Source: Psychromonas sp. SA13A
GTDB lineage: Bacteria > Pseudomonadota > Gammaproteobacteria > Enterobacterales > Psychromonadaceae
Length of the DNA stretch: 64,000 bases
Direction: 5' to 3'
Assembly: GCF_011378715.1 (NCBI RefSeq)
Contig: NZ_WTKU01000001.1
Span: 62,001-126,000 of the forward strand
Shown here: positions 1 to 64,000 of the stretch, piece after piece
Layout: each line of letters begins with the position of its first letter
Position numbering within the stretch: the stretch's first letter is position 1
Translations under genes and position numbers: made by a program
Notes under the pieces: generated by a model
Databases searched by the model: none
What the model saw: only the letters and a program-made list of their open reading frames with translations
What the model was told of the DNA's origin: nothing

Positions 1-415
1 TAAATCAGCACAAAACAAAGCACACTCACTTACCTTTGTACTGGGTGATATTGACTACTTTAAACGTATCAATGACGATTACGGACATACTTTAGGTGAC
101 TGCGCACTAGTCGCCGTAGCCGCTAACCTCAAAAAACATACACGTGCTGCAAAAGATATAGTAGCGCGTTATGGAGGCGAAGAATTTGCCTTGGTATTTC
201 TGAATATGGAAACGGAACAGGTCCTTGAAAGACTTAATAATATTCAACAGGAATTTTCTACTATCCCCGTCTTTGAAAATCAGCACATAACCATGAGCTT
301 TGGCTTAGCTGACCTCAAGGAACATCCCAATGCTTCAGCTGAGGCCTTGATAGAAATAGCAGATAAGAGACTTTATAAAGCAAAAAATAGCGGTAGAAAT
401 AAGATTGTTAGTTAG
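1..415 (+). CDS. Diguanylate cyclase, C-terminal GGDEF domain (5' end outside window)
   Basis: The reading frame is open from base 2, so the gene starts before the window. The visible part is nearly a whole GGDEF domain, which makes cyclic di-GMP from two GTP. It shows the metal-binding stretch GDIDYFKRIND at the beginning and the signature YGGEEFA at 170-190, followed by the terminal DKRLYKAKNSGRN helix typical of the family. The allosteric inhibitory RxxD motif normally placed just before the signature is not intact: the four positions read AAKD, with an arginine one residue too early, so product inhibition may be weak. Any sensor domain lies upstream and cannot be seen. Catalytic residues look complete, so an active cyclase is likely. 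Confidence 0.93.
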   Translation, partial: KSAQNKAHSLTFVLGDIDYFKRINDDYGHTLGDCALVAVAANLKKHTRAAKDIVARYGGEEFALVFLNMETEQVLERLNNIQQEFSTIPVFENQHITMSFGLADLKEHPNASAEALIEIADKRLYKAKNSGRNKIVS

Positions 416-641
416 TATTTAAGGGCCCTAAAAAGGAATACAGCGTTCTGGAATCGCTACCTAAATTACTTGAATGACATCATAAAAAGCTACCTTTAAG
501 TAAGTGGAACTGCATTGCTAAAGGGTAGCGTGATGATAATTGTTAAAAGTAAGTATATGACAATGATCTTTTTGTCATTCAACTTATTGAATAAATTCAA
601 CTAAGTAGAGCCACAGCACTTACCTTTTCTTAAAAACTTAC

Positions 642-1745
642 TTATTTTTCAGAGCCTAATTGGAAACTTATGGCTTGGTTACGAAGCTCAGTATATTTAA
701 CGATTAGTTGTTCCTGATTTAATTTTTCGTCACCAAAGAAAAAGGCATTGTTATTAAGAAGCTGAATAAAGTAATCATGGATAAAACTTAAAATCAAATC
801 TGCTTTTTTAAGCGTATAAATATTACATGACTGACCATGTAAATCATCCAACAAGTCCAGTACGTTAGAGCGATAATTTTCAACTAAATACAACTCTCTT
901 AACGCTTCTTCGTTACTCAGTGCTTTTTCCCATTTCAAATTAATATTGTTTTGATGGCTAATAACACTAGTATCAGCTGCTGCATTTTTCAGGTTTTGAA
1001 GCTTATGCAGATAGGCCTGTAGCGCACATTGTTTTTCCAGACGATATAATCCAAATAACTCTTCCTTAGATAATTGAAGAGGATTTTTTAATAAGTAATC
1101 AAAAAAGAAGCGTGTTTCAAAGCGTTCGATACCGTGAAATAAAGGAGTATCTTGACCATTGCTATTAAAGTGCTTGAGTGGATTAAATTGATACATATAA
1201 CCAAAATCAAACAGCTTAATCCTATTATTATTGTCCAATAAAATATTACCAGGGGATAGATCCCACTCAAAAAATCCGTTGAGTTCTAAATTGCAAATAC
1301 ATGTAAAAATTTGTTCAAAAATTTTTTTATTAAAACGTTGAGGAGGTGCTCCTACAATCCATGGAGAAAGAATAATCCCTTCAGTATATGATGCAAATTT
1401 GGTCTCAATTATATGATTAAAATCAGCCGCTTTAGTTTGCTTTAAAACGCTAAAATCATGGCGGCGCTGCACCTCATTAAGAAAGGATGTTTGACCGTCG
1501 ACATTATTCACTAGGCTAGCAGACCTTTTTAGCTTAAGTGTCCAGTGCCTATCTGCAAACTGGAGATGATAGACAACGCCAGTCAGCCCAGAGTCGAAGG
1601 TTTCAACAACATAATGAGATTCACTGTTTGTCGACTTTAATTCTGCTAATGTAATTGGGAAGCCTTTAAGATCACCTACTTCAATATTTTTACCATTCTC
1701 ACAAAAGCTCAGTTGTGCCTGTTGTCGTACTTTTTCTAAACTCAT
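642..1745 (-). CDS. Protein-kinase-like fold protein, function unknown
   Basis: A 367-residue protein with the layout of a protein kinase or aminoglycoside-phosphotransferase-like domain. A likely ATP-binding lysine lies in WTLKLKR (about residues 68-74). The catalytic loop reads EWDLSPGNIL at 160-169, with Asp162 and Asn167 in the canonical spacing but Glu-Trp replacing His-Arg, and the metal-binding DFG follows at 180-182. The C-terminal half is helical with no recognised domain. The start has a good site (AAAGGAG, then ATG). No partner gene is adjacent; it is transcribed alone, away from the small gene at 2033. The substrate is unknown. The invariant Asp, Asn and DFG argue for a working phosphotransferase; the family call is by fold motifs only. 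Confidence 0.6.
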   Translation of the reverse strand: MSLEKVRQQAQLSFCENGKNIEVGDLKGFPITLAELKSTNSESHYVVETFDSGLTGVVYHLQFADRHWTLKLKRSASLVNNVDGQTSFLNEVQRRHDFSVLKQTKAADFNHIIETKFASYTEGIILSPWIVGAPPQRFNKKIFEQIFTCICNLELNGFFEWDLSPGNILLDNNNRIKLFDFGYMYQFNPLKHFNSNGQDTPLFHGIERFETRFFFDYLLKNPLQLSKEELFGLYRLEKQCALQAYLHKLQNLKNAAADTSVISHQNNINLKWEKALSNEEALRELYLVENYRSNVLDLLDDLHGQSCNIYTLKKADLILSFIHDYFIQLLNNNAFFFGDEKLNQEQLIVKYTELRNQAISFQLGSEK

Positions 1746-2032
1746 TTTTGCTCCTTTATTTTACTCCTGCATAAAACGACTCGCTGAGCTTATAATTTCA
1801 ATCACAATGAATAACATCCTGTTACCTTTACAGTAAGTGAGACTCGTTAATAAACAAAGTAAAACTTTAAGTTATTGCAGAGTGTTCGACTAAGTGAGGA
1901 TTTAAACAAAACAGTTAGATATTGCAAATAAACGGAATATGAAGTAGCGATAAGGGGCATTGTAAAAAGACAAGTTGAGGCTGTATTATATGCACAGCTA
2001 GTAGCTAGATTATTAATACAACTCGAGGTTTT

Positions 2033-2203
2033 ATGAAAATAATAAAAAAAGCATGGCAACACTATTGTGACTGGTTAGATGAAATGGGGTTAACCCCAGA
2101 AAACAAACGTTGCTGTGTACCACTTGATGAACGCGCACAAAAAGCGCTTCGCGCCGAGCAGCAACCCGACAATGCAACAGATAATAAAAAAGCGAATAAG
2201 TAA
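2033..2203 (+). CDS. Small conserved protein, DUF5363-like
   Basis: A 56-residue protein starting at ATG 2033 after GAGG. The N-terminal part (KKAWQHYCDWLDEMGLTPEN, then KRCCVP) resembles the short gammaproteobacterial family I remember as DUF5363: an amphipathic aromatic helix, then the MGLTPE and CCVP motifs. The C-terminus is a charged, low-complexity tail rich in Lys, Asn and Ala. No function is known. The motif similarity is from memory, so the family name is tentative, but the codon structure and ribosome binding site support a real gene. Confidence 0.6.
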   Translation: MKIIKKAWQHYCDWLDEMGLTPENKRCCVPLDERAQKALRAEQQPDNATDNKKANK

Positions 2204-2480
2204 CAATCCTCGTTAAAGCATTCAGTGCCAAAATATGGATCATGACTAAGATAATCATTACATTAAAATAACGTAACTAGATCAAAACAAAGTAACTAAA
2301 TTAAAAAAAAGTAACTATATTAAAATAACTATTGAGGTTCTGTTAATAGTTAATCTCAAGATATGAAGTGTTTTCTAATGATGATCAAGAAGCCTCTTTT
2401 TAAAGAGTAGATTACCTTTGTAAATACACTTATTAAGATGAATTAGTACCACAATAATAATGATATTTAAGGATATAAAA

Positions 2481-2738
2481 ATGGGATACAGCGACTTCGC
2501 AAATATTTTTTCAGAAAAGACAACCTATAAACCAGTTGAAACATTCGGCGCGGAACATCGCATCAATTTAGCTGAGCTTAAAGCGACTACAACAGCTGTA
2601 TTTAAAGAAAGTGGAAAGATACCCGCCATCAAACATGTCAATGCTTTCTTCGGTTTGGGTCGTCCACTTCCATTGTTATCAACAAAAAATTACGTTGAGC
2701 AAATCGAGTTATCTATTAATAATGAGCAAGCAGAGTAA
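2481..2738 (+). CDS. Hypothetical protein, 85 residues
   Basis: I do not recognise this protein. The ATG at 2481 is preferred over an in-frame ATG at 2460 because AAGGA sits eight bases before it. The product is soluble, mixed alpha/beta in appearance, with no signal peptide, no membrane segment and no cysteine or obvious catalytic motif. It contains a Gly/Pro-rich stretch (FFGLGRPLPLLS) in its second half. It stands alone between the small gene at 2033 and a long intergenic region, and carries no visible terminator. It could be a lineage-specific protein. Confidence 0.5.
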   Translation: MGYSDFANIFSEKTTYKPVETFGAEHRINLAELKATTTAVFKESGKIPAIKHVNAFFGLGRPLPLLSTKNYVEQIELSINNEQAE

Positions 2739-3395
2739 GGTTTATATGTAATTTACGCCTCATCAAGGCAAGTTCTTTAACCTTAACTTCTAACCTTTAA
2801 CCTTTAACTTCTAAAAGTTGTATGTTTATCCCCAAGCTCCTAAATCGGTTGGTGTGTGGTCAACTGATTTTGGCCAAATTCACGCATTCAAGTAAATGTC
2901 TTCGCTCAAAGACTTATTCTATAAACATTAAAATAAATAGTTTGATGCAATTAAAACGAAGACAATCTTTATCGGCTAGTTGAATAACTCACATCCCCTC
3001 TTACTATAAATCTAGAAACCTTAATTTAATCGTCTAAATTACTAAACTAGTATAAGGCTGACATTGAATTATAGTATCGAAATTCTAAGTCGTTTACGCG
3101 CATAAGGGAACCTACAAATCATTACATAGTGACCAAATTAATTTACTAATGTGAGGCTTTCTTTTGGATAAAATGACCATGTGTATTTTCACAAACTGAG
3201 GTATGTTTAGACACCTATAGACCCTGTTATCTCTTAATGCGAGTGATTAGGTCACTATGTAAATTCTATTAACTTAAACAAGGGTAAGACGCACCAATTA
3301 TTTGAGTTCTAATTATATGCGCTTGTATTTGTACAAAGAGTTTATTTATGCAAGTATACAGAGGTAACGAACGTTAAATCTATTAAGGGCAATCT
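2739..3395. other. Long intergenic region holding one inverted-repeat element
   Basis: No credible gene in 657 bases. It holds an inverted-repeat element at 3122-3262 (listed separately) and AT-rich sequence that must include the hpf promoter. Short runs of a CTTTAAC-like motif occur at 2776-2812. Nothing else recognised. Confidence 0.6.
3122..3262. repeat. 141-bp element with perfect 13-bp terminal inverted repeats
   Basis: The left end reads TTACATAGTGACC (3122-3134) and the right end is its exact reverse complement, GGTCACTATGTAA (3250-3262). The 115 bases between carry no open frame. The layout is that of a small non-autonomous transposable element (MITE). No clear target duplication is visible in the flanks, so age or mechanism cannot be judged. 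Confidence 0.5.
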
Positions 3396-3755
3396 ATGAA
3401 AATAAATATTTCCGGTCACCATGTTGATGTTACTGATAGCATCAAAGAGCACTTAGAAGAAAAATTCGCTAAAATATCTACGCATTTCCCCACACTTATC
3501 TCGCTAGATGTGATCATTTCCAAAGAGCATGATGAGTTTAATGTTGAGATTAGCACCAATTATGAAGGCACCAGCATTGCTGTTAAAGGCAACAATGCAG
3601 TTATGTACCCAGCTATTTCAAATGCAGCTAAAAAATTAGATACCGTGTTAAAACACCGTAAAGGTCAATTAAAAGCAGATTTACATGAAAAGCCTGAGCT
3701 GATTGAACCTGAAAGTGATGATGAAATTGAAGAAGAAGAAACTAACTTAAATTAG
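3396..3755 (+). CDS. hpf: Ribosome hibernation promoting factor / ribosome-associated inhibitor
   Basis: A 119-residue short-type HPF/RaiA protein. It binds the small ribosomal subunit in stationary phase or cold and silences idle ribosomes. The single S30AE domain runs from residue 1 (MKINISGHHVDVTDSIKEHL) to about 95, followed by an acidic tail of Glu and Asp (about residues 99-116). Acidic tails of this sort are more typical of YfiA/RaiA than of E. coli HPF, so assignment between the two paralogues is open. A Shine-Dalgarno AAGGG precedes the ATG. The gene is monocistronic, with a strong terminator immediately after it. It is not in the rpoN operon where E. coli hpf lies. Confidence 0.9.
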   Translation: MKINISGHHVDVTDSIKEHLEEKFAKISTHFPTLISLDVIISKEHDEFNVEISTNYEGTSIAVKGNNAVMYPAISNAAKKLDTVLKHRKGQLKADLHEKPELIEPESDDEIEEEETNLN

Positions 3756-3780
3756 TCTACTCGATTAAGCCAATCATATT

Positions 3781-3810
3781 AAAACGCAGCCTCGCTGCGT
3801 TTTTTGTTTT
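3781..3810 (+). terminator. Rho-independent terminator of hpf
   Basis: Stem AACGCAGC / GCTGCGTT with a CTC loop, followed by a run of T. It lies 26 bases after the hpf stop. Confidence 0.9.
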
Positions 3811-3880
3811 AGTACGATAAAAACCTCGCAGAAACCTTCCATTTGCACTTTTAAAATAACGCCCCTGTTTTCTAAAAAAT

Positions 3881-3896
3881 GATAATCGTGATTATC
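3881..3896. promoter_or_regulatory. Palindrome resembling a Fur box
   Basis: GATAATCGTGATTATC is a perfect 7+2+7 palindrome of the kind found in Fur operators; the 19 bases ending at 3896 match the classical Fur consensus at 13 positions by eye. No annotated gene follows closely on either strand, so its target is unclear. Confidence 0.35.
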
Positions 3897-4003
3897 CGCT
3901 AACTAGATAACCAAACTTAGTTGACCATTTCACTTTGTGTTACGAAGAAAAATTGACCAAATATTATAGTTTTCCAAATCGTTTGGTACAGTTTCGTACA
4001 CAA

Positions 4004-4042
4004 TTTTCTAGGGCGCTTTGGGGCACAAAGCGCCCTAGAAAA
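4004..4042. repeat. Perfect 17-bp stem hairpin, 5-base loop
   Basis: The arm TTTTCTAGGGCGCTTTG (4004-4020) is repeated as an exact reverse complement at 4026-4042 around the loop GGGCA. On both strands the stem ends in A rather than T, so it is not a textbook terminator. It is G+C-richer than its surroundings and sits at the left edge of the accessory block. Confidence 0.6.
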
Positions 4043-4057
4043 ATTACCGATAGATAC

Positions 4058-4082
4058 AAAAAAGGCAACCATGTAGGTCGCC
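4058..4082 (-). terminator. Probable terminator for the dehalogenase transcript
   Basis: Read on the minus strand, GGCGACC / GGTTGCC (one mismatch) around a 5-base loop is followed by six T. It lies about 160 bases after the stop of the dehalogenase gene at 4239. Confidence 0.5.
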
Positions 4083-4238
4083 TCCAAGGGCTCTTTAGAG
4101 ATTTGAAGTTGGGGTTATGCTAAATACAGAAATGCACCTAACAAGCATTCCTATGCATATCTCGTTAATAAGAGTTTAAGTACAGCGCTATTAAAAATGT
4201 TTTACTCTGCATCGCTTACTTATTCAAATGCCCCATCA

Positions 4239-5069
4239 TTATTTATTAATACGACGATACCAATCATAGATAGCCCTGCCAATTGCATAAGGATTGTCTT
4301 CTTGCACATAGTGAATACCCTCACCAATATAAGATATCTGTATATTTTTAGCGCGAGTTTCCCAATAATCAGCGGCTTCTGGTGGGTTTTGAGAGCCCGG
4401 TGTTGCGTACAAATATAACCATGGAATGTCAGTATTTTCAAGCCAAGTATTGTAGTCGCTGATCACTTTGGTAGTGACTGCGGGCTCACCTCCAATCGGT
4501 ATTTCCAAAGGCCATTGGTAAACCTGTATACGGGATTTTTCAGTCGGAAATGGCTTTAGATACTCTTCGTGTGTAGCTTTGTCTAACGGACGAACAATAG
4601 CACCCGGTAGCGCAACTTCGAGAAACCAGTTATCTTCGATAATCAGTTTATGTCCTTTAATAGGATCACGAACCATTTTAGAAAATTCAGCTTTTTTATG
4701 AGGATAATCTTCGTAGCTCTTTGCCGGAAGAAGAGGTGCCATAAGCGCTTCCATCGTCACAATCGCTTTAATCCTTGATTCATTCAAACGAGCATAATGT
4801 AAACCAAGTCCAGAGCCCCAATCGTGGACAACTAAGGTAATGTTTTGAAGGTCCATTTTTTTCATAAATGCATCAAAATATAGATAATGATCTTCAAATG
4901 TATAATTTAACTCTGGCTGATCAGATTTACCAAAGCCGATATTATCAGGTGCAATTAAACGACCTTGCGATTCTAAGTGTGGCATGATGTTACGCCATAA
5001 ATAAGATGATGTTGGTTCACCGTGTAAGAATAAAATAGGATCGCCTTCGCCAACGTCTATGTAAGCCAT
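4239..5069 (-). CDS. Haloalkane dehalogenase-like alpha/beta hydrolase, N-terminus interrupted by an in-frame stop
   Basis: Haloalkane dehalogenases hydrolyse carbon-halogen bonds to give alcohol and halide. Numbering from ATG 5069, the nucleophile is Asp83 in VVHDWGSGLG, the acid Glu107 in TMEAL and the base His253 in GIHYVQED; Trp84 is the first halide-binding residue. The second halide residue, Asn in DhaA/LinB-type enzymes, is Glu18 (LHGEPTSSYLW), as in DhlA. The open frame is about 25 residues short of the family. Upstream, in the same frame, lies a start at 5147 with a good GGAG site, MNLQLTTEIPSTTK, a TAA at 5103-5105, then more family-like sequence leading into MAYIDVGEG. Translation may restart at 5069 (AGGA six bases before it), giving a trimmed enzyme, or the gene may be decaying. 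It follows the AhpD-like gene in the same direction. Confidence 0.8.
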   Translation of the reverse strand: MAYIDVGEGDPILFLHGEPTSSYLWRNIMPHLESQGRLIAPDNIGFGKSDQPELNYTFEDHYLYFDAFMKKMDLQNITLVVHDWGSGLGLHYARLNESRIKAIVTMEALMAPLLPAKSYEDYPHKKAEFSKMVRDPIKGHKLIIEDNWFLEVALPGAIVRPLDKATHEEYLKPFPTEKSRIQVYQWPLEIPIGGEPAVTTKVISDYNTWLENTDIPWLYLYATPGSQNPPEAADYWETRAKNIQISYIGEGIHYVQEDNPYAIGRAIYDWYRRINK

Positions 5070-5254
5070 CTTAGATCCTAAAATATCGATAAATTGATGG
5101 GTTTACTTAGTCGTTGATGGAATTTCAGTTGTTAATTGTAAGTTCATATTATCTCCAAAACCTACCACAAACGATAGGCTAATTTATTAGGGATCAGGTT
5201 TAGGTTAATCACTATCAGTCATGATGACGCATGAGTATGTTCATATTGTCAGGT

Positions 5255-5809
5255 TTATACTTTCTTCTGCCATGCAAATTTTTGAAATGGTTTATCCACT
5301 GGCGTATTAGCAATATGGTTTACATAGTTACTGATAGTCTTTTGAGAAAGTCCCAAAATAATATCTAGCACTTGTTGTTGCTCGTAGCCTGCATCATAAA
5401 AAGCACTCAGCTCCTCTGTTGATACTTGTCCACGTTTGCGAACAATACTCAATGTCAAATCTAACAACGCTTGTAATTTAGGTGTTGGCATTGGTAGTTG
5501 ATCTCGCAATGCCTTTGTCAATGCAGGGTCTACTTTCATCATGTTTGCAATAGCAGTATGAGCAGGTACACAGTAAGTACAGCCATGTTCGATATTAATT
5601 CCTTGCCATACGACGGTTAATTCTTCTGCATTAAATGAAGACTGAATGAAAAGGTTATTAAGTTCATTATAGGCAATAAGCAGTTCTGGAGATTCTGCAA
5701 TAATGCCATGCAGGTTAGCAATCATGCGGTTCTTTTTAAGAGAAGTCGCTAATAACGGTTTACTTTTTTCTGGTGCAGTTTCTAGGGTATGAATAGTAAA
5801 TGTGTTCAT
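5255..5809 (-). CDS. Carboxymuconolactone decarboxylase / AhpD-family protein
   Basis: A 184-residue protein of the CMD/AhpD superfamily. The catalytic CxxC-xxxH motif is present in EHGCTYCVPAHT: Cys77, Cys80 and His84. Members are thiol peroxidase-like reductases or decarboxylases; with both cysteines present a redox role is more likely than decarboxylation. Residues 90-180 form the helical bundle of the family. It is the first gene of a minus-strand pair with the dehalogenase at 4239, 107 bases apart, and is divergent from the LysR regulator at 6045, which probably controls it. A GGAG site lies nine bases before the ATG. The physiological substrate is unknown. Confidence 0.8.
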   Translation of the reverse strand: MNTFTIHTLETAPEKSKPLLATSLKKNRMIANLHGIIAESPELLIAYNELNNLFIQSSFNAEELTVVWQGINIEHGCTYCVPAHTAIANMMKVDPALTKALRDQLPMPTPKLQALLDLTLSIVRKRGQVSTEELSAFYDAGYEQQQVLDIILGLSQKTISNYVNHIANTPVDKPFQKFAWQKKV

Positions 5810-5825
5810 GGTATTAACTCCAATA

Positions 5826-5840
5826 TTGATAAGGTATCAA
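5826..5840. promoter_or_regulatory. Palindrome in the AhpD/LysR intergenic region
   Basis: TTGATAAGGTATCAA is a perfect 6+3+6 palindrome 17 bases upstream of the AhpD-like start, in the region shared with the divergent LysR gene. It could be an operator; LysR proteins usually bind T-N11-A palindromes and this one is close to that design. Confidence 0.35.
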
Positions 5841-6044
5841 CTCAGTCATTCACTGTATTGATTAATTGGTTGTTATTATTCCTTAAAAAACACATCAGAT
5901 AATCAGAGGTTTTTCCCATTGATTAGGGGGTTATTTGCTACAATAGAAGTCTAAGTGTAATAAAAAGTGCTAACTGGCTACTTTGAGTGGGATATTGCAA
6001 ACAATAAGCCGATATGTAGTTTTGTGCTGACGAGGACTTTTATC

Positions 6045-6998
6045 ATGGATATAGCAACAAGATTAGATCTGTTTTTCGATGTCGTTAAGCAAGGTTCTTA
6101 TACCAAAGCGGCTAATCTTCGAAATATAGATAGATCATCATTATCTAAACAAATAAAAATGTTAGAAGATGAACTAGGAACTCGTTTACTTAATCGTTCA
6201 ACACGTTCTTTATCATTAACAGAAGCAGGAAAAGAAGTACTTAAACAAGCAGAATTAGTGAGGCAAACCATTGCAGATACTCACCGGATTGTTGAATCTT
6301 TCCACAGTCAGCCTAAGGGCCTGCTTCGAATCACCAGCCCGACTTTATTTGGCAAACAATACGTACAAAAAGCTATCATAAAATTTATGAAAGCTTATCC
6401 AGATGTCCATATTCAACTCATTTTAGATAATAAAAAACGCAGTATAATCGAAGATAAATATGATATTGCCTTTCGTATTGGACAGGCACAGGATTCCAAC
6501 TTAATCGCACGAAAGCTAGCAGTGAATAAACCGATTTTATTAGCTTCAAAAGGTTTTCTAAAAGAATATGGGACACCACAAACACCACAAGAATTGTTCG
6601 CACTACCGGCCGTTGTATATGCAAATGACGGTTTAGTTGTGAATCGAATTACCATTGGTGCTGACTCGAAATTAACGCCTGGCGTAATATGGGAGCTTCA
6701 AGGGAAATATCGAGTTAATGAGCCGGAACTTATTCTTGATGCCATTAAATCGGGTATTGGCTATGGAATGCTGGGCGCTTATATGCTCGATAAAAATATC
6801 AAAGAATATGGACTGGTGCCACTGCTGACCAATTACACCTTGCCTGAAACATTAGGCGATATTCATGCACTATACCCGCATCGTAACCCAACCCCATTAG
6901 TGAATAAATTCATAGATACGATAAAAGAGGTGATTGGTGAGACGCCAATTTGGGAAAGTTATATTGACAATTTTTCTGATTATTACAAAAAGAACTAA
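6045..6998 (+). CDS. LysR-family transcriptional regulator
   Basis: A 317-residue LysR regulator. The N-terminal winged helix-turn-helix (about residues 4-62) reads LFFDVVKQGSYTKAANLRNI followed by RSSLSKQIKMLEDELG. The rest is the two-lobed effector-binding domain beginning near LLRITSPTLFGKQYV. The frame is open back to a GTG at 5967, but the ATG at 6045 has GAGG upstream and matches the usual start of the HTH. It is divergent from the AhpD-like/dehalogenase pair, the normal arrangement for a LysR protein and its target. The ligand is unknown; a halogenated or oxidised compound is only a guess from context. Confidence 0.9.
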   Translation: MDIATRLDLFFDVVKQGSYTKAANLRNIDRSSLSKQIKMLEDELGTRLLNRSTRSLSLTEAGKEVLKQAELVRQTIADTHRIVESFHSQPKGLLRITSPTLFGKQYVQKAIIKFMKAYPDVHIQLILDNKKRSIIEDKYDIAFRIGQAQDSNLIARKLAVNKPILLASKGFLKEYGTPQTPQELFALPAVVYANDGLVVNRITIGADSKLTPGVIWELQGKYRVNEPELILDAIKSGIGYGMLGAYMLDKNIKEYGLVPLLTNYTLPETLGDIHALYPHRNPTPLVNKFIDTIKEVIGETPIWESYIDNFSDYYKKN

Positions 6999-7098
6999 AT
7001 TAGGCTGGACTTGTTATTTGATGTCCATTAATCACTTTACACATACTAAGTTTTTGTGGCTGAGTAATATTAGCCACAAGTTTGTAGGTTTCTAAATT

Positions 7099-7123
7099 GC
7101 TTTGGGGGCGGAAGCATTTTGCT
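7099..7123. repeat. Imperfect direct repeat, left copy
   Basis: This stretch shares the pattern GCT-NN-GGGGGCG-N-AAGC followed by ATTTTGCT with 14058-14083 (one indel and about three mismatches). It contains a hairpin, CGGAAGCA / TGCTTCCG, and lies just beyond the end of the recombinase gene. It could be an attachment-site remnant or a terminator. Confidence 0.3.
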
Positions 7124-7146
7124 TCCGGATAGCATTATATTGATGA

Positions 7147-7743
7147 TCATGTATCTGTTGACTCTGAAATTGTTAATGCATCTTCAATCTCTACACCTAA
7201 ATACTCAATAGTACTTTCTAATTTTGAGTGGCCTAAAAGTAGCTGTATTGCTCGAAGATTTTTTGTTTTAGTATAGATTAAAGATGCTTTAGTTCTTCTA
7301 AGTGAATGGGTATTGTATTGAGTAATATCTAAGCCAAGTTTATCAACCCATTGTTTAACTATATTTGAATAGTAATGGTAACTAATATGGTAATTTTCCT
7401 TTCTGGGACTAGGAAATAAATAGTCGACAGGTTTTAAATCTTTACTATGGATCCAAATATTTAAACATTGCTGTGTTTTGGAGGTGATTTCAAATTGGAC
7501 TTCTCGGTGTGTTTTCTTTTGTTCTATTATCGCCCTAGATTGAATTAGTGAGCCTGTGCAAATATCACGTACCTTGAGCTTAATTAAGTCACTTGACCGA
7601 AGCTTGCTATCAATTGCCAAATTAAATAAAACTAACTGTTCAAGCTTATTTTCTAATTCTAACCGTATACGAATTCGCCAAATTTCCTCTAATTTAAATG
7701 CTTTTTTCTGACCGACTCGCTTTCCTTTATTCCATGCTTTCAT
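7147..7743 (-). CDS. Short tyrosine recombinase / integrase
   Basis: A 198-residue tyrosine recombinase made of little more than the catalytic domain. The residues needed for strand exchange are all present: Arg49 (SKLRSSDL), Lys76 or Lys77, His146 and Arg149 (HSLRR), His172 (LLGHSKLEST) and the nucleophile Tyr181 (IEYLG). Full-length integrases carry an extra N-terminal arm and core-binding domain of about 150 residues, missing here; this short type (beginning MKAWNKGK) recurs as a stand-alone gene in many proteobacteria. It sits between the two halves of the dehalogenase block. From memory, putative integrase genes lie beside dhaA in Pseudomonas pavonaceae 170 and Mycobacterium GP1, so the association has precedent. 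Its target site is unknown. Confidence 0.85.
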   Translation of the reverse strand: MKAWNKGKRVGQKKAFKLEEIWRIRIRLELENKLEQLVLFNLAIDSKLRSSDLIKLKVRDICTGSLIQSRAIIEQKKTHREVQFEITSKTQQCLNIWIHSKDLKPVDYLFPSPRKENYHISYHYYSNIVKQWVDKLGLDITQYNTHSLRRTKASLIYTKTKNLRAIQLLLGHSKLESTIEYLGVEIEDALTISESTDT

Positions 7744-7907
7744 AATCTACTCCTATTGAATGGTGTAGTAGGAGCGTTATGTAATTCTGTTTCGAAAGCA
7801 AAGTATGGGGCACATAGCGACTTAAAAATTCATCTCTAAATGAGTAGTTAAACCTATGAACTACCATAAATAGCGCTCTTTTTAATTGCGTAGAATATCG
7901 GTTTTTT

Positions 7908-8573
7908 CTAGCCAAGTTCGAGTATTAAATTTCGAATCTGATCAGCCAGCTCAGGTGATTTAATTAAAGCACCATGACAAGGCAGTAAAATTTTAGGCGG
8001 TGAAATTTCAATAAGTTGCATTACCGCGCTGGCAAAGACTTTTCGATCTTTAATACCAAAATTAGGAAATACTTTAACCATTTTTACAATGTCACATATT
8101 GGGCCTTCAGTATGTTTTTGGCCAGCAAAGGCATCCACAACATGCCAAATATAGCCAATCTGCGCTGACTCTATAAGCCAAACCTCACCATTTTTCAAAC
8201 CACTGGGTTCTTCCAAGGTAAGCCCGTCTGGTAGTGCACTGGCTAGCGATGATAATTCTTTGAACGTTAGTCCTGTCTTGCTAGTCAAGCGTGCATGAGC
8301 ACTCTCAGATGCCACCAGATGAGCTTTGGGGTAGGCTTTTGAGTACTCTACCAAACCAGCATTATGGTAGGTATTGGGGGCGAGTAGATACTTGACATCG
8401 CCTAATTCGATTAGGCTATTTTTAGCCTCTTCACTGAGGCCTGACACTGGACTATATAAACAAACGCCACCTATTCTCAGTTTAATAGCCGTGCATCTAA
8501 GGCTATTTTTGGTGGCGGTATATAATGTAGCAGAGCCATCGACTGCTTCAAACTTGGATAATTTAGCTGCCAT
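7908..8573 (-). CDS. DUF4336-like / metallo-beta-lactamase-fold protein
   Basis: A 221-residue protein starting at ATG 8573, which has AAGGAAG before it; the frame is open to a TTG at 8597. It resembles DUF4336, a branch of the metallo-beta-lactamase fold: LLAPNTYHNAGLVEYSKAYP (about residues 63-82) fits the region where these proteins carry metal ligands, and LPCHGALI near the C-terminus supplies a late histidine. The canonical HxHxDH motif is absent, as in DUF4336, so hydrolase activity is uncertain. It lies downstream of the dehalogenase at 8709 on the same strand, 135 bases away, and may be at the end of that operon. Confidence 0.6.
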   Translation of the reverse strand: MAAKLSKFEAVDGSATLYTATKNSLRCTAIKLRIGGVCLYSPVSGLSEEAKNSLIELGDVKYLLAPNTYHNAGLVEYSKAYPKAHLVASESAHARLTSKTGLTFKELSSLASALPDGLTLEEPSGLKNGEVWLIESAQIGYIWHVVDAFAGQKHTEGPICDIVKMVKVFPNFGIKDRKVFASAVMQLIEISPPKILLPCHGALIKSPELADQIRNLILELG

Positions 8574-8708
8574 CGGTACTTCCTTTGTCGTGGTCAAATT
8601 ATAGTGTCAAATTATAGCGGTCAAATAAATCTGCTCATGGTTCCGTAGTCTACCCAATATAACGCTTAAGCATTTTTTCTATTTGACCACTAGCCCTATA
8701 ATTAGTGT

Positions 8709-9608
8709 TTATTTAATAACTTTTTTATACCAATCGACAATACCTTCACCAATTTCGTGTGGATGTGACTCTTGTAGATAATGCTTTCCTTCACCTAAAT
8801 CTACTGCAGTAATATTTTTCCACGTTTCAGCGATATGCTCACCTAATTCTCGATTAATGATTAGTCCTGGCTCTGCATAAAATAACAACTTAGGCACATC
8901 TGAATTTTTGTGGTATTCATTATATGAATTAACAATGTCAGTGGTAAATTTTGGGACGCCATCAAAAGAAATTTGACCAGGCCACATAAGCAGTGGTTTA
9001 CGGCTCTTTTCTTCCAAATAAGGCGCTCGGTAATGGTCCATTTCTTCTTGAGTTAATTCTCTGCCCGCCATCATGGGTAGCATAGCCTCAATAAAGAAGT
9101 TGTTTTTAACAATCATTTCATGCCCTTCTGCAGGGTCACGAAATTTTTTAAATAATGTTTCTGTCTCTTTAGTCGTATTTTTCCAATAAGAAACTTGAGA
9201 CATAGCTTCAAAAAAAACAATCCCTTTTATATTTTCTCTATGCTGATTGGCATAGTTAAAACCTAAAGCAGAACCCCAATCTTGAATGACTATAATGATA
9301 TTTTTTAAGGCTAACTTTTCAATAAACGCATCTAAATAGGTAATATGGTCTTCAAATGTATAATCTATATCGGGCTTGTCAGACTTACCCATTCCAATAA
9401 GATCAGGAACAACCACACGACCTAAGGCACTTACATACGGAATGATGTTTCGCCATAAATAACTTGATGTAGGGTTTCCGTGTATGAGTAAAAAAGTATC
9501 TTTAGAATTTTTGTCTCCTTCATCTACATAATGCATTTTAGAATCTAATACTACTTGAAATTTAGATTCAAAAGGAAACGCTGCTGATATTGGTTTGTTG
9601 TTTGACAT
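8709..9608 (-). CDS. Haloalkane dehalogenase, DhaA/LinB type (subfamily II)
   Basis: A full-length 299-residue haloalkane dehalogenase. All five key residues of subfamily II are visible: nucleophile Asp110 with halide-binding Trp111 (VIQDWGSALGF), halide-binding Asn45 (IHGNPTSSYLWRN), acid Glu134 (FFEAM) and base His276 (GKHYLQE). The cap domain spans about residues 140-215. The reaction is hydrolysis of a terminal carbon-halogen bond in the cytoplasm, through a covalent alkyl-enzyme ester. It is the last dehydrogenase-cluster gene of a co-directional run from 13242 and follows the AlkD-like gene by only 20 bases, so the two are surely co-transcribed. Substrate range cannot be read from sequence. 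It is the best-preserved of the three dehalogenases here. Confidence 0.9.
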   Translation of the reverse strand: MSNNKPISAAFPFESKFQVVLDSKMHYVDEGDKNSKDTFLLIHGNPTSSYLWRNIIPYVSALGRVVVPDLIGMGKSDKPDIDYTFEDHITYLDAFIEKLALKNIIIVIQDWGSALGFNYANQHRENIKGIVFFEAMSQVSYWKNTTKETETLFKKFRDPAEGHEMIVKNNFFIEAMLPMMAGRELTQEEMDHYRAPYLEEKSRKPLLMWPGQISFDGVPKFTTDIVNSYNEYHKNSDVPKLLFYAEPGLIINRELGEHIAETWKNITAVDLGEGKHYLQESHPHEIGEGIVDWYKKVIK

Positions 9609-9628
9609 ATTTATTCCTTTTTAAATGT

Positions 9629-10327
9629 TTAAATTGAATTTTTGCGATTTAAAACTCTTGCTGCTTTTCTAATTTGCTTCAGTTTTTCTCGTTTTGTTTT
9701 ATCCCACTTTTCTGTACCCGCGCTATATCCGTAAGCACAAATTTTAGTTGCGTTTTCAAATAGAAATCCTTCCTGCTCTTTAGGGTATATATTTCCTATT
9801 TCTCTAAGTGTCCAACCCACTCCTTTTTCAACATAATAAGCGTGGTCAGAAATTAAAGGTACTACCAAATCTATAAGTACTTGAAAAGGTAAATAGTGTT
9901 TTCTATGAGCGCTGTAATAAAGTAAACCCACTATGCTTTGTCTTCTATGCCATGGGTTTGTAGACGTATTCCATTTTTTATACGTTGGCAAAATTAATGC
10001 TGCATCATATTCTACTAATTGAGCATATATTTTTGAAATGCCATCGCTTGTTTCCCATCGATTAATTTTGTCTTGCCATAATTTAATCGTTGGCCAAGCG
10101 GCCAGCATTTCATCTTTGTTTTTAATATGCTCCTCCAAGAAATACAAACAAAACATTTCTGCTCTATACACTTTTGTGTTCGTCCAGATATAACTCCATA
10201 TCGCTAGTTGTTTATCAAAAGGCAATTGCTTAAAAGAAAAACCTCCTTCAAAAGCTTTTCTTTGCAAAGGAACGGTTTCAACAGCTTTAGAAGTGATTGT
10301 TTCTATTTCTTGAAGGTAGTTTTGCAT
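9629..10327 (-). CDS. AlkD-like DNA alkylation repair protein
   Basis: A 232-residue all-helical protein resembling the AlkD family of DNA glycosylases, built from HEAT-like repeats that remove N3- and N7-alkylated purines. The family-typical repeats are seen in NPWHRRQSIVGLLYY (about residues 127-141) and the segment around HAYYVEKGVGWTLREIGNIYP; the Trp and Arg of the latter correspond to residues lining the DNA-binding cleft. A basic C-terminal tail follows. It lies in a run of genes for haloalkane metabolism and is 20 bases from the dehalogenase at 8709. Haloalkanes are DNA-alkylating agents, so repair of collateral damage is an attractive reading, but that link is inference. Confidence 0.75.
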   Translation of the reverse strand: MQNYLQEIETITSKAVETVPLQRKAFEGGFSFKQLPFDKQLAIWSYIWTNTKVYRAEMFCLYFLEEHIKNKDEMLAAWPTIKLWQDKINRWETSDGISKIYAQLVEYDAALILPTYKKWNTSTNPWHRRQSIVGLLYYSAHRKHYLPFQVLIDLVVPLISDHAYYVEKGVGWTLREIGNIYPKEQEGFLFENATKICAYGYSAGTEKWDKTKREKLKQIRKAARVLNRKNSI

Positions 10328-10406
10328 ATTATTTAAAACTCTAATATTAATAGCTTCTTTCGCTAATATATTATTTTATAGTGGTTAGCGAATCGTTGGT
10401 TATAAA

Positions 10407-11051
10407 TTAATTGCTAGCGGTTAATGCCGAGCTAATTACTTCATTACCATGATAAAGTTCAAATATCTGGTTACTGACTTCGTCACGATTAATGTAATAC
10501 TCTATTGATTTAGCGACATCTTCTCTGCTAATGAATAAATCATTCGTAGAAGTCGAACGCGTGGTTGTTATGAGCCCGTTGCCTTTATCATTAGTCAGGC
10601 TTCCCGGTCTAAGAATGGTGTAATTTAGGCCACTGGATAATAGGTACTGATCGGCAAAATACTTTGCCACCAAATAGGGTTTTATTTCTGATTCAAATTC
10701 GTCAGGGTCTTGTGCGCCTAAACCACTTACCATTACAAAATGTTGTATACCTTCCTTTAAAGAATAATCAACTGCTTTTTTTGCTGCCCATAAATCTATT
10801 AGAAGTGTTTTATCGTCGCCTGTATTACCGCCAGAACCTGCACTAAATACTACTTTATCGCAGTCCTTAAAAGCGTGTTCAAAATCAGTTTCAAGATCGC
10901 CAACAACAGCCTCTACACCCATATTTTCTAACTTCTCAGCTTGTTGTTTGCTACGAACCATTGCGACAACTGGGCGATCCTGATTGTGAAGCAACTCAAC
11001 CACTATTTTACCAATCTGGCCATTAGCGCCAATAATGAGTGTTTTTTTCAT
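10407..11051 (-). CDS. NAD(P)-binding atypical SDR / NmrA-like oxidoreductase
   Basis: A 214-residue Rossmann-fold protein. The dinucleotide-binding motif is GANGQIG at residues 8-14, followed by a second-strand MVRS that favours NADP. It belongs to the atypical short-chain dehydrogenases (NmrA/YwnB-like), with FVMVSGLGAQ at the usual catalytic-serine position, Tyr/Lys in YLVAKYFAD, and ILRPGSL downstream. It is in the dehalogenase operon, 80 bases after the classical SDR. Such proteins act as quinone or aldehyde reductases or redox sensors; the substrate here is unknown. Confidence 0.8.
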   Translation of the reverse strand: MKKTLIIGANGQIGKIVVELLHNQDRPVVAMVRSKQQAEKLENMGVEAVVGDLETDFEHAFKDCDKVVFSAGSGGNTGDDKTLLIDLWAAKKAVDYSLKEGIQHFVMVSGLGAQDPDEFESEIKPYLVAKYFADQYLLSSGLNYTILRPGSLTNDKGNGLITTTRSTSTNDLFISREDVAKSIEYYINRDEVSNQIFELYHGNEVISSALTASN

Positions 11052-11131
11052 TTTTTATACCTTTTAAAGCAACTGTTTCACGTTGACCTGCCAAACAAAA
11101 TACAAAAAAGGCAGGATCAACTCACATTAGA

Positions 11132-11872
11132 TTAGAAGTCTTGAATTGTTGGTCTGATAATAATTTCGTTAATATCGACATCATCTGGTTGTTCAATCGC
11201 ATAGGCGACAGCTTTAGCAATAGATAACGCTGGAATAGCGACTTTATAAATATCTTGAACAAATTGAGAGGTGGCTTCATCCGAACTACCGAATTTTAAT
11301 TCAGAATCAATTAAGCCAGGTGATAATAGCGTTGTACGTATATTGCCACCCACTTCCGCTCTCAATCCTTCTGTTATCGCTTTAACCGCAAATTTTGTAC
11401 CGCTATAGACAGCCGAACCCGGTGAAACTTTATGTGCAGCAACGGAAGCGAGATTAATAAAGTGACCACTATTTTGTTTGGTAAACACGGGAAGTGCAGC
11501 GGCGATACCGTAAAGTACCCCTTTGATATTAATGTCGACCATGCGATCCCATTCATCAACCTTAACCTCAGCCATCGGAGCAATTGACATCAAGCCGGCA
11601 TTATTGACCATGACATCTAAGCGTCCAAAAGTCTCAATCGCCTTGTCGACAAGCATTTTAACCTGATCGGATTTGGTGACATCCATCGTGACATATTCAG
11701 CTTCGCCACCCTCAGCACGAATATCATTTACGATAGCTGCTAGTTTTTCACTACGACGCGCACCCAATACGACTTTAGCACCTTTTTGAGCCAGAAAACG
11801 CGCAGTTGCTTCACCTAAACCACTGCTTGCACCCGTTATAACAATCACTTTATTTTCTATATTTGTATTCAT
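11132..11872 (-). CDS. Classical short-chain dehydrogenase/reductase
   Basis: A 246-residue classical SDR. The cofactor motif TGASSGLG (residues 14-21) is followed by ARRSEKL, whose arginines suggest NADP. NNAG lies in the middle and the catalytic Ser...YxxxK is in NLASVAAH and VYSGTKFAV. It is 10 bases downstream of the DhlA-type dehalogenase gene on the same strand, so the two are co-transcribed. An alcohol made by dehalogenation would be a logical substrate, as alcohol dehydrogenases follow dehalogenases in known pathways, but closely related SDRs act on many ketones and alcohols. Confidence 0.88.
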   Translation of the reverse strand: MNTNIENKVIVITGASSGLGEATARFLAQKGAKVVLGARRSEKLAAIVNDIRAEGGEAEYVTMDVTKSDQVKMLVDKAIETFGRLDVMVNNAGLMSIAPMAEVKVDEWDRMVDINIKGVLYGIAAALPVFTKQNSGHFINLASVAAHKVSPGSAVYSGTKFAVKAITEGLRAEVGGNIRTTLLSPGLIDSELKFGSSDEATSQFVQDIYKVAIPALSIAKAVAYAIEQPDDVDINEIIIRPTIQDF

Positions 11873-11882
11873 TGGATATAGC

Positions 11883-12794
11883 CTATTTATTATTCATTTC
11901 TAAGTGAACAAGCGCTTTTTCTGCAATTTCAACACCGTATTCTTGAACAAAGTGTCCTGCTTCTGCAATTTTTAAGGGCTCAGGGCAGCCTTTAATAAAG
12001 CTTCTTAAGTACTCCATTGGGCCTTCGCCTAAAGCTGTATCTTTCATGCCTATCGCCATGAAACTTTGACCGTTCCAGTCTTTTGACCAAAACTCTCTTG
12101 CGCGTTTTCCGTGCTCAACACCATCCATCGTTGGCTCGACAGGCACCATGGCGGGAAAGCGTCTTACGCCTGCTTTATAGCTGTTGTCTGGAAATGGCGC
12201 ATCGTAAGCTATAACATCCATCACAGATACGGCTGGCCCTGCGTCACAGGCAAATAAACCACCGACTGGTATTTCAGGGGCATTTGCGCAGAAATCTCGC
12301 CACTGATAAAACCCTTCAGGGGCGGTTTCACCCACCGATATTGCCGTGTTCATAACAATCAAATTTTTGAATCGATCTTGCATATCCATTGGGATTGTTA
12401 ACCCTAGAATTCCGCCCCAGTCTTGACAGACCAACGTAATATTTTTCAGATCAAGGCGTTCAATTAATCGCATTAAACTATCACGGTGAAAATCAAAGGT
12501 ATAAACCGATTCATCAACGGGTTTATCTGAACGACCAAAGCCAAACAAATCAGGCGCAACAACACGATGACCAGCGCCCGTAAATATAGGAAGCATTTTT
12601 CTATATAAGTAGCTCCATGAAGGCTCACCGTGTAAACATAAAAAAGTGTTTTCAGATGAGGAATCACCCTCGTCGATGTAGGCCATGCGTAAAGACTCAA
12701 AACCAGCTAAATCATCAATGTAGTTAGGTTGGTAAGGAAAGGCCGGTAATACAGAGAATCTTTCTTCTGGTGTTCTTAATGCTTTAATCGTCAT
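11883..12794 (-). CDS. Haloalkane dehalogenase, DhlA type (subfamily I)
   Basis: A 303-residue enzyme closely resembling Xanthobacter DhlA. The nucleophile is Asp125 with halide-binding Trp126 (VCQDWGGILGL), Glu57 lies in LHGEPSWSYLYRK, the acid is Asp252 in GMKDTALG and the base His281 in AGHFVQEYG. A tryptophan in the cap segment EGFYQWRDF fits the second halide-binding Trp of DhlA. Positions differ from DhlA by one at the nucleophile, so the N-terminus is complete. A GGAG site precedes the ATG. It is the second gene of the TetR-associated run, 67 bases after the membrane protein and 10 bases before the SDR. Activity on short dihaloalkanes would be expected by family; not provable here. Confidence 0.9.
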   Translation of the reverse strand: MTIKALRTPEERFSVLPAFPYQPNYIDDLAGFESLRMAYIDEGDSSSENTFLCLHGEPSWSYLYRKMLPIFTGAGHRVVAPDLFGFGRSDKPVDESVYTFDFHRDSLMRLIERLDLKNITLVCQDWGGILGLTIPMDMQDRFKNLIVMNTAISVGETAPEGFYQWRDFCANAPEIPVGGLFACDAGPAVSVMDVIAYDAPFPDNSYKAGVRRFPAMVPVEPTMDGVEHGKRAREFWSKDWNGQSFMAIGMKDTALGEGPMEYLRSFIKGCPEPLKIAEAGHFVQEYGVEIAEKALVHLEMNNK

Positions 12795-12861
12795 AATATT
12801 TCTCCTGAAAAGTAGTTTATTTAAGTTAATGTTATCAATGCTAAAATTATTAATTTATAAG

Positions 12862-13242
12862 TTACTGAGTTTTGCCTAAAAATAGGGATTTAAAGGGCTG
12901 CTCGGATGCTCGCATACTGCCAATGATGTAAACAAAGGCGGTAATAAGATCCATGACAGAAATATAGACAAAGATCTTTGGTACCAAGCCTAATGAAGCG
13001 GCATATGTAACAATGATAAAGCCGACCATTCTTACCAATCCGTTCCAAACAATAAGAGGGGCACGGGTTTTAATGTCTGAAGTAGCCCAAAGTAACGCAG
13101 CGCCCATAAGCATAAAAGATACGCCCAATACCACCGTGATAATTAACGTGTCTGCTTGAGGTGCCATCAGCGCTGAAATAATCATGCCTAGTGCGATTGG
13201 AAAGTTGAATAGAGCAGTAATTTGTACGAATTTTTTAAACAT
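12862..13242 (-). CDS. Small four-helix membrane protein, function unknown
   Basis: A 126-residue inner-membrane protein beginning at ATG 13242 (MFKKFVQITALF); the frame is open further back but the extension would run through the operator region. Four hydrophobic segments are visible at about residues 8-28, 36-56, 66-88 and 92-112. I do not recognise the family. It is the first gene of the dehalogenase run, directly downstream of the operators, so it is the gene most directly regulated by the divergent TetR protein. A transport or stress role is possible; there is no motif to say. Confidence 0.65.
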   Translation of the reverse strand: MFKKFVQITALFNFPIALGMIISALMAPQADTLIITVVLGVSFMLMGAALLWATSDIKTRAPLIVWNGLVRMVGFIIVTYAASLGLVPKIFVYISVMDLITAFVYIIGSMRASEQPFKSLFLGKTQ

Positions 13243-13267
13243 TTTTAGTTCACTTATTTTATACTTA

Positions 13268-13283
13268 TGAAGCGATCGCTTCA
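13268..13283. promoter_or_regulatory. TetR-type operator 1
   Basis: TGAAGCGATCGCTTCA, a perfect 16-bp palindrome, placed just after the inferred transcription start of the dehalogenase run. It shares its arms with two further sites at 13299 and 13342. Confidence 0.75.
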
Positions 13284-13294
13284 GAATTGAGTTA

Positions 13295-13323
13295 ATTGTG
13301 AAGCGATCACTTTGTAATGTCAA
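13295..13323 (-). promoter_or_regulatory. Promoter of the dehalogenase operon
   Basis: On the minus strand TTGACA (13323-13318), a 17-base spacer and CACAAT (13300-13295) form a good sigma-70 promoter pointing to the membrane protein at 13242. Operator 2 fills its spacer and operator 1 follows its start. Confidence 0.6.
13299..13314. promoter_or_regulatory. TetR-type operator 2
   Basis: TGAAGCGATCACTTTG keeps the left arm of operator 1 exactly and most of the right. It overlaps the spacer of the minus-strand promoter, where binding would block RNA polymerase. Confidence 0.65.
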
Positions 13324-13332
13324 TAGGGCGAA

Positions 13333-13361
13333 TTGACATTTTGAAGTGACTGCTTCAAAAT
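13333..13361 (+). promoter_or_regulatory. Promoter of the tetR gene
   Basis: TTGACA (13333-13338), 17 bases, then CAAAAT (13356-13361), pointing to the TetR gene at 13396. Operator 3 lies across its spacer and touches the -10, implying autorepression. Confidence 0.6.
13342..13357. promoter_or_regulatory. TetR-type operator 3
   Basis: TGAAGTGACTGCTTCA, the third copy of the palindrome, within the tetR promoter. The three copies share TGAAG-Y-GA on the left arm. Confidence 0.7.
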
Positions 13362-13395
13362 AGAGTTAATTAATATTATTTTTAAGGGCCACAGA

Positions 13396-13998
13396 GTGAA
13401 AGCAGGACGAAAAAGAGCGTTTGATAAAGAAGTCGTTTTAGATAAAGCGATGCGGTTATTTTGGGCCAATGGGTTCTCGGGTACTTCTGTTGCTAATCTT
13501 TCTTCTGAACTTGGCATTAATACGTCGAGTTTGTACGGAACGTTTGGCAATAAAGAACAGTTATTCAAAGACTCACTGGTTCATTATGTTAAGCAATACG
13601 TTGCAGCTAATTACAAACACCTAGTAGATCCATCAAATGCAACATTAAAAGAGCGATTACAAACTTGTTTCTATGGGCTTATTGAGCTGTTCACTAATAA
13701 TGAGACTCCCCGTGGATGCTTACTCGTAAAAAGTGTTAATGAATCAGACAGTGTTGCGTTTCCAGAAGACGTGGTTGTTTATATAGAAAAATCAGGAACA
13801 GAAACTCAGCAAATACTGACGGATTTATTCGCGTCTGGCATTACGAAGACTGATATGCCCAAAGGTCAAACAGCTGAAAAACTTGCTACGTATCTATTGT
13901 CAATTAGTTATGGCATTGCCGTTCAAGCAAAGGCTGGTAAATCGGAAGAAGAGTTAAAGTCAGTCCTTGATCATAGTTTGAATTCTATTTTTGCTTAA
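13396..13998 (+). CDS. TetR-family transcriptional regulator
   Basis: A 200-residue TetR repressor with a GTG start. The N-terminal helix-turn-helix spans about residues 10-57 (RLFWANGFSGTSVANLSSEL, then GINTSSLYGTFGNKEQLF). The C-terminal ligand-binding domain contains the ETPRGCLLVKS segment common in regulators of reactive-compound detoxification. It is divergent from the dehalogenase run and its start region carries three copies of one palindrome, so it very likely represses both itself and the run. In Rhodococcus the repressor of dhaA, DhaR, is also TetR-like, from memory; direct homology is not claimed. The inducer is unknown; a haloalkane or derived alcohol is plausible. Confidence 0.92.
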   Translation: MKAGRKRAFDKEVVLDKAMRLFWANGFSGTSVANLSSELGINTSSLYGTFGNKEQLFKDSLVHYVKQYVAANYKHLVDPSNATLKERLQTCFYGLIELFTNNETPRGCLLVKSVNESDSVAFPEDVVVYIEKSGTETQQILTDLFASGITKTDMPKGQTAEKLATYLLSISYGIAVQAKAGKSEEELKSVLDHSLNSIFA

Positions 13999-14057
13999 AG
14001 CTAGTTAAGTATCATGACTAACTACTGTAGGATATAAATTTTTAGTCTTAGTAAGTC

Positions 14058-14083
14058 GCTAAGGGGGCGAAAGCGATTTTGCT
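14058..14083. repeat. Imperfect direct repeat, right copy
   Basis: Partner of 7099-7123: GCT-NN-GGGGGCG-N-AAGC then GATTTTGCT, in the same orientation, 75 bases after the end of tetR. The pair encloses the recombinase and the whole TetR-controlled cluster. Confidence 0.3.
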
Positions 14084-14200
14084 AATGACACTCCTTATTG
14101 AAAGCGAACCTAGTTTTTAGAAGAAGTTTAAGCTAGCAAACTGAATAGTGATACAAGCATAAGTCAGTTGACATGCCCTTCTAATTCCAACCCCTACCAG

Positions 14201-14234
14201 TAAATTTAGACAAACCTTAGTTTGTCTAAATTTA
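14201..14234. repeat. Perfect 15-bp stem hairpin, 4-base loop
   Basis: TAAATTTAGACAAAC (14201-14215) and its exact reverse complement (14220-14234) flank the loop CTTA. It lies 36 bases from the end of the BaiN-like gene on the minus strand. Without a T tract it is not a classical terminator, though it may stall transcripts. Confidence 0.6.
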
Positions 14235-14269
14235 ATTACCTTTGTCTATAATTTAAATACCCTACCACA

Positions 14270-15505
14270 CTACACATCTTGTCCTGCTGCCCAGCCGCAG
14301 CTCCAACACCATGCAAAATTAAACCCCCCGAGCCAACCGGTCACGTCCATTGCTTCACCCACAAAATATAAGCCTTTAACGGATTTACATTCCATGGTTT
14401 TAGAGGAGATCACATCGGTATCAACACCACCTAGTGTCACTTCTGCCGTCCTATACCCCTCGGTGCCATTAATTAACGGTTGCCATTGATGAAATAATGC
14501 CACAATTTGTTGTAGCTCTTTTTCATTGAACTGTTTTAACGGACGACTTTCAATTTCAGCCAAGCCTAGCAAACACTCTACCACTCGTTTAGGTAGGTGT
14601 TGAGACAGCAATGTTTTAAGCGCTAGTTCAGGGCGATCTTGTTGTGTCTGTGTCAATAAGCTTTGCAGATCTTGACTGGGTAATAGATCTATCAAGATGG
14701 TATCACCAGCCTGCCAGTAGTTTGATATTTGTAAAATAACCGGTCCGCTCAAGCCTCGATGAGTAAATAACAAAGCCTCACTAAAGCTCATGGGCGTTTC
14801 TTTTTTAGCATGCCCTTTTTTATCTGACTCTTTACCTGCCACGTCTTTTTTAATGGCAGTAGCGGTAGCGGGAAAACTAATCCCAGATAATTCAATGAGT
14901 TTATCTTTGAGTACCGGTTGTAATGTAAAAGGCACTAAGCCTGCACGGGTTGGTTTAACGGGTAAGTTATATTTTTCAGCTAATTGATAAGCAAAAGGTG
15001 TAGCACCTAATTTAGGCAGAGATAAACCGCCCGTCGCAACCACTAATGACTGACATTTAAAATCACCTTGGTTGGTTTGTACGGCAAAGTCGTTGTCTGC
15101 TATTTTCTGGTGGTCGATGACTTCACATTGCGTTTTAATGGTAACACCTGCCGCTTGTGCTTCATCTAACAGCATTTTTACTATTTGCTTTGCGCTATCA
15201 TCACAGAATAGTTGCCCGTGGTCTCGCTCATGCCAACTGATATTGTGTTTGTCCACCAGCGCAATAAAGTCCCACTGTGTGTATCGGCTTAATGCTGATT
15301 TTACAAAGTGTGGATTACTACATAGGAAGTTGCTCGGCTCTACGTATAAGTTGGTAAAGTTACAACGCCCGCCACCACTCATTATTATTTTTTGGCCAAT
15401 ACGTTTTGCGTGTTCAATGAGTAAGACTTTACGGCCACGTTTGCCCGCTTCAATTGCACACATCAAACCTGACGCACCTGCGCCAATAATAATTACATCA
15501 AACAT
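14270..15505 (-). CDS. BaiN/YhiN-family FAD-dependent oxidoreductase
   Basis: A 411-residue flavoprotein of the HI0933/BaiN family (E. coli YhiN). The N-terminal FAD-binding motif is IIGAGASGLMCAIEAGKRG (residues 6-24), followed by LLIEHAKRIGQKIIMSGGGR, and the second FAD contact is GLYFVGEAMDVTGWLGGFN near the C-terminus. Family members may be NAD(P)/FAD-dependent reductases of uncertain substrate. A lysine-rich insertion near residues 228-245 is unusual for the family. It stands alone and borders the accessory block at its right end. Confidence 0.88.
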   Translation of the reverse strand: MFDVIIIGAGASGLMCAIEAGKRGRKVLLIEHAKRIGQKIIMSGGGRCNFTNLYVEPSNFLCSNPHFVKSALSRYTQWDFIALVDKHNISWHERDHGQLFCDDSAKQIVKMLLDEAQAAGVTIKTQCEVIDHQKIADNDFAVQTNQGDFKCQSLVVATGGLSLPKLGATPFAYQLAEKYNLPVKPTRAGLVPFTLQPVLKDKLIELSGISFPATATAIKKDVAGKESDKKGHAKKETPMSFSEALLFTHRGLSGPVILQISNYWQAGDTILIDLLPSQDLQSLLTQTQQDRPELALKTLLSQHLPKRVVECLLGLAEIESRPLKQFNEKELQQIVALFHQWQPLINGTEGYRTAEVTLGGVDTDVISSKTMECKSVKGLYFVGEAMDVTGWLGGFNFAWCWSCGWAAGQDV

Positions 15506-15956
15506 TGCTCACCTTAAACACAGTTAATTTGGTACTTTGACTCAATATTTTTTTGAAGCAAACGAAGATAAATTATCCCAACCTCTGCTTCGTTTTTAGA
15601 GTCTCTTGTTATAAAACATTGAATAAATAGGCTTTAACTGCAACTATCTTTTCTGCTAAAAAATTATCGGCTAAGGATACACTATTTGCCTTTTTTAGGG
15701 GGAATTCCTCAGTGAAATAAATAGCAGACGATGGGCCGTTTTTTGTCGCACTGATTGTGTCTTTGTCTGTTGTTTATGTTCGGGCTTATGATGGAGCTTA
15801 TTAAGCTATTCCACCCTCTTGAATTAGAGCCTTATTTCAGCGTAATATTCATCAACAAGGCATCAAGATCAATACTAACAATAACGAGTTCCACAACGAT
15901 AATTTGAGTGAGCACTAAGGGACGTTAATAAACGTTTATTCTGAGAAGAGGTTACG
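15506..15956. other. Intergenic region without recognised gene
   Basis: About 450 bases. No open frame of note in either direction and no clear repeat. The minus strand at 15740-15900 has a run of protein-like codons broken by stops, perhaps a lost gene, but I cannot identify it. Confidence 0.4.
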
Positions 15957-16559
15957 ATGACTGATTTATACTTAATTCGCCACGGTGAAACATTATTTAA
16001 CCAACTTGGCTGTTTTCAAGGTCATTCCGATAGCCCTTTAACTGCAACCGGCCACTTACAAGCATCTAATCTAGTTAGTTATTTTAATGATATTCCGTTA
16101 CAACAATTTTATAGTAGTGATTTAGGTCGAGCTATCGCCACGGCAACGCCCCTTGCAAAGGCCAAGCAATTGCCATTACAAACTTGTCCTCTACTTCGTG
16201 AAATTAGTTATGATTATTTGGATGGTCAAGCAAAGCGCCAACTAACGGATAAAGATAGAGAGAAACTGACACGTTTATTTTCGGCTGAATTAGATTATAG
16301 AATTGGTGAGGGAGAAACCTTAGCCGAGGTGCAAACGCGTTTGTTTGATAAAATTAATGCGTTGAACAAACTGCATCAAGGACAGTCGATTGCGGTGATG
16401 ACACATGGTTTATCAATAGTGATGTTAATTAAAAAAATACTGCAAATTCCAGTGGATGCTCCCCGGATGTTTAACGTCCACAACGCCAGTGTTTGTCATT
16501 TATCCTTTAGGTCTGGACAATGGGTTTTACAATGCATTGAACGTAATGATGTAGGTTAA
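15957..16559 (+). CDS. Histidine phosphatase family protein (phosphoglycerate mutase-like)
   Basis: A 200-residue member of the histidine phosphatase superfamily. The phosphohistidine motif is LIRHGET at residues 6-12 and the partner histidine is in MTHGLS near residue 150; the arginine in YSSDLGRAIATA completes the phosphate pocket. The short form with a simple insert is typical of broad-specificity phosphatases (GpmB/CobC group) rather than glycolytic mutases. It is monocistronic. The natural substrate cannot be told. Confidence 0.85.
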   Translation: MTDLYLIRHGETLFNQLGCFQGHSDSPLTATGHLQASNLVSYFNDIPLQQFYSSDLGRAIATATPLAKAKQLPLQTCPLLREISYDYLDGQAKRQLTDKDREKLTRLFSAELDYRIGEGETLAEVQTRLFDKINALNKLHQGQSIAVMTHGLSIVMLIKKILQIPVDAPRMFNVHNASVCHLSFRSGQWVLQCIERNDVG

Positions 16560-16675
16560 GGCTAAAGAATAAAAACGCCCTGAAACACTTGAATACATTG
16601 CATATCAACAAGACATAACCGCTATGGATGGTAATAAGAAATGGTAGTAATAAAGGGCAATAAGAAATGCCAGTA

Positions 16676-16702
16676 ATAAAAAAGGCCGCTTTCGCGACCT
16701 TT
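16676..16702 (-). terminator. Terminator of fkpA
   Basis: On the minus strand, AAAGGTCGC, loop GAAA, GCGGCCTTT (one G-U pair), followed by a run of T. It is 38 bases past the fkpA stop. Confidence 0.85.
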
Positions 16703-16739
16703 CAATAACACTACTTAAAATAGCTATTTTTTGATAACA

Positions 16740-17528
16740 CTATTCTGCAGCTGGTGCTTCTTCTGTTTCAGCAACTGGTGCATCAGCAGCTTCAATATCT
16801 AATAATTCAACTTCAAAAATAAGCGTTGCACCCGGTGGGATTGAACCCGCACCTTGCTCTCCGTAACCTAATTCAGCAGGAATAACGAACTTGTATTTCT
16901 CGCCAACACTCATTAACTGAACACCTTCCGTCCAACCAGGGATAACACGGTTTAGTGGGAATTTAGCTGGTTGGTCACGCTCTACAGAACTATCAAAAAC
17001 AGTACCGTCAACTAATGTACCCACATAGTGAACTGTCACTGTATCTTCAGCAGCAGGTTTTGGACCGTCTGCTTTAGTGATCACTGAGTATTGTAAACCA
17101 GAGTCAGTCACGGTTACGCCTTCCGCTTTTGCATTTTCATCTAGGAATGCTTTTGCTTCAGCAGCTAATTTTTCTGCCGCTTCAAGCTGTACTTTTTCAG
17201 CAGCCGCTTTCACTTTTGTATCGTATGCTTTTAGTGTTTCGATCATCTCTTCATCTGTTAATTTAGAGTTATCACGTAATGTATCTGTAATACCTTGCAG
17301 GATGATTTCTTTATCTAGTGTCATACCAAATTCAGCTTGCTTCTCTAGTGTAGTAGAAACATAACGAGAAAATGATGCGCCAATTGCATAGGCCGCTTTT
17401 TCATTATCATTTTTAAAACTTACCGCAGCAGTTTCTTGAGTTGAAGTTACTTGCTCTTCTTCTTGGTTACAGCCAACAGTAATTGCAACTGCTGCTGCTA
17501 ATAAAGAAACTTTAAAAACGTTTTTCAT
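16740..17528 (-). CDS. fkpA: FKBP-type peptidyl-prolyl isomerase, FkpA-like lipoprotein
   Basis: A 262-residue envelope foldase. The first 20 residues form a signal peptide ending in AITVGC, a plausible lipobox, so the protein is probably a lipoprotein, unlike soluble E. coli FkpA. Residues 35-135 are the helical dimerisation domain (FKNDNEKAAYAIGASFSRYV onward) and 140-245 the FKBP domain, with VTVHYVGTLVDGTVFDSS, FPLNRVIPGWTEG, YKFVIPAELGYG and the terminal IPPGATLIFEVELL. The C-terminus is Ala/Glu-rich. The role is prolyl isomerisation and chaperoning of outer-membrane proteins. In enterobacteria fkpA lies next to slyX; here one lipoprotein gene separates them, in divergent orientation. 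Confidence 0.92.
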   Translation of the reverse strand: MKNVFKVSLLAAAVAITVGCNQEEEQVTSTQETAAVSFKNDNEKAAYAIGASFSRYVSTTLEKQAEFGMTLDKEIILQGITDTLRDNSKLTDEEMIETLKAYDTKVKAAAEKVQLEAAEKLAAEAKAFLDENAKAEGVTVTDSGLQYSVITKADGPKPAAEDTVTVHYVGTLVDGTVFDSSVERDQPAKFPLNRVIPGWTEGVQLMSVGEKYKFVIPAELGYGEQGAGSIPPGATLIFEVELLDIEAADAPVAETEEAPAAE

Positions 17529-17654
17529 TGTTACTCCAAATATTAAATTAAAACAGATAGCTTTGATTTTACTTCAAAAAGTTGTAAAGCAAGTATCTAA
17601 AACAGTTTACTTATACTAACCTTAAAGCTGTTTATCAACAAAGACAATTTAATC

Positions 17655-18641
17655 ATGCCATTAGCTAATACTTTAAAAACTATTTTACTCACAAGCTGCT
17701 TGTTTTTAACGGCTTGTGAACAATATTCGCAACCGACTCAGCAATATGAACATGCTGTGCAAGGTGCCTTTGCAGCTGAACTCTCTCAAAATGGAGATTA
17801 TTCACTGACATCGTCGATCCACCATGGCATCAGTTTATGGGATAATCGGCATAATAAACTGCTTTTCAACTGGTATCATCACCAGGGACAAAACAACGAT
17901 GTTTTTATTGTGCGTTTATCATCAAATAACAGTGTTGCATTATCTGCCAGCCGTGACGAATTTGCATTATGGGATACAAAAACAGGTAAATCACTGGGAT
18001 TTTATCAAGTTTCTGATTCACCAATCAGAGATATCCAATTGTCTGAAAATGGCCAATTCGTTGTTTATGGACAGGTTAATGGTAAGTTAGTTCATATTAA
18101 TCTACGCACTGGACGCCGTTTAGAAGCGCCATTACACCGTGAAAAAATAAACAGCATCGACATGTCCAGTAATGGCCGTTATGTGTTATCTGGTGGTAAC
18201 GATCATCAAGCTTTTTTATGGGATACCGATAGCGCGCAGGTAATACAGAAATTTGAATTTACACAACGTATTAGCATGGTTAGGTTAGAAAAAAATGGTC
18301 GTTTTGCTTTTATAGCAGATAACCAAAAGGCCTCTCAAATATGGGATTTACAAACAGGGAAATTAAAAAGCACACTCATTTATAGGGCTCGACAATCTAT
18401 TTTCTCCTCGGTACGATTCATCAAAGATGGCAATTATTTGTTGACCGGTAATGGCACCAAGAAAGTAGTGTTATGGGATACCAAAACAGGTTTAGCAAAA
18501 CAAGATTGGACGGTGACCCCAAGAAAAGAAACACGTCCTAAAACAGCTGTAGTATACTCAGCGACATTATGGAGTGATTCAGCAATTGTGACTGAAAGCT
18601 CTGCTGGATTATTAGAAATTTGGCCCCTAGCGCCTTTATAA
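17655..18641 (+). CDS. WD40-like beta-propeller lipoprotein
   Basis: A 328-residue lipoprotein. The signal peptide ends in the lipobox LTAC (Cys21). The mature part holds about six WD40-type blades, recognised by the recurrent endings SLWDNRHNK, ALWDTKTGK, FLWDTDSAQ, QIWDLQTGK, VLWDTKTGL and EIWPLAP. Such propellers are scaffolds for protein contacts; no enzyme motif is seen. It is divergent from fkpA and stops 8 bases before slyX, so the two share a transcript. Its location beside an envelope foldase suggests an outer-membrane or periplasmic role, unproven. Confidence 0.8.
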   Translation: MPLANTLKTILLTSCLFLTACEQYSQPTQQYEHAVQGAFAAELSQNGDYSLTSSIHHGISLWDNRHNKLLFNWYHHQGQNNDVFIVRLSSNNSVALSASRDEFALWDTKTGKSLGFYQVSDSPIRDIQLSENGQFVVYGQVNGKLVHINLRTGRRLEAPLHREKINSIDMSSNGRYVLSGGNDHQAFLWDTDSAQVIQKFEFTQRISMVRLEKNGRFAFIADNQKASQIWDLQTGKLKSTLIYRARQSIFSSVRFIKDGNYLLTGNGTKKVVLWDTKTGLAKQDWTVTPRKETRPKTAVVYSATLWSDSAIVTESSAGLLEIWPLAPL

Positions 18642-18649
18642 GAGACACA

Positions 18650-18874
18650 ATGGATAGCAAACAAGTAGAATTAGAACAACGTATTGAACAATTGGAAATG
18701 AAAGCGGCTTTTCAAGAAGATAATATAGACACATTAAATAAAGAGATTTTTGAACAACAACGCCGTACACAGCAGTTGATTGAACAAGTGGCTTTGTTAG
18801 CTATTAAGTTAAAAGAGAGTGAGCCGAATCAATTAGCTTCTGAAAAAGAAGAGATGCGCCCGCCTCATTACTAA
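18650..18874 (+). CDS. slyX: SlyX family protein
   Basis: A 74-residue coiled-coil protein of the SlyX family: LEQRIEQLEMKAAFQEDNID, LNKEIFEQQRRTQQLIEQ and the C-terminal RPPHY that is characteristic. Function is still unclear; the name comes from proximity to slyD in E. coli. The start at 18650 matches family length; the frame is open further upstream but overlaps the propeller gene. Confidence 0.9.
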   Translation: MDSKQVELEQRIEQLEMKAAFQEDNIDTLNKEIFEQQRRTQQLIEQVALLAIKLKESEPNQLASEKEEMRPPHY

Positions 18875-18961
18875 AAGCAAAGAACGAACAGCTAATGATT
18901 AACAATAAATCATTAGCTGTTAACAAAAACAAATCTGCCGCTAACAGATGATAAAATGCAC

Positions 18962-19230
18962 TATATACCCGTTATCAATCGAGATGCTTTATTCAGTCGT
19001 TAGCTTGGACAGCAAGGCAAGGCGTAACATGATGACAATGGCTAGTCCTTATCGAATGTTGCAACGCTGAATTGCTTTTCGAGCTAACGACCCACAGGGC
19101 AAGTTGTGAGGCAAGCATCTTCGTTGTTAGAAAGTATTGATTGAACTAGTTAGATCTTCAACTTTCTGCCTAGAAGCTACTCACCTCACAACTTGCTGAA
19201 CTTTGCATCTTGAATGGTAACGGGTATATA
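18962..19230. repeat. MITE-like element, copy 1
   Basis: A 269-bp element with imperfect terminal inverted repeats of about 26 bp that begin TATATACCCGTTA on each end. A second copy lies at 44553-44830 in the opposite orientation. A 56-base internal block (19014-19069) is nearly identical between them (three differences). No open frame; probably a non-autonomous transposon that inserts at TA. Confidence 0.75.
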
Positions 19231-19252
19231 ATTAGCGAGTTAATTACTCTCC

Positions 19253-19993
19253 CTATAGAGTAATTGATTTCGCTAGTGCAGATGGATCATTTAAATAATC
19301 CAAATATTCAACCTTTACTTTCTCGCCTAATGGTAGTGATTGATTAACAGAAATCTGCGTAAAGCTCACTGTTTTAGCATCCTCTCGATACATTTTCACA
19401 GAACACTTTCCTGATTGCCCTTGATGTTGGTGATAATCAAAGTAATCATTTTCACTGGATTTTTGAGTATCTATTTGCAATTGAAATTGTGCACGACGAT
19501 AGGCTGACACGGTTTCATAATCGACACCTGATGAGGTGATGGGCAATGAGTCTGCTGTTGATAAAGCTGAGAATGTCAATTGCTGTCCATCCCAAATATA
19601 TTGAAATGCTTGTTCTGAGCTGTCAGTTTGTGCGGATAAGTTTGAATGAAAAACACATAATTGAAAGGCTTGATAAACACTTAAGTCCATATTCAATAAT
19701 TGTTGATGAATACTGTCGGCGTGTTTTAGTAATTGCGGAATAATAACGCCACGACTTACGAAGCTCTTAAGGCTTGGGTCGATTTGCGCTTGGTAATAGT
19801 TTAATAATGCAAGGCTCACACCACTTTGATGTACTGCAATCCAAGTGCCACCACCGGTTGGGTCAATGGGATAAGCGGCATTTAAACTTGTATCAATACT
19901 AGGAGCAATAGCTTGGGGGCGTGTTATCTGCTCATCTCGATTAAAAAAAAGCTGATAACCTTGATCATTTAAACGATACGTTAATGTACACAT
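19253..19993 (-). CDS. NRDE (TANGO2-like) family protein
   Basis: A 246-residue protein of the NRDE family, named from Asn-Arg-Asp-Glu, seen here as FFNRDEQ near residue 19. The start at 19993 gives MCTLTYR; Cys2 after the initiator methionine is conserved in the family and may act as an N-terminal nucleophile. GGGTWIAVHQSGVSLALLNY (about residues 48-67) is the other family signature. Eukaryotic TANGO2 is linked to lipid or haem handling; bacterial roles are unknown. It is 4 bases downstream of the DinB-like gene and surely co-transcribed with it. Confidence 0.85.
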   Translation of the reverse strand: MCTLTYRLNDQGYQLFFNRDEQITRPQAIAPSIDTSLNAAYPIDPTGGGTWIAVHQSGVSLALLNYYQAQIDPSLKSFVSRGVIIPQLLKHADSIHQQLLNMDLSVYQAFQLCVFHSNLSAQTDSSEQAFQYIWDGQQLTFSALSTADSLPITSSGVDYETVSAYRRAQFQLQIDTQKSSENDYFDYHQHQGQSGKCSVKMYREDAKTVSFTQISVNQSLPLGEKVKVEYLDYLNDPSALAKSITL

Positions 19994-19997
19994 TATA

Positions 19998-20498
19998 TTA
20001 ACCTGCGCGTAAAAAAGTGGCCGTTGCAGGTGCAATACCTAAACTACCTTCTACTTCTATTTCCTGAGCTTGTGCAATGTGCTTAATCGTTGCTAGGTGG
20101 TGCACTGCGTGACTACCAGTAAAGATAATCTCACGGGCAAGACTTGTATCCACTATTGCAACTTGCTTATCTGTTACTGAAATTTCAGTTGATAACTTAA
20201 TAGTTTGTTGCAATTGTTGCGCTGTTAATGCGTTTAAAAAATCAGAGATCTCTTGTATCGACTGCAGTGCGGCTTTCGGACAACTTTCAATAATGCCACC
20301 ACGACTGCGTTTATCGTAATCAATTAGTCCTTCTGACAAGCCATTAATAATCGCATAATAGTGATCTAGAATGTGGCGCATGTGTGCACCCGCAGAACTC
20401 ATAAAGTAAGGCGAAATAATTTGTGTATATTGCTGTTCAGAAACAGACGTTAAATACGTTTTAGCTTGTTGTAATATAATCAATTGGCTTTCAATCAT
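19998..20498 (-). CDS. DinB-family protein
   Basis: A 166-residue four-helix bundle of the DinB/YfiT superfamily. The three metal-binding histidine positions appear as HMRHILDHYYA in the first half and GSHAVHHLATIKH in the second. These proteins include thiol-dependent transferases and many of unknown use; this one is not the DinB polymerase. It forms a pair with the NRDE gene. Confidence 0.75.
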   Translation of the reverse strand: MIESQLIILQQAKTYLTSVSEQQYTQIISPYFMSSAGAHMRHILDHYYAIINGLSEGLIDYDKRSRGGIIESCPKAALQSIQEISDFLNALTAQQLQQTIKLSTEISVTDKQVAIVDTSLAREIIFTGSHAVHHLATIKHIAQAQEIEVEGSLGIAPATATFLRAG

Positions 20499-20609
20499 TG
20501 GCCAAACATTCCTTCATGTAAATGATGTCGATTAGAGTGCTGTGCTCTTTAATAGTTCAAGAATAACATATCAACGAAGCTTACTTATCACAAAATCATA
20601 ACATCGTTA

Positions 20610-21332
20610 TTAATCCGTAAATAACACGGCTAAATCATCGTGGCTGGCTAATGAGGGATCATCAATGACTCCAAAACCTATCCAACCTTCACTTGCGCTA
20701 GTGATCCCGGTGTCAGGGTCAGTGACCAAATGAGGATGTTCCAGATCCATCGCGTAGTCAGCAGAGGCTTGGTATAAATAGCTATCATGAATAACAAACG
20801 ATCCTTGTTGATATTCAAGCTTTGGCTGAAAATAAATAAATTCATTTAGCCCTATCGATGAGGCAATCGTCGGTGCGTATGGGTTGGTTGATGAAGCATT
20901 ATTTGTTTCTGATGTCAGCAACGTTAAATTAACTTGCTGAGCATGGGTAAAGTCTTCTACTTCTCCCTGAGCATTAAGCCATGAAACATCCATCATCACT
21001 TGTTTAAAATCGCCACCATGATCAAAACCCGCTACAACATCTGCAATCGCCCACGATATTGAGAACTTAGTATTGGCAATGTCTATATTAGTTTCAGACA
21101 CATCATGCAAATCAGATAACTGATTAATATCTGTAATACTCAATACCTGTTCCATTTTCCCCGTTACTAATGACATCATCGCTGTACGTGCGATATTGTC
21201 ACGCTGTTGATCTGTGACTTTCTTTTGTAAGCCTGTGATGTTAACCGTCGTTAAGCTAACCACTATCAGAGCAATTAAAATTTCAATTAATGAAAAGCCT
21301 CTATTTTGAGGTTTGTTTTTATTATTGGTCAT
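20610..21332 (-). CDS. Type IV pilin-like protein, PilV-type
   Basis: A 240-residue minor-pilin-like protein. The prepilin signal is short and basic and ends in NRGFSLIEILIALIVVSLTT: cleavage after Gly and methylation of Phe by PilD would be expected, with Glu at position 5 of the mature protein. The rest is a soluble domain with few cysteines. Its ATG overlaps the stop of the upstream gene by one base (TAATG), so translation is coupled. It and the PilX-like gene form a two-gene set; the other minor pilins usual in such operons are not in the window. Confidence 0.75.
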   Translation of the reverse strand: MTNNKNKPQNRGFSLIEILIALIVVSLTTVNITGLQKKVTDQQRDNIARTAMMSLVTGKMEQVLSITDINQLSDLHDVSETNIDIANTKFSISWAIADVVAGFDHGGDFKQVMMDVSWLNAQGEVEDFTHAQQVNLTLLTSETNNASSTNPYAPTIASSIGLNEFIYFQPKLEYQQGSFVIHDSYLYQASADYAMDLEHPHLVTDPDTGITSASEGWIGFGVIDDPSLASHDDLAVLFTD

Positions 21333-22762
21333 TAGAAATCTCTCCATGTTCCTGCCACTAATTGATAATTGCTTGTGGCGTCTGTCATCCCTAATTGTTT
21401 ATAAAGTTGATTGAGTACATTTTTATCGTAACGGATTGATAAAGGTGGCAGGCTATTATTGTTGTTGAAGTTGTTGTTAAAGTTATCGCTGTTAAAATTA
21501 TTGCTTACAGCGCTACTCACCGAGCAACTGTATTCACTTAATAAAGCGCCATTTACTTGAATACCCGCTAAATCAATACTCATGTCTTGCGCAGTTTGTT
21601 TAATGCCATCAATATAAACAAGATTACCGTTTTCATCGATAACCTCTTCAGAGGCCGGCAATAAATACAATAAACCGATCACCGCACTGTGTGTATTAGG
21701 CAAGGCAGTAAAAGAACCTCCTTCCATGAAAATCAATTTAGGGTCATCTGCTGAGCCAATAGTAAAGTGTTTATTACCCGCGCTATTTGTCGATGTATGT
21801 TGTTGCTTAATATCACAATCTCCAGTGATATAAATAATATCAATGAGGTCATCCATATTCTGCAGTTGTTCAGAACAACTGCCGTTATTTAGGTTTCCCA
21901 TATCAATATGCGCCACTTGTGATGAGCTTGTTAATTCGCCTTTTGCATCTTGCCAGGTGATACCAAACGTATTTTCAAATAGTGAAGTGGCGCTATTCAT
22001 ATCTTCAATCGGTTGTACTTGATCAAAAACAGAGCCGGATGCAGAAGCTGCACTGCCCCACTGGTTGAGGTTAATTTGTTTAAAACGAGACAGCCCATCT
22101 TGATCCAACAGCGATCCATAAATAGCACTAAGGTCTATGTTATCGGCCTGTAATGAATCATCCAAACAAAAATCAGGTACTGGTTGATCGTTATTTTCCT
22201 GAGCAAGCACAGTGCTAGGTAATGTAAAGCTTGGCTGGCTAAGCGTAATTTGTGGCGCAATACTCCCCGGAGAACGGCATTCAGCGACAGTTAAACCTTC
22301 ACAGCCATCATTGATTGAATCCGCCGCATTAATTTGTAATTTTCCATTACTAGAAAGAGGTGCAGTGGGAATATTAAACGCGATATCGTAATAAACTTGC
22401 ACCGAAACTTGCTTTAATGCAGTGCCATCTTGTGAATGTCCGACGGAAATAATGAGTAATTTATTGCTGCTTAGTTGAGTTACAGTGACCTGATATGAAG
22501 TCGTAGCATTAAGTGAAGCGGTGTAAATGTAAGGTAGGTTATCAAGCATATTAGTGGCAGTTGACACATTTTTCAGCTTGCTTAAGGTTAAATTAATGCC
22601 CGACTCTGCATTTACAAAAGCCTCACTATTACGATAATAGTTACCCAACACTTGATTATCGATGATCTGTAAATACGCCATGCTCGCTGTATAGGCGACT
22701 CCCGCAATGCTTAATACAATTGCGGTGATTAAAATAGCAAAACCCTGTTGTTTGATTTTCAT
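21332..22762 (-). CDS. PilX-like pilus assembly protein
   Basis: A 476-residue protein with a short N-terminus (MKIKQQGFAILITAIVLSIA) resembling PilX-type minor pilins: a hydrophobic helix but no Glu5. The start at 22762 has a near-perfect GGAGGT five bases upstream; a longer frame to 22807 lacks one. The middle carries cysteine pairs, and residues near 450 are an Asn-rich run (NNFNSDNFNNNFNNNN). Role: probably priming or displaying type IV pili together with the downstream PilV-like protein. The call is from the N-terminus and gene order. Confidence 0.65.
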   Translation of the reverse strand: MKIKQQGFAILITAIVLSIAGVAYTASMAYLQIIDNQVLGNYYRNSEAFVNAESGINLTLSKLKNVSTATNMLDNLPYIYTASLNATTSYQVTVTQLSSNKLLIISVGHSQDGTALKQVSVQVYYDIAFNIPTAPLSSNGKLQINAADSINDGCEGLTVAECRSPGSIAPQITLSQPSFTLPSTVLAQENNDQPVPDFCLDDSLQADNIDLSAIYGSLLDQDGLSRFKQINLNQWGSAASASGSVFDQVQPIEDMNSATSLFENTFGITWQDAKGELTSSSQVAHIDMGNLNNGSCSEQLQNMDDLIDIIYITGDCDIKQQHTSTNSAGNKHFTIGSADDPKLIFMEGGSFTALPNTHSAVIGLLYLLPASEEVIDENGNLVYIDGIKQTAQDMSIDLAGIQVNGALLSEYSCSVSSAVSNNFNSDNFNNNFNNNNSLPPLSIRYDKNVLNQLYKQLGMTDATSNYQLVAGTWRDF

Positions 22763-23208
22763 TTGACCTCCAGTATTTAACTGAATATTGCAAACTAACC
22801 AATACATTTATTCGGGCTGATCATTTTTGGCTAACCATCTTTAAATAAAAGTTACCCGTATGCTCATGACCCAATAACCTTTAAATAATGCCATTTTTAT
22901 ACTCATATTTTGGTTAATACTGGGTACCTGATTAATTAGTCAGTTATTAGAGCTTAGATAAAAAGTCAAAAAAGTTAATAAAAAAACAATAAAAAACCTC
23001 CTCAACCACTCAAAAAAACACTTATTATTTTTGATGTTGATCTCATAAACGACGCTAACCTAATGAGAGATAACATTTATTTAACAACATAGGCATTCCT
23101 CACAATAACTATTTTCCCTCTCGATTAGAATGCTGTGGTTATTTATTAAGCTATACCTAAAAAATAAAAATATGAGCAATTGATTATTATGTAATAACGG
23201 AGCGAACA
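22763..23208. other. Divergent promoter region of the pilin pair and acs
   Basis: 446 AT-rich bases that must hold both promoters. No open frame, strong hairpin or clear operator seen. Confidence 0.5.
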
Positions 23209-25158
23209 ATGAGCGGAAATACTATTTACCCAGTTTCACCTGAGTTAGCGGCAAATAGCTTGCTAACCAATGACCAATATCTATCTGAATACAAAGCATC
23301 TATCGAAGATCCAGAGGCATTTTGGGGTGAAAAAGGTAAAATTCTAGATTGGATAAAACCCTATACCAAGGTCAAAAACAGTTCTTACGCTCCAGGCAAT
23401 GTCAATATTAAATGGTTTGAGGATGGTGAATTAAACGTTTCTGTTAACTGTATCGATCGCCACTTAGGAACGAAAGCTGACCAAGTTGCATTACTATGGG
23501 AAGGGGATTCACCTGAGCAAGATGCAAAAATCACATACCAAGAGTTATATACACAAGTTTGTCAGTTTGCTAATGCCTTAAAAGAACAGGGCATTAAAAA
23601 AGGCGATGTGGTTTGTTTATACATGCCAATGACGCCTGAAGCAGCAGTAGCAATGTTAGCCTGTACTCGAATAGGTGCAGTGCATTCTATTGTTTTTGGT
23701 GGTTTCTCTCCTGATGCGATTGCAGGTCGAATCGTTGATAGTAGTTCAAAATTAGTGATCACTGCCGATGAAGGTCGACGCGGCGGACGTACAGTGCCAC
23801 TAAAAGCAAATGTAGACGAAGCATTAACACGTGATGGTACTGACTGTGTTGAACATGTCATTGTGTTTAAAAACACTGGCGGTGACGTTAATTGGGTTGA
23901 AGGTCGAGATTTAGATTGGACAACGGTCACTCAATCACAACTACCAGATTGTCAACCAGAAGCAATGAATGCGGAAGATCCACTATTCATTCTATACACA
24001 TCAGGCTCTACTGGCACACCTAAAGGTGTATTACATACTACCGGTGGTTACTTAGTGTATGCAGCCATGACCTTTAAATATGTGTTTGATTATCAAGAAG
24101 GTGATATTTACTGGTGTACAGCCGATGTAGGTTGGATCACTGGTCATAGTTACTTAGTTTATGGACCCCTAGCGAATGGCGCGACTACGCTGTTATTTGA
24201 AGGTGTACCAAACTACCCCACTCCAGCTCGTATGAGTGAAGTGGTTGATAAGCATAATGTGACGATATTGTACACTGCACCTACTGCTATTCGTGCATTG
24301 ATGGCAAAAGGCGACGAAGCAATACAAGGGACTCATCGTAACTCATTACGTATATTAGGGTCCGTAGGCGAGCCGATTAACCCTGAAGCATGGCAATGGT
24401 ATTACGATAAAATTGGTAATAAGCAATGTCCTATTGTTGATACATGGTGGCAAACAGAAACCGGTGGTATCTTAATTACTCCTCTGCCGGGTGCTACGGA
24501 TCTCAAACCAGGCTCTGCAACGCGTCCATTCTTTGGTGTGCAACCCGCATTAGTTGATAATGAAGGTAATATTTTAGAAGGTGCAATTGAAGGCAACTTA
24601 GTGATGCTAGATAGCTGGCCTGGTCAAATGCGTACGCTTTATGGCAACCATGACCGCTTTGAACAAACCTATTTTTCAACCTTCCAAAACATGTACTTCA
24701 CTGGTGATGGTGCACGTCGCGATGAAGATGGATATTACTGGATCACAGGACGTGTTGATGACGTACTAAATGTTTCAGGACACCGAATGGGTACCGCTGA
24801 AATAGAAAGCGCATTAGTGTCACACCCTAAGATTGCAGAAGCCGCTGTTGTAGGCGTTCCTCATGAAATTAAGGGCCAAGGTATTTATGCCTATGTGACG
24901 CTAAACTCAGGTGAATACTCTTCTCCTGAGCTTTACGCTGAAGTGAAACAATGGGTACGTAAAGAGATTGGTGCGATTGCTACACCTGATATTTTACATT
25001 GGGCAGAAGGCTTACCTAAAACACGTTCAGGCAAAATTATGCGTCGTATATTACGTAAAATTGCAACCGGTGAAAGTGATCAATTAGGTGATACATCAAC
25101 CTTAGCCGACCCAAGTGTGGTTGATAAGTTGATTAAAGAAAATCAAGAAATTAGATAG
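23209..25158 (+). CDS. acs: Acetyl-CoA synthetase
   Basis: A 649-residue AMP-forming acetyl-CoA synthetase, cytoplasmic, which activates acetate to acetyl-CoA at the cost of ATP. The adenylation motif [11 protein letters not shown] is at about residue 264, [10 protein letters not shown] at 412 and [20 protein letters not shown] at 497-516. The conserved lysine that is acetylated to control activity lies in [17 protein letters not shown] near the C-terminus. Length matches E. coli Acs (652). The gene stands alone with its own terminator; neither actP nor yjcH follows. Confidence 0.97.
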
Positions 25159-25216
25159 GCTTTAACGGCCACTGATTTTAATAAATCCGACATAGCCAAT
25201 TGCTGGCTTTATCGCT

Positions 25217-25257
25217 AAACTCCTCGATAACCTAACCGTTCTCGAGGAGTTTTTTTA
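25217..25257 (+). terminator. Terminator of acs
   Basis: Stem AAACTCCTCGA / TCGAGGAGTTT with a 14-base loop, followed by a T tract. Confidence 0.88.
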
Positions 25258-25285
25258 TGAGACTTCTGTTCAAAAGGAGTAGCAA

Positions 25286-25723
25286 GTGAAAGTATTAGTA
25301 TTAAATGGACCAAACCTTAACTTATTAGGGAAACGTGAACCGGAAGTTTACGGTAGCCAAACCCTAACAGATATTATTGAATCGCTTGAGTCAGAAGCCA
25401 CTCACTTAAATATTCAATTATCTCACCTTCAATCCAACCGTGAATATGAACTGATTGAGAAAATTCACGACAGCGCTGGAGAAATTGATTTTATTATTAT
25501 CAATCCCGCTGCGTTTACACATACTAGCGTCGCCCTTCGTGATGCGCTATTAGGCGTGGCGATTCCGTTTGTGGAAGTACATTTATCTAATATCCATAAA
25601 CGTGAAAAATTTAGACATCATTCTTATTTATCAGATGTCGCTTGTGCTGTTATTTGTGGCATGGGTGCACAAGGTTACTCATTTGCCTTACAAAGTGCGC
25701 AAAAATTTGTACCTGAAAAATAA
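25286..25723 (+). CDS. aroQ: 3-dehydroquinate dehydratase, type II
   Basis: A 145-residue type II dehydroquinase, third step of the shikimate pathway. The start is a GTG with AAGGAG upstream. The motif [18 protein letters not shown] carries the catalytic Tyr22 with the flexible-loop Arg17; [17 protein letters not shown] (about residues 72-88) and [18 protein letters not shown] complete the substrate site. In many gammaproteobacteria aroQ heads an accB-accC operon; here nothing follows. Confidence 0.95.
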
Positions 25724-26074
25724 TCGATTAATGGTTCTGTTCATTAACACAGCTGTTCGCCTAATTTTCATTCAAGATTGTGCAAGAATATGTCAAAACT
25801 ACCCGAACGGGTAGTTACTTTATACCCACTCTTGAGGCATTCTATATGGGTCTTAAGGAATTGAGGCATAGTAGTACACCCACTTTAATGCCATTTAAAT
25901 GGATTTTTTATTAAATTTGTAATAAAAAGACATATTGCAGGCGAGCCTAACTTTGTTAGGCTTTTTTTTATCTATCGTTTATTTTTTAGCTATCTTTTAC
26001 AAACTTCATTGAATACACTTCTTGATTCATTTCCATTATGCAAAATAGAATCACTACAGCGCATGGGAAGATCA
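25724..26074. other. Intergenic region with two hairpins
   Basis: Contains AACTACCCG-AA-CGGGTAGTT at 25797-25816, probably the end of the aroQ transcript, and a clear terminator at 25945-25969. The 130 bases between them could encode a small RNA, but I see no convincing promoter. Confidence 0.4.
25945..25969 (+). terminator. Rho-independent terminator
   Basis: GCCTAAC, loop TTT, GTTAGGC and eight T. It is more than 220 bases beyond aroQ, so it may end a separate short transcript. Confidence 0.8.
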
Positions 26075-26104
26075 ATGAAGCAATCACTTAATACTAATAA
26101 ATGA
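26075..26104 (+). CDS. Nine-codon leader ORF overlapping the histidine kinase start
   Basis: ATG at 26075 preceded by GGGAAG encodes MKQSLNTNK; its TGA shares bases with the kinase start (ATGA at 26101-26104). The kinase itself has no good ribosome binding site of its own, so coupled translation through this leader is plausible. Confidence 0.4.
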   Translation: MKQSLNTNK

Positions 26105-27780
26105 ATAATCAGATGCAATCAATAAAAGTACCCAAAAATCATGTTAGATGGCAATCATTTCGCACTTTTAATATCGTTATCATTGCATCATTCATTTTCT
26201 TTTTCTCAATCGGCATAGCACAAAGCTATACTGTTTTTGACTCATCCCCTACATTTACTACTGCATTCTATATACCATTAACTATTTTATTATTATGCAT
26301 AATGGCGCTCGTCAGTCTGATTTATAAAAAAGATAAATTAGCACAAAACATTATTCTAATCAGTGCGCTTTTAATCACTCTATTTGTGGCTATTAATAGT
26401 CATTTCCAAGAACAAACCTATCAAAATAGCTTCTTATATTTAACGCTGTTACTGCCTCTATTTTATGCTTATTTGTTTTCCTACAGCATTCCACTATTAA
26501 TATTTAACAATATATTTTTAACAGTTTGTTATGTATTTTCATGTGTATTGGGGGAAAGTGATGCCTTAGTCTTTCTATTTAACAGCACTTTTCTTATCAC
26601 TATGTGCTATCTCACTGTGAATACACAGATGCGGAATAATAAATCACCAAAACAAGAAACAGATATAAAACCAGAAAAAGACACTATCCTTAGTCAACAT
26701 AGTGCTCGTTATTTAAACCGTATAATTCACGATATACGTCAACCACTAAGTAGCTTATCTTTATATGGACACTTGTTAGAAAATAAACTTAATGATACCC
26801 CTCACTATCAGCTAGCAAATAACATCAAATTAGCGTCAGAGGAGCTGGAACGTTGGTTATCTAGCTTATTAGATTTAGCACGCTTAGATGGCAATGCAAT
26901 CACTCCCTCGCTGACTGAATTTAATGTCGCCTCTACACTATTACCTTTAGTCAAAAAATATCAACGTCAAGCTTCTGGATTAGACATTAATATCACTGGT
27001 CGCGTACCTGACATTACCGTAAAAATGGACAAACAATTATTAATTGAAATTGTGGAGACATTGCTTAGTAACGCGATTGTTCATGGTAAGCAAGAAAATG
27101 CAGCAAAAATATTATTATCGGTTAGAGCTCACAAGGGTAATGCGTTATTACAGGTATGGAACCAAGGTGAGCCGATCATAACGTCTATCTATGAACATTT
27201 ATTTGATGAAGTAGCACTAGCTGATAATCCGTTACATAATAAAAGTAAAGGCATTGGGTTAGGGTTAGCAATCGCTCAACGTAAAGCTGCATTGTGTAAA
27301 ACACAGATAGTGGCAATCACAGGGCCTAATGGTAGTTGCTTTCAATTACCGTTAGAAACCGTCGCTACTGCGCCGACATCGATTAATTTGAATCAACTTG
27401 CTAGTCACTCGATTAGTTACAGAATATTATTAATTGATGATGACCCAGGCATTTTAAGCGCTTTAAGTATGTTACTTGAAAATTGGGGTTACCTTGTCGA
27501 CAGTGCAAGTACAGCTGAAGCAGGTTTACAACAGTACAAGAGTAATCGCTACGATTTAGTGATCTCAGATTATCGATTACCAAACCAAAAAACAGGACTT
27601 GATGTTATTAAAGCGATTCGTCAGCAAGATACCATTCCGGCGGTATTATTAACGGGTGAGGCTGATCCAGGAAAACTACAAGAAGTGCAAGAAACGGGCA
27701 AAGGGATAAACTATAAAGTACTCAATAAACCCGTAAAACCCGCTTCTTTAAGGTTTTTATTAAAACAATTACTAAAATAA
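26101..27780 (+). CDS. Hybrid sensor histidine kinase with C-terminal receiver
   Basis: A 559-residue hybrid kinase. Residues 22-172 hold about six membrane helices with no large periplasmic domain, so a membrane or small-molecule signal is likely. The dimerisation box reads RIIHDIRQPLSSLSLYGHLL, with the phospho-acceptor His at about 211; the ATP-binding region has LLSNAIVHGK (N box) and KGIGLGLAIAQRKA (G box). The receiver begins at RILLIDDDPG (about 441), with the phospho-acceptor Asp in VISDYRLP and Lys in LNKPVKP. It converges with a NarL-type regulator gene, its probable output partner. The signal is unknown. Confidence 0.9.
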   Translation: MNNQMQSIKVPKNHVRWQSFRTFNIVIIASFIFFFSIGIAQSYTVFDSSPTFTTAFYIPLTILLLCIMALVSLIYKKDKLAQNIILISALLITLFVAINSHFQEQTYQNSFLYLTLLLPLFYAYLFSYSIPLLIFNNIFLTVCYVFSCVLGESDALVFLFNSTFLITMCYLTVNTQMRNNKSPKQETDIKPEKDTILSQHSARYLNRIIHDIRQPLSSLSLYGHLLENKLNDTPHYQLANNIKLASEELERWLSSLLDLARLDGNAITPSLTEFNVASTLLPLVKKYQRQASGLDINITGRVPDITVKMDKQLLIEIVETLLSNAIVHGKQENAAKILLSVRAHKGNALLQVWNQGEPIITSIYEHLFDEVALADNPLHNKSKGIGLGLAIAQRKAALCKTQIVAITGPNGSCFQLPLETVATAPTSINLNQLASHSISYRILLIDDDPGILSALSMLLENWGYLVDSASTAEAGLQQYKSNRYDLVISDYRLPNQKTGLDVIKAIRQQDTIPAVLLTGEADPGKLQEVQETGKGINYKVLNKPVKPASLRFLLKQLLK

Positions 27781-27789
27781 AAAGCATCA

Positions 27790-27868
27790 ATAAGCCTGAT
27801 TGAGATTTAAATAAGCCTGATTAATATTTAAATAAACCAAGTTAAGATTTAAACAAACCAAGCTCAAG
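27790..27868. repeat. 21-bp tandem repeat over the end of the response regulator gene
   Basis: Units start at 27790, 27811 and 27832, with a partial fourth at 27853. The last unit encodes the C-terminus LGLFKS of the regulator, and the others look like copies of that end including its stop. Confidence 0.6.
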
Positions 27869-28480
27869 TGCTTTTTCAACAGCTTTTATACGACTCGAAC
27901 TGCCTGATACCTGTAATGTCGCATATAGCCTTTTTTGATGAAATTTTACTGTATCCTGAGAAATACATAATACATCAGCTATTTCTCGGTTCTTTTTACC
28001 TTCATGAATTAACTTCAAAATTTGCATTTGTCTATCAGATAAATGTAATTTTTGTTCATTTTCAGCCTCAACTTGTGCAATCTGATTAATCTTTATTGCG
28101 ACTTCTTCAGGCACAAACAACTCACCGCTAAGCACGGTTTTCAAGGCAGCTAACATAGCTTCTGGAGAATAACACTTAGGAATAAAACCTACCGCACCAT
28201 GTTTTAAAGCCTGATACACATCGTGATAATCTTCGCTAGCTGACAATACAAGCACAGGAGAAGCTATCTGCGCCTCTGTTAATGCATCGATCATTGCCAA
28301 ACCAGTCATTTCAGGCATATATAGATCCATCAGAATTAAATCTGGCTGAATTTCTTTTATTGCGACTAGCGCCTCAATTGGGCTATCAAATGTAGCCACC
28401 AAATTATTTTCATTTTCTAAGGTTAGTTTTAGACCATATAAAAATAACTGGTGATCATCAATAATCACTATTTTGTTCAT
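27842..28480 (-). CDS. NarL/LuxR-type response regulator
   Basis: A 212-residue two-component regulator. The receiver starts at MNKIVIIDDHQLFLYGLKLT, with the phospho-acceptor Asp in LILMDLYMPEM and the conserved Lys in GFIPKCYS. The C-terminal LuxR helix-turn-helix runs from about 145: LSDRQMQILKLIHEGKKNRE, IADVLCISQDTVKFHQKRLY. The start at 28480 has AAGGG upstream. It converges with the hybrid kinase at 26101. Targets are unknown. Confidence 0.9.
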   Translation of the reverse strand: MNKIVIIDDHQLFLYGLKLTLENENNLVATFDSPIEALVAIKEIQPDLILMDLYMPEMTGLAMIDALTEAQIASPVLVLSASEDYHDVYQALKHGAVGFIPKCYSPEAMLAALKTVLSGELFVPEEVAIKINQIAQVEAENEQKLHLSDRQMQILKLIHEGKKNREIADVLCISQDTVKFHQKRLYATLQVSGSSSRIKAVEKALELGLFKS

Positions 28481-28774
28481 CGAAATACCCTTTTCGTAAC
28501 AAACTGTTATTTTCAAAATAAGATGATACTTTACAATGAACTGTCTGAAATTATTACTAAAGATCAGAAAGTTATTTGTAAAGATCAGAAAAATCCTACT
28601 AAAGTAAGCAAATATTGAATAACAATCAATGATAAAACAATAATTTTAAACTTACGCGCACATTCCATTCAACATACAAGGATCAGCAAACCGTATTTTA
28701 CGACGCTATATTAATTAATCAATTCCCTGTATTCTTGCGCGCTATCTATTGACTCAACTAAAAAAGAGATAATC

Positions 28775-29659
28775 ATGCCTTGGATCCAACTTAAATTAAA
28801 CGCAAGCAATGTAAATGCGGAAGAGATTGGTGAACTATTAATGGATAATGGCGCCCTATCGGCTACCTTTACTGATTCGCAAGACACCCCTATTTTTGAA
28901 CCAATGCCAGGTGAAACCCGCCTATGGGGTGATACCGACGTCACTGGTTTGTATGAGGCTGATGCCGATATGCTACCCGTTATTGCTCTATTAAAAGAGA
29001 GTAACCTACTTGCGGAAGACTTTGCATTTAAAGTTGAGCAACTAGAAGATAAAGACTGGGTACGTGAATGGATGGATAACTTTCATCCCATGCAATTTGG
29101 TGAACGCTTGTGGATTTGCCCAAGTTGGAAGCCCGTTCCCGATGAAAATGCGGTTAATGTAATGCTTGACCCTGGCCTTGCTTTTGGCACCGGTACTCAC
29201 CCAACGACTGCACTCTGTTTGTCTTGGTTAGATGCTCAGGACCTGCAAGATAAGGTGGTTATCGATTTTGGTTGTGGCTCAGGCATTTTGGCTATCGCAG
29301 CACTAAAACTGGGTGCAAAACGCGTCATAGGCATTGATATAGACCCACAAGCGATCACTGCAAGCCGAGATAATGCACAACGTAACAACGTATCAGAACA
29401 ACTTGAGTTATATTTACCAGACGACGTCCCTGAAGGTATTGTGGCAGATGTTGTTGTGGCAAATATTCTAGCGGGCCCGTTACGTGAATTATCAAGCAGT
29501 ATTGAGTGCTTAGTGAAGGCTAATGGTGCTTTAGCATTATCAGGTATTTTAGAGCAACAAGCTGAAGAATTGATTGAAGTTTATGGCCAATGGTTTGCTA
29601 TGGATGAGGCAAAAATCAAAGATGAATGGGCGCGTTTATCTGGAATTAAGCACGCTTAA
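28775..29659 (+). CDS. prmA: Ribosomal protein L11 methyltransferase
   Basis: A 294-residue SAM-dependent enzyme that methylates ribosomal protein L11. The N-terminal substrate domain ([20 protein letters not shown]) is followed by a linker and the Rossmann core from about residue 125: [39 protein letters not shown] (SAM motif I) and [10 protein letters not shown] (motif IV). Length matches E. coli PrmA (293). It is followed by dusB and fis, as in E. coli, though a 137-base gap separates it from dusB. Confidence 0.96.
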
Positions 29660-29796
29660 AGCGATTATAAATAACTGAGAACAAAGTGTTGCTCAATTTG
29701 CAAGCGAAATAATTTCAAAATGCTTAATTATTAACCTTTATTCTGCAGTAAAAAATGCGTAGACTACGCCGCCTTAACTTAGAGAACGCTTAGAAT

Positions 29797-30759
29797 ATGC
29801 GCATTGGAAAGTATCAATTAGACAATAATCTTATTTTAGCGCCGATGGCAGGCGTCACAGATAGGCCGTTCAGAGAACTTTGTCGCAAACAAGGTGCTGG
29901 GCTAGCTGTGTCAGAAATGCTTTCATCCAATCCTCGTGTTTGGAATAGTACTAAATCTAAGTTACGAATGGATTACCATAACGAATCAGGTATTCGTTCT
30001 GTACAAATTGCTGGTTCTGAACCGCTAGCAATGGCTAATGCCGCACGATTGACCGTGCAGCTAGGTGCTCAGATCGTTGATATTAATATGGGATGTCCCG
30101 CCAAAAAAGTGAATAAGAAAAAAGCAGGCTCTGCATTACTACCACACCCTGAGTTAGTGAAAGCTATCTTAGAGAGTGTTGTTGATGCCGTTGATGTGCC
30201 TGTTACTTTGAAGATTCGCACTGGCTGGGATCCAGAAAATAGAAATGGGATAGAGATTGCACAGATTGCTGAACAAGCAGGTATCCAAGCACTAACCGTG
30301 CATGGTCGTACTCGACAGTGCCTTTTTAAAGGTGAAGCAGAGTATGACACGATAAAAAAAATTAAAGAAAGTATAACAATCCCTGTGATTGCAAATGGTG
30401 ATATTACTTCTGTGGAGAAAGCTAAGTCTGTACTGGACTACACAGGAGCTGATGCCATCATGATTGGACGAGGTGCACAAGGTGCCCCTTGGATATTCAA
30501 TGAAATTAACCACTTTCTAAACACTGGGCAACATGCACAGCGTTTGGCACAAACGGAAATTACACAAATGCTATTAGATCATGTGCAGGCTTTGCATATT
30601 TTTTATGGTGATGTAATGGGACCTCGAATCGCTAGGAAGCATGTCGGGTGGTATTTGCAAGCGCAAGACAGGTTAGGTTATTTTAAGCGAAAATTTAATG
30701 CGATAGAAAATGCTAGTGAGCAATTAAACGTATTAGAAACTTATTTAAATCAATTGTAA
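29797..30759 (+). CDS. dusB: tRNA-dihydrouridine synthase B
   Basis: A 320-residue FMN enzyme that reduces uridine to dihydrouridine in t[23 protein letters not shown] (residues 14-33) begins the TIM barrel; [20 protein letters not shown] carries the catalytic cysteine (Cys98); VHGRTRQC and [13 protein letters not shown] bind FMN. It is the first gene of the dusB-fis operon, 18 bases before fis. Confidence 0.96.
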
Positions 30760-30777
30760 TTAAAAGAGTTAACAGCC

Positions 30778-31077
30778 ATGTTTGAACAAAATATTTCTCA
30801 AGAAGCACTGACAACAACAACTAGTATTCCTGCTACAGGGCAAATAACTCAACGTCCACTACGTGACTCAGTACGTCAAGCTGTATCTGGTTATGTAGCA
30901 AAATTGAATGGTCAAGACACAACTGAATTATATGAATTAGTATTGGCAGAAGTTGAAGCGCCAATGTTAGATATCATTATGCAATACACTCGTGGTAACC
31001 AAACTCGTGCAGCAACTATGTTGGGTATTAACCGTGGTACGTTACGCAAAAAATTGAAAAAATACGGCATGGGTTAA
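30778..31077 (+). CDS. fis: Nucleoid-associated DNA-bending protein Fis
   Basis: A 99-residue Fis. The C-terminal helix-turn-helix ([20 protein letters not shown], then KKLKKYGMG) is nearly identical to the E. coli protein, and the N-terminal beta-hairpin arms that contact Hin/Gin-type recombinases are present. Fis bends DNA and activates rRNA and tRNA genes in fast growth. The dusB-fis arrangement is conserved, so expression depends on the promoter before dusB. A terminator follows directly. Confidence 0.98.
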
Positions 31078-31100
31078 GTCTAACTCTACTCTAGAATCTA

Positions 31101-31128
31101 AAAAAGCGACTTTCTAAGTCGCTTTTTT
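31101..31128 (+). terminator. Terminator of dusB-fis
   Basis: AAAAGCGACTT, loop TCT, AAGTCGCTTTT with further T. Confidence 0.92.
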
Positions 31129-31231
31129 TATATCTTTTTTAAGTAAAAAATAAAAATCACAAAATATCTGCAGACAGTCTTCAAGTTTGCCTATAACCTT
31201 AGCTTCTTTTGCCTTTGCAAATAGGACTACT

Positions 31232-31816
31232 ATGCTATCTCTTCCCATCAATGATCAACTTTCCAATTTACAAGCTTGGCAACAAAATGTTTTTTGTATG
31301 GCATTAGCAGAGCAAAATATTACTCACTTTAAAATGTTTAGCCAAGCAATTGGAAGTGAACATGGAGAAACGGCTGAAAATATCCTACAACTTTTTTGGG
31401 AAAAACTGACCGTAAAAGGCGCTAAAATAAACTTCACCATCCAAGAAGAAAATTTTGATGCGATTATCCCAGAAAGCAATGATTATGATTTCTATGGCGT
31501 TTATCCAGCTGTCGATTTTTGTGTGATTACTAACTGTATCTTCAACTCGTTTTCTACTAAGTCCAAAGAAGAAGCATTAAATGCAAGCCAAACCAGCTTT
31601 GCAACCATTGCTAGTTTTATTGAATTACAAACAGATCAAGAAATTGATGAAGCAACCTTGTTGCTTGAGCCATTATTTATTGAACATTTAGCCGTTCAAG
31701 AAACCCTATTAAAAATGTTAAATAATGAACGTAGTCCGGAACTCATTAAATCAATTCGTGCTTATATAAAGTCTCTTGAAAGTACCAATATTGGTATCTC
31801 TACAGTAGACATTTAA
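31232..31816 (+). CDS. yjaG: YjaG family protein (DUF416)
   Basis: A 194-residue DUF416 protein, like E. coli YjaG, of unknown function. The start at 31232 has AGGA six bases upstream. It is acidic and helical, with the conserved central patch NDYDFYGVYPAVDFCVITNC and a helix repeat at the C-terminus. It lies upstream of hupA, as in E. coli, though 577 bases intervene. Confidence 0.85.
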   Translation: MLSLPINDQLSNLQAWQQNVFCMALAEQNITHFKMFSQAIGSEHGETAENILQLFWEKLTVKGAKINFTIQEENFDAIIPESNDYDFYGVYPAVDFCVITNCIFNSFSTKSKEEALNASQTSFATIASFIELQTDQEIDEATLLLEPLFIEHLAVQETLLKMLNNERSPELIKSIRAYIKSLESTNIGISTVDI

Positions 31817-32393
31817 TGTTCAATGTTCAGAACAGTTAATTTTTGAGGGTCATCTTTGAGGGTTATTTTTAAGAACTATTTTTGCTATATGTTGCTGGCT
31901 TTTTAATTAAGGCCAAATAGATTTTTGTTATATAGCTAAGTTATATGTAGTTAGTTATATGTAGTTAGTTATATGTAGTTAGTTATATGTAGTTAGTTAT
32001 GTGTAGTCGTTTAAAATGGTGTTATACAGTGCCGCTCAAGATGACATTTGATATATCACGATGTGCATAATTAAGCAAAACGCAGCATAAATAGTCAGTA
32101 GAGCTTATCCTCAGAGTCCTCCCAAAACGACATAATCTTTATCAAAAAAATTCGTTTAGGCGACTAGGCTGCGTAATATTCGGGTCATGCAAAGTGCTAT
32201 GTGGCGAACAAAATTTGAACCGCAGGGCACAACAGCCGCCACTGTTGTGTGATTTTTAACACAATAAAGTAAATAAACCTCTATTTTACTAATTTAAATG
32301 ATTATTATCCTTTACTTGCGAGGAATGAATGCAATACATTAAATAATATGTTTAAATTCTTATGCATTTTTTTATACTAATGGAAGTCAAATA
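31817..32393. other. Region between yjaG and hupA
   Basis: No gene. It holds the 14-bp tandem array (31941-32009) and a hairpin at 32228-32249 (CACAACAG, loop CCGCCA, CTGTTGTG, then TGATTTTT) that could end a short transcript. The hupA promoter lies in the last 140 bases. Confidence 0.5.
31941..32009. repeat. 14-bp tandem array
   Basis: Four perfect copies of TTATATGTAGTTAG at 31941, 31955, 31969 and 31983, then a degenerate fifth from 31997 and a trace before 31941. Likely to vary in copy number between strains. Confidence 0.9.
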
Positions 32394-32669
32394 ATGAACA
32401 AAACTCAACTTGTTGCAGATATCGCAGAAAAAGCAGACCTAACTAAAGTACAAGCTAAAGCTGCCCTAGAGCAAATTTTAGCTAGCGTAACTGATAGCCT
32501 AAAAGATGGTGAACCAGTTCAACTTATCGGTTTTGGTACATTTAAAGTAAATCATCGTGCAGCACGTACTGGTCGTAATCCACAAACTGGTGCTGACATT
32601 CAAATTAAAGCAGCTAACGTTCCTGCTTTTGTTTCTGGTAAAGCTCTTAAAGAAGCGGTAAACAAATAA
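32394..32669 (+). CDS. hupA: DNA-binding protein HU, alpha type
   Basis: A 91-residue [22 protein letters not shown] opens the helical part, [20 protein letters not shown] is the signature, and the arm ends in [22 protein letters not shown] coats and bends DNA as a dimer. yjaG upstream fits hupA rather than hupB. A terminator lies about 125 bases on. Confidence 0.95.
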
Positions 32670-33067
32670 TCTTTTGTTACGTGGATAAAATACTTTCGAG
32701 TATTTGTATTTAAAATAACTGACCACTCGCTTACAGCGTATTACTTTTAAATAAATTGCTTTTAAATAAGTAAGTTTACTGGACATGTTATTAGAAGCCC
32801 TCTTTTGAGGGCTTTTTAAAACACTTTAATTTCCCCCTCCTAGCTTTAATTCTTTCCTATGTTTAATCACACTTTCTATGGTTGATGGCACTTCCTATAT
32901 TTAATGTGATTGCAGGTAACAAATCACCAATACTTTTCAAATAAAACTAACGCTATAAAAAACAACACAAACCATCATTTTGTTAAACAACATGTTATAT
33001 ATAACAGCCTCATTAATGTTTAGTCATCTATGTACTTATTAGTAATCAACTAAAGAAGGAATGTACT
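32670..33067. other. Gap between hupA and the OsmC fusion gene
   Basis: Carries the hupA terminator at 32795-32817. The remaining AT-rich 250 bases must contain the promoter of the fusion gene; nothing else is recognised. Confidence 0.5.
32795..32817 (+). terminator. Terminator of hupA
   Basis: AAGCCCTC, loop TTTT, GAGGGCTT and T tract. Confidence 0.9.
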
Positions 33068-34282
33068 ATGCGTCAGAAAGTAGAATTCACTAGTGGTAGT
33101 CATACACTGAGTGGACTGTTAGAGACTCCTGAAGCAAACGTCAGGTTCTATGCGCTGTTTGCTCACTGCTTCACATGCAGTAAGGACGTTGCCGCTGCAT
33201 CTCGCATTAGCAGAGCGTTAACGGCCAAAGGGATTGCAGTGCTTCGCTTCGATTTCACCGGGTTAGGTAATAGCGATGGAGATTTTGCCAATACAAATTT
33301 CTCATCAAACATACAAGACTTAGTGGCCGCGGCTGACTTTTTACGTAAAGAGTATCATGCACCTAAATTACTAATTGGGCATAGTTTGGGTGGTGCGGCC
33401 GTATTAGGCGTTGCTCAAAAAGTACCGGAATCCGTTGCTGTTGTGACAATAGGCTCTCCATCTGATGCTGCACATGTTGCTCATAATTTTGCAGCACACA
33501 TTGATGACATTAACGATAAAGGCGAAGCAGAAGTAACACTTGCAGGCAGAAATTTCACCATACAGAAGCAGTTCTTAGATGATATTAATAGCTATGGTAA
33601 TCAACATATTAGCAAACTCAAAAAAGCGCTGTTAGTGATGCATTCCCCAGTAGACAGCATCGTTAACATCAGTGAAGCTGAAAAAATATACCAAGCAGCA
33701 TTACACCCTAAAAGTTTCGTAAGCTTAGATAATGCAGACCACTTATTAAGCCAGAAAAATGATTCAGAATATGCAGCAGATGTTATTGCAGCATGGGCTA
33801 GTCGATATATTAACAATGATACAAACACGCAAACAAACAGTGACAAAAAAACACTGCCTAAAGGACATGTCCTGGTTGAAGAAAAAGATCATAAATTTAC
33901 CCAGCATGTGAGCACATCAAGTCACTATTGGTTAGCTGATGAACCCGTTAGCGTAGGCGGAAAAAATACAGGACCAGATCCTTACGAGCATCTACTCGCC
34001 GGTCTAGGCGCATGTACATCAATGACCCTAAGAATGTATGCGCAACGCAAAAAACTACCCATACAACATATCAAAGTTGAACTTACACATACCCGTAATT
34101 ATCAAGATGATTGCAATAACTGCGAACAACAAAATGGCATAGAAGCGATTGTGCGTAATATCAGTTTTGTAGGCGATTTAGACGAACAACAGAAAGTTCG
34201 CTTTTTAGAAATTGCAGATAAATGCCCAGTACATAAAACATTGCATAATGATGTAGCAGTGATCAGTAAGCTAGTTGAATAG
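33068..34282 (+). CDS. Alpha/beta hydrolase fused to OsmC-like peroxide-reducing domain
   Basis: A 404-residue two-domain protein. Residues 1-255 are an alpha/beta hydrolase with the nucleophile elbow GHSLGG, an aspartate in [10 protein letters not shown] and the histidine in NADHLLS. Residues 270-404 are an OsmC/Ohr domain with the two redox cysteines Cys316 (LGACTSMTL) and Cys386 (CPVHKTL); an extra CNNC pair sits at 349-352. OsmC proteins reduce organic hydroperoxides. A similar fusion is known in other proteobacteria from memory. The combination suggests hydrolysis of an ester or lipid plus reduction of its peroxide, but the substrate is unknown. Confidence 0.9.
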
Positions 34283-34415
34283 CAGTCGTTAACATGTAAA
34301 AAGTTGCTTAAAGCCGTTACCGTTGATGATGCAAAAACCAGTAATCTATGAGATGGAAAATTCGCAGAGGTAATGAGTAGGTGTAAAGAGTAGGTGAGAT
34401 TAACACTTTGCTAGG

Positions 34416-34452
34416 AACTAACTTCTCTGAACAATCATCAGAGAAGTTAGTT
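34416..34452. terminator. Long hairpin after purD
   Basis: AACTAACTTCTCTGA and its exact reverse complement flank a 7-base loop, giving a 15-bp stem 20 bases past the purD stop. It probably ends the purH-purD transcript, though the T tract is weak. Confidence 0.6.
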
Positions 34453-34471
34453 AACTTACAAATAAGCTGAG

Positions 34472-35758
34472 TTATTTACTATTTTCACGTGCAATCGCAC
34501 GGTAAGCGATATCGTTACGATGGAACATACCATCCCAACTAATCTGTTTAGTAAGCTCATAGGCTTTCTGTTGCGCTTCTGTCACTGTATTACCTAATGC
34601 AGTAGCACAAAGTACACGACCACCATTTGTCACCACTTGACCGTCTTTTTCAGCAGTGCCTGCGTGAAATACTTTTAGGCCTTCAGAAGCTTCAGGAATA
34701 CCTGAAATAACATGCCCTTTAGTGTAATCAGCAGGGTAACCGCCAGCAGCTAATACCACACCAATAGCGGCACGTGGATCAAACTCAGCAACCATATCTT
34801 CAAGTTCGCCATTTACACCAGCAAGACATAAAGTAACGATATCAGACTGCATGCGTAACATGATTGGTTGTGTTTCTGGATCACCGAAACGACAGTTATA
34901 TTCGATTACTTTAGGTGTGCCATCCGCCATGATCATAAGACCGGCATATAAGAAACCAGTATAAGTATTACCTTCAGCAGCCATACCTTCAACTGTCGGA
35001 CGAATAACAAGATCCATGATGCGATCATGCATTTCAGGCGTTACAACTGGTGCAGGGGAATATGCGCCCATACCACCGGTATTTGGTCCAGTATCACCAT
35101 CGCCAACACGTTTATGATCTTGGCTAGTTGCCATTGGCACGATATTTTTACCATCAACCATTACAATGAATGATGCTTCTTCGCCATCTAAGAACTCTTC
35201 AACGACCACGCGATGACCAGCTTCGCCAAATGCATTACCCGCTAGCATATCTTGAATAGCATCTTCAGCTTCTTGTAATGTCATTGCTACAATCACGCCT
35301 TTACCTGCAGCAAGACCATCGGCTTTAATCACAATAGGAGCGCCTTTTTCACGAACGTAAGCCAAAGCCGGCTCAATTTCAGTGAAATTTTGGTACCAAG
35401 CTGTTGGAATATCATGACGCGCTAAGAAGTCTTTAGTAAATGCTTTAGAGCCTTCTAACTGTGCGGCACCTTTGGTTGGACCAAAACATGCTAAGTTTGC
35501 TTCTTGGAACGCATCAACCACACCAATAACAAGCGGTGCTTCAGGGCCAACAATGGTTAATTCAACATTATTGTCTTTTGCGAAAGCAACTAATGCATCA
35601 ATATCTTCAACACCGATATTAACGTTAGTGACTTTATCTTCTAAGGCACTACCGGCATTACCTGGTGCTACAAAGATATTTTTAACTTCAGGGTTTTGTG
35701 CCGCTTTCCATGCCAACGCATGTTCACGACCGCCATTACCAATAATCAGTACATTCAT
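34472..35758 (-). CDS. purD: Phosphoribosylamine-glycine ligase
   Basis: A 428-residue GAR synthetase, second step of purine synthesis, with an ATP-grasp fold. MNVLIIGNGGREHALAWKAA starts the N-domain; KADGLAAGKGVIVA binds ATP; HKRVGDGDTGPNTGGMGAYS and EYNCRFGDPETQ are family hallmarks. It follows purH in the same direction with a 275-base gap that holds structured sequence. Confidence 0.97.
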   Translation of the reverse strand: MNVLIIGNGGREHALAWKAAQNPEVKNIFVAPGNAGSALEDKVTNVNIGVEDIDALVAFAKDNNVELTIVGPEAPLVIGVVDAFQEANLACFGPTKGAAQLEGSKAFTKDFLARHDIPTAWYQNFTEIEPALAYVREKGAPIVIKADGLAAGKGVIVAMTLQEAEDAIQDMLAGNAFGEAGHRVVVEEFLDGEEASFIVMVDGKNIVPMATSQDHKRVGDGDTGPNTGGMGAYSPAPVVTPEMHDRIMDLVIRPTVEGMAAEGNTYTGFLYAGLMIMADGTPKVIEYNCRFGDPETQPIMLRMQSDIVTLCLAGVNGELEDMVAEFDPRAAIGVVLAAGGYPADYTKGHVISGIPEASEGLKVFHAGTAEKDGQVVTNGGRVLCATALGNTVTEAQQKAYELTKQISWDGMFHRNDIAYRAIARENSK

Positions 35759-36033
35759 AATAGGAACCTTAAAAATAAGTTATCTAAAATAATAAAGACG
35801 AACCAAAGTTCGCCCTACAATATTCAAATTGATTAATCTAATTGTGTTAAGTAATTTTACTAACAATCAAGGGGCAGCAACGAGCTTGCTACTTGATTGC
35901 TTAATAACACAATAATTAATTGTGTTTTTTGCTAAGGGGTTTGGCTTGTCATCAAGGCGAAAGCGCGGAGCTTGCTACTGCAAGTGAGCACTTTCAACGC
36001 AGAGGACGAGCCAAATCACAAAGCAAAATAAGA
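35759..36033 (-). other. Structured purH-purD spacer
   Basis: Contains AACACAAT-AATTA-ATTGTGTT (near 35906-35926) and a larger fold at 35940-36013 in which TTTGGCTTGTC pairs with GACGAGCCAAA and encloses smaller stems. The 12-mer GAGCTTGCTACT occurs at 35882 and 35968. It may moderate purD expression or be an old repeat element. Confidence 0.45.
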
Positions 36034-37626
36034 TTAATGGCGGAAGTGGCGCATTCCCGTGAATACCATTGCCATATTGTGCTCATCCGCTGCGGCGATG
36101 ACTTCATCATCACGCATTGAACCACCAGGCTGGATAACACAACTAATACCAGCTTCTGCTGCTGCATCAATACCGTCACGGAATGGGAAGAATGCATCCG
36201 ATGCCATAACAGAACCTTCAACCACTAGGTTTTCATCAGAAGCTTTAATACCTGCAATTTTTGCACTGTAAACACGGCTCATTTGGCCAGCACCTACCCC
36301 AACGGTAGCACTGTTTTTAACGTAAACAATTGCATTTGATTTAACAAATTTAGCCACTTTCCAGCTAAATAATAAATCTGACATTTCAGCATCTGTAGGT
36401 TGACGCTTAGACACAACTTTAAGGTCGTCTAAACCCACCATACCTTGGTCACGGTCTTGAACTAATAAACCACCGTTAACACGTTTAATATCAAACTCTG
36501 TAGTTTGCTTAGCCCACTCGCCACATTCTAATAAACGTAGGTTCTTTTTAGTCGCAACGATTGCCGCTGCTTCTGCACTAACAGATGGTGCAATAATTAC
36601 TTCAACAAATTGACGTGAAGTAATCGCTTCAGCCGTTGCTGCATCTAATTCGCGGTTAAACGCAATGATGCCACCGAATGCAGATGTAGGGTCAGTTTTG
36701 TAAGCACCTTCATAGGCATCTAAGATTGTGCCAGCGACAGCAACACCACATGGGTTTGCATGTTTAACGATCACACAAGCTGGCTCAGAGAATTCTTTAA
36801 CACACTCTAATGCTGAATCTGTATCAGCGATATTGTTGTAAGATAATGCTTTACCTTGTAACTGCGTTGCCGTTGATACTGATGCTTCTTGAATGTTGTT
36901 TTCAACATAAAAAGCAGCGGCTTGGTGAGAATTTTCACCGTAACGCATATCTTGTTTTTTCTGGAATTGTGCATTGAAAGTGCGTGGGAATTTAGACTCT
37001 TCATCACCTTCTTTGTTTTCGCCGTAGCTTGGTACCATAGTACCGAAGTAGTTAGCGATCATACCGTCGTATTGAGCAGTATGCTCGTAAGCTGCAATCG
37101 CTAAATCAAAACGTGTTTTGTAAACTAGGCTACCGTTATTTTCACTCATTTCAGATAAAATACGTGAGTAATCAGAAGCATTAACAACAATCGCAACGTC
37201 TTTATGGTTTTTTGCCGCAGCACGTACCATTGTTGGACCGCCGATATCGATATTTTCAATCGCGTCTTCTAATGTACAATCTGGGTTTGCTACTGTCGCA
37301 GCAAATGGGTACAAGTTTACAACAACCATATCAATTGCTTGAATATCGTTTGCCGTCATAATATCTTCATCGATACCACGACGAGCAAGAATTCCACCGT
37401 GAATTTTAGGATGTAATGTTTTTACTCGGCCGTCCATCATCTCAGGAAAACCAGTGTAATCAGATACTTCAGTTACTTTAATGTTGTTTTCAGCAAGTAA
37501 CTTACAAGTACCGCCTGTTGATAAAATATCAACACCGTTAGCTGCTAGTTCGCGTGCAAATTCTACAATACCAGTTTTATCAGAAACACTGATCAGTGCG
37601 CGTTTAATTGTTCGGCTATTTTCCAT
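36034..37626 (-). CDS. purH: Bifunctional AICAR formyltransferase / IMP cyclohydrolase
   Basis: A 530-residue PurH, the last two steps of IMP synthesis. The start at 37626 ([15 protein letters not shown]) has GGAA upstream and fits the E. coli length; the frame is open 45 codons further but without similarity. The cyclohydrolase domain covers residues 1-200 ([40 protein letters not shown]), the formyltransferase the rest, with LRYGENxHQ-like [14 protein letters not shown] and KHANPCGVA. The C-terminus FTGMRHFRH is typical. Confidence 0.97.
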
Positions 37627-37802
37627 TATATTCCACATTCCTCGGTTAATGTTTTCATCGGTGAAAAATTCAAGTGATTGGCTTTTCCAAAAAGTTGAAC
37701 TTGCGCGGCATTCTACCCGAATTAAAAGCACTTTTATTCGTTTTGTTGAATAAAAATACAAAAAATAACACTATTTATTCAAATAAGACGGTAATCGATG
37801 GA

Positions 37803-38297
37803 TCAACAAGTTTGATATAAGTAACTATCGATGCCACGACAGGTGACTACTTTGACTTTTTCAAAGCTCAAATCTGCCAGCAGTTGCATAATAAACTGAT
37901 TTTTCTTAGCAACCACTGCTTGTAGTTTCGGGAGTTGATGTAGGGAAGTGAGTTGTTCTATTAACTGTTTTAATGCAGGGTGTAAATCTTGATGTTGATT
38001 AAATTCGGGCAATAAACGTAGGGTAAAAACAATACATAAGTCTTCTTCAATAAAACAATCTTGTAATCCAGTACAACCAATCACAAGACCAGTTTCAGCT
38101 TCTTCAATCGCGTACATTTTGTGTTTTTTGTTCTGCATTAACGTATCAAAAAACTTACTCGCTTGCTGCTCTGATAAAACCCCTGTCATGCTGTATTTCA
38201 TACATAACGGGTGCTGAACTAAGCTAATAAAGTCATTTTTATCTTCATCAACAAAACGACGAATGTTTAATTGTTGGTGTTCTATAAATAACGGCAT
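37803..38297 (-). CDS. GNAT-like acetyltransferase
   Basis: A 164-residue protein resembling ribosomal-protein/antibiotic GNAT acetyltransferases: LNIRRFVDEDKNDFISLVQH at the start, TGLVIGCTGLQD in the centre (beta 4) and CRGIDSYLYQ at the end. The acetyl-CoA pyrophosphate loop (Q/RxxGxG/A) is poorly conserved, so activity is uncertain. A GGAGGTG site precedes the ATG. Upstream of purH on the same strand, 176 bases away, not clearly co-transcribed. Confidence 0.7.
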   Translation of the reverse strand: MPLFIEHQQLNIRRFVDEDKNDFISLVQHPLCMKYSMTGVLSEQQASKFFDTLMQNKKHKMYAIEEAETGLVIGCTGLQDCFIEEDLCIVFTLRLLPEFNQHQDLHPALKQLIEQLTSLHQLPKLQAVVAKKNQFIMQLLADLSFEKVKVVTCRGIDSYLYQTC

Positions 38298-38649
38298 ATC
38301 ACCTCCATTTGCATGGCAAAATTGCCATTCATAGCAATTGAATTAAATAAGAGCTTTATTCAGGCGAGAAGAAATACAAGTAAAGCATTGGTTGTAATCA
38401 TTATCGAGCTTATTACAACGTCTATAACCAAGCATTTATATAATCTAACCAACATAAATAAACAGATAATTAACTAAATTGGCTTTAGCGGTAGTTAACA
38501 TACATTATCACATCGTTCATTTTATATACAAATCTAGCTATTAATATAATAGCTTCATTACAATTAGATGGTCGGAAAACAGCTGGAATGATTTGTTAGT
38601 TAGCCTGAATACTTAAGATTAAATCTTAGTTGGTTACAAAAAAATTAGC

Positions 38650-39184
38650 GGGGCGTCAAAGTAAACATCAAAGGTGGTAGGTGAAAGGCATATTTACTTT
38701 TAGCAACCGGATATCGACTCTTAGAGGTTTTAAATACCTAGAATAACTTCATTCTCGCTTTCCCTCTAGCTTAAACTGGGCGGCATTTATTGCTATATCT
38801 ATCACTATCTTTGGAACGTTTTCTGGTGCATTTATCGGCATCATGGTCGGAGTATGAATAATACGAGAAGACGCATCTCTGAAGCCCAATTGATTAGCAA
38901 AAGCACCTTCAAGTGATTTCGCCATCAGTATCATTTTGTAACGAATTTAATTATAAGCAAGTAAAATACTTCATCACTCTTGATCAATTAATTCAGGTAG
39001 ATTGCTACGAAATGTAAAACGACTTTCAAGCATATGCGGTTTCATTTCGTGATAACCTAATTCAATTCCCCAACGATGCGCTTAGGCAAGATTCAATAAC
39101 GTCTGGCTCTAAGATATCTGACAAAGAAGAAAATTCAGTAAAACGATTAATCGAAGTGCGAGCGAGTGCTTCTGAAAACGCCAT
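38650..39184 (-). pseudogene. IS4-family transposase, decayed remnant
   Basis: Fragments of one transposase lie in order on the minus strand. The N-terminus (ATG 39184: SSLSDILEPDVIESCLS) matches the N-terminal IS4 domain. It jumps at about 39081 to the C-terminal part, RWGIELGYHEMKPHMLESRF, with roughly 280 residues deleted. The frame continues in register through TGA TGA (38971-38976 area), a TAA within AYN*IRYKM, then MAKSLEGAFANQLGFRDASS to KLEGKRE, another TGA and a frameshift into SRYPVAKSKYAFHL. At least four nonsense codons, one large deletion and one frameshift make it clearly dead. The left end near 39255-39280 (AATGCCGAACAGTTAAG) may be part of an old terminal repeat. Confidence 0.8.
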
Positions 39185-39364
39185 AAAAAAATCCCATGAC
39201 CTTTTGAGTCATAGGATTTTGATCTTCTTCAGCTAAAAATAAACTAACTTTTCTTAACTGTTCGGCATTACGCTAACAAGCGTCATTTTTATTCATTATA
39301 CGTTAATTGGAATCATGACTTATAAGCAATACAAACGTCGCAACACCAATCAAAGAGGCTTAAG

Positions 39365-41626
39365 TTAACATTTCGATTTCACTATTTTTTCTGGCGAAAA
39401 AAAGACACCTTTAGTCACTTGCCAAGTGACCGCTAATGCACCAATCATAAACACGATGTCACCGATGGTACGTGCCCAACGCAATGTAACTAATGTATCA
39501 CTTTGCATAACGGCTTCACTACGTGCATACCAAAGCCCCTCTGATGCACTCGCAATAAATTGAATAATGCCAATGGGTAATAAGCTAGTAAATAACATCA
39601 GTGCTAAGCCTACATTCATCCACCAAAAAGAAACCTTCATTAAACGCTCATCAAATTTCAAATGAGGGCGAATGTATCTTAATACCAATAAGGTAAAGCC
39701 GAGCGCTAAGAAACCGTACACACCAAATAATGCAGCATGCGCATGGGTTGCCGTCGTATTAAGACCTTGAATGTAATATAAAGAGATTGGCGGATTGATC
39801 ATAAACCCTAATACCCCAGCGCCTAACATATTCCAAAAAGCAACTGCAACAAAGTACATAATAGGCCATTTCACACTGTCCATCCAAGGCGCACGATTTT
39901 GCAACTTATAGTGCTCCCAAGCTTCATATCCAAGCACAATTAGTGGCACAACTTCGAGTGCACTAAAGGTCGCACCGACTGCCATAACAGGTGTTGTCGT
40001 ACCAGAAAAATACAAATGATGGAAAGTACCCGGAATACCCCCTAACATGAATAATGAGGCAGATGTTAATGAAGCCACTGTCGCCATACGTTGAGAAACT
40101 AATCCCATATTAAAGAAAATAAATGCCAACGCAGTAGTAGCAAAAACTTCAAAGAAACCTTCAACCCATAGATGTACAATCCACCAACGCCAATATTCCA
40201 TCACAGAGAGATGTGTTCTTTCACCGTAGAAGAAACCCGCCCCATAAAATAAACCAATCGCGATACATGAGAACATAAATAAAACTAATAAGTTTTTATC
40301 ACCTTTCTGTTTCAACGTCGGCGCAATACAACGCATCATCAACGTTAACCACAATACAAGCCCAATAAATTTACCAATTTGCCATAATCGCCCTAAATCA
40401 ACATATTCATAACCTTGATGGCCTAGCCAAAAATTTAAATTTGCTGGCATTATTTGCGCAATCGCTAAGTAATTACCTATAAATGAGCCAACAACGACTA
40501 GAACCAGTGCCCAAAAAAGCACATCAACACCGAGTTTTTGGAATCTAGGATCTTTACCTCCATTAATGACAGGTGCTAAAAATAATCCTGCCGCTAAAAA
40601 ACCACTGGCGATCCAAAATAAAGCAGATTGAATATGCCAAGTACGCACTAAACTATAAGGAAACCATTCTGAAGTTTGAATACCATAAAAGCCTTGACCT
40701 TCAACGGTATAATGTGCGGTGAGTGCCCCCATAAAAATTTGAAAAGTAAATAAAGCCACGACCAAGAATAAATATTTGCCTAATGCTTTTTGCGAAGCTG
40801 TTAACGCGAAAGATAAGATAGGATCATTGAGTGGCGCAACAGGTTCACTTTCATCTTCTTTTCGTAAAAATGCCCAAGCCCATACTAAAGCACCAATACC
40901 GGCAACCAACAATACAATACTCACAACAGACCATAAAATATTTTCAGTAGTGGGTTTATTATCGATTAATGGTTCATGCGGCCAATTATTTGTATAAGTT
41001 GCATTACCGTCACTACGTTCAGTTGAGGCAGCCCAAGCGGTCCAAAAAAAGAATTCAGTTAAACGCTCCCTTCTCTCTGCACTTGGTAATGTCACCTCTT
41101 TCATGGCATAATTTTCACGCGTTTTTTGTAATTCAGGTGCACCGCCAAAGAGCGCATTATAATACTCACCCGTTTGCTCAATCGCTTGCAGACGCCTTAC
41201 AGATAACGTGACTGTATTTTTCTCATGATCATAGGTATTTGTTCTGTAATCATTTTTAAGTTTATATTGTAATGTGTTTTGCTGCTCTCCGGTTAATCGA
41301 TCAAAAGGTTTAGCAAACTCGTCCATTGCCGCTAAATCCAACCAATTAACAAGTTCTCGATGTAACCAATCCGCTGTCCAATCGGGCGCTTGATAAGCAC
41401 CATGACCCCATATTGATCCCAGTTGCATCCCACCTACTGATTGCCAAGCCGTTTGACCGTCTAATATTTTTTCTTCCGTTGTAAAAATATCACCACGCTC
41501 AGAAACAAATGATGCTGGTATCGGTGGTGCCGTACGATAAATTTCTGTTCCGTAGTAACCTAATAATGAAAAGGTAATGGCAAGCACACCTAAGAGGGTC
41601 CACCACAATTTTTTATACTCTCCCAT
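39365..41626 (-). CDS. norB: Quinol-dependent nitric oxide reductase
   Basis: A 753-residue single-subunit qNOR, an integral membrane haem-copper-oxidase relative that reduces NO to nitrous oxide with quinol. The N-terminal helix and periplasmic domain (LLGYYGTEIYRTAPPIPASF; QSVGGMQLGSIWGHGAYQAP) mark the quinol-type enzyme; about 13 further helices follow, with the haem/non-haem iron region in WWIVHLWVEGFFEVFATTAL and GTFHHLYFSG. It is divergent from nsrR and its upstream region has two NsrR boxes, so it is induced by nitric oxide. No norC is expected for this type. Role: NO detoxification rather than full denitrification, since no other denitrification gene is near. Confidence 0.96.
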   Translation of the reverse strand: MGEYKKLWWTLLGVLAITFSLLGYYGTEIYRTAPPIPASFVSERGDIFTTEEKILDGQTAWQSVGGMQLGSIWGHGAYQAPDWTADWLHRELVNWLDLAAMDEFAKPFDRLTGEQQNTLQYKLKNDYRTNTYDHEKNTVTLSVRRLQAIEQTGEYYNALFGGAPELQKTRENYAMKEVTLPSAERRERLTEFFFWTAWAASTERSDGNATYTNNWPHEPLIDNKPTTENILWSVVSIVLLVAGIGALVWAWAFLRKEDESEPVAPLNDPILSFALTASQKALGKYLFLVVALFTFQIFMGALTAHYTVEGQGFYGIQTSEWFPYSLVRTWHIQSALFWIASGFLAAGLFLAPVINGGKDPRFQKLGVDVLFWALVLVVVGSFIGNYLAIAQIMPANLNFWLGHQGYEYVDLGRLWQIGKFIGLVLWLTLMMRCIAPTLKQKGDKNLLVLFMFSCIAIGLFYGAGFFYGERTHLSVMEYWRWWIVHLWVEGFFEVFATTALAFIFFNMGLVSQRMATVASLTSASLFMLGGIPGTFHHLYFSGTTTPVMAVGATFSALEVVPLIVLGYEAWEHYKLQNRAPWMDSVKWPIMYFVAVAFWNMLGAGVLGFMINPPISLYYIQGLNTTATHAHAALFGVYGFLALGFTLLVLRYIRPHLKFDERLMKVSFWWMNVGLALMLFTSLLPIGIIQFIASASEGLWYARSEAVMQSDTLVTLRWARTIGDIVFMIGALAVTWQVTKGVFFSPEKIVKSKC

Positions 41627-41720
41627 AACATGCTCCTTTTGATGAGTATTTAGCCTTTAATTAACAACCTTAAATTCAAAAACTTCTAAAATAAAAACCC
41701 TTTATTTAACTTACAAATAA

Positions 41721-41743
41721 AAGATGCATTTTAAATGAATCTT
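41721..41743. promoter_or_regulatory. NsrR box 1
   Basis: A 23-base 11-1-11 palindrome, AAGATGCATTT-T-AAATGAATCTT, with 10 of 11 positions symmetric and a close match to the known NsrR operator. It lies 95 bases before norB. Confidence 0.88.
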
Positions 41744-41772
41744 ATTTGAGTGAGATTCTACATACAAAATTA

Positions 41773-41795
41773 AAGATGTAAACTATATGTATCTT
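41773..41795. promoter_or_regulatory. NsrR box 2
   Basis: A weaker 23-base site, AAGATGTAAAC-T-ATATGTATCTT, 30 bases from box 1 and closer to nsrR, suggesting autoregulation. Confidence 0.65.
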
Positions 41796-41888
41796 ATAAA
41801 TCGATGTATTTAAAATAATTCTTTAAGATATTAAGGCGGTAGAGACAAAATAATGCCATTATTAAATATCATTACTTAGGTGCTTTAT

Positions 41889-42338
41889 ATGAACATTTCT
41901 CGTTTTACCGATTACTCATTACGAGTATTAATTTACCTTGCGGCTGCAAAAGAAACTTCCCACATTATCACTATTAAAGAAGTCGCTGAGCGATATCAAA
42001 TATCAAAAAATCATTTGATGAAAGTAGTGCAGGAACTTAGTGCCAACAATCATATCAATGCAACTCGGGGGAAAAATGGAGGAATAAAGCTTAATACAGC
42101 GCCTGAAAATATAAATATAGGCCAGTTGGTACGCTCTATAGAACAAGGTTCAACATTGGTTGAATGCTTTGGAAAAGATAACCAATGTGTGATCACATCA
42201 AGTTGCCAGCTAAAAAGAATGTTTGCACAAGCAATGGAATCTTTCTTTGATTGTTTAGATCAATACACGTTAGCTGATTTAATCAAAGGAGAGAATAAAG
42301 CTGAACTCAGACAGGTACTTATGATCCCAATAGAATAA
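41889..42338 (+). CDS. nsrR: Nitric oxide-sensing Rrf2 repressor NsrR
   Basis: A 149-residue Rrf2-family repressor. MNISRFTDYSLRVLIYLAAA opens the winged helix; TIKEVAERYQISKNHLMKVV is the recognition part. Three cysteines for the iron-sulphur cluster are in VECFGKDNQC and VITSSC; the first spacing is six residues rather than the four of E. coli NsrR. The start at 41889 is preferred to a GTG at 41880. It is divergent from norB with two NsrR boxes between. NO attacks the cluster and releases repression. Confidence 0.93.
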   Translation: MNISRFTDYSLRVLIYLAAAKETSHIITIKEVAERYQISKNHLMKVVQELSANNHINATRGKNGGIKLNTAPENINIGQLVRSIEQGSTLVECFGKDNQCVITSSCQLKRMFAQAMESFFDCLDQYTLADLIKGENKAELRQVLMIPIE

Positions 42339-42431
42339 AAGACTCTTTGCAAAAGAAAAAATACCTTAACCGACAATCAATATTAAGATGCCAAGCATAA
42401 GCATATGATGAATAAGCACTGGCTAGAAACG

Positions 42432-42457
42432 AAAAAACATACCGAAGTATGTTTTTT
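42432..42457. terminator. Bidirectional terminator between nsrR and hemE
   Basis: AAAAAACATAC, loop CGAA, GTATGTTTTTT. A and T tracts on the two sides serve both convergent genes. Confidence 0.9.
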
Positions 42458-42480
42458 TAGTGAATAAATATTAACAGTCT

Positions 42481-43545
42481 TTATTTGTGGTAAGGCACAC
42501 TTAATTCATGCACGGCATCTACAAACACTTTCGCATTTTCAGGTGGTACATCTAAATGAATACCATGTCCTAAATTAAACACATGACCATTGCCTGTACC
42601 AAAACCTTCTAAGATAGTCGCCACTTCTTGGCGAATACGTTCTGGTGACGCGTATAACATCGATGGGTCCATGTTACCTTGCAATGCAACACGCGAACCA
42701 ACACGCGCTTTCGCTTCTTTGATATCAATTGTCCAATCTAAACCAATTGCATCACAACCAGTATCAGCGATTTGTTCGATCCATTGACCGCCATTCTTTG
42801 TGAATAAAGTCACCGGAATTTTTTGACCATCATAGTTACGGGTTAAGCCATCCACTATTTTATGCATATATTGCAATGAGAAGTCTTTGTAATCGCGTGG
42901 CGACAAAATACCACCCCAAGTATCAAAGACCATCACAGATTGAGCACCTGCAGCAATTTGTGCATTTAAATAAGCAATCACAGAATCTGCCAATTTATCT
43001 AATAACAGATGTAATGTTTGCGGTTCAGCAAATGCCATTTTTTTAATTTTAGTGAAGAATTTTGAACCGCTTCCTTCAACCATATAAGTTGCTAACGTCC
43101 ATGGGCTACCAGAGAAACCAATTAATGGCACTTCGCCTTTTAAATCACGACGAATGGTACGGACCGCATTCATTACATACTGAAGTTCACCTTCAGGATC
43201 TGGCATGATCAGGTTATCAACATCTTTTTTACAGCTGATAGGACGCTCAAATCTAGGGCCTTCACCTTCTGAGAAATATAATCCTAAGCCCATTGCATCG
43301 GGAATAGTTAAAATATCAGAAAAAAGAATCGCTGCATCTAGGTCAAATCGACGTAATGGTTGTAATGTTACTTCACAAGCTAAATCTGCATTACGGCAAA
43401 GCGACATAAAGTCACCCGCTTGTGCTCGAGTCGCTTTATATTCAGGTAGATAGCGGCCTGCTTGACGCATCATCCAGACAGGTGTTTTATCTACTTCTTG
43501 CTTTAACAAAGCACGAATATAACGATCGTTTTTTAATTCAGTCAT
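42481..43545 (-). CDS. hemE: Uroporphyrinogen decarboxylase
   Basis: A 354-residue HemE, which converts uroporphyrinogen III to coproporphyrinogen III in haem synthesis. The N-terminal signature [17 protein letters not shown] (20-36), [17 protein letters not shown] with the catalytic Asp, and [16 protein letters not shown] are all intact. Length equals E. coli HemE (354). It is downstream of nudC in the same direction, as in E. coli. Confidence 0.97.
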
Positions 43546-43711
43546 TGGTAACCTTTTCTTTTCTGTCTATTAATGGCGCGCCGAGTTTACAAATCAGCTT
43601 AATTATTGGCGCACATACTAACATTTAAAATAAATGAACGCGCCTTAATCCTGTTTTGTCGTTCAAAATTTTTAACTAGTCATATAACTAACGATACAAT
43701 TGGCGACACAA

Positions 43712-44518
43712 TTAGCGACATCTTTTAAGTGTTTTTTCGATTAATTTACGTGCAATTGTGCCATGCCTTGGTATCACTGGTAAATTATTTGCATCATACC
43801 AATTTGCTTCAATTAACTCATGCGGGTCAACTTTTAGTTCACCTGAATCATAATCAGCAATAAAGCCCATCATTAATGAATGAGGGAAAGGCCAAGGCTG
43901 GCTGCTTACATAACGGATATTTTTAACTTTAATCCCCACCTCTTCAAAAACCTCTCGCTCAACACAAGCCTCTAAAGTTTCACCCGCTTCGGTAAACCCT
44001 GCTAACGTTGTATAAACAGGATAGTTTTCCTTTTGGTGACGGTTGTGCAATGCTAGTAATATCTGCTTATGTTTACGGATTGCAACAATAATACAAGGGG
44101 ATACTCGCGGATATGTCCGATGTTGGCAATGGTAGCACTTCATCGCTACTTCCCAATCAATGGGCTGCATTTTTTGTCCACATTGACCGCAAAATTGATG
44201 GGTTCTATAAAACAATGCAATTTGAAATGCACGCCCAGCCATATCAAATAACAGATCATCAATTCGCCCCAATAACGAACGTAATGTGACGTATCCACCT
44301 AAACCAATATCTAAGCTATCTTCAACTTCTACTAGGTAACAAGGTTGATCTTTATATTGTCCTAACAATCGTTTATTAGTCGTTACCCCTTCAGGAAAAG
44401 GTAACTCATTAACATTGCCAAAGGGAATGAAATCACCTTTATCAAACGCAACTAACTTGCCTTCTGATAAAATAAACCACCATGCGTTTTCATCTAACGC
44501 AGTTTGTAACTCTGCCAT
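43712..44518 (-). CDS. nudC: NADH pyrophosphatase / RNA decapping Nudix hydrolase
   Basis: A 268-residue NudC. Zinc ligands Cys110, Cys113, Cys128 and Cys131 form the C-x2-C...C-x2-C ribbon. The Nudix box GFTEAGETLEACVEREVFEEVGI-like motif (about residues 171-193, with REVFEEVG) and the downstream SQPWPFPHSLM are diagnostic for NADH pyrophosphatases, which also remove NAD caps from RNA. It precedes hemE by 166 bases and is divergent from rsd, the E. coli arrangement. Confidence 0.95.
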   Translation of the reverse strand: MAELQTALDENAWWFILSEGKLVAFDKGDFIPFGNVNELPFPEGVTTNKRLLGQYKDQPCYLVEVEDSLDIGLGGYVTLRSLLGRIDDLLFDMAGRAFQIALFYRTHQFCGQCGQKMQPIDWEVAMKCYHCQHRTYPRVSPCIIVAIRKHKQILLALHNRHQKENYPVYTTLAGFTEAGETLEACVEREVFEEVGIKVKNIRYVSSQPWPFPHSLMMGFIADYDSGELKVDPHELIEANWYDANNLPVIPRHGTIARKLIEKTLKRCR

Positions 44519-44552
44519 CTTAAATACTCGTTTTGGGGAGGAATAAATAATG

Positions 44553-44830
44553 TATACCCGTTATCATTCAAAATACAAAAATCAGCTCGCAGTGAGGTGA
44601 ACAAGCTATAGGCATAAAGGTGAAGTTCTAACGGGTTATATCAAAACTTTTTCCCGTTTTATAACAGGAACGAAGATGATTACCTCACGACTTGCCCTAT
44701 GGTTAGCTAATTCGAAAATCAATGCAGCGTTGTAACATTCGATAGGGACTAGTCATTGTCATCATGTTACGCCTTGCCTTGATATCCGAGTTAGCTACTG
44801 AATAATGCATTTTGATTGGTAACGGGTATA
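44553..44830. repeat. MITE-like element, copy 2
   Basis: A 278-bp element, inverted relative to copy 1 at 18962. Its ends begin TATACCCGTTA on both sides and stay complementary for about 24 bp with three mismatches. The block 44725-44780 matches 19014-19069 of copy 1 at 53 of 56 bases. It lies between nudC and the rsd promoter. Confidence 0.75.
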
Positions 44831-45064
44831 GTGCAATATCAAACCACTATTGAACAAGTGTTATTTTTTCTTCTCGTTTTAGTTATTCATTACAATGGTA
44901 ACGATTAATATAAAATATTAGTATTTGAAGCGATTACATTGGGCATAAGCTCACAGTAATTATGGTGATTGCTATATAAACTAAATTTATATTGACGAGC
45001 GCTATTATTTCACTTAATTTTTAGTCAGTTAGTTTTGTAGCTATTTCATTTAAAAGAGGTTTTT

Positions 45065-45538
45065 ATGCTTAAAAAAATAAAACAAGCAAAAGAAGAATGG
45101 GGTGGTGAACTATCTGTTTTAGATAATTGGTTAGATGCACGTCAAAAACTCGTTGTCTTATATTGTGAATTAGCGGGCCTGCCACCCTACCAACAAGAAA
45201 AACGCTGCTTACCTAAACAAGAGGTGATCACAGAGTTTTGCCAACAGTTATTGGATTATGCTTCAACAGGACATTTTGAAGTGTATGAGCAAATCATTGA
45301 ACAATCGAGAATGGATGGCATAGAGAATTTAAAAATTGCTCAAGAGTTATATTCTCATATCACCACCACGACTGATGTCGCGTTGAATTTTAATGATACC
45401 TATGCAGAAAACGTATCGGATAAAACATTGTTAAACTTTGACCATGATATTTCAGAGTTAGGTCAAGTAATGGAAAGCCGATTTGAACGTGAAGATCAGC
45501 TATTAGAAGTAGTACACCTTCATCATACTATTCGTTAA
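45065..45538 (+). CDS. rsd: Regulator of sigma-D (Rsd/AlgQ family)
   Basis: A 157-residue Rsd: LSVLDNWLDARQKLVVLYCE and LAGLPPYQQEKRCLP are family hallmarks. Rsd binds the housekeeping sigma factor in stationary phase and frees core polymerase for alternative sigma factors. The ATG follows AAGAGG. Synteny with nudC/hemE on the other side is as in E. coli. The 546-base upstream gap is half occupied by the MITE. Confidence 0.93.
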   Translation: MLKKIKQAKEEWGGELSVLDNWLDARQKLVVLYCELAGLPPYQQEKRCLPKQEVITEFCQQLLDYASTGHFEVYEQIIEQSRMDGIENLKIAQELYSHITTTTDVALNFNDTYAENVSDKTLLNFDHDISELGQVMESRFEREDQLLEVVHLHHTIR

Positions 45539-45642
45539 TCTGTGGATATTGATTACGCATTATGGCGATCTTAATGGCGCTATTATCAATGTTTAACCAT
45601 ACAATGTGGTGATGTAAAGCATTGATATATAATCTGCATATA

Positions 45643-45671
45643 AAAAAACCAATCGTATAGATTGGTTTTTT
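45643..45671. terminator. Terminator of rsd
   Basis: AAAAAACCAATC, loop GTATA, GATTGGTTTTTT; usable on both strands, also facing the convergent DUF3802 gene. Confidence 0.9.
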
Positions 45672-45734
45672 CGTTTTATCTTTGTAACTTTTTCTTTGTA
45701 ATAACAATTATGTGTAGCGACAAACTAAGAAAAA

Positions 45735-46076
45735 CTACAAATGCGCTACCTGCGAATCCAAGCTATTTTTTAATAATAAAAAATATTCTTCTATGAACAT
45801 TTGCTGTTCATTAGTTGCTTTTTGCTCCCAGCTTTTACCTAGTATCTGCTCAATATCTTCAACTAATTGGTCACCTTCAGCAACAACAATTAAACGAGTT
45901 TCATTGCTTAATTGAGGTTGTTGTGAACAAAAGTTCATCAGCATATCGGAAACTTGATCAAGAACAATATCAGATATAGGTTGCCCAGTGCGGGACCCTG
46001 ACTTTTGTTCAAATATCGCTAAATTATCAGCAAAATAATTTATGCATTGTTCATATGCATCACTTTTTAATAACAT
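45735..46076 (-). CDS. DUF3802-like protein
   Basis: A 113-residue acidic helical protein resembling DUF3802, known from Shewanella and Vibrio relatives: LKSDAYEQCINYFADNLAIF at the start, ISDIVLDQVSDMLMNFCSQQ centrally and QQMFIEEYFLLLKNSLDSQV at the end. Function unknown. AAGGG precedes the start. It lies downstream of the MepM-like gene on the same strand, 99 bases away. Confidence 0.6.
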   Translation of the reverse strand: MLLKSDAYEQCINYFADNLAIFEQKSGSRTGQPISDIVLDQVSDMLMNFCSQQPQLSNETRLIVVAEGDQLVEDIEQILGKSWEQKATNEQQMFIEEYFLLLKNSLDSQVAHL

Positions 46077-46175
46077 CCAATACCCTTTCTTCTTTAATGC
46101 ATCGGCTTAATAATTAACAACCAATACATTAATAACTAGTTTTATTAATAAATATTAATGACTATCAATTTTATA

Positions 46176-47504
46176 CTACAACTCGCCCATTTCTCGTAAT
46201 GAAAGGTCGCGTCGTTGGTTGAAGGCTTTTATATCTTTCTGTGGCACTTCTTGAGATAAAGGCAGATCAACCTTCATCGCATCAACCGGTTTGTTATAAA
46301 CATGAAATTCATAATGTAAATGAGCACCTGTAGAGCGTCCTGTATTACCCGAGCGAGCAATCAATTTACCCATTTCTACACGTTGCCCTTTACGTACTAA
46401 TATTTTGCTTAGATGTAAGAAACGAGTTGTATATTTACGACCATGTTTGAGCACAATATAATTACCTGCAGCAGGGTGATAACCAGCCCTTACCACAACG
46501 CCATCACCGGTAGCATAGACATTAGTACCAACAGGAACAGCGAAATCGGTTCCATTATGAGGACTTACTCGTTTAGTAATCGGGTGTAACCGACGAGGAT
46601 TAAAGCGCGAGCTAATACGAGGATGTCCATTGACAGGGTAACGACGATAAGCTTTGCTTAAACCTTTACCGTCTTTGTCATAATAGCGGCCATCTTCGTT
46701 TAAAAATGCGGTATAGGTACGTGATCGGGTTTTAAGCAAAATAGCCAATACTTCACTATCAAAACTATAAACCCCATCTATATATTGTTTAGCCACTAAT
46801 ACATGATAGCTATCGCCAACGCGAAGTTGACGATTAAAATCAAACTTATCTTGCAAGGCACGAGATACTTGTTGGATTTGGCTAGCAGATAATCCAGATT
46901 TTTTTGCACTAACATAAAAGCTGCCAGTAACGCTGCCTTGATAATAACTATTACGCCACTCTCCTTCTTTAACCTCTAAGTTCGATACATAAGCACCATC
47001 TTTTAAAACAAAACTTAATGTATTAGCGCGGTCGATAATCACTTTTAGCGATAATAATTGATTACTAGGGCTAACCAAAAGTTGTACTTCTTGCCCTGGC
47101 AGTAAATTAGCAAGGCGTAAATGCTCCGTATCAACCTCTAATAACTCTTGTAAAGCTGCGGCTGACAAACCTTCTTTAGAAAAAATTTCACTTAACGTAT
47201 CACCCGCTGAAATAGTAATATCTATTTCTCGGTTGGCAGAAAAGTCAGGGAGTAATGTTTTATTTGCACCACGATTTACCGTTGCTGGCTCAGCAACCGC
47301 ATAGTCATCTTTTAATGACTCACTAATAGGAAGAGTTAATTCGCGTTTAATTGTTTTTCCATTAGGGTTAGAAGCAGGAATAAGGCTAATAATCAGTAAA
47401 AAAACAAATAAAGAGATGACTAACCAAAAGTGCAAGCGAGGTAAGTGATTTACTAAAGTAAGCACTTTTTTAAACATAGTTTTAATTTGATGTAACAAAG
47501 GCAT
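46176..47504 (-). CDS. mepM: Murein DD-endopeptidase, MepM-like (LysM + M23)
   Basis: A 442-residue cell-wall hydrolase that opens cross-links in peptidoglycan to permit growth. One membrane anchor at about residues 23-42 is followed by a LysM/OapA-type region (ITISAGDTLSEIFSKEGLSA at about 95-114) and the M23 LytM domain from residue 290. Zinc ligands His and Asp are in HNGTDFAVPVG, and the final His-x-His in GAHLHYEFH. Length matches E. coli MepM (440). Ribosome site is weak. Confidence 0.9.
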   Translation of the reverse strand: MPLLHQIKTMFKKVLTLVNHLPRLHFWLVISLFVFLLIISLIPASNPNGKTIKRELTLPISESLKDDYAVAEPATVNRGANKTLLPDFSANREIDITISAGDTLSEIFSKEGLSAAALQELLEVDTEHLRLANLLPGQEVQLLVSPSNQLLSLKVIIDRANTLSFVLKDGAYVSNLEVKEGEWRNSYYQGSVTGSFYVSAKKSGLSASQIQQVSRALQDKFDFNRQLRVGDSYHVLVAKQYIDGVYSFDSEVLAILLKTRSRTYTAFLNEDGRYYDKDGKGLSKAYRRYPVNGHPRISSRFNPRRLHPITKRVSPHNGTDFAVPVGTNVYATGDGVVVRAGYHPAAGNYIVLKHGRKYTTRFLHLSKILVRKGQRVEMGKLIARSGNTGRSTGAHLHYEFHVYNKPVDAMKVDLPLSQEVPQKDIKAFNQRRDLSLREMGEL

Positions 47505-47689
47505 AAAGAGTCTCGATTAGACAGAAGAAACATAACCGTAAAATAAAATGCCAGCGAGTATAACCTATAGCACAGCATGTTTAAGAAAATTTACAGTAAT
47601 TTTAACCACCTTTGACCAATAAAGTAAGCAAACAGTTCTATCTTATTTATAAATAATAGGGTGTTATCCATCACAAAAAAATGTATTAT

Positions 47690-47713
47690 GGACGTCTAGA
47701 TGTAAAAACATCC
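47690..47713. promoter_or_regulatory. Probable MetJ operator upstream of metK
   Basis: Three successive 8-mers, GGACGTCT, AGATGTAA and AAACATCC, match the met box AGACGTCT at 7, 5 and 5 positions. Position 38 bases before metK fits methionine repression. Confidence 0.55.
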
Positions 47714-47750
47714 AAAATAATTTATTTAAATAGCCCGAATAGGAGTTCAC

Positions 47751-48899
47751 ATGTCACGTGACTTATTTACTTCAGAATCAGTTTCTGAAGGTCATCCAGA
47801 TAAAATCGCCGATCAAATTTCTGATGCCGTACTTGATGCCATTTTAAAACAAGATACTAAAGCACGCGTTGCTTGTGAAACTTACGTAAAAACGGGCATG
47901 GTCATGGTAGGCGGTGAAATCACCACTGATGCCTGGGTTGATATTGAACAAATCACACGTGATACCGTACGTGAAATTGGTTACACAAGTTCAGAAATGG
48001 GCTTTGATGCCGACTCTTGTGCCGTACTAAACGTAGTAGGTAAACAATCTCCTGATATTAACCAAGGTGTAGACCGCTCTGACCCTCGTGAACAAGGTGC
48101 CGGTGACCAAGGTTTAATGTTTGGTTACGCGACCAATGAAACAGAAGTATTCATGCCTGCGCCAATTACATATGCTCACCGTCTTGTAAAAAGACAAGCG
48201 GAAGTACGTAAAAGTGGCCAACTAGATTGGTTACGTCCAGATGCTAAAAGCCAAGTTACCTTTGCTTATGACCAAGGTAAAATCGTCGGTATTGATGCCG
48301 TTGTACTTTCAACGCAACATCGTGAAGATATTAAACAATCAGATTTAGTTGAAGCGGTAATGGAAGAGATCATTAAACCGGTTTTACCTGCTGAATGGTT
48401 AACTGAACGTACTAAATTCCACATTAATCCAACCGGTCGTTTTGTGATCGGTGGGCCAGTAGGCGACTGTGGTTTAACAGGACGTAAAATAATCGTAGAT
48501 ACTTACGGTGGTACAGCACGTCACGGTGGTGGTGCATTTTCTGGTAAAGATCCTTCAAAAGTAGACCGAAGTGCAGCTTATGCAGCACGTTATGTCGCAA
48601 AAAATATTGTTGCTGCAGGTTTAGCTGACCGTTGTGAGATCCAAGTGTCATATGCAATTGGTGTTGCAGAGCCAACATCAATCAGCGTTGAGACATTTGG
48701 TACTGAAAAAGTAGCAAAAGACTTAATCGTTAGCTTAGTAAGCGAACATTTTGACCTACGCCCTTACGGTTTAATCGAAATGTTAGATCTAATCAAACCT
48801 ATTTATCAAGAGACAGCAGCTTACGGACACTTTGGTCGTGAGCAATTCCCTTGGGAAGCACTAGATAAAGTAGACGCTCTTAAAGCGGCTGCATTTTAA
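47751..48899 (+). CDS. metK: S-adenosylmethionine synthetase
   Basis: A 382-residue MetK, which makes SAM from methionine and [23 protein letters not shown] opens the protein with the catalytic histidine; [16 protein letters not shown] and [19 protein letters not shown] bind ATP and phosphate. Length is close to E. coli MetK (384). A met box array lies upstream and sprT follows at 33 bases, possibly co-transcribed. Confidence 0.98.
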
Positions 48900-48932
48900 T
48901 TTAAGCGTTTTATAAAAACGATTTAATATTGA

Positions 48933-49430
48933 ATGATGCTAACGTTTGAAGATAAAAAAGCACTCGCAGTGAAAGGTGAAGATTGTTTCATTTTAGCCGA
49001 GTGCTTTTTTGATCGCGCTTTTCCTCGCCCCACTTACTTCTTTAATCAACGTGGTCGAAGCGCAGGTACTGCACATCTACAAAAAAACCTGATTAAATTC
49101 AATCCAATCTTATATCTACAAAATAAAGCTATTTTTATTGAGCATGTCGTTGCCCATGAAATTGCACATTTAATTACTTACCAGCTTTACGGTAAAGTCA
49201 AACCACACGGTAAAGAATGGCAACAGATCATGACACAGGTTTTTCATTTACCTGCCAATACAACCCATCAATTAGATATTACAGATGTTCAAGGTAAATT
49301 ATTTATTTACCACTGCTCTTGCTCGCAGCATCAATTAACTATTCGTCGACATAATAATATTAAAAAAGGCACTCGTTATTTATGCCGAAAGTGTAAGTCG
49401 ACTTTAGTCTTTTCTGAACAAGAAAATTAA
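48933..49430 (+). CDS. sprT: SprT-family zinc metalloprotease
   Basis: A 165-residue SprT. The zinc protease motif HEIAH is at residues 75-79, and a C-terminal zinc ribbon is formed by CSCSQH and CRKCKS. Related eukaryotic SPRTN cleaves DNA-protein cross-links; the bacterial role is less clear. Adjacent to metK, as near to it in E. coli. Confidence 0.9.
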   Translation: MMLTFEDKKALAVKGEDCFILAECFFDRAFPRPTYFFNQRGRSAGTAHLQKNLIKFNPILYLQNKAIFIEHVVAHEIAHLITYQLYGKVKPHGKEWQQIMTQVFHLPANTTHQLDITDVQGKLFIYHCSCSQHQLTIRRHNNIKKGTRYLCRKCKSTLVFSEQEN

Positions 49431-50332
49431 GCGTTAACAATCAATAGAAATGAAAGAATTAAGACAACGGGCTTATTAAGAATTGAGAATTGAAAGTTAA
49501 GATTTAAGATTTTTTATAGGGAAATGAATATTTATGATACTTCGAGGTGTAAAAATAGCTAAGCTGGGAAATCAACTTGTAAAGTGGGATTAATATTGCA
49601 GGCTACTCCAACCCCCCGCCTTTGTAGCTGCAATATTAATTTTACCGATTACCATTTAACTCATTACTATCTATCAACAGCTGGCATATCCTGCGAAAAA
49701 TAGCATCAATCTAAATCGAACGCCTGTGTGCGCAAACCTTCAATCAAAATTTCATAATAAATAAAACGTTATCTATTATCATGAGTCATGGTTTTTGGTG
49801 TTACCTAGCATGGAGACTCTCAGTAACAACCATCGACAAAATACTGAACTAACAACAATCAACATTAACTTCATGGCTTAAATGCTCAATGCTTAATTAC
49901 TGTTAGCTATAACGACAGTATTCTTGCCAACGACAAAGATGATAATAGATATCATTACCATCTGTCAACCTTTTAACGACACTATTTTCAAAAATGCAGG
50001 AAAGGTGTTTTTTACGGCACAAAATTAAACTTACCTTTGATGTCATCTTTATTACTTTAATCAGGATAAAAATAAACGCTAATTAAGTGCTTTCGATAGC
50101 AATTAGAAGTGATCAGTGACGTGGTTTAATGGTGTTTAACTTGAACTATCAGCTGAAGATCTTAGTTTAAGGTCTGACTTTAAGGTGTGAGCTTTTGAGG
50201 TATAAGCTGACGGTCTGAACATTGCTATAGGGCGATTAAAACTAAGCAGATGCGAAAAAATAAGGTGAATAATAATGAGGAGTTCATTCACATGATCCGG
50301 CCTATCAGACCGGATTATTAAGGGATAAAAAC
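49431..50332. other. 900-base intergenic region
   Basis: No gene found on either strand. It includes a Fur-like palindrome (49941-49959) and the terminator-like ATCCGG / CCGGAT hairpin at about 50298-50316 that may end the downstream minus-strand transcript. The rest is AT-rich with small hairpins. Confidence 0.5.
49941..49959. promoter_or_regulatory. Second Fur-like site
   Basis: GATAATAGATATCATTACC matches the 19-base Fur consensus at 14 positions by eye. It lies in a gene-free stretch, so any target would be a non-coding RNA. Confidence 0.3.
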
Positions 50333-51076
50333 CTAACGCTTAAAATTATCTAAAATGATTCCCGTGGCCATTGCTACATTCAATGACTCTGCCTGGCCAA
50401 AGTTAGGAATTGTTATTTTATCGCTAATATACTGACTTACTTCAGTAGAAATACCATGTGACTCACTACCCATCACAATAAATGCGGCACTAGCTAGTTC
50501 ACTACGATGAATGTTCTTTCCTTCTAAGAAAGCGCCGTAAATAGGTTTAACCTGTGCAGATAAATACTCACTAAGCTCAGTATGACTGACTTGCACACGC
50601 GCAAAAGATCCCATTGTTGCAGCAATCACTTTAGGGTTATAAAGGTCCGCACAGTCAGGGCTACAAATAATATGCTCAATCCCATACCAATCTGCAACAC
50701 GAATAATAGTACCTAAGTTGCCTGGATCCCCCACTTGATCTAACACTAAGATCAATTCGTTTTCGCCTATTTCTGGAATAGAATACTGTTTGCATTTAAC
50801 CACTGCGATCACACTATTATTAGTTTTTAAGGTCCCTGCTTTTTGTAACTCTTGTTGCGTACTCTCAATGGTCAAAGCCACTAATTTGTTAGCACTTAAT
50901 GTATCTGCATGGTGATTAATATATTCACTGGTCGCAAATAAATTAACTATCTCAAAAGTTGAGTTAAATAACTCACTGACGTTTTTTTCACCCTGTACTA
51001 AAAACAATCCCAATTTCTTACGTTGCTTTTTCTGCTCTAAGGAGTGGATGAGTTTTAACTGATTTTTAGAGATCAT
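50333..51076 (-). CDS. TrmH/SpoU-family RNA 2'-O-methyltransferase
   Basis: A 247-residue SPOUT methyltransferase. An N-terminal substrate-binding domain (GLFLVQGEKNVSEL) is followed by the SpoU core: DQVGDPGNLGTIIRVADWYG (motif 1), IVMGSESHGIS (motif 2) and IPNFGQAESLNVAMATGIIL (motif 3, knot). It methylates a ribose in rRNA or tRNA; which one cannot be told. GGAA precedes the ATG. Confidence 0.88.
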   Translation of the reverse strand: MISKNQLKLIHSLEQKKQRKKLGLFLVQGEKNVSELFNSTFEIVNLFATSEYINHHADTLSANKLVALTIESTQQELQKAGTLKTNNSVIAVVKCKQYSIPEIGENELILVLDQVGDPGNLGTIIRVADWYGIEHIICSPDCADLYNPKVIAATMGSFARVQVSHTELSEYLSAQVKPIYGAFLEGKNIHRSELASAAFIVMGSESHGISTEVSQYISDKITIPNFGQAESLNVAMATGIILDNFKR

Positions 51077-51154
51077 AAATTTCCAATGGTCTATAACTTT
51101 AAAGAGCTACTTTATGACTTTTTAAAGTTTGTTTATAAGCAGGTGCAAATAAGT

Positions 51155-51619
51155 TTATAAATAACAACACATGATAATAGCATCTTCACGGCCATTATCG
51201 GCGGGATAATAAGCAGGCCGAATGTCCACTTCTACAAAATCTAACGCTTGATACAGTTTGATTGCAGGCGTATTAGAAGCTCTAGCTTCTAGCCAGATTT
51301 CCTGTTGCGATAGCGAGAGTGAAAAGGTTTTTAAATAATTTAACAATGCTCGACCCAGACCTGCTCCTTGATAAACAGGAGAAATAGCAATATTCATCAG
51401 GGTCACTTCACCTGCAACATAACTAGCAACAAAATAACCGACGACCTTATCATCAAGCATGATCACATGATTAATATAACGCTTACCAAAATTACTCAGA
51501 AAGATTTTTTCAGACCAAGGGTGACTATGAGCCTGCACCTCAATCGCTAATACTTCAGGGAGATCGGTAATCGCCATGGCAATAATAGATGTTACAGATT
51601 GTTTATTGTTGATAGGCAC
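51155..51619 (-). CDS. rimI: Ribosomal protein S18 alanine N-acetyltransferase
   Basis: A 154-residue GNAT enzyme acetylating the N-terminus of S18. QAHSHPWSEKIFLSNFG is the substrate motif; YQGAGLGRALLNYL binds acetyl-CoA; WLEARASNTPAIKLYQALDF completes the fold. The GTG at 51619 with GGAAG upstream gives the family length; a longer frame runs into holD. It overlaps holD by 17 bases, so translation is probably coupled, as in E. coli holD-rimI. Confidence 0.9.
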   Translation of the reverse strand: MPINNKQSVTSIIAMAITDLPEVLAIEVQAHSHPWSEKIFLSNFGKRYINHVIMLDDKVVGYFVASYVAGEVTLMNIAISPVYQGAGLGRALLNYLKTFSLSLSQQEIWLEARASNTPAIKLYQALDFVEVDIRPAYYPADNGREDAIIMCCYL

Positions 51620-51998
51620 AGAACTGCTTCCAAAGTACTTTTTTAGCCGCTGCATTTGTCGCAAGTTCAGCTAAAGAAGGTGAATTTAATAATTGATGAG
51701 ACGGTGAAGAAGCAATCTCTCCAAGTGTAGACCAAATCAATGTGGGTAAATTACCCTGTTGATTCTCAAATTGCGCTAAAGAGCAATAAACCACCTGATC
51801 AGATTTTATTTGAAAAGCACTAATGATAGCAGCCATCAACTCATGTTTTGCATCCTCTTCTGTACACACGACTAACAGTTTGCATGCAGATAAATTTAAC
51901 TGCTTAAGAGCTTCTTCAGTTTTAAATAGCGCCGGTTTTCTTACTTGCCAGTGGGTAATACCCATTTCTTGTAAAAAAACAGCCTGTTGATGTTTCAT
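51603..51998 (-). CDS. holD: DNA polymerase III psi subunit
   Basis: A 131-residue psi subunit of the clamp loader, linking chi to the tau/gamma complex. LQEMGITHWQVRKPALF is the conserved N-terminal segment that contacts the loader; KLLVVC and LPTLIWSTLGEI belong to the core. Low conservation is normal for HolD; the rimI overlap supports the name. Confidence 0.88.
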   Translation of the reverse strand: MKHQQAVFLQEMGITHWQVRKPALFKTEEALKQLNLSACKLLVVCTEEDAKHELMAAIISAFQIKSDQVVYCSLAQFENQQGNLPTLIWSTLGEIASSPSHQLLNSPSLAELATNAAAKKVLWKQFCAYQQ

Positions 51999-52408
51999 AA
52001 CGAGCCTAAAATAAAAATATTGATGATTTCAAGGTGTAAATATAACACTGATTAGTATCCGATCGAAGCTTTACAGAGGTTATAAAATGAAACCATTAAA
52101 AAGTACAAGAATTAGGCAAATGCTTACCTAAAAGTTGTATTTATGAGGCGATTAATGCGATTGAAAATAAACCACTTAACCGCTTGCGGTTATTTAACAT
52201 ACAAAATTAATGCTGTTAATTTGAAGTCATAGCCAAAATTAGCATGAAAGAATTGTCGATATCGATTCCCTAAATTAATGTGATCGATTGAAAATTTATT
52301 GGATTTAGTAAGAAAAAGGATGCTATAAATGTGTTTTCAATCACAAAAACATATATATACAAGGTTTTATCAAACTAAAATTCTTAAAGCCTGCAGGGAA
52401 TAATTAAA
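51999..52408. other. Promoter region of the peptide ABC operon
   Basis: 410 AT-rich bases between the divergent holD and ABC operon. I see no distinctive operator or hairpin. Confidence 0.5.
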
Positions 52409-54115
52409 ATGGCGTTATTAGAAGTTAAAAACCTTCGTATTGAATACCCGTCTCGTTTTGGTGTACATGCAGCGGTCAAATCGCTTTCATTTTCGATCAA
52501 TCGTGGTGAAATAGTTGGCGTTGTAGGAGAGTCAGGTGCAGGTAAATCTACAGTTGGTAATGCGATCATAGATTTATTAAGCCCTCCCGGTGTCATTGCT
52601 GCTGGTGAAGTTTTTTTAGATGGTGAAAAAATATCAGGTTTAACACTTGAGCAGATGCGTAAGGTGCGCGGTAATAAAATTGGTTTTATTTTCCAAGATC
52701 CAATGACGTCGCTTAATCCTCTTTTCACCGTTGAGCAACAGTTACTAGAAACCATTCATGCCAATTTAAATGTGAGTCAAGGTGAAGCATTAAAACGTGC
52801 TATCAACTTAATGCAACAAGTGGGTATTCCAGAGCCTGAAGTTCGAATTAAACAATATCCGCATCAATTTTCTGGCGGTATGCGCCAACGTGTGGTTATT
52901 GCCATCGCATTATCTGGTGAACCCGATTTAATTATTGCCGATGAACCAACCACGGCACTTGATGTGTCTATTCAAGATCAAATACTGACATTGATCCGTA
53001 GTTTATGTATTGAAAAAAATGTTGGCTGTATGTTGGTAACCCACGATATGGGTGTAGTGTCTAACGTAACCGACAAAATAGCGGTAATGTATCGTGGTGA
53101 TTTAGTTGAGTTTGGTGAAACGGCTAAAGTGCTAGGCGATCCGGATCATGAATATACGCGCAGCTTAATTTCAGCCGTACCACGTTCAGATAGAAAACTA
53201 GACCGTTTTCCATTGGTAAGCTACATCGAAGAAGCACATGAACTGCAAGCTCTGGATATTAAAAACCATTGGTTAGGACAAAGCGAAGAACAGCGTGATT
53301 ATGATGGCCCACTATTAAATGTTGAAAATGTCAGTTTACGTTTTGTCACTAAAGATTCATTTTTTGAGAGTAAACGCGAATACGTTCAAGCCAACAAAAA
53401 CGTCAGCTTTAGTATTAATGAGGGTGAAACTTTTGGTTTAGTGGGTGAGTCCGGCTCAGGAAAATCAACGATTGCACGTGTTATTACCGGCTTATTTCCG
53501 CCTAACGAAGGCAAAATAACTTTTGAGGGTATTGACTTAACAGCGATTAAATCGGAACGTGAACGTCGCCCTTTCCGTCGTCAAATGCAAATGGTATTTC
53601 AAAACCCATACACGTCGATGAATCCGCGTATGAAGATTTACGATATTATTGCCGAGCCCATTCGTTTTCATAAACTAGCCGCTAATGAATCACAAATACA
53701 ACAAATCGTATTCGATTTATTAGATCATGTGGGGCTAGGGAGAATGGCGGGTGTTAAGTACCCTCATGAATTTTCCGGTGGTCAACGTCAACGTATCTCT
53801 ATTGCGCGTGCTTTAGCAACCAGACCACGTTTATTAATTTGTGACGAACCAACATCAGCACTTGATGTATCGGTACAAGCACAGATTCTAAATCTACTTA
53901 AAGATTTACAAGATGAGCTAAATCTAACCATGCTATTTATTAGCCATGATTTACCCGTTATACGCCAAGTATGCGACCGCATCGGTGTGATGCAACAAGG
54001 AAAATTATTAGAAGTAAACGAGAGTGAGCAATTATTTACCCATCCTCAACACCCTTATAGCCAGCATTTAATTTCATTGATGCCTGAGTTTAAAGGGTTG
54101 CGGAGTAGTATCTAA
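52409..54115 (+). CDS. Peptide/glutathione-type ABC transporter, dual ATPase (GsiA/DppDF-like)
   Basis: A 568-residue fusion of two ABC ATPases of the oligopeptide (Dpp/Opp) class. The first half has Walker [10 protein letters not shown], signature FSGGMRQR and Walker B LIIADEPT; the second half [17 protein letters not shown] and LLICDEPT. It powers import. The order ATPase, binding protein, permease, permease matches E. coli gsiABCD, glutathione uptake. The substrate cannot be proved. Confidence 0.9.
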
Positions 54116-54175
54116 ACAAAATTTCACCATTATAAAGTTAATAATTAAATGTTTTTTTCATAAAAGGAGTTGTAA

Positions 54176-55726
54176 ATGAAGTTTTTAAAAACAAAATTAG
54201 CCATCGCATTACTTGCTACAGGGTTAAATTTTTCAGCCACTGCTGCTGATATCACCATTGCCTATGATTCGGACCCAGTAACACTTGATCCACATGAGCA
54301 ACTTTCTGGTGGTGTGCTACAAATGTCACACATGTTATTTGATCCACTAGTGCGCTTTACTAAAGAATTTGATTTTGAGCCTCGTTTGGCTGAAAAATGG
54401 GAACGTGTAGATGATAACACCTTCCGCTTCACACTTCGTAAGGGTGTCAAATTCCATTCAGGTAATACAATGACGGCTGATGACGTTGTTTGGACATTTA
54501 ATCGTTTAAAAACGTCTCAAGACTTTAAAAACGTATTTTCACCGTACGAGAAGCTAGTAAAAATAGATGATTACACGGTTGAGCTCGTTTCATTTGAACC
54601 GTACCCATTAGTACTACAAACGGCCACTTACCTTTTCCCAATGGACAGTAAGTTCTATTCAGGTGATATGGACGGTGTAGATAAATCAATTATCATTAAA
54701 CATGGTGGTTCATTTGCATCAACACACGTTTCAGGTACAGGCCCATTTACTATTGAATCTCGTGAGCAAGGCGTAAAAGTAGTATTTGACCGTTTTGACA
54801 ATTACTGGGATACAAACTCACCAGGTAATGTTGATAAGCTAACCTTGGTGCCAATTAAAGAGAATGCAACTCGTGTTGCTGCGCTACTTTCTGGAGATGT
54901 TGACTTAATTCACCCAGTTGCACCTAACGATCAAAAACGTGTTATCGATACTAAAAACATCGAGCTAACCACGGTTGCTGGTACCCGCATCATTACACTA
55001 CAAATGAACCAAAGTTCAAATGAAGCGTTAAAGGATGTACGTGTACGCCAAGCTATTGTGTATGCAATTAACAATGAAGCTATTGTGAAAAAAATCATGA
55101 AAGGTTTTGCAACAACAGCGGGACAACAAGGCCCTGCAGGTTATTCCGGTTATGATGCAAATTTAACGCCTCGTTATGACTTGAAAAAAGCAAAACAATT
55201 GATGAAAGAAGCGGGTTATGAGAAAGGCTTTAAATTATCAATGATTGCACCTAATAACCGTTACGTAAATGATGCACAGATTGCGCAAGCAGCTTCATCA
55301 ATGCTAGCTAAGATTGGTATTACTGTAGATTTAAAAACTATGCCTAAAGCACAATACTGGCCTGAGTTTGATAAATGTGCGGCGGATATGCTGATGATTG
55401 GTTGGCATTCAGATACTGAAGATTCTGCAAACTTCTCTGAGTTCTTAACCATGACTCGTGATACGGAAACGGGTAGAGGCGCTTACAACTGTGGCCATTA
55501 CTCAAACCCTAAAGTAGATAGCTTAGTAAACACTGCCAATGCAGAAACAGATCCTGCAAAACGTGCCGCAATGTTACAAGAAGTTGAACAAATTCTATAT
55601 AACGATGCCGCATTTGTGCCGCTTCATTGGCAGAACCTTGCTTGGGGCGCAAAATCTACTCTAAATGTTTCACCTATTGTTAATGCATTAAACTTCCCGT
55701 ACTTAGGCGATTTAGTTGTTAAATAA
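54176..55726 (+). CDS. Peptide ABC transporter substrate-binding protein (family 5)
   Basis: A 516-residue periplasmic binding protein. A Sec signal peptide ends around LNFSATAADITIA; DPVTLDPHEQLSGGVLQMSH starts the fold. RLAEKWERVDDNTFRFTLRKGVKFHSG is the family 5 signature (split here: key residues WE and FTLRKG). It delivers substrate to the permeases below. Three hairpins follow before the permease gene, which may keep this gene more abundant than the permeases. Confidence 0.9.
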   Translation: MKFLKTKLAIALLATGLNFSATAADITIAYDSDPVTLDPHEQLSGGVLQMSHMLFDPLVRFTKEFDFEPRLAEKWERVDDNTFRFTLRKGVKFHSGNTMTADDVVWTFNRLKTSQDFKNVFSPYEKLVKIDDYTVELVSFEPYPLVLQTATYLFPMDSKFYSGDMDGVDKSIIIKHGGSFASTHVSGTGPFTIESREQGVKVVFDRFDNYWDTNSPGNVDKLTLVPIKENATRVAALLSGDVDLIHPVAPNDQKRVIDTKNIELTTVAGTRIITLQMNQSSNEALKDVRVRQAIVYAINNEAIVKKIMKGFATTAGQQGPAGYSGYDANLTPRYDLKKAKQLMKEAGYEKGFKLSMIAPNNRYVNDAQIAQAASSMLAKIGITVDLKTMPKAQYWPEFDKCAADMLMIGWHSDTEDSANFSEFLTMTRDTETGRGAYNCGHYSNPKVDSLVNTANAETDPAKRAAMLQEVEQILYNDAAFVPLHWQNLAWGAKSTLNVSPIVNALNFPYLGDLVVK

Positions 55727-55767
55727 AGGTAGCATTCAGGCTGAGATAATTTAAAGCCTGCTTAATT

Positions 55768-55879
55768 ACAGGCTCTTGTTGTATTAAAAGAGCCTGTTTT
55801 AGTTTGCTACCTAATAGGTAAAATAAACAACTTTAATTTTTTAACTCCACAATAAAACGACCCAACCTTTGGGTCGTTA
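55768..55879 (+). other. Hairpin cluster in the operon after the binding protein
   Basis: AGCCTG...CAGGCT and ACAGGCTCTT...AAGAGCCTGT overlap, so they exclude each other, and AACGACCC...GGGTCGTT follows at 55857-55879. They could be partial terminators or mRNA stabilisers that set binding protein above permease. Confidence 0.5.
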
Positions 55880-55901
55880 ATCATTTTATAGGAAACAACT
55901 G

Positions 55902-56879
55902 ATGTTTACCTTTTTGGTCCAGCGACTTTTCCAAGCATTAATCGTAATGTTTGTGATCAGCCTAGTCGCATTTGCAATCCAAGATAACCTAGGCGATCCA
56001 CTTCGAGAAATGGTAGGCCAATCCGTATCAGAAGCAGAACGACAAGTTTTACGTGATGAACTTGGGTTAAATGACTCTTATGCCACCAAGTACACTCGTT
56101 TTATTACTAGTGCAGTGCAAGGAGATTTAGGTAACTCTTATTTCTTTAAGCGCCCTGCCGTAGACGTTATTTTAGATAAGTTACAAGCGACCATGGAATT
56201 AGTATTGGGCGCGACACTGATCATTATAGTGGTATCCATTCCCCTTGGTGTTTATTCCGCAATTCATCCCAAAAGCTTATGGACTAAGCTAATCATGGCA
56301 TTCAGTAGTATCGGCATTTCGATCCCTGTTTTCTTAACCGCTATTATTTTAATGTACATTTTTGCCATTGAACTGCAGTGGTTACCCTCCTATGGCCGCG
56401 GGGAAACTATATCGGTACTCGGTTGGGAAACGGGCTATTTAACCAAAGATGGTTTATTGCATTTAGTCTTACCTTGTATCTCACTCGCCTCTATTATGCT
56501 GCCTTTGTTTATTCGCTTGGTACGTTCAGAGATGCTAGAAGCATTAAGCTCTGAATATGTAAAATTTGCGATGGCTAAAGGCTTAGCAATGAATAAAGTT
56601 TATTATCAACATGCTCTTAAAAATACCATGTTACCAGTACTTACGGTCGGTGGTGTTCAAATTGGAACTATGGTTGCTTATACCATTTTAACGGAAACTG
56701 TTTTCCAATGGCCTGGTACTGGCTTCTTATTTCTAGAAGCGATCAATCGTGTTGATACGCCACTCATTACGGCCTATGTGATCTTTGTAGGACTTATTTT
56801 TGTGGTCACTAATACTATCGTTGATTTGTTATACGGCGTAGTTAATCCAACTGTTAACATCACTGGGAAAGGAGCATAA
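55902..56879 (+). CDS. Peptide ABC transporter permease (GsiC/DppB-like)
   Basis: A 325-residue inner-membrane permease of the DppB/OppB type with about six helices: residues 9-29, 98-120, 134-156, 185-205, 245-268 and 292-312. The cytoplasmic EAA loop that meets the ATPase is SEYVKFAMAKGLAMNKVYYQ. It pairs with the next gene, one base on. Confidence 0.9.
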   Translation: MFTFLVQRLFQALIVMFVISLVAFAIQDNLGDPLREMVGQSVSEAERQVLRDELGLNDSYATKYTRFITSAVQGDLGNSYFFKRPAVDVILDKLQATMELVLGATLIIIVVSIPLGVYSAIHPKSLWTKLIMAFSSIGISIPVFLTAIILMYIFAIELQWLPSYGRGETISVLGWETGYLTKDGLLHLVLPCISLASIMLPLFIRLVRSEMLEALSSEYVKFAMAKGLAMNKVYYQHALKNTMLPVLTVGGVQIGTMVAYTILTETVFQWPGTGFLFLEAINRVDTPLITAYVIFVGLIFVVTNTIVDLLYGVVNPTVNITGKGA

Positions 56880-56880
56880 A

Positions 56881-57828
56881 ATGAATAGTGTTACTCAACA
56901 AAATACTGCTCCATCACGCTGGCAGCAACTAAAGGATTCTGACTTTATTTACCACTTTAAACGCGACAAAGTGGCGATGTTTAGTTTTGTTTTATTCTTA
57001 ACCTTTTTTCTTGCTGCACTATTTGCACCGGTTATTTCACCAACTAATCCCTATGACTTAATGTCCATCGACTTGATGGATTCTGAGTTACCACCCTCAT
57101 GGTTAGAAGGCGGCGAGTCTCGCTTTTTACTTGGGACTGATGACCAAGGGCGCGACATTTTATCCACCATCTTATATGGTTCAAGGTTGTCATTAACGAT
57201 TGGATTTTTGGCCGTTGCAGTGCAATTAGTATTGGGCATAGTGATAGGTTTATCAGCAGGATATTTTGGTGGTCGTATAGATAGCTTTTTAATGCGTTTT
57301 GCCGATGTTCAATTATCATTTTCAACTATGATGGTTGCGATCATTATCACAGCTATTTTTAAGGCAAGCTTTGGTGCTGAATTTTTTGCTGATTATGCGG
57401 TGGTGATGTTAGTGGTGATCATTGGGGTCGCAGAGTGGCCTCAATATGCACGTACTATTCGTGCCTCGGTATTAGCAGAAAAGAAAAAAGAGTATGTAGA
57501 AGCTGCGCAAGTGATGGGCTTTAGGTCAATGCGAATCATGTTCCGTCATATTCTACCTAACTGTTTATCGCCTATTTTAGTCATTTCGACGGTACAAGTT
57601 GCCAATGCAATTATGTCTGAAGCGGCTTTATCGTTTTTAGGCCTTGGTTTACCCGTTGACCAACCTTCATTAGGCGCCCTGATCAGTATCGGCTTTAAAT
57701 ACATATTCTCTGGAGCATGGTGGATAACTATCTTCCCAGGCATTGTATTAATCAGCTTGGTATTAGTGATTAACTTATTAGGGGACTGGTTACGTGATGT
57801 ATTTAATCCCAAAATATACAAAGGTTAA
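56881..57828 (+). CDS. Peptide ABC transporter permease (GsiD/DppC-like)
   Basis: A 315-residue DppC/OppC-type permease. An N-terminal OppC-N helix (about 32-52) precedes LLGTDDQGRDILSTILYGSR, the family signature, and the EAA loop KKEYVEAAQVMGFRSMRIMF. It completes the transporter. The gene is last of the operon; inverted copies of TTAACTCAGCGTG near 57841-57895 may end it. Confidence 0.9.
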   Translation: MNSVTQQNTAPSRWQQLKDSDFIYHFKRDKVAMFSFVLFLTFFLAALFAPVISPTNPYDLMSIDLMDSELPPSWLEGGESRFLLGTDDQGRDILSTILYGSRLSLTIGFLAVAVQLVLGIVIGLSAGYFGGRIDSFLMRFADVQLSFSTMMVAIIITAIFKASFGAEFFADYAVVMLVVIIGVAEWPQYARTIRASVLAEKKKEYVEAAQVMGFRSMRIMFRHILPNCLSPILVISTVQVANAIMSEAALSFLGLGLPVDQPSLGALISIGFKYIFSGAWWITIFPGIVLISLVLVINLLGDWLRDVFNPKIYKG

Positions 57829-57937
57829 TTGAACCGCTACATTAACTCAGCGTGGAATTAAATTAACTCAGCGTGAAACAGTACGCTGAGTTAATTCTTT
57901 GCTTTAACAAACCTGACAACAGTCGACTCTCCTATCA

Positions 57938-58231
57938 TCAAGCAACCACAAACTTCACTTGTTTATTAACGTCTTTTAAATTTATCCCCACTGCCATTAA
58001 ATGTTTCACAATTAATTTCTTTAACACAACATCTTGCTGATCGCGTTGTAACTGTTCAATAGCTTGTATCGAGCTAAAACCACAACTTATTTGTAAAGAA
58101 GCCGGAAATGCATCGTATTTCACGCTATGAGTTATCCATTGATAGTCTAGCACTGTATCCAATGCTATTTCACAAACTTCAGTTAATGCTGCACGTAAAT
58201 TATTATCTATTTTTTTATCTGTCTTTCTCAT
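57938..58231 (-). CDS. Conserved hypothetical protein
   Basis: A 97-residue protein starting at ATG 58231 (MRKTDKKIDNNLRAALTEVC), with AGGGG upstream. Related proteins in Shewanella and Vibrio are sometimes labelled Fis-family regulators, but I see no Fis helix-turn-helix. Mixed helices and strands; no motif. Function unknown. Confidence 0.6.
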   Translation of the reverse strand: MRKTDKKIDNNLRAALTEVCEIALDTVLDYQWITHSVKYDAFPASLQISCGFSSIQAIEQLQRDQQDVVLKKLIVKHLMAVGINLKDVNKQVKFVVA

Positions 58232-58469
58232 AGAGCCCCTCTTTTGGTATTTATAAACCTTCATTCTCTACAGAATACTAATAGGTAATGATTGACTAAG
58301 CCGGAATGATATTAGTTAGAACAATTTTGTATTATCGCTTTTGCTTAAGCTTGTTAATAATAGGTCCTGTTCACCAGTAAACGATATCAACAGTAAATGA
58401 TATCAACAGTAAATGATAACAGCAGCACACGATAGCAACATTAAACAACAACTACTAATAGAAGGGCTT

Positions 58470-58628
58470 ATGTTTAAAACAAAATTCATGATCACTCTCG
58501 TGTTCATAGCGATCATTCTCGCTATTTTAAGCCATGGCATTATGGCTGCGGCATTTTCATTATTAGCATTTTCACTATTATTCTATTATGTGAGTACACA
58601 GAAAAGTGATAAACCGCCTCATGAATAG
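58470..58628 (+). CDS. Small membrane protein
   Basis: A 52-residue protein starting at ATG 58470 after GAAGGG. Two hydrophobic segments (ITLVFIAIILAIL and MAAAFSLLAFSLLFYYV) are followed by a short polar tail. Not recognised; probably a small inner-membrane protein. The frame extends upstream without a ribosome site. Confidence 0.5.
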   Translation: MFKTKFMITLVFIAIILAILSHGIMAAAFSLLAFSLLFYYVSTQKSDKPPHE

Positions 58629-59169
58629 ATGCGCAGTATTGCTTATTAATGAATAGGTTACTTTATTCTTTAGTACAGTATTTCAATGTTAGTAATTTCA
58701 GAAGGCTTCCCAAGGATAATAAAATGAATACTTCAAACCGATTCTAGACAGTGAAAAAACAATTTTTTAGCAGGATCAGCGGCACATCAAATAATAATTT
58801 TTAATAAAAAAGATAAGGTAACAGTGATATTCAAAAAGATAAAACTTGAGAGGTGGAGCTGATACTTGATAGCGATTGCGTTCAATCATTAGTATCAAAA
58901 ATGCTAATAGAATAAAAAAACTGGTCAAATTTATTGTTATTAAAACGCCCTTACAATACCCCCTACTTCTGATTACCTATGACTAGACCATTGACCGAAC
59001 GGATAATATATATAAAAAAAGCGCAGTGCTTGCTACGCTAAATTCACCCGTTGACTGCCTCGTTTGAACCTTAAATCATCTGCTTACAGCAATTAATATT
59101 ATTTCACTTTGTTAGTGTTCGTTGGCCCAAACATAAAGATAACGAGGATAGTTGTAACTATCGTTAGGC
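58629..59169. other. Intergenic region without recognised gene
   Basis: 541 bases, AT-rich. A hairpin GATAGTT-GT-AACTATC at about 59147-59162 lies just past the end of the YeiH gene. No open frame or repeat found. Confidence 0.5.
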
Positions 59170-60114
59170 CTAAACTAGTTCAATATAAGCCAGTACAACT
59201 GTCGCAATGGTTATCCATAATAAAACACCCAGTAACATTGGTTTATAACCTGCATTTTTAATGGTGCGCACGGTAATGCCACAGCCAATTAAAAATAAAC
59301 ACAATACTAATAAACGCTTACTAACAAAAAATACATGTTGGTATAAAGCATCAAACTGCGGTATGAAATGCGCTATAGCGATAGCCACACAGTAGTAAAT
59401 AATAAACATCGGCACGGTTATTTTCTTACTGTCACCCTTAAAAATAATCGCACTAATGAAAGCAATTGGAATGATCCATAGAGCCCTCGCTAATTTAACA
59501 GTGGTGGCTATTTGCAATGCTTCATCGCCATAGGCAGAAGCAGCACCCACAACTGATGATGTATCATGAATGGCAATCGCACTCCATAAACCGAAATTAT
59601 ATTGGCTCATACCCAAGGCGTGACCGATAAGAGGAAAAACAAACAGCGCAATACTATTTAAAATGAATACAGTGGCTAGCGCATGAGAGGTTTGTTCACT
59701 ATTCGCTTGAATAGCAGGTGCGACTGCGGCAATGGCACTGCCTCCACAAATGGCGGTACCAGAAGAAACTAAGTGGCCAGTTTTCGCATCAATCTTAAAT
59801 ACCTTCGTTAGCAGCATACCAATCAATAATGTACTAAAAATAGAGCCTACAATTAAGCCCAGATTACCTGCGCTCGCTTGAATTGCTTGATCAACATTAA
59901 TACCAAATCCCAGCCCTATTATAGAAAGCGCCAGCAATTTTTTGGTGAGCTTAGCAACATCAATTTGAGTCGGCACTAACCCTATTGTAGCGAGTGTAAA
60001 CCCTAGGACCAATGCTATTGGAGAGGAGATAATAGGAAACAAACATAACACGCCTACTACAACAAATATCATCATATTTTTATTACATTGTAATTTAGAG
60101 AAAATAAATGTCAT
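59170..60114 (-). CDS. YeiH/UPF0324 family membrane transporter
   Basis: A 314-residue membrane protein with about ten helices, of the YeiH family, putative sulphate or sulphonate exporters. The two conserved loops are SSGTAICGGSAIAAVAPAI (about residues 117-135) and AIAIHDTSSVVGAASAYGDE (178-197). GGAG precedes the start. Transport substrate is not proved for any close member I know. Confidence 0.88.
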   Translation of the reverse strand: MTFIFSKLQCNKNMMIFVVVGVLCLFPIISSPIALVLGFTLATIGLVPTQIDVAKLTKKLLALSIIGLGFGINVDQAIQASAGNLGLIVGSIFSTLLIGMLLTKVFKIDAKTGHLVSSGTAICGGSAIAAVAPAIQANSEQTSHALATVFILNSIALFVFPLIGHALGMSQYNFGLWSAIAIHDTSSVVGAASAYGDEALQIATTVKLARALWIIPIAFISAIIFKGDSKKITVPMFIIYYCVAIAIAHFIPQFDALYQHVFFVSKRLLVLCLFLIGCGITVRTIKNAGYKPMLLGVLLWITIATVVLAYIELV

Positions 60115-60349
60115 AACTGCTCCTCGATTGATTAAAAAACATCATATACAAGGGTTAGCATTAAGCATATTCTAAACTATTTAATCATAGGTTAAATAAA
60201 ATTTAACACGGAAATTACTGATTACTAATTTATTGCCATATTACAAAATAAAGTGTTAATTATCTGTTAATAATTAAACACTAAAGCTTGTGTCATGAGC
60301 GACTGTTCAGCACAATAGATAAACAACATGATAAAGGATTACAATAAAT

Positions 60350-60790
60350 ATGATTTCTAAATGGGCAGTACGATTCATCCAAATGGCAGAGCTCGTTGCA
60401 TCATGGAGTAAGGATCCCTCTACACAGGTAGGTGCCGTTATTACCGAACATAACCGCATTGTTTCATTGGGCTTTAATGGTTATCCGCAGGGGATTTCTG
60501 ATAGTGCTGAAACCGATAATCGTGAAATTAAATTACTCAAAACCCTACATGCTGAAGAGAACGCAATTTTATACGCAAAACGGGATTTAAAAGGCTGTGA
60601 AATATGGGTCACTCATTTTCCTTGCCCAAATTGTGCAGCAAAAATAATCCAAACAGGTATCAAAGCAGTACATTGCCCTACACAAAGTGAAGATTTCCTA
60701 TCACGCTGGGGAGATAAAATTAGACTCAGTGAGGAAATGTTTAATCAATCAGGTGTTAGCGTTGACTGGCTACCAGTTGACGCTCAATAA
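60350..60790 (+). CDS. Deoxycytidylate deaminase
   Basis: A 146-residue zinc deaminase of the dCMP deaminase group, which makes dUMP for thymidylate. Zinc ligands and catalytic base: His67 and Glu69 in LHAEENAIL, Cys92 and Cys95 in PCPNC. Short length and the N-terminal DPSTQVGAV motif fit. Competing reading: competence-type ComEB, which is the same family. Confidence 0.88.
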   Translation: MISKWAVRFIQMAELVASWSKDPSTQVGAVITEHNRIVSLGFNGYPQGISDSAETDNREIKLLKTLHAEENAILYAKRDLKGCEIWVTHFPCPNCAAKIIQTGIKAVHCPTQSEDFLSRWGDKIRLSEEMFNQSGVSVDWLPVDAQ

Positions 60791-60888
60791 ACACCATTAT
60801 TTAATTCCTACAATATTTTACGATAAAAATTACAAACCATCCTAACAACTAAGATGGTTTGTGAAATAAATCCGTAGCAAGGGGTGAT

Positions 60889-61677
60889 ATGCAAGCAAGT
60901 ATTGATATTAGCTGGCCACAGCTCGGATTATTTGCATCATTACTATTAATCCCTCTTTTTATTAATGCCCATTTCAAATTAGGGATCAATAAAAGCACAA
61001 TAATTTCATTGCTACGAATGCTTGTACAACTATTTTTGCTGGGGTTATACCTCGAATATATCTTTGCATTAGATAGTATCGCCTTAAATATCACTTGGGT
61101 GATATTAATGATTGCAATGGGTAGCTATAGCATAATCAGTAAAAGTGACTTATCAAGTCGGAAACTATTATTGGCGAATGCGTTAGCATTAAGTTGTGCT
61201 TTATTGCCCTTATTATTAGTCATGTCACTACTGGTCATTCAACCCTCGCCACGTTACAACGCACAATATATGATCCCTTTAGCTGGTATGCTTTTAGGCA
61301 ATAGTTTAAGCGGTAACATTGTTGCATTACAGACTCTATTTGATGCCTTTAAACAACGTCAGGATGAATATGAAGCCGCCATTGCATTAGGTGCAAGTCC
61401 TTATCAAGCATCGTTTCCTTTTTTACAACAAGCAATGAAAAAAGCACAAGCTCCTATTTTAGCGTCGATGGCAACCACTGGTATTGTGACTTTGCCCGGA
61501 ATGATGACAGGACAAATATTAGGAGGTGTTACGCCGATGGTAGCCATCAAGTATCAGTTACTTATCTTGATCGCTATTTTTGTGATGCTCAGTGTGTCGT
61601 TAAGCATCACATTATTACTGAGTTTGCGTTATAGCTTAGCCAACAACGGACTCATTAAAATAAAGCTTAATAGCTAA
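60889..61677 (+). CDS. fetB: FetB-type ABC permease (UPF0014)
   Basis: A 262-residue membrane permease like E. coli FetB (YbbM), which with the ATPase FetA exports iron and raises oxidative-stress resistance. About seven helices; the conserved EYEAAIALGASPYQASFPFL loop and LPGMMTGQILGGVTP are clear. AAGGGG precedes the ATG. The FetA ATPase gene that normally precedes it is absent; dCMP deaminase is upstream instead. Confidence 0.85.
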   Translation: MQASIDISWPQLGLFASLLLIPLFINAHFKLGINKSTIISLLRMLVQLFLLGLYLEYIFALDSIALNITWVILMIAMGSYSIISKSDLSSRKLLLANALALSCALLPLLLVMSLLVIQPSPRYNAQYMIPLAGMLLGNSLSGNIVALQTLFDAFKQRQDEYEAAIALGASPYQASFPFLQQAMKKAQAPILASMATTGIVTLPGMMTGQILGGVTPMVAIKYQLLILIAIFVMLSVSLSITLLLSLRYSLANNGLIKIKLNS

Positions 61678-61986
61678 CCATCTGATTAAAATATAAAAGA
61701 AATAAAAATAATGCTTTCTTTTTAGCTTTTTATTGGTTAGTATTCAATCCGCTCTGGAAAATCAGAGTTATTAATGTCATATAAAGTCCAAGTTATCCTC
61801 AGTTACATCGTTATCGTTGTCCTTAGAATTACCTTTAGCTTCTCAAATCATTCAATAATTCCGATCCCAGTTTTACGCAATGTTGCGTTACTAACTAATA
61901 GCCGCTTTAGATGTTTTATTAAAAATATCATTTGATAAAAAAGATAAATTATCACGGTGAAAAAATTAAACTCCATAAGGAAATAT

Positions 61987-62082
61987 ATGGCTCGCTCTAC
62001 AGGTAGAAAAAGATTTTGGTTCCAACAGAACAAAGATGAACAACAAATAATTGAACAAAAAGAAACAACAAAAGATAACTAG
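61987..62082 (+). CDS. Possible 31-residue basic protein
   Basis: ATG 61987 with AAGGA six bases before it encodes MARSTGRKRFWFQQNKDEQQ and a polar tail. Basic N-terminus, Gln/Lys/Glu-rich end; no family recognised. The ribosome site is the only support. Confidence 0.35.
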   Translation: MARSTGRKRFWFQQNKDEQQIIEQKETTKDN

Positions 62083-62321
62083 AAAATACTGTCGCACTTT
62101 TAACAAGAGCAGATTAGCCCCGCTCGGTTAACAAGCAGTCTGAATAGATAATATCAGCACTGAATAGATTTTTTAAAATTAGCAATTGAATAAGGTGCCT
62201 CTAACCTTATCGCTTTTCTCAGTAACACTTCTTAAGTTTCAATATATTATAAAACTCGTGCCACCTCATGGTGCGAGATTAAATGTGCTGCTTCATCAGT
62301 AGCACTAATCAACCTATATTA

Positions 62322-62621
62322 ATCCCCTAATAATCGAATCATTCTTAGTCGTTAAAAAGAATATTTCTGTGCTGCATTCAATCTTGATAGCGACCTAGCA
62401 ACTACTAACTACTACTCAATCATCCCCTAATAATCGAATCATTCTTAGTCGTTAAAAAGAATATTTCTGTGCTGCATTCAATCTTGATAGCGACCTAGCA
62501 ACTACTAACTACTACTCAATCATCCCCTAATAATCAGATCATTATTAGTCGTTAAAAAGAGTATTCCTATATTGCATCCAATCTTGATAGCTACCTACAA
62601 ACTACTGACTACTACTTAATC
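62322..62621. repeat. Three tandem 100-bp repeats
   Basis: Units at 62322-62421 and 62422-62521 are identical over 100 bases; the third, 62522-62621, differs at about 14 positions. Each begins ATCCCCTAATAATC. No open frame. Two identical copies imply recent duplication. Confidence 0.9.
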
Positions 62622-62731
62622 ATTCCCCTAACAATACTCTCTTTTCTATTGCTATAGACTGCGTATTTAATCAAACTGAATCAACTAATAGTTTTGCTAA
62701 TGATGGTTGTATTTTTCACTTTTTTAAAAGC

Positions 62732-62765
62732 AAAAAAAATGGTAAATCTTTTCAGATTTACCATT
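62732..62765 (-). terminator. Terminator of the cold-shock gene
   Basis: AATGGTAAATCT and its reverse complement around a 4-base loop, followed by T on the minus strand; the T tract on the other side makes it bidirectional. Confidence 0.88.
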
Positions 62766-62811
62766 CTTTTTTTAGAATAATTAGCGCGTTAAGGCGCTAA
62801 TATATCACAGC

Positions 62812-63018
62812 TTAAAGAGCTACGATATTTTCTGCTTGCGGGCCTTTAGGACCTTGGCTTACAGTGAATTCTACTTTTTGGCCTTCAGCTAAAGTTTTGA
62901 AACCTTCGCTTGCAATTGCACTGAAGTGTGCGAATACATCTGGACCAGATGCTTGCTCGATGAAACCAAAACCTTTAGACTCGTTGAACCACTTAACTGT
63001 ACCTTGAACTTTAGACAT
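62812..63018 (-). CDS. Cold-shock protein, CspA family
   Basis: A 68-residue CspA-type RNA chaperone. [16 protein letters not shown] carries RNP1 (KGFGFI), and [11 protein letters not shown]2. The ending [10 protein letters not shown] is typical. Its upstream 200 bases are long and AT-rich, as cold-shock leaders usually are. Which Csp paralogue it is cannot be told. Confidence 0.95.
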
Positions 63019-63341
63019 AATAATATCCTGTAAAATTTAATAAAAATTGCCTTCAATAGGCTTGAATAGCGTAAAAATTAGACTGGAACTTAAAGACTTC
63101 AGACGAGGTATTATTAATAAAACAACGTAATGGAGAATGTAAACAATAGGCTTTATTTCTGCTGAGTTGAATAGTATAGATCTCCCAGAATAAGTCAACA
63201 ATAGATTAGGATTAAAGATCAAATATTGTCCGTTTTTATGCTCACATTACCGTTATACATTTTCAGTGAAAAAATTAAGCGGTCTATAGCAACAATAAAT
63301 GTTACATAATGAATGACTCAAACGAAATTAAGGGATATTCG
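63019..63341. other. Divergent leader region
   Basis: Holds the csp leader and the promoter of the PH-domain gene. No clear cold box or operator recognised. Confidence 0.4.
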
Positions 63342-63710
63342 ATGATAGATTTTAATAATAAAGGTTTTTTCAAGCTTAAGCAGAATGCTGATTTTGCAGA
63401 TAAAGTAAAAGACTTATTACTAGATGATGAGCAAATAATTGACGCTTATAAGTCCATGCGTGACGGTGTGGTATTTACTGACAAAAGAATCATTGCCGTT
63501 AATGTTCAAGGTATTACAGGAAGTAAAAAAGATTTCACCTCACTGCCTTATAAAAATATCGTCGCTTATTCTATTGAAACATCAGGCACCTTTGACATTG
63601 ACTCAGAGTTAGAAATCTATTTTTCTGCTATAGGCCAAGTTAGATTTGAATTTACAGGCCAGTCTTCAATGCTAGAAATATCAAAGATTATCTCTAAGCA
63701 TTTATTATAA
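63342..63710 (+). CDS. PH-domain protein (bacterial PH, YdjM-like type)
   Basis: A 122-residue protein with one bacterial pleckstrin-homology domain: LLLDDEQIIDAYKSMRDGVV, FTDKRIIAVNVQGITGSKKD, then SLPYKNIVAYSIE and a C-terminal helix. The ATG at 63342 with AGGGA upstream is chosen over 63309. Bacterial PH domains form oligomers of unclear role. Confidence 0.75.
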   Translation: MIDFNNKGFFKLKQNADFADKVKDLLLDDEQIIDAYKSMRDGVVFTDKRIIAVNVQGITGSKKDFTSLPYKNIVAYSIETSGTFDIDSELEIYFSAIGQVRFEFTGQSSMLEISKIISKHLL

Positions 63711-63789
63711 AAACGTTTTATATCCTAGTTTAACTTCTTACTGTTAAACGCTGAGCCTACATCACTACTAATAATTTTTTTGGATAGTT

Positions 63790-64000
63790 ATGAGCAAATT
63801 TGTTGTTGTATCAAAATATTCATTTCCTTTGGATGCACATATCGCCAAAGCGAGTTTAGAGAGTGAGGGAATTCCAGCATATATAGCTGATGAGCATACT
63901 GTTAATATGCAGTGGCTCTATTCTGATGCTATAGGGGGTGTTCGGTTGTACGTAGCAGAGACGTTTGAAACTGAAGCAAAAGCAATCTTAGCATTAAATT
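63790..64000 (+). CDS. DUF2007-like protein (cut by window end)
   Basis: Frame from ATG 63790 to the window end (70 residues). It resembles DUF2007: FPLDAHIAKASLESEGIPAY, then MQWLYSDAIGGVRLYV and AKAIL. These short domains are thought to bind peptides or ligands. C-terminus not seen. Confidence 0.7.
   Translation, partial: MSKFVVVSKYSFPLDAHIAKASLESEGIPAYIADEHTVNMQWLYSDAIGGVRLYVAETFETEAKAILALN

Follow-up and report, generated by a model that had tools for sequence, protein, structure and literature searches.

What do two haloalkane dehalogenases of different subfamilies do in a gene run that also encodes a protein of a DNA alkylation repair family? The known substrates of the haloalkane dehalogenase families are small halocarbons, and the natural role of these enzymes is unsettled. 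The run lies in a 64,000-nucleotide stretch of Psychromonas sp. SA13A (contig NZ_WTKU01000001.1, positions 62,001 to 126,000), called the window below and numbered from its first letter. ORF coordinates and family models bore out the preliminary description of six same-strand genes, with their families, order and gaps, and of a divergent TetR gene. On the minus strand, with intergenic gaps of 67, 10, 80, 79 and 20 bases, these genes encode a small membrane protein of 126 aa (12862..13242, the first ATG giving 13242), a subfamily I haloalkane dehalogenase (HLD-I, 11883..12794), a classical short-chain dehydrogenase/reductase (SDR, 11132..11872; PF00106, 183.8 bits), an atypical NAD(P)H-binding SDR (10407..11051; PF13460, 157.1 bits), an AlkD-family DNA alkylation repair protein (9629..10327), and a subfamily II haloalkane dehalogenase (HLD-II, 8709..9608). 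No Pfam family scored above its cut-off for the membrane protein, and the name DoxX, which lacked Pfam support, was dropped. Promoter-like sites (18, against 19.3 in shuffles) and terminator-like sites (4, against 4.6) were not in excess; the sole operon-strand terminator-like site within the operon, at 10559-10541, lies inside a gene and in none of the gaps. The unit is longer than first described: a seventh minus-strand gene 3′ of HLD-II (7908..8597) is recognisable in five of the six other copies found (see below) and interrupted in two of those, L106 and L107. Its product gave 19.3 bits to DUF4336, under the cut-off of 28.5, and might possibly have a metallo-beta-lactamase-like fold. A third dehalogenase-like gene was seen at 4239-5069, about 3.6 kb from the operon.

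Both dehalogenases scored above the cut-offs of their family models (HLD-I, 343.7 against 265 bits for NF002043; HLD-II, 365.1 against 241 bits for NF002938), and HLD-I matched PDB 7avr, which we take to be DpaA of Paraglaciecola agarilytica, with 513.7 bits. HLD-I residues D125, W126, W165, D252, and H281, presumably the nucleophile Asp with its adjoining Trp, the second Trp, the acid Asp and the base His, are unchanged in four aligned HLD-I proteins. HLD-II aligns to a solved HLD-II-type chain, and its N45, D110, W111, E134, and H276, placed by motif position, would be the Asn, Asp-Trp, Glu, and His that we assume to form the catalytic set. Their dN/dS is 0.08 for HLD-I and 0.12 for HLD-II.

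The AlkD-family protein exceeded the PF08713 cut-off (65.7 against 21 bits) and matched no NCBIfam model. To our knowledge, AlkD2 is without glycosylase activity. The predicted structure is all-helical (pLDDT 70.5), and in Foldseek only the SMU.31 match had E < 0.001, AlkD itself being found at E 0.011 and TM 0.53; SMU.31/AlkD2 structures ranked ahead of AlkD in both the single-sequence search and Foldseek, which counts against a repair function. In a profile alignment, W91, D95, and W172 fell on Trp109, Asp113, and Trp187 of Bacillus cereus AlkD, residues named as catalytic in PMC8626424, and this Trp/Asp/Trp set is unchanged in all six intact copies. AlkD is under purifying selection (dN/dS 0.23 across six copies; Fisher p 2.5e-8 for the most divergent pair).

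The plus-strand TetR-family repressor gene (13396..13998; PF00440, 46.8 bits) encodes a relative of CifR (chain 6nsn, 96.7 bits). Cys91 and Cys108 of the protein are unchanged in all 14 aligned relatives, and Cys108 aligns with the CifR cysteine that was changed to Ser in entry 6nsm. A palindrome scan of the spacer between the repressor gene and the operon detected a perfect operator-like palindrome, TGAAGCGATCGCTTCA, at 13268..13283. Two others, each with two mismatches, lie at 13299..13314, where the palindrome overlaps the spacer of a promoter-like site that faces the operon, and at 13342..13357, where the mismatches are to TGAAGYGATCRCTTCA and the palindrome falls within the spacer of another such site, which faces TetR. 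When two mismatches at most were allowed, the operator pattern occurred at 21 genomic places compared to 7 for the reversed control, and in the genome-wide scan only the TetR-operon spacer had three such palindromes close together. Other sites were not accepted as members of a wider regulon, among them one at window position 26076, before a histidine-kinase gene, and one at 36616, inside an AICARFT/IMPCHase gene. Operator-like sites also occur elsewhere in the genome, so that their specificity may be limited, a point against the reading proposed below. We regard the three as putative operators, faced by a regulator whose sequence makes it a relative of an epoxide-responsive repressor. Certain epoxides make CifR leave its DNA, as described in PMC8244358.

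The locus is probably a horizontally mobile operon under repressor control, whose products detoxify alkylating halogenated compounds and repair the resulting damage. Its genes would be co-transcribed and functionally linked. An electrophile (a haloalkane, haloepoxide or similar) would be sensed by the CifR-like repressor, which would then leave its palindromic operators. HLD-I and HLD-II would hydrolyse different halocarbons to alcohol and halide, the two SDRs would act on alcohol or carbonyl products, and the AlkD-family protein would excise N3/N7-alkylpurines that arise while detoxification is still incomplete. In two of the seven copies (L107 and L108, the latter also having a second PF08713 gene), the unit has an AlkZ/YcaQ-type glycosylase gene next to it, whose product could cover crosslinks in those two hosts. 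A more specific form of the proposal, to which we give slightly less than even credence, is a dedicated operon in which one electrophile-sensing repressor co-regulates halocarbon hydrolysis and base excision of adducts, and which travels among marine bacteria as a resistance cassette.

The same proteins could instead protect against one particular genotoxic natural product, such as an antibiotic or algal metabolite that carries a halogen or an epoxide, with the hydrolases and SDRs destroying the toxin and AlkD and AlkZ removing bulky or crosslinking adducts. This would resemble YtkR2-/AlkZ-type self-resistance, but in the target organism rather than the producer. We consider it unlikely, as no particular toxin is indicated and both dehalogenases pass the cut-offs of haloalkane dehalogenase models, whose members are known to act on small halocarbons. 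In its favor, the regulator most closely resembles one that responds to epoxides, and both glycosylase families present here are known from genotoxin self-resistance, according to PMC8934636.

A scan of genome contigs with HLD-I as the query yielded 62 loci, and six of these, beyond the window, had the full order TetR<>membrane protein-HLD-I-SDR-atypical SDR-AlkD-HLD-II. They come from Psychromonas, Pseudoalteromonas, Psychrobacter (with one additional SDR), Marinomonas, Amphritea, and Paraglaciecola, genomes that span five families. The co-occurrence search proposed in the preliminary description thus found six further genomes, and the order is not confined to one, which was named there as a refuting outcome. 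Because it recurs in these genomes, the six-gene order is more than chance, and its retention there gives good support to a functional unit. HLD-I is 96-100% identical among the full-order copies, and the unit has moved horizontally between hosts. The window-type AlkD was absent from the other 56 HLD-I loci at E 1e-6, and the AlkD combination appears, from these sequences, to have arisen once; this apparently single origin counts against the preferred reading.

These copies also bear on whether AlkD and the second dehalogenase might be chance cargo that a mobile element acquired and that is functionally unlinked to the TetR/HLD-I core. That core occurs without AlkD in six rows of the HLD-I tree (58 of the 62 loci, the window and G127), membership varies (L108 has an extra SDR and lacks the seventh gene), and broken copies exist of AlkD, HLD-II, the membrane gene, and the seventh gene. 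The breakages weigh against detoxification and repair as well: AlkD is frameshifted in one of seven copies (G023/L106, the second Psychromonas isolate), with 9 nonsynonymous and 6 synonymous codon changes between the window and G023, HLD-II has a frameshift in L110, and the membrane gene, present in all six other copies, has an in-frame stop in L111. The selection counts left out AlkD of L106, HLD-II of L110, and the seventh genes of L106, L107, and L108; the mean dN/dS of the membrane gene was 0.21 without L111, and the value of 0.69 with L111 is an artefact of the stop. Chance cargo nevertheless seems to us improbable, a little more so than natural-product resistance, as AlkD directly precedes HLD-II in all seven copies and is under purifying selection, and a second alkyl-DNA glycosylase family adjoins two of them.

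The right end of the island carries a 29-bp imperfect palindrome (14051..14079, 25/28 scored positions), within which homology to G023 runs out at 14076-14079 and homology to L109 and L110 at 14060. At the left end, homology to G023 starts at 4020, within another palindrome (4008..4036, 25/28). Between them lie a half copy (7807..7823), where homology to L107 and L109 stops, a further copy (7092..7120, 22/28), and a gene for a small tyrosine recombinase of 198 aa (7147..7743; PF00589, 70 bits), all of these features being on the minus strand. We rejected the palindromes as intrinsic terminators, as the left-end stems are followed by A-runs, not T-runs, on both strands. They were also rejected as recombinase sites: similar ones separate unrelated genes at other places in the genus, and homology ends outside the palindromes for L110 and L111 on the seventh-gene side and for L107 and L111 on the TetR side. 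The boundary palindrome may be a REP-like repeat at which homologous recombination takes place. Plasmids were rejected as the vehicle, as neither the 6.2-kb unit nor AlkD had a match in the plasmid collection, where HLD-I matches were all below 60% identity; no AlkD or HLD-I relative was confirmed on viral contigs.

That the operon is catabolic and serves growth with haloalkanes as the carbon source is very improbable. Two dehalogenase subfamilies and SDRs could yield an alcohol and from it an aldehyde or ketone, but the operon proteins gave no match to a haloacid dehalogenase, aldehyde dehydrogenase or transporter family, and neither of the first two turned up in a scan of ten proteins encoded at 5967-13998. 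Detoxification fits better than growth because these two enzymes are missing from the operon proteins. Of the "self-protecting haloalkane degradation module" first proposed, self-protection has gained, through the AlkD catalytic residues and selection, the AlkZ-type gene in two of seven copies, and the CifR-like regulator, and degradation as a growth pathway has become weaker.

If the dedicated detoxify-and-repair operon is real, it would point to defence against genotoxic halocarbons, not nutrition, as the physiological role of haloalkane dehalogenases. An operon that is conserved and transferable and joins two HLD subfamilies to an alkylation-repair family predicts that the substrate alkylates DNA and is something the cell has to withstand. 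From this prediction follow substrates and a class of inducers that can be tested and phenotypes to look for on deletion, with possible uses as a biosensor or in a host that tolerates halocarbons during clean-up. In a collection of open-access papers, with most subscription papers lying outside it, haloalkane dehalogenase, DNA glycosylase, and AlkD never appeared together; haloalkane dehalogenase with DNA alkylation gave a single, off-topic paper, and none among the matches listed treated both haloalkane dehalogenase and DNA glycosylase.

The nearest known relatives are TetR/HLD-I core loci in Shewanella gelidii (L113), Marinomonas pollencensis (L115), Methylophaga (L116), and G127, with which we group the enzyme DpaA of P. 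agarilytica. In these four loci HLD-I is 73-76% identical to that of the window and the divergent or adjacent TetR 54-56%; all four have the membrane protein, and L116 and G127 an SDR, but none has AlkD, the atypical SDR or the window-type HLD-II alongside. The DhlA-type haloalkane pathway of Xanthobacter likewise has HLD-I as its first step, but it also uses an aldehyde dehydrogenase and a haloacid dehalogenase, which were not matched here, and we know of no repair gene in it. The Pseudomonas aeruginosa cif operon shares a CifR-type repressor divergent from an alpha/beta hydrolase operon, and CifR has more than one binding site, as the window has several putative operators; according to PMC8244358, however, its hydrolase is an epoxide hydrolase, and morB and an MFS gene stand in place of the SDR, AlkD, and dehalogenases. 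No biosynthetic family was found among the operon proteins scanned. In the YtkR2/AlkD and AlkZ/YcaQ self-resistance of genotoxin producers, as described in PMC8934636, an alkyl-DNA glycosylase is similarly linked to alkylator-handling genes, but its partners in the operon described here are dehalogenases rather than biosynthetic genes.

Recomputation of open reading frames, gaps and family scores found the preliminary description of the window's six-gene run accurate in gene families, order, spacing and divergent TetR gene. On the minus strand, from 13242 to 8709, the run begins with a 126-aa membrane protein that has no Pfam family over the cut-off and continues with an HLD-I haloalkane dehalogenase (343.7 bits against a cut-off of 265), a classical short-chain dehydrogenase/reductase (SDR), an atypical SDR, an AlkD-family protein (65.7 bits against 21), and an HLD-II dehalogenase (365.1 bits against 241), with intergenic gaps of 67, 10, 80, 79, and 20 bases. 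The TetR gene occupies 13396-13998 on the plus strand, and a seventh gene (7908-8597) follows HLD-II. The host genome comprises 4.57 Mb in 51 contigs. A third dehalogenase-like gene (4239-5069, minus strand) shares 43-44% identity with HLD-II and has His-Gly-Glu at the place of His-Gly-Asn; an in-frame stop upstream costs it about 19 residues at the N-terminus. Upstream of this gene lie one without any Pfam match (5255-5809) and then a LysR gene, and relatives of both are also found near the Amphritea copy of the run.

The preliminary description proposed looking for the same gene order elsewhere, and the order proved not to be restricted to one genome. When genome contigs were scanned with an HLD-I alignment, six of the 62 loci obtained had the whole order, spanning five families: Psychromonas (L106, in the uncultured Psychromonas genome G023), Pseudoalteromonas Z1A8 (L107), Psychrobacter fozii (L108, with an extra SDR ahead of AlkD), Marinomonas flavescens (L109), Amphritea opalescens (L110), and Paraglaciecola 20A4 (L111). 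Module-type AlkD was absent from the other 56 loci at E 1e-6. Identity among the copies is 96-100% for HLD-I and 92-100% for intact AlkD. The seventh gene lies behind HLD-II in five of the six other copies (interrupted in L106 and L107) and is absent from L108. Among 394 sampled genomes of the order, AlkD had matches at E 1e-3 in 15, close only in the own genome and G023 and at most 33% identical in the remainder; HLD-I was found in 18 (E 1e-50) and HLD-II in 8 (E 1e-40). A class-wide sample of 369 genomes held AlkD at E 1e-6 in four, the own genome counted.

Positions 4020-14076, an island containing the run, are 99.0% identical to G023, with zero differences in HLD-I and HLD-II; flanking chromosomal pieces of at least 300 bases are 77-86% identical. 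DNA identity to L107, L109, L110, and L111 is 94.3-97.1% across 6.1-6.3 kb; L108 aligns as two pieces, at 95.4% and 96.2%. In its own genome the island sits between hpf-like and YhiN/HI0933-like genes (named by eye); in G023 this pair is on a different contig from the island, which there adjoins a TniB-like gene and a transposase with a Mu C-terminal match. Each end of the island lies within a 29-bp imperfect palindrome (4008-4036 and 14051-14079). A further copy occupies 7092-7120, and homology to L107 and L109 ends at a half copy (7807-7823). A weaker match at 3085 agrees at 20 of 28 positions (in shuffles, matches of at least 20 numbered 0.2 per window). Of 24 genomes of the genus, 19 have the palindrome and none the reversed control. 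The island encodes a 198-aa tyrosine recombinase, and the palindromes may be tyrosine recombinase sites or a REP-like repeat.

We note that in the genus the palindrome, with its inverted arms, is scattered between varied genes (for example at L095 2264, at L096 2316, and in L171, L175, and L176). The hpf-like/YhiN-like interval (about 3755-14270 in the window; also L095, L096, and L097) is a genomic hotspot: its cargo differs among related genomes, it spans 7-9 kb in G009, G017, and G023, and in G023 it holds a partial YhiN duplicate. The two Psychromonas copies differ in patches (7908-14076 against locus L048): of 105 differences, 39 fall in the 500-base bin at 10020 and 24 in that at 8020, and the 5255-5809 and recombinase genes have none, as if by local recombination with other copies.

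The seven module copies grouped together in a 60-row HLD-I tree, with support (90/88) short of the tool's star; adding six TetR/HLD-I loci without AlkD gave a set of 13 that is supported (97/90). Among these six relatives, five showed the membrane protein and three the SDR. This grouping and gene content suggest that the TetR/HLD-I core is older and that AlkD, the atypical SDR, and HLD-II probably joined it once. For 50 of the 62 loci we surveyed the genomes for repair families and found PF08713 in 17 and PF06224 in 25. The 17 include the six module genomes; the remaining 11 carry the gene on a different contig from HLD-I or at a distance of over 40 kb from it (by contig and position; closed frames in three doubtful cases). 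An AlkZ-like gene was present in only L107 and L108 among the 62 loci (E 1e-6). Repair genes have thus not repeatedly joined HLD-I, and the case depends on a single mobile lineage.

It is possible that AlkD and the second dehalogenase are chance cargo. Mean dN/dS was 0.08 for HLD-I, 0.09 for the SDR, 0.33 for the atypical SDR, and 0.21 for TetR (n = 7 each), 0.23 for AlkD and 0.12 for HLD-II (n = 6 each), 0.19 for the seventh gene (n = 4), and 0.21 for the membrane gene without L111, where it has an in-frame stop. Against a combined detoxification and repair role, AlkD is frameshifted in L106 and HLD-II in L110, and AlkD codon changes between the two Psychromonas copies comprise nine nonsynonymous and six synonymous. 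A profile of the six intact AlkD copies had B. cereus AlkD as its nearest relative (E 8.4e-6) and placed Trp91, Asp95, and Trp172, invariant in all six, on Trp109, Asp113, and Trp187, described as the three catalytic residues (PMC8626424). SMU.31/AlkD2 ranked first in a single-sequence search and also in Foldseek with a modest-confidence AlphaFold model (pLDDT 70.5, residues 1-30 poor), where AlkD scored E 0.011.

Beyond TetR, L107 and L108 encode three further proteins: one of 143 aa, one of the YjbR family, and an AlkZ-like glycosylase (PF06224, 213.8 bits). The glycosylase contains Gln-Ile-Asp, a motif type reported as required for catalysis in E. coli YcaQ, whose substrates include 7-methylguanine and nitrogen-mustard crosslinks (PMC7367128). 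L108 has a second PF08713 protein in addition, and a YjbR relative also adjoins the membrane gene in the AlkD-less loci L115 and L116. Near the Marinomonas copy (L109 5509-7168) a further dehalogenase-like alpha/beta hydrolase precedes a nitroreductase gene; Vibrio superstes has a 71% relative of this hydrolase beside HLD-I (L112 11130-12074). In Pseudoalteromonas Z1A8, a UvrA-like protein gene (L107 16490-19054) lies about 1.6 kb past the seventh gene.

The operon likely serves to detoxify alkylating halocarbons and repair their DNA adducts. This retains the self-protection in the earlier proposal of a self-protecting haloalkane degradation module; growth on haloalkanes is a less likely role, as the operon lacks the later pathway steps. 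Marine macroalgae are a plausible halocarbon source; of the target genes in three algal metagenomes, those for haloalkane dehalogenases are reported to be the most abundant (PMC10919026).

The 157-bp spacer between TetR and the operon holds three operator-like palindromes of the type TGAAGCGATCGCTTCA (0, 2, and 2 mismatches), which are kept in other copies and changed in L106 and L111. Two of them overlap the spacers of divergent promoter-like sites, a class that showed no excess over chance. Under the proposed scheme, an electrophile would switch the operon on. The closest PDB relatives of TetR are the unnamed regulator 2i10 (101 bits) and CifR (96.7 bits). Cys91 and Cys108 are invariant in all 14 aligned relatives, and Cys108 aligns with the CifR cysteine that is serine in entry 6nsm. 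Certain epoxides are reported to free CifR from DNA, and epibromohydrin to induce a Cif-like gene of another species (PMC8244358).
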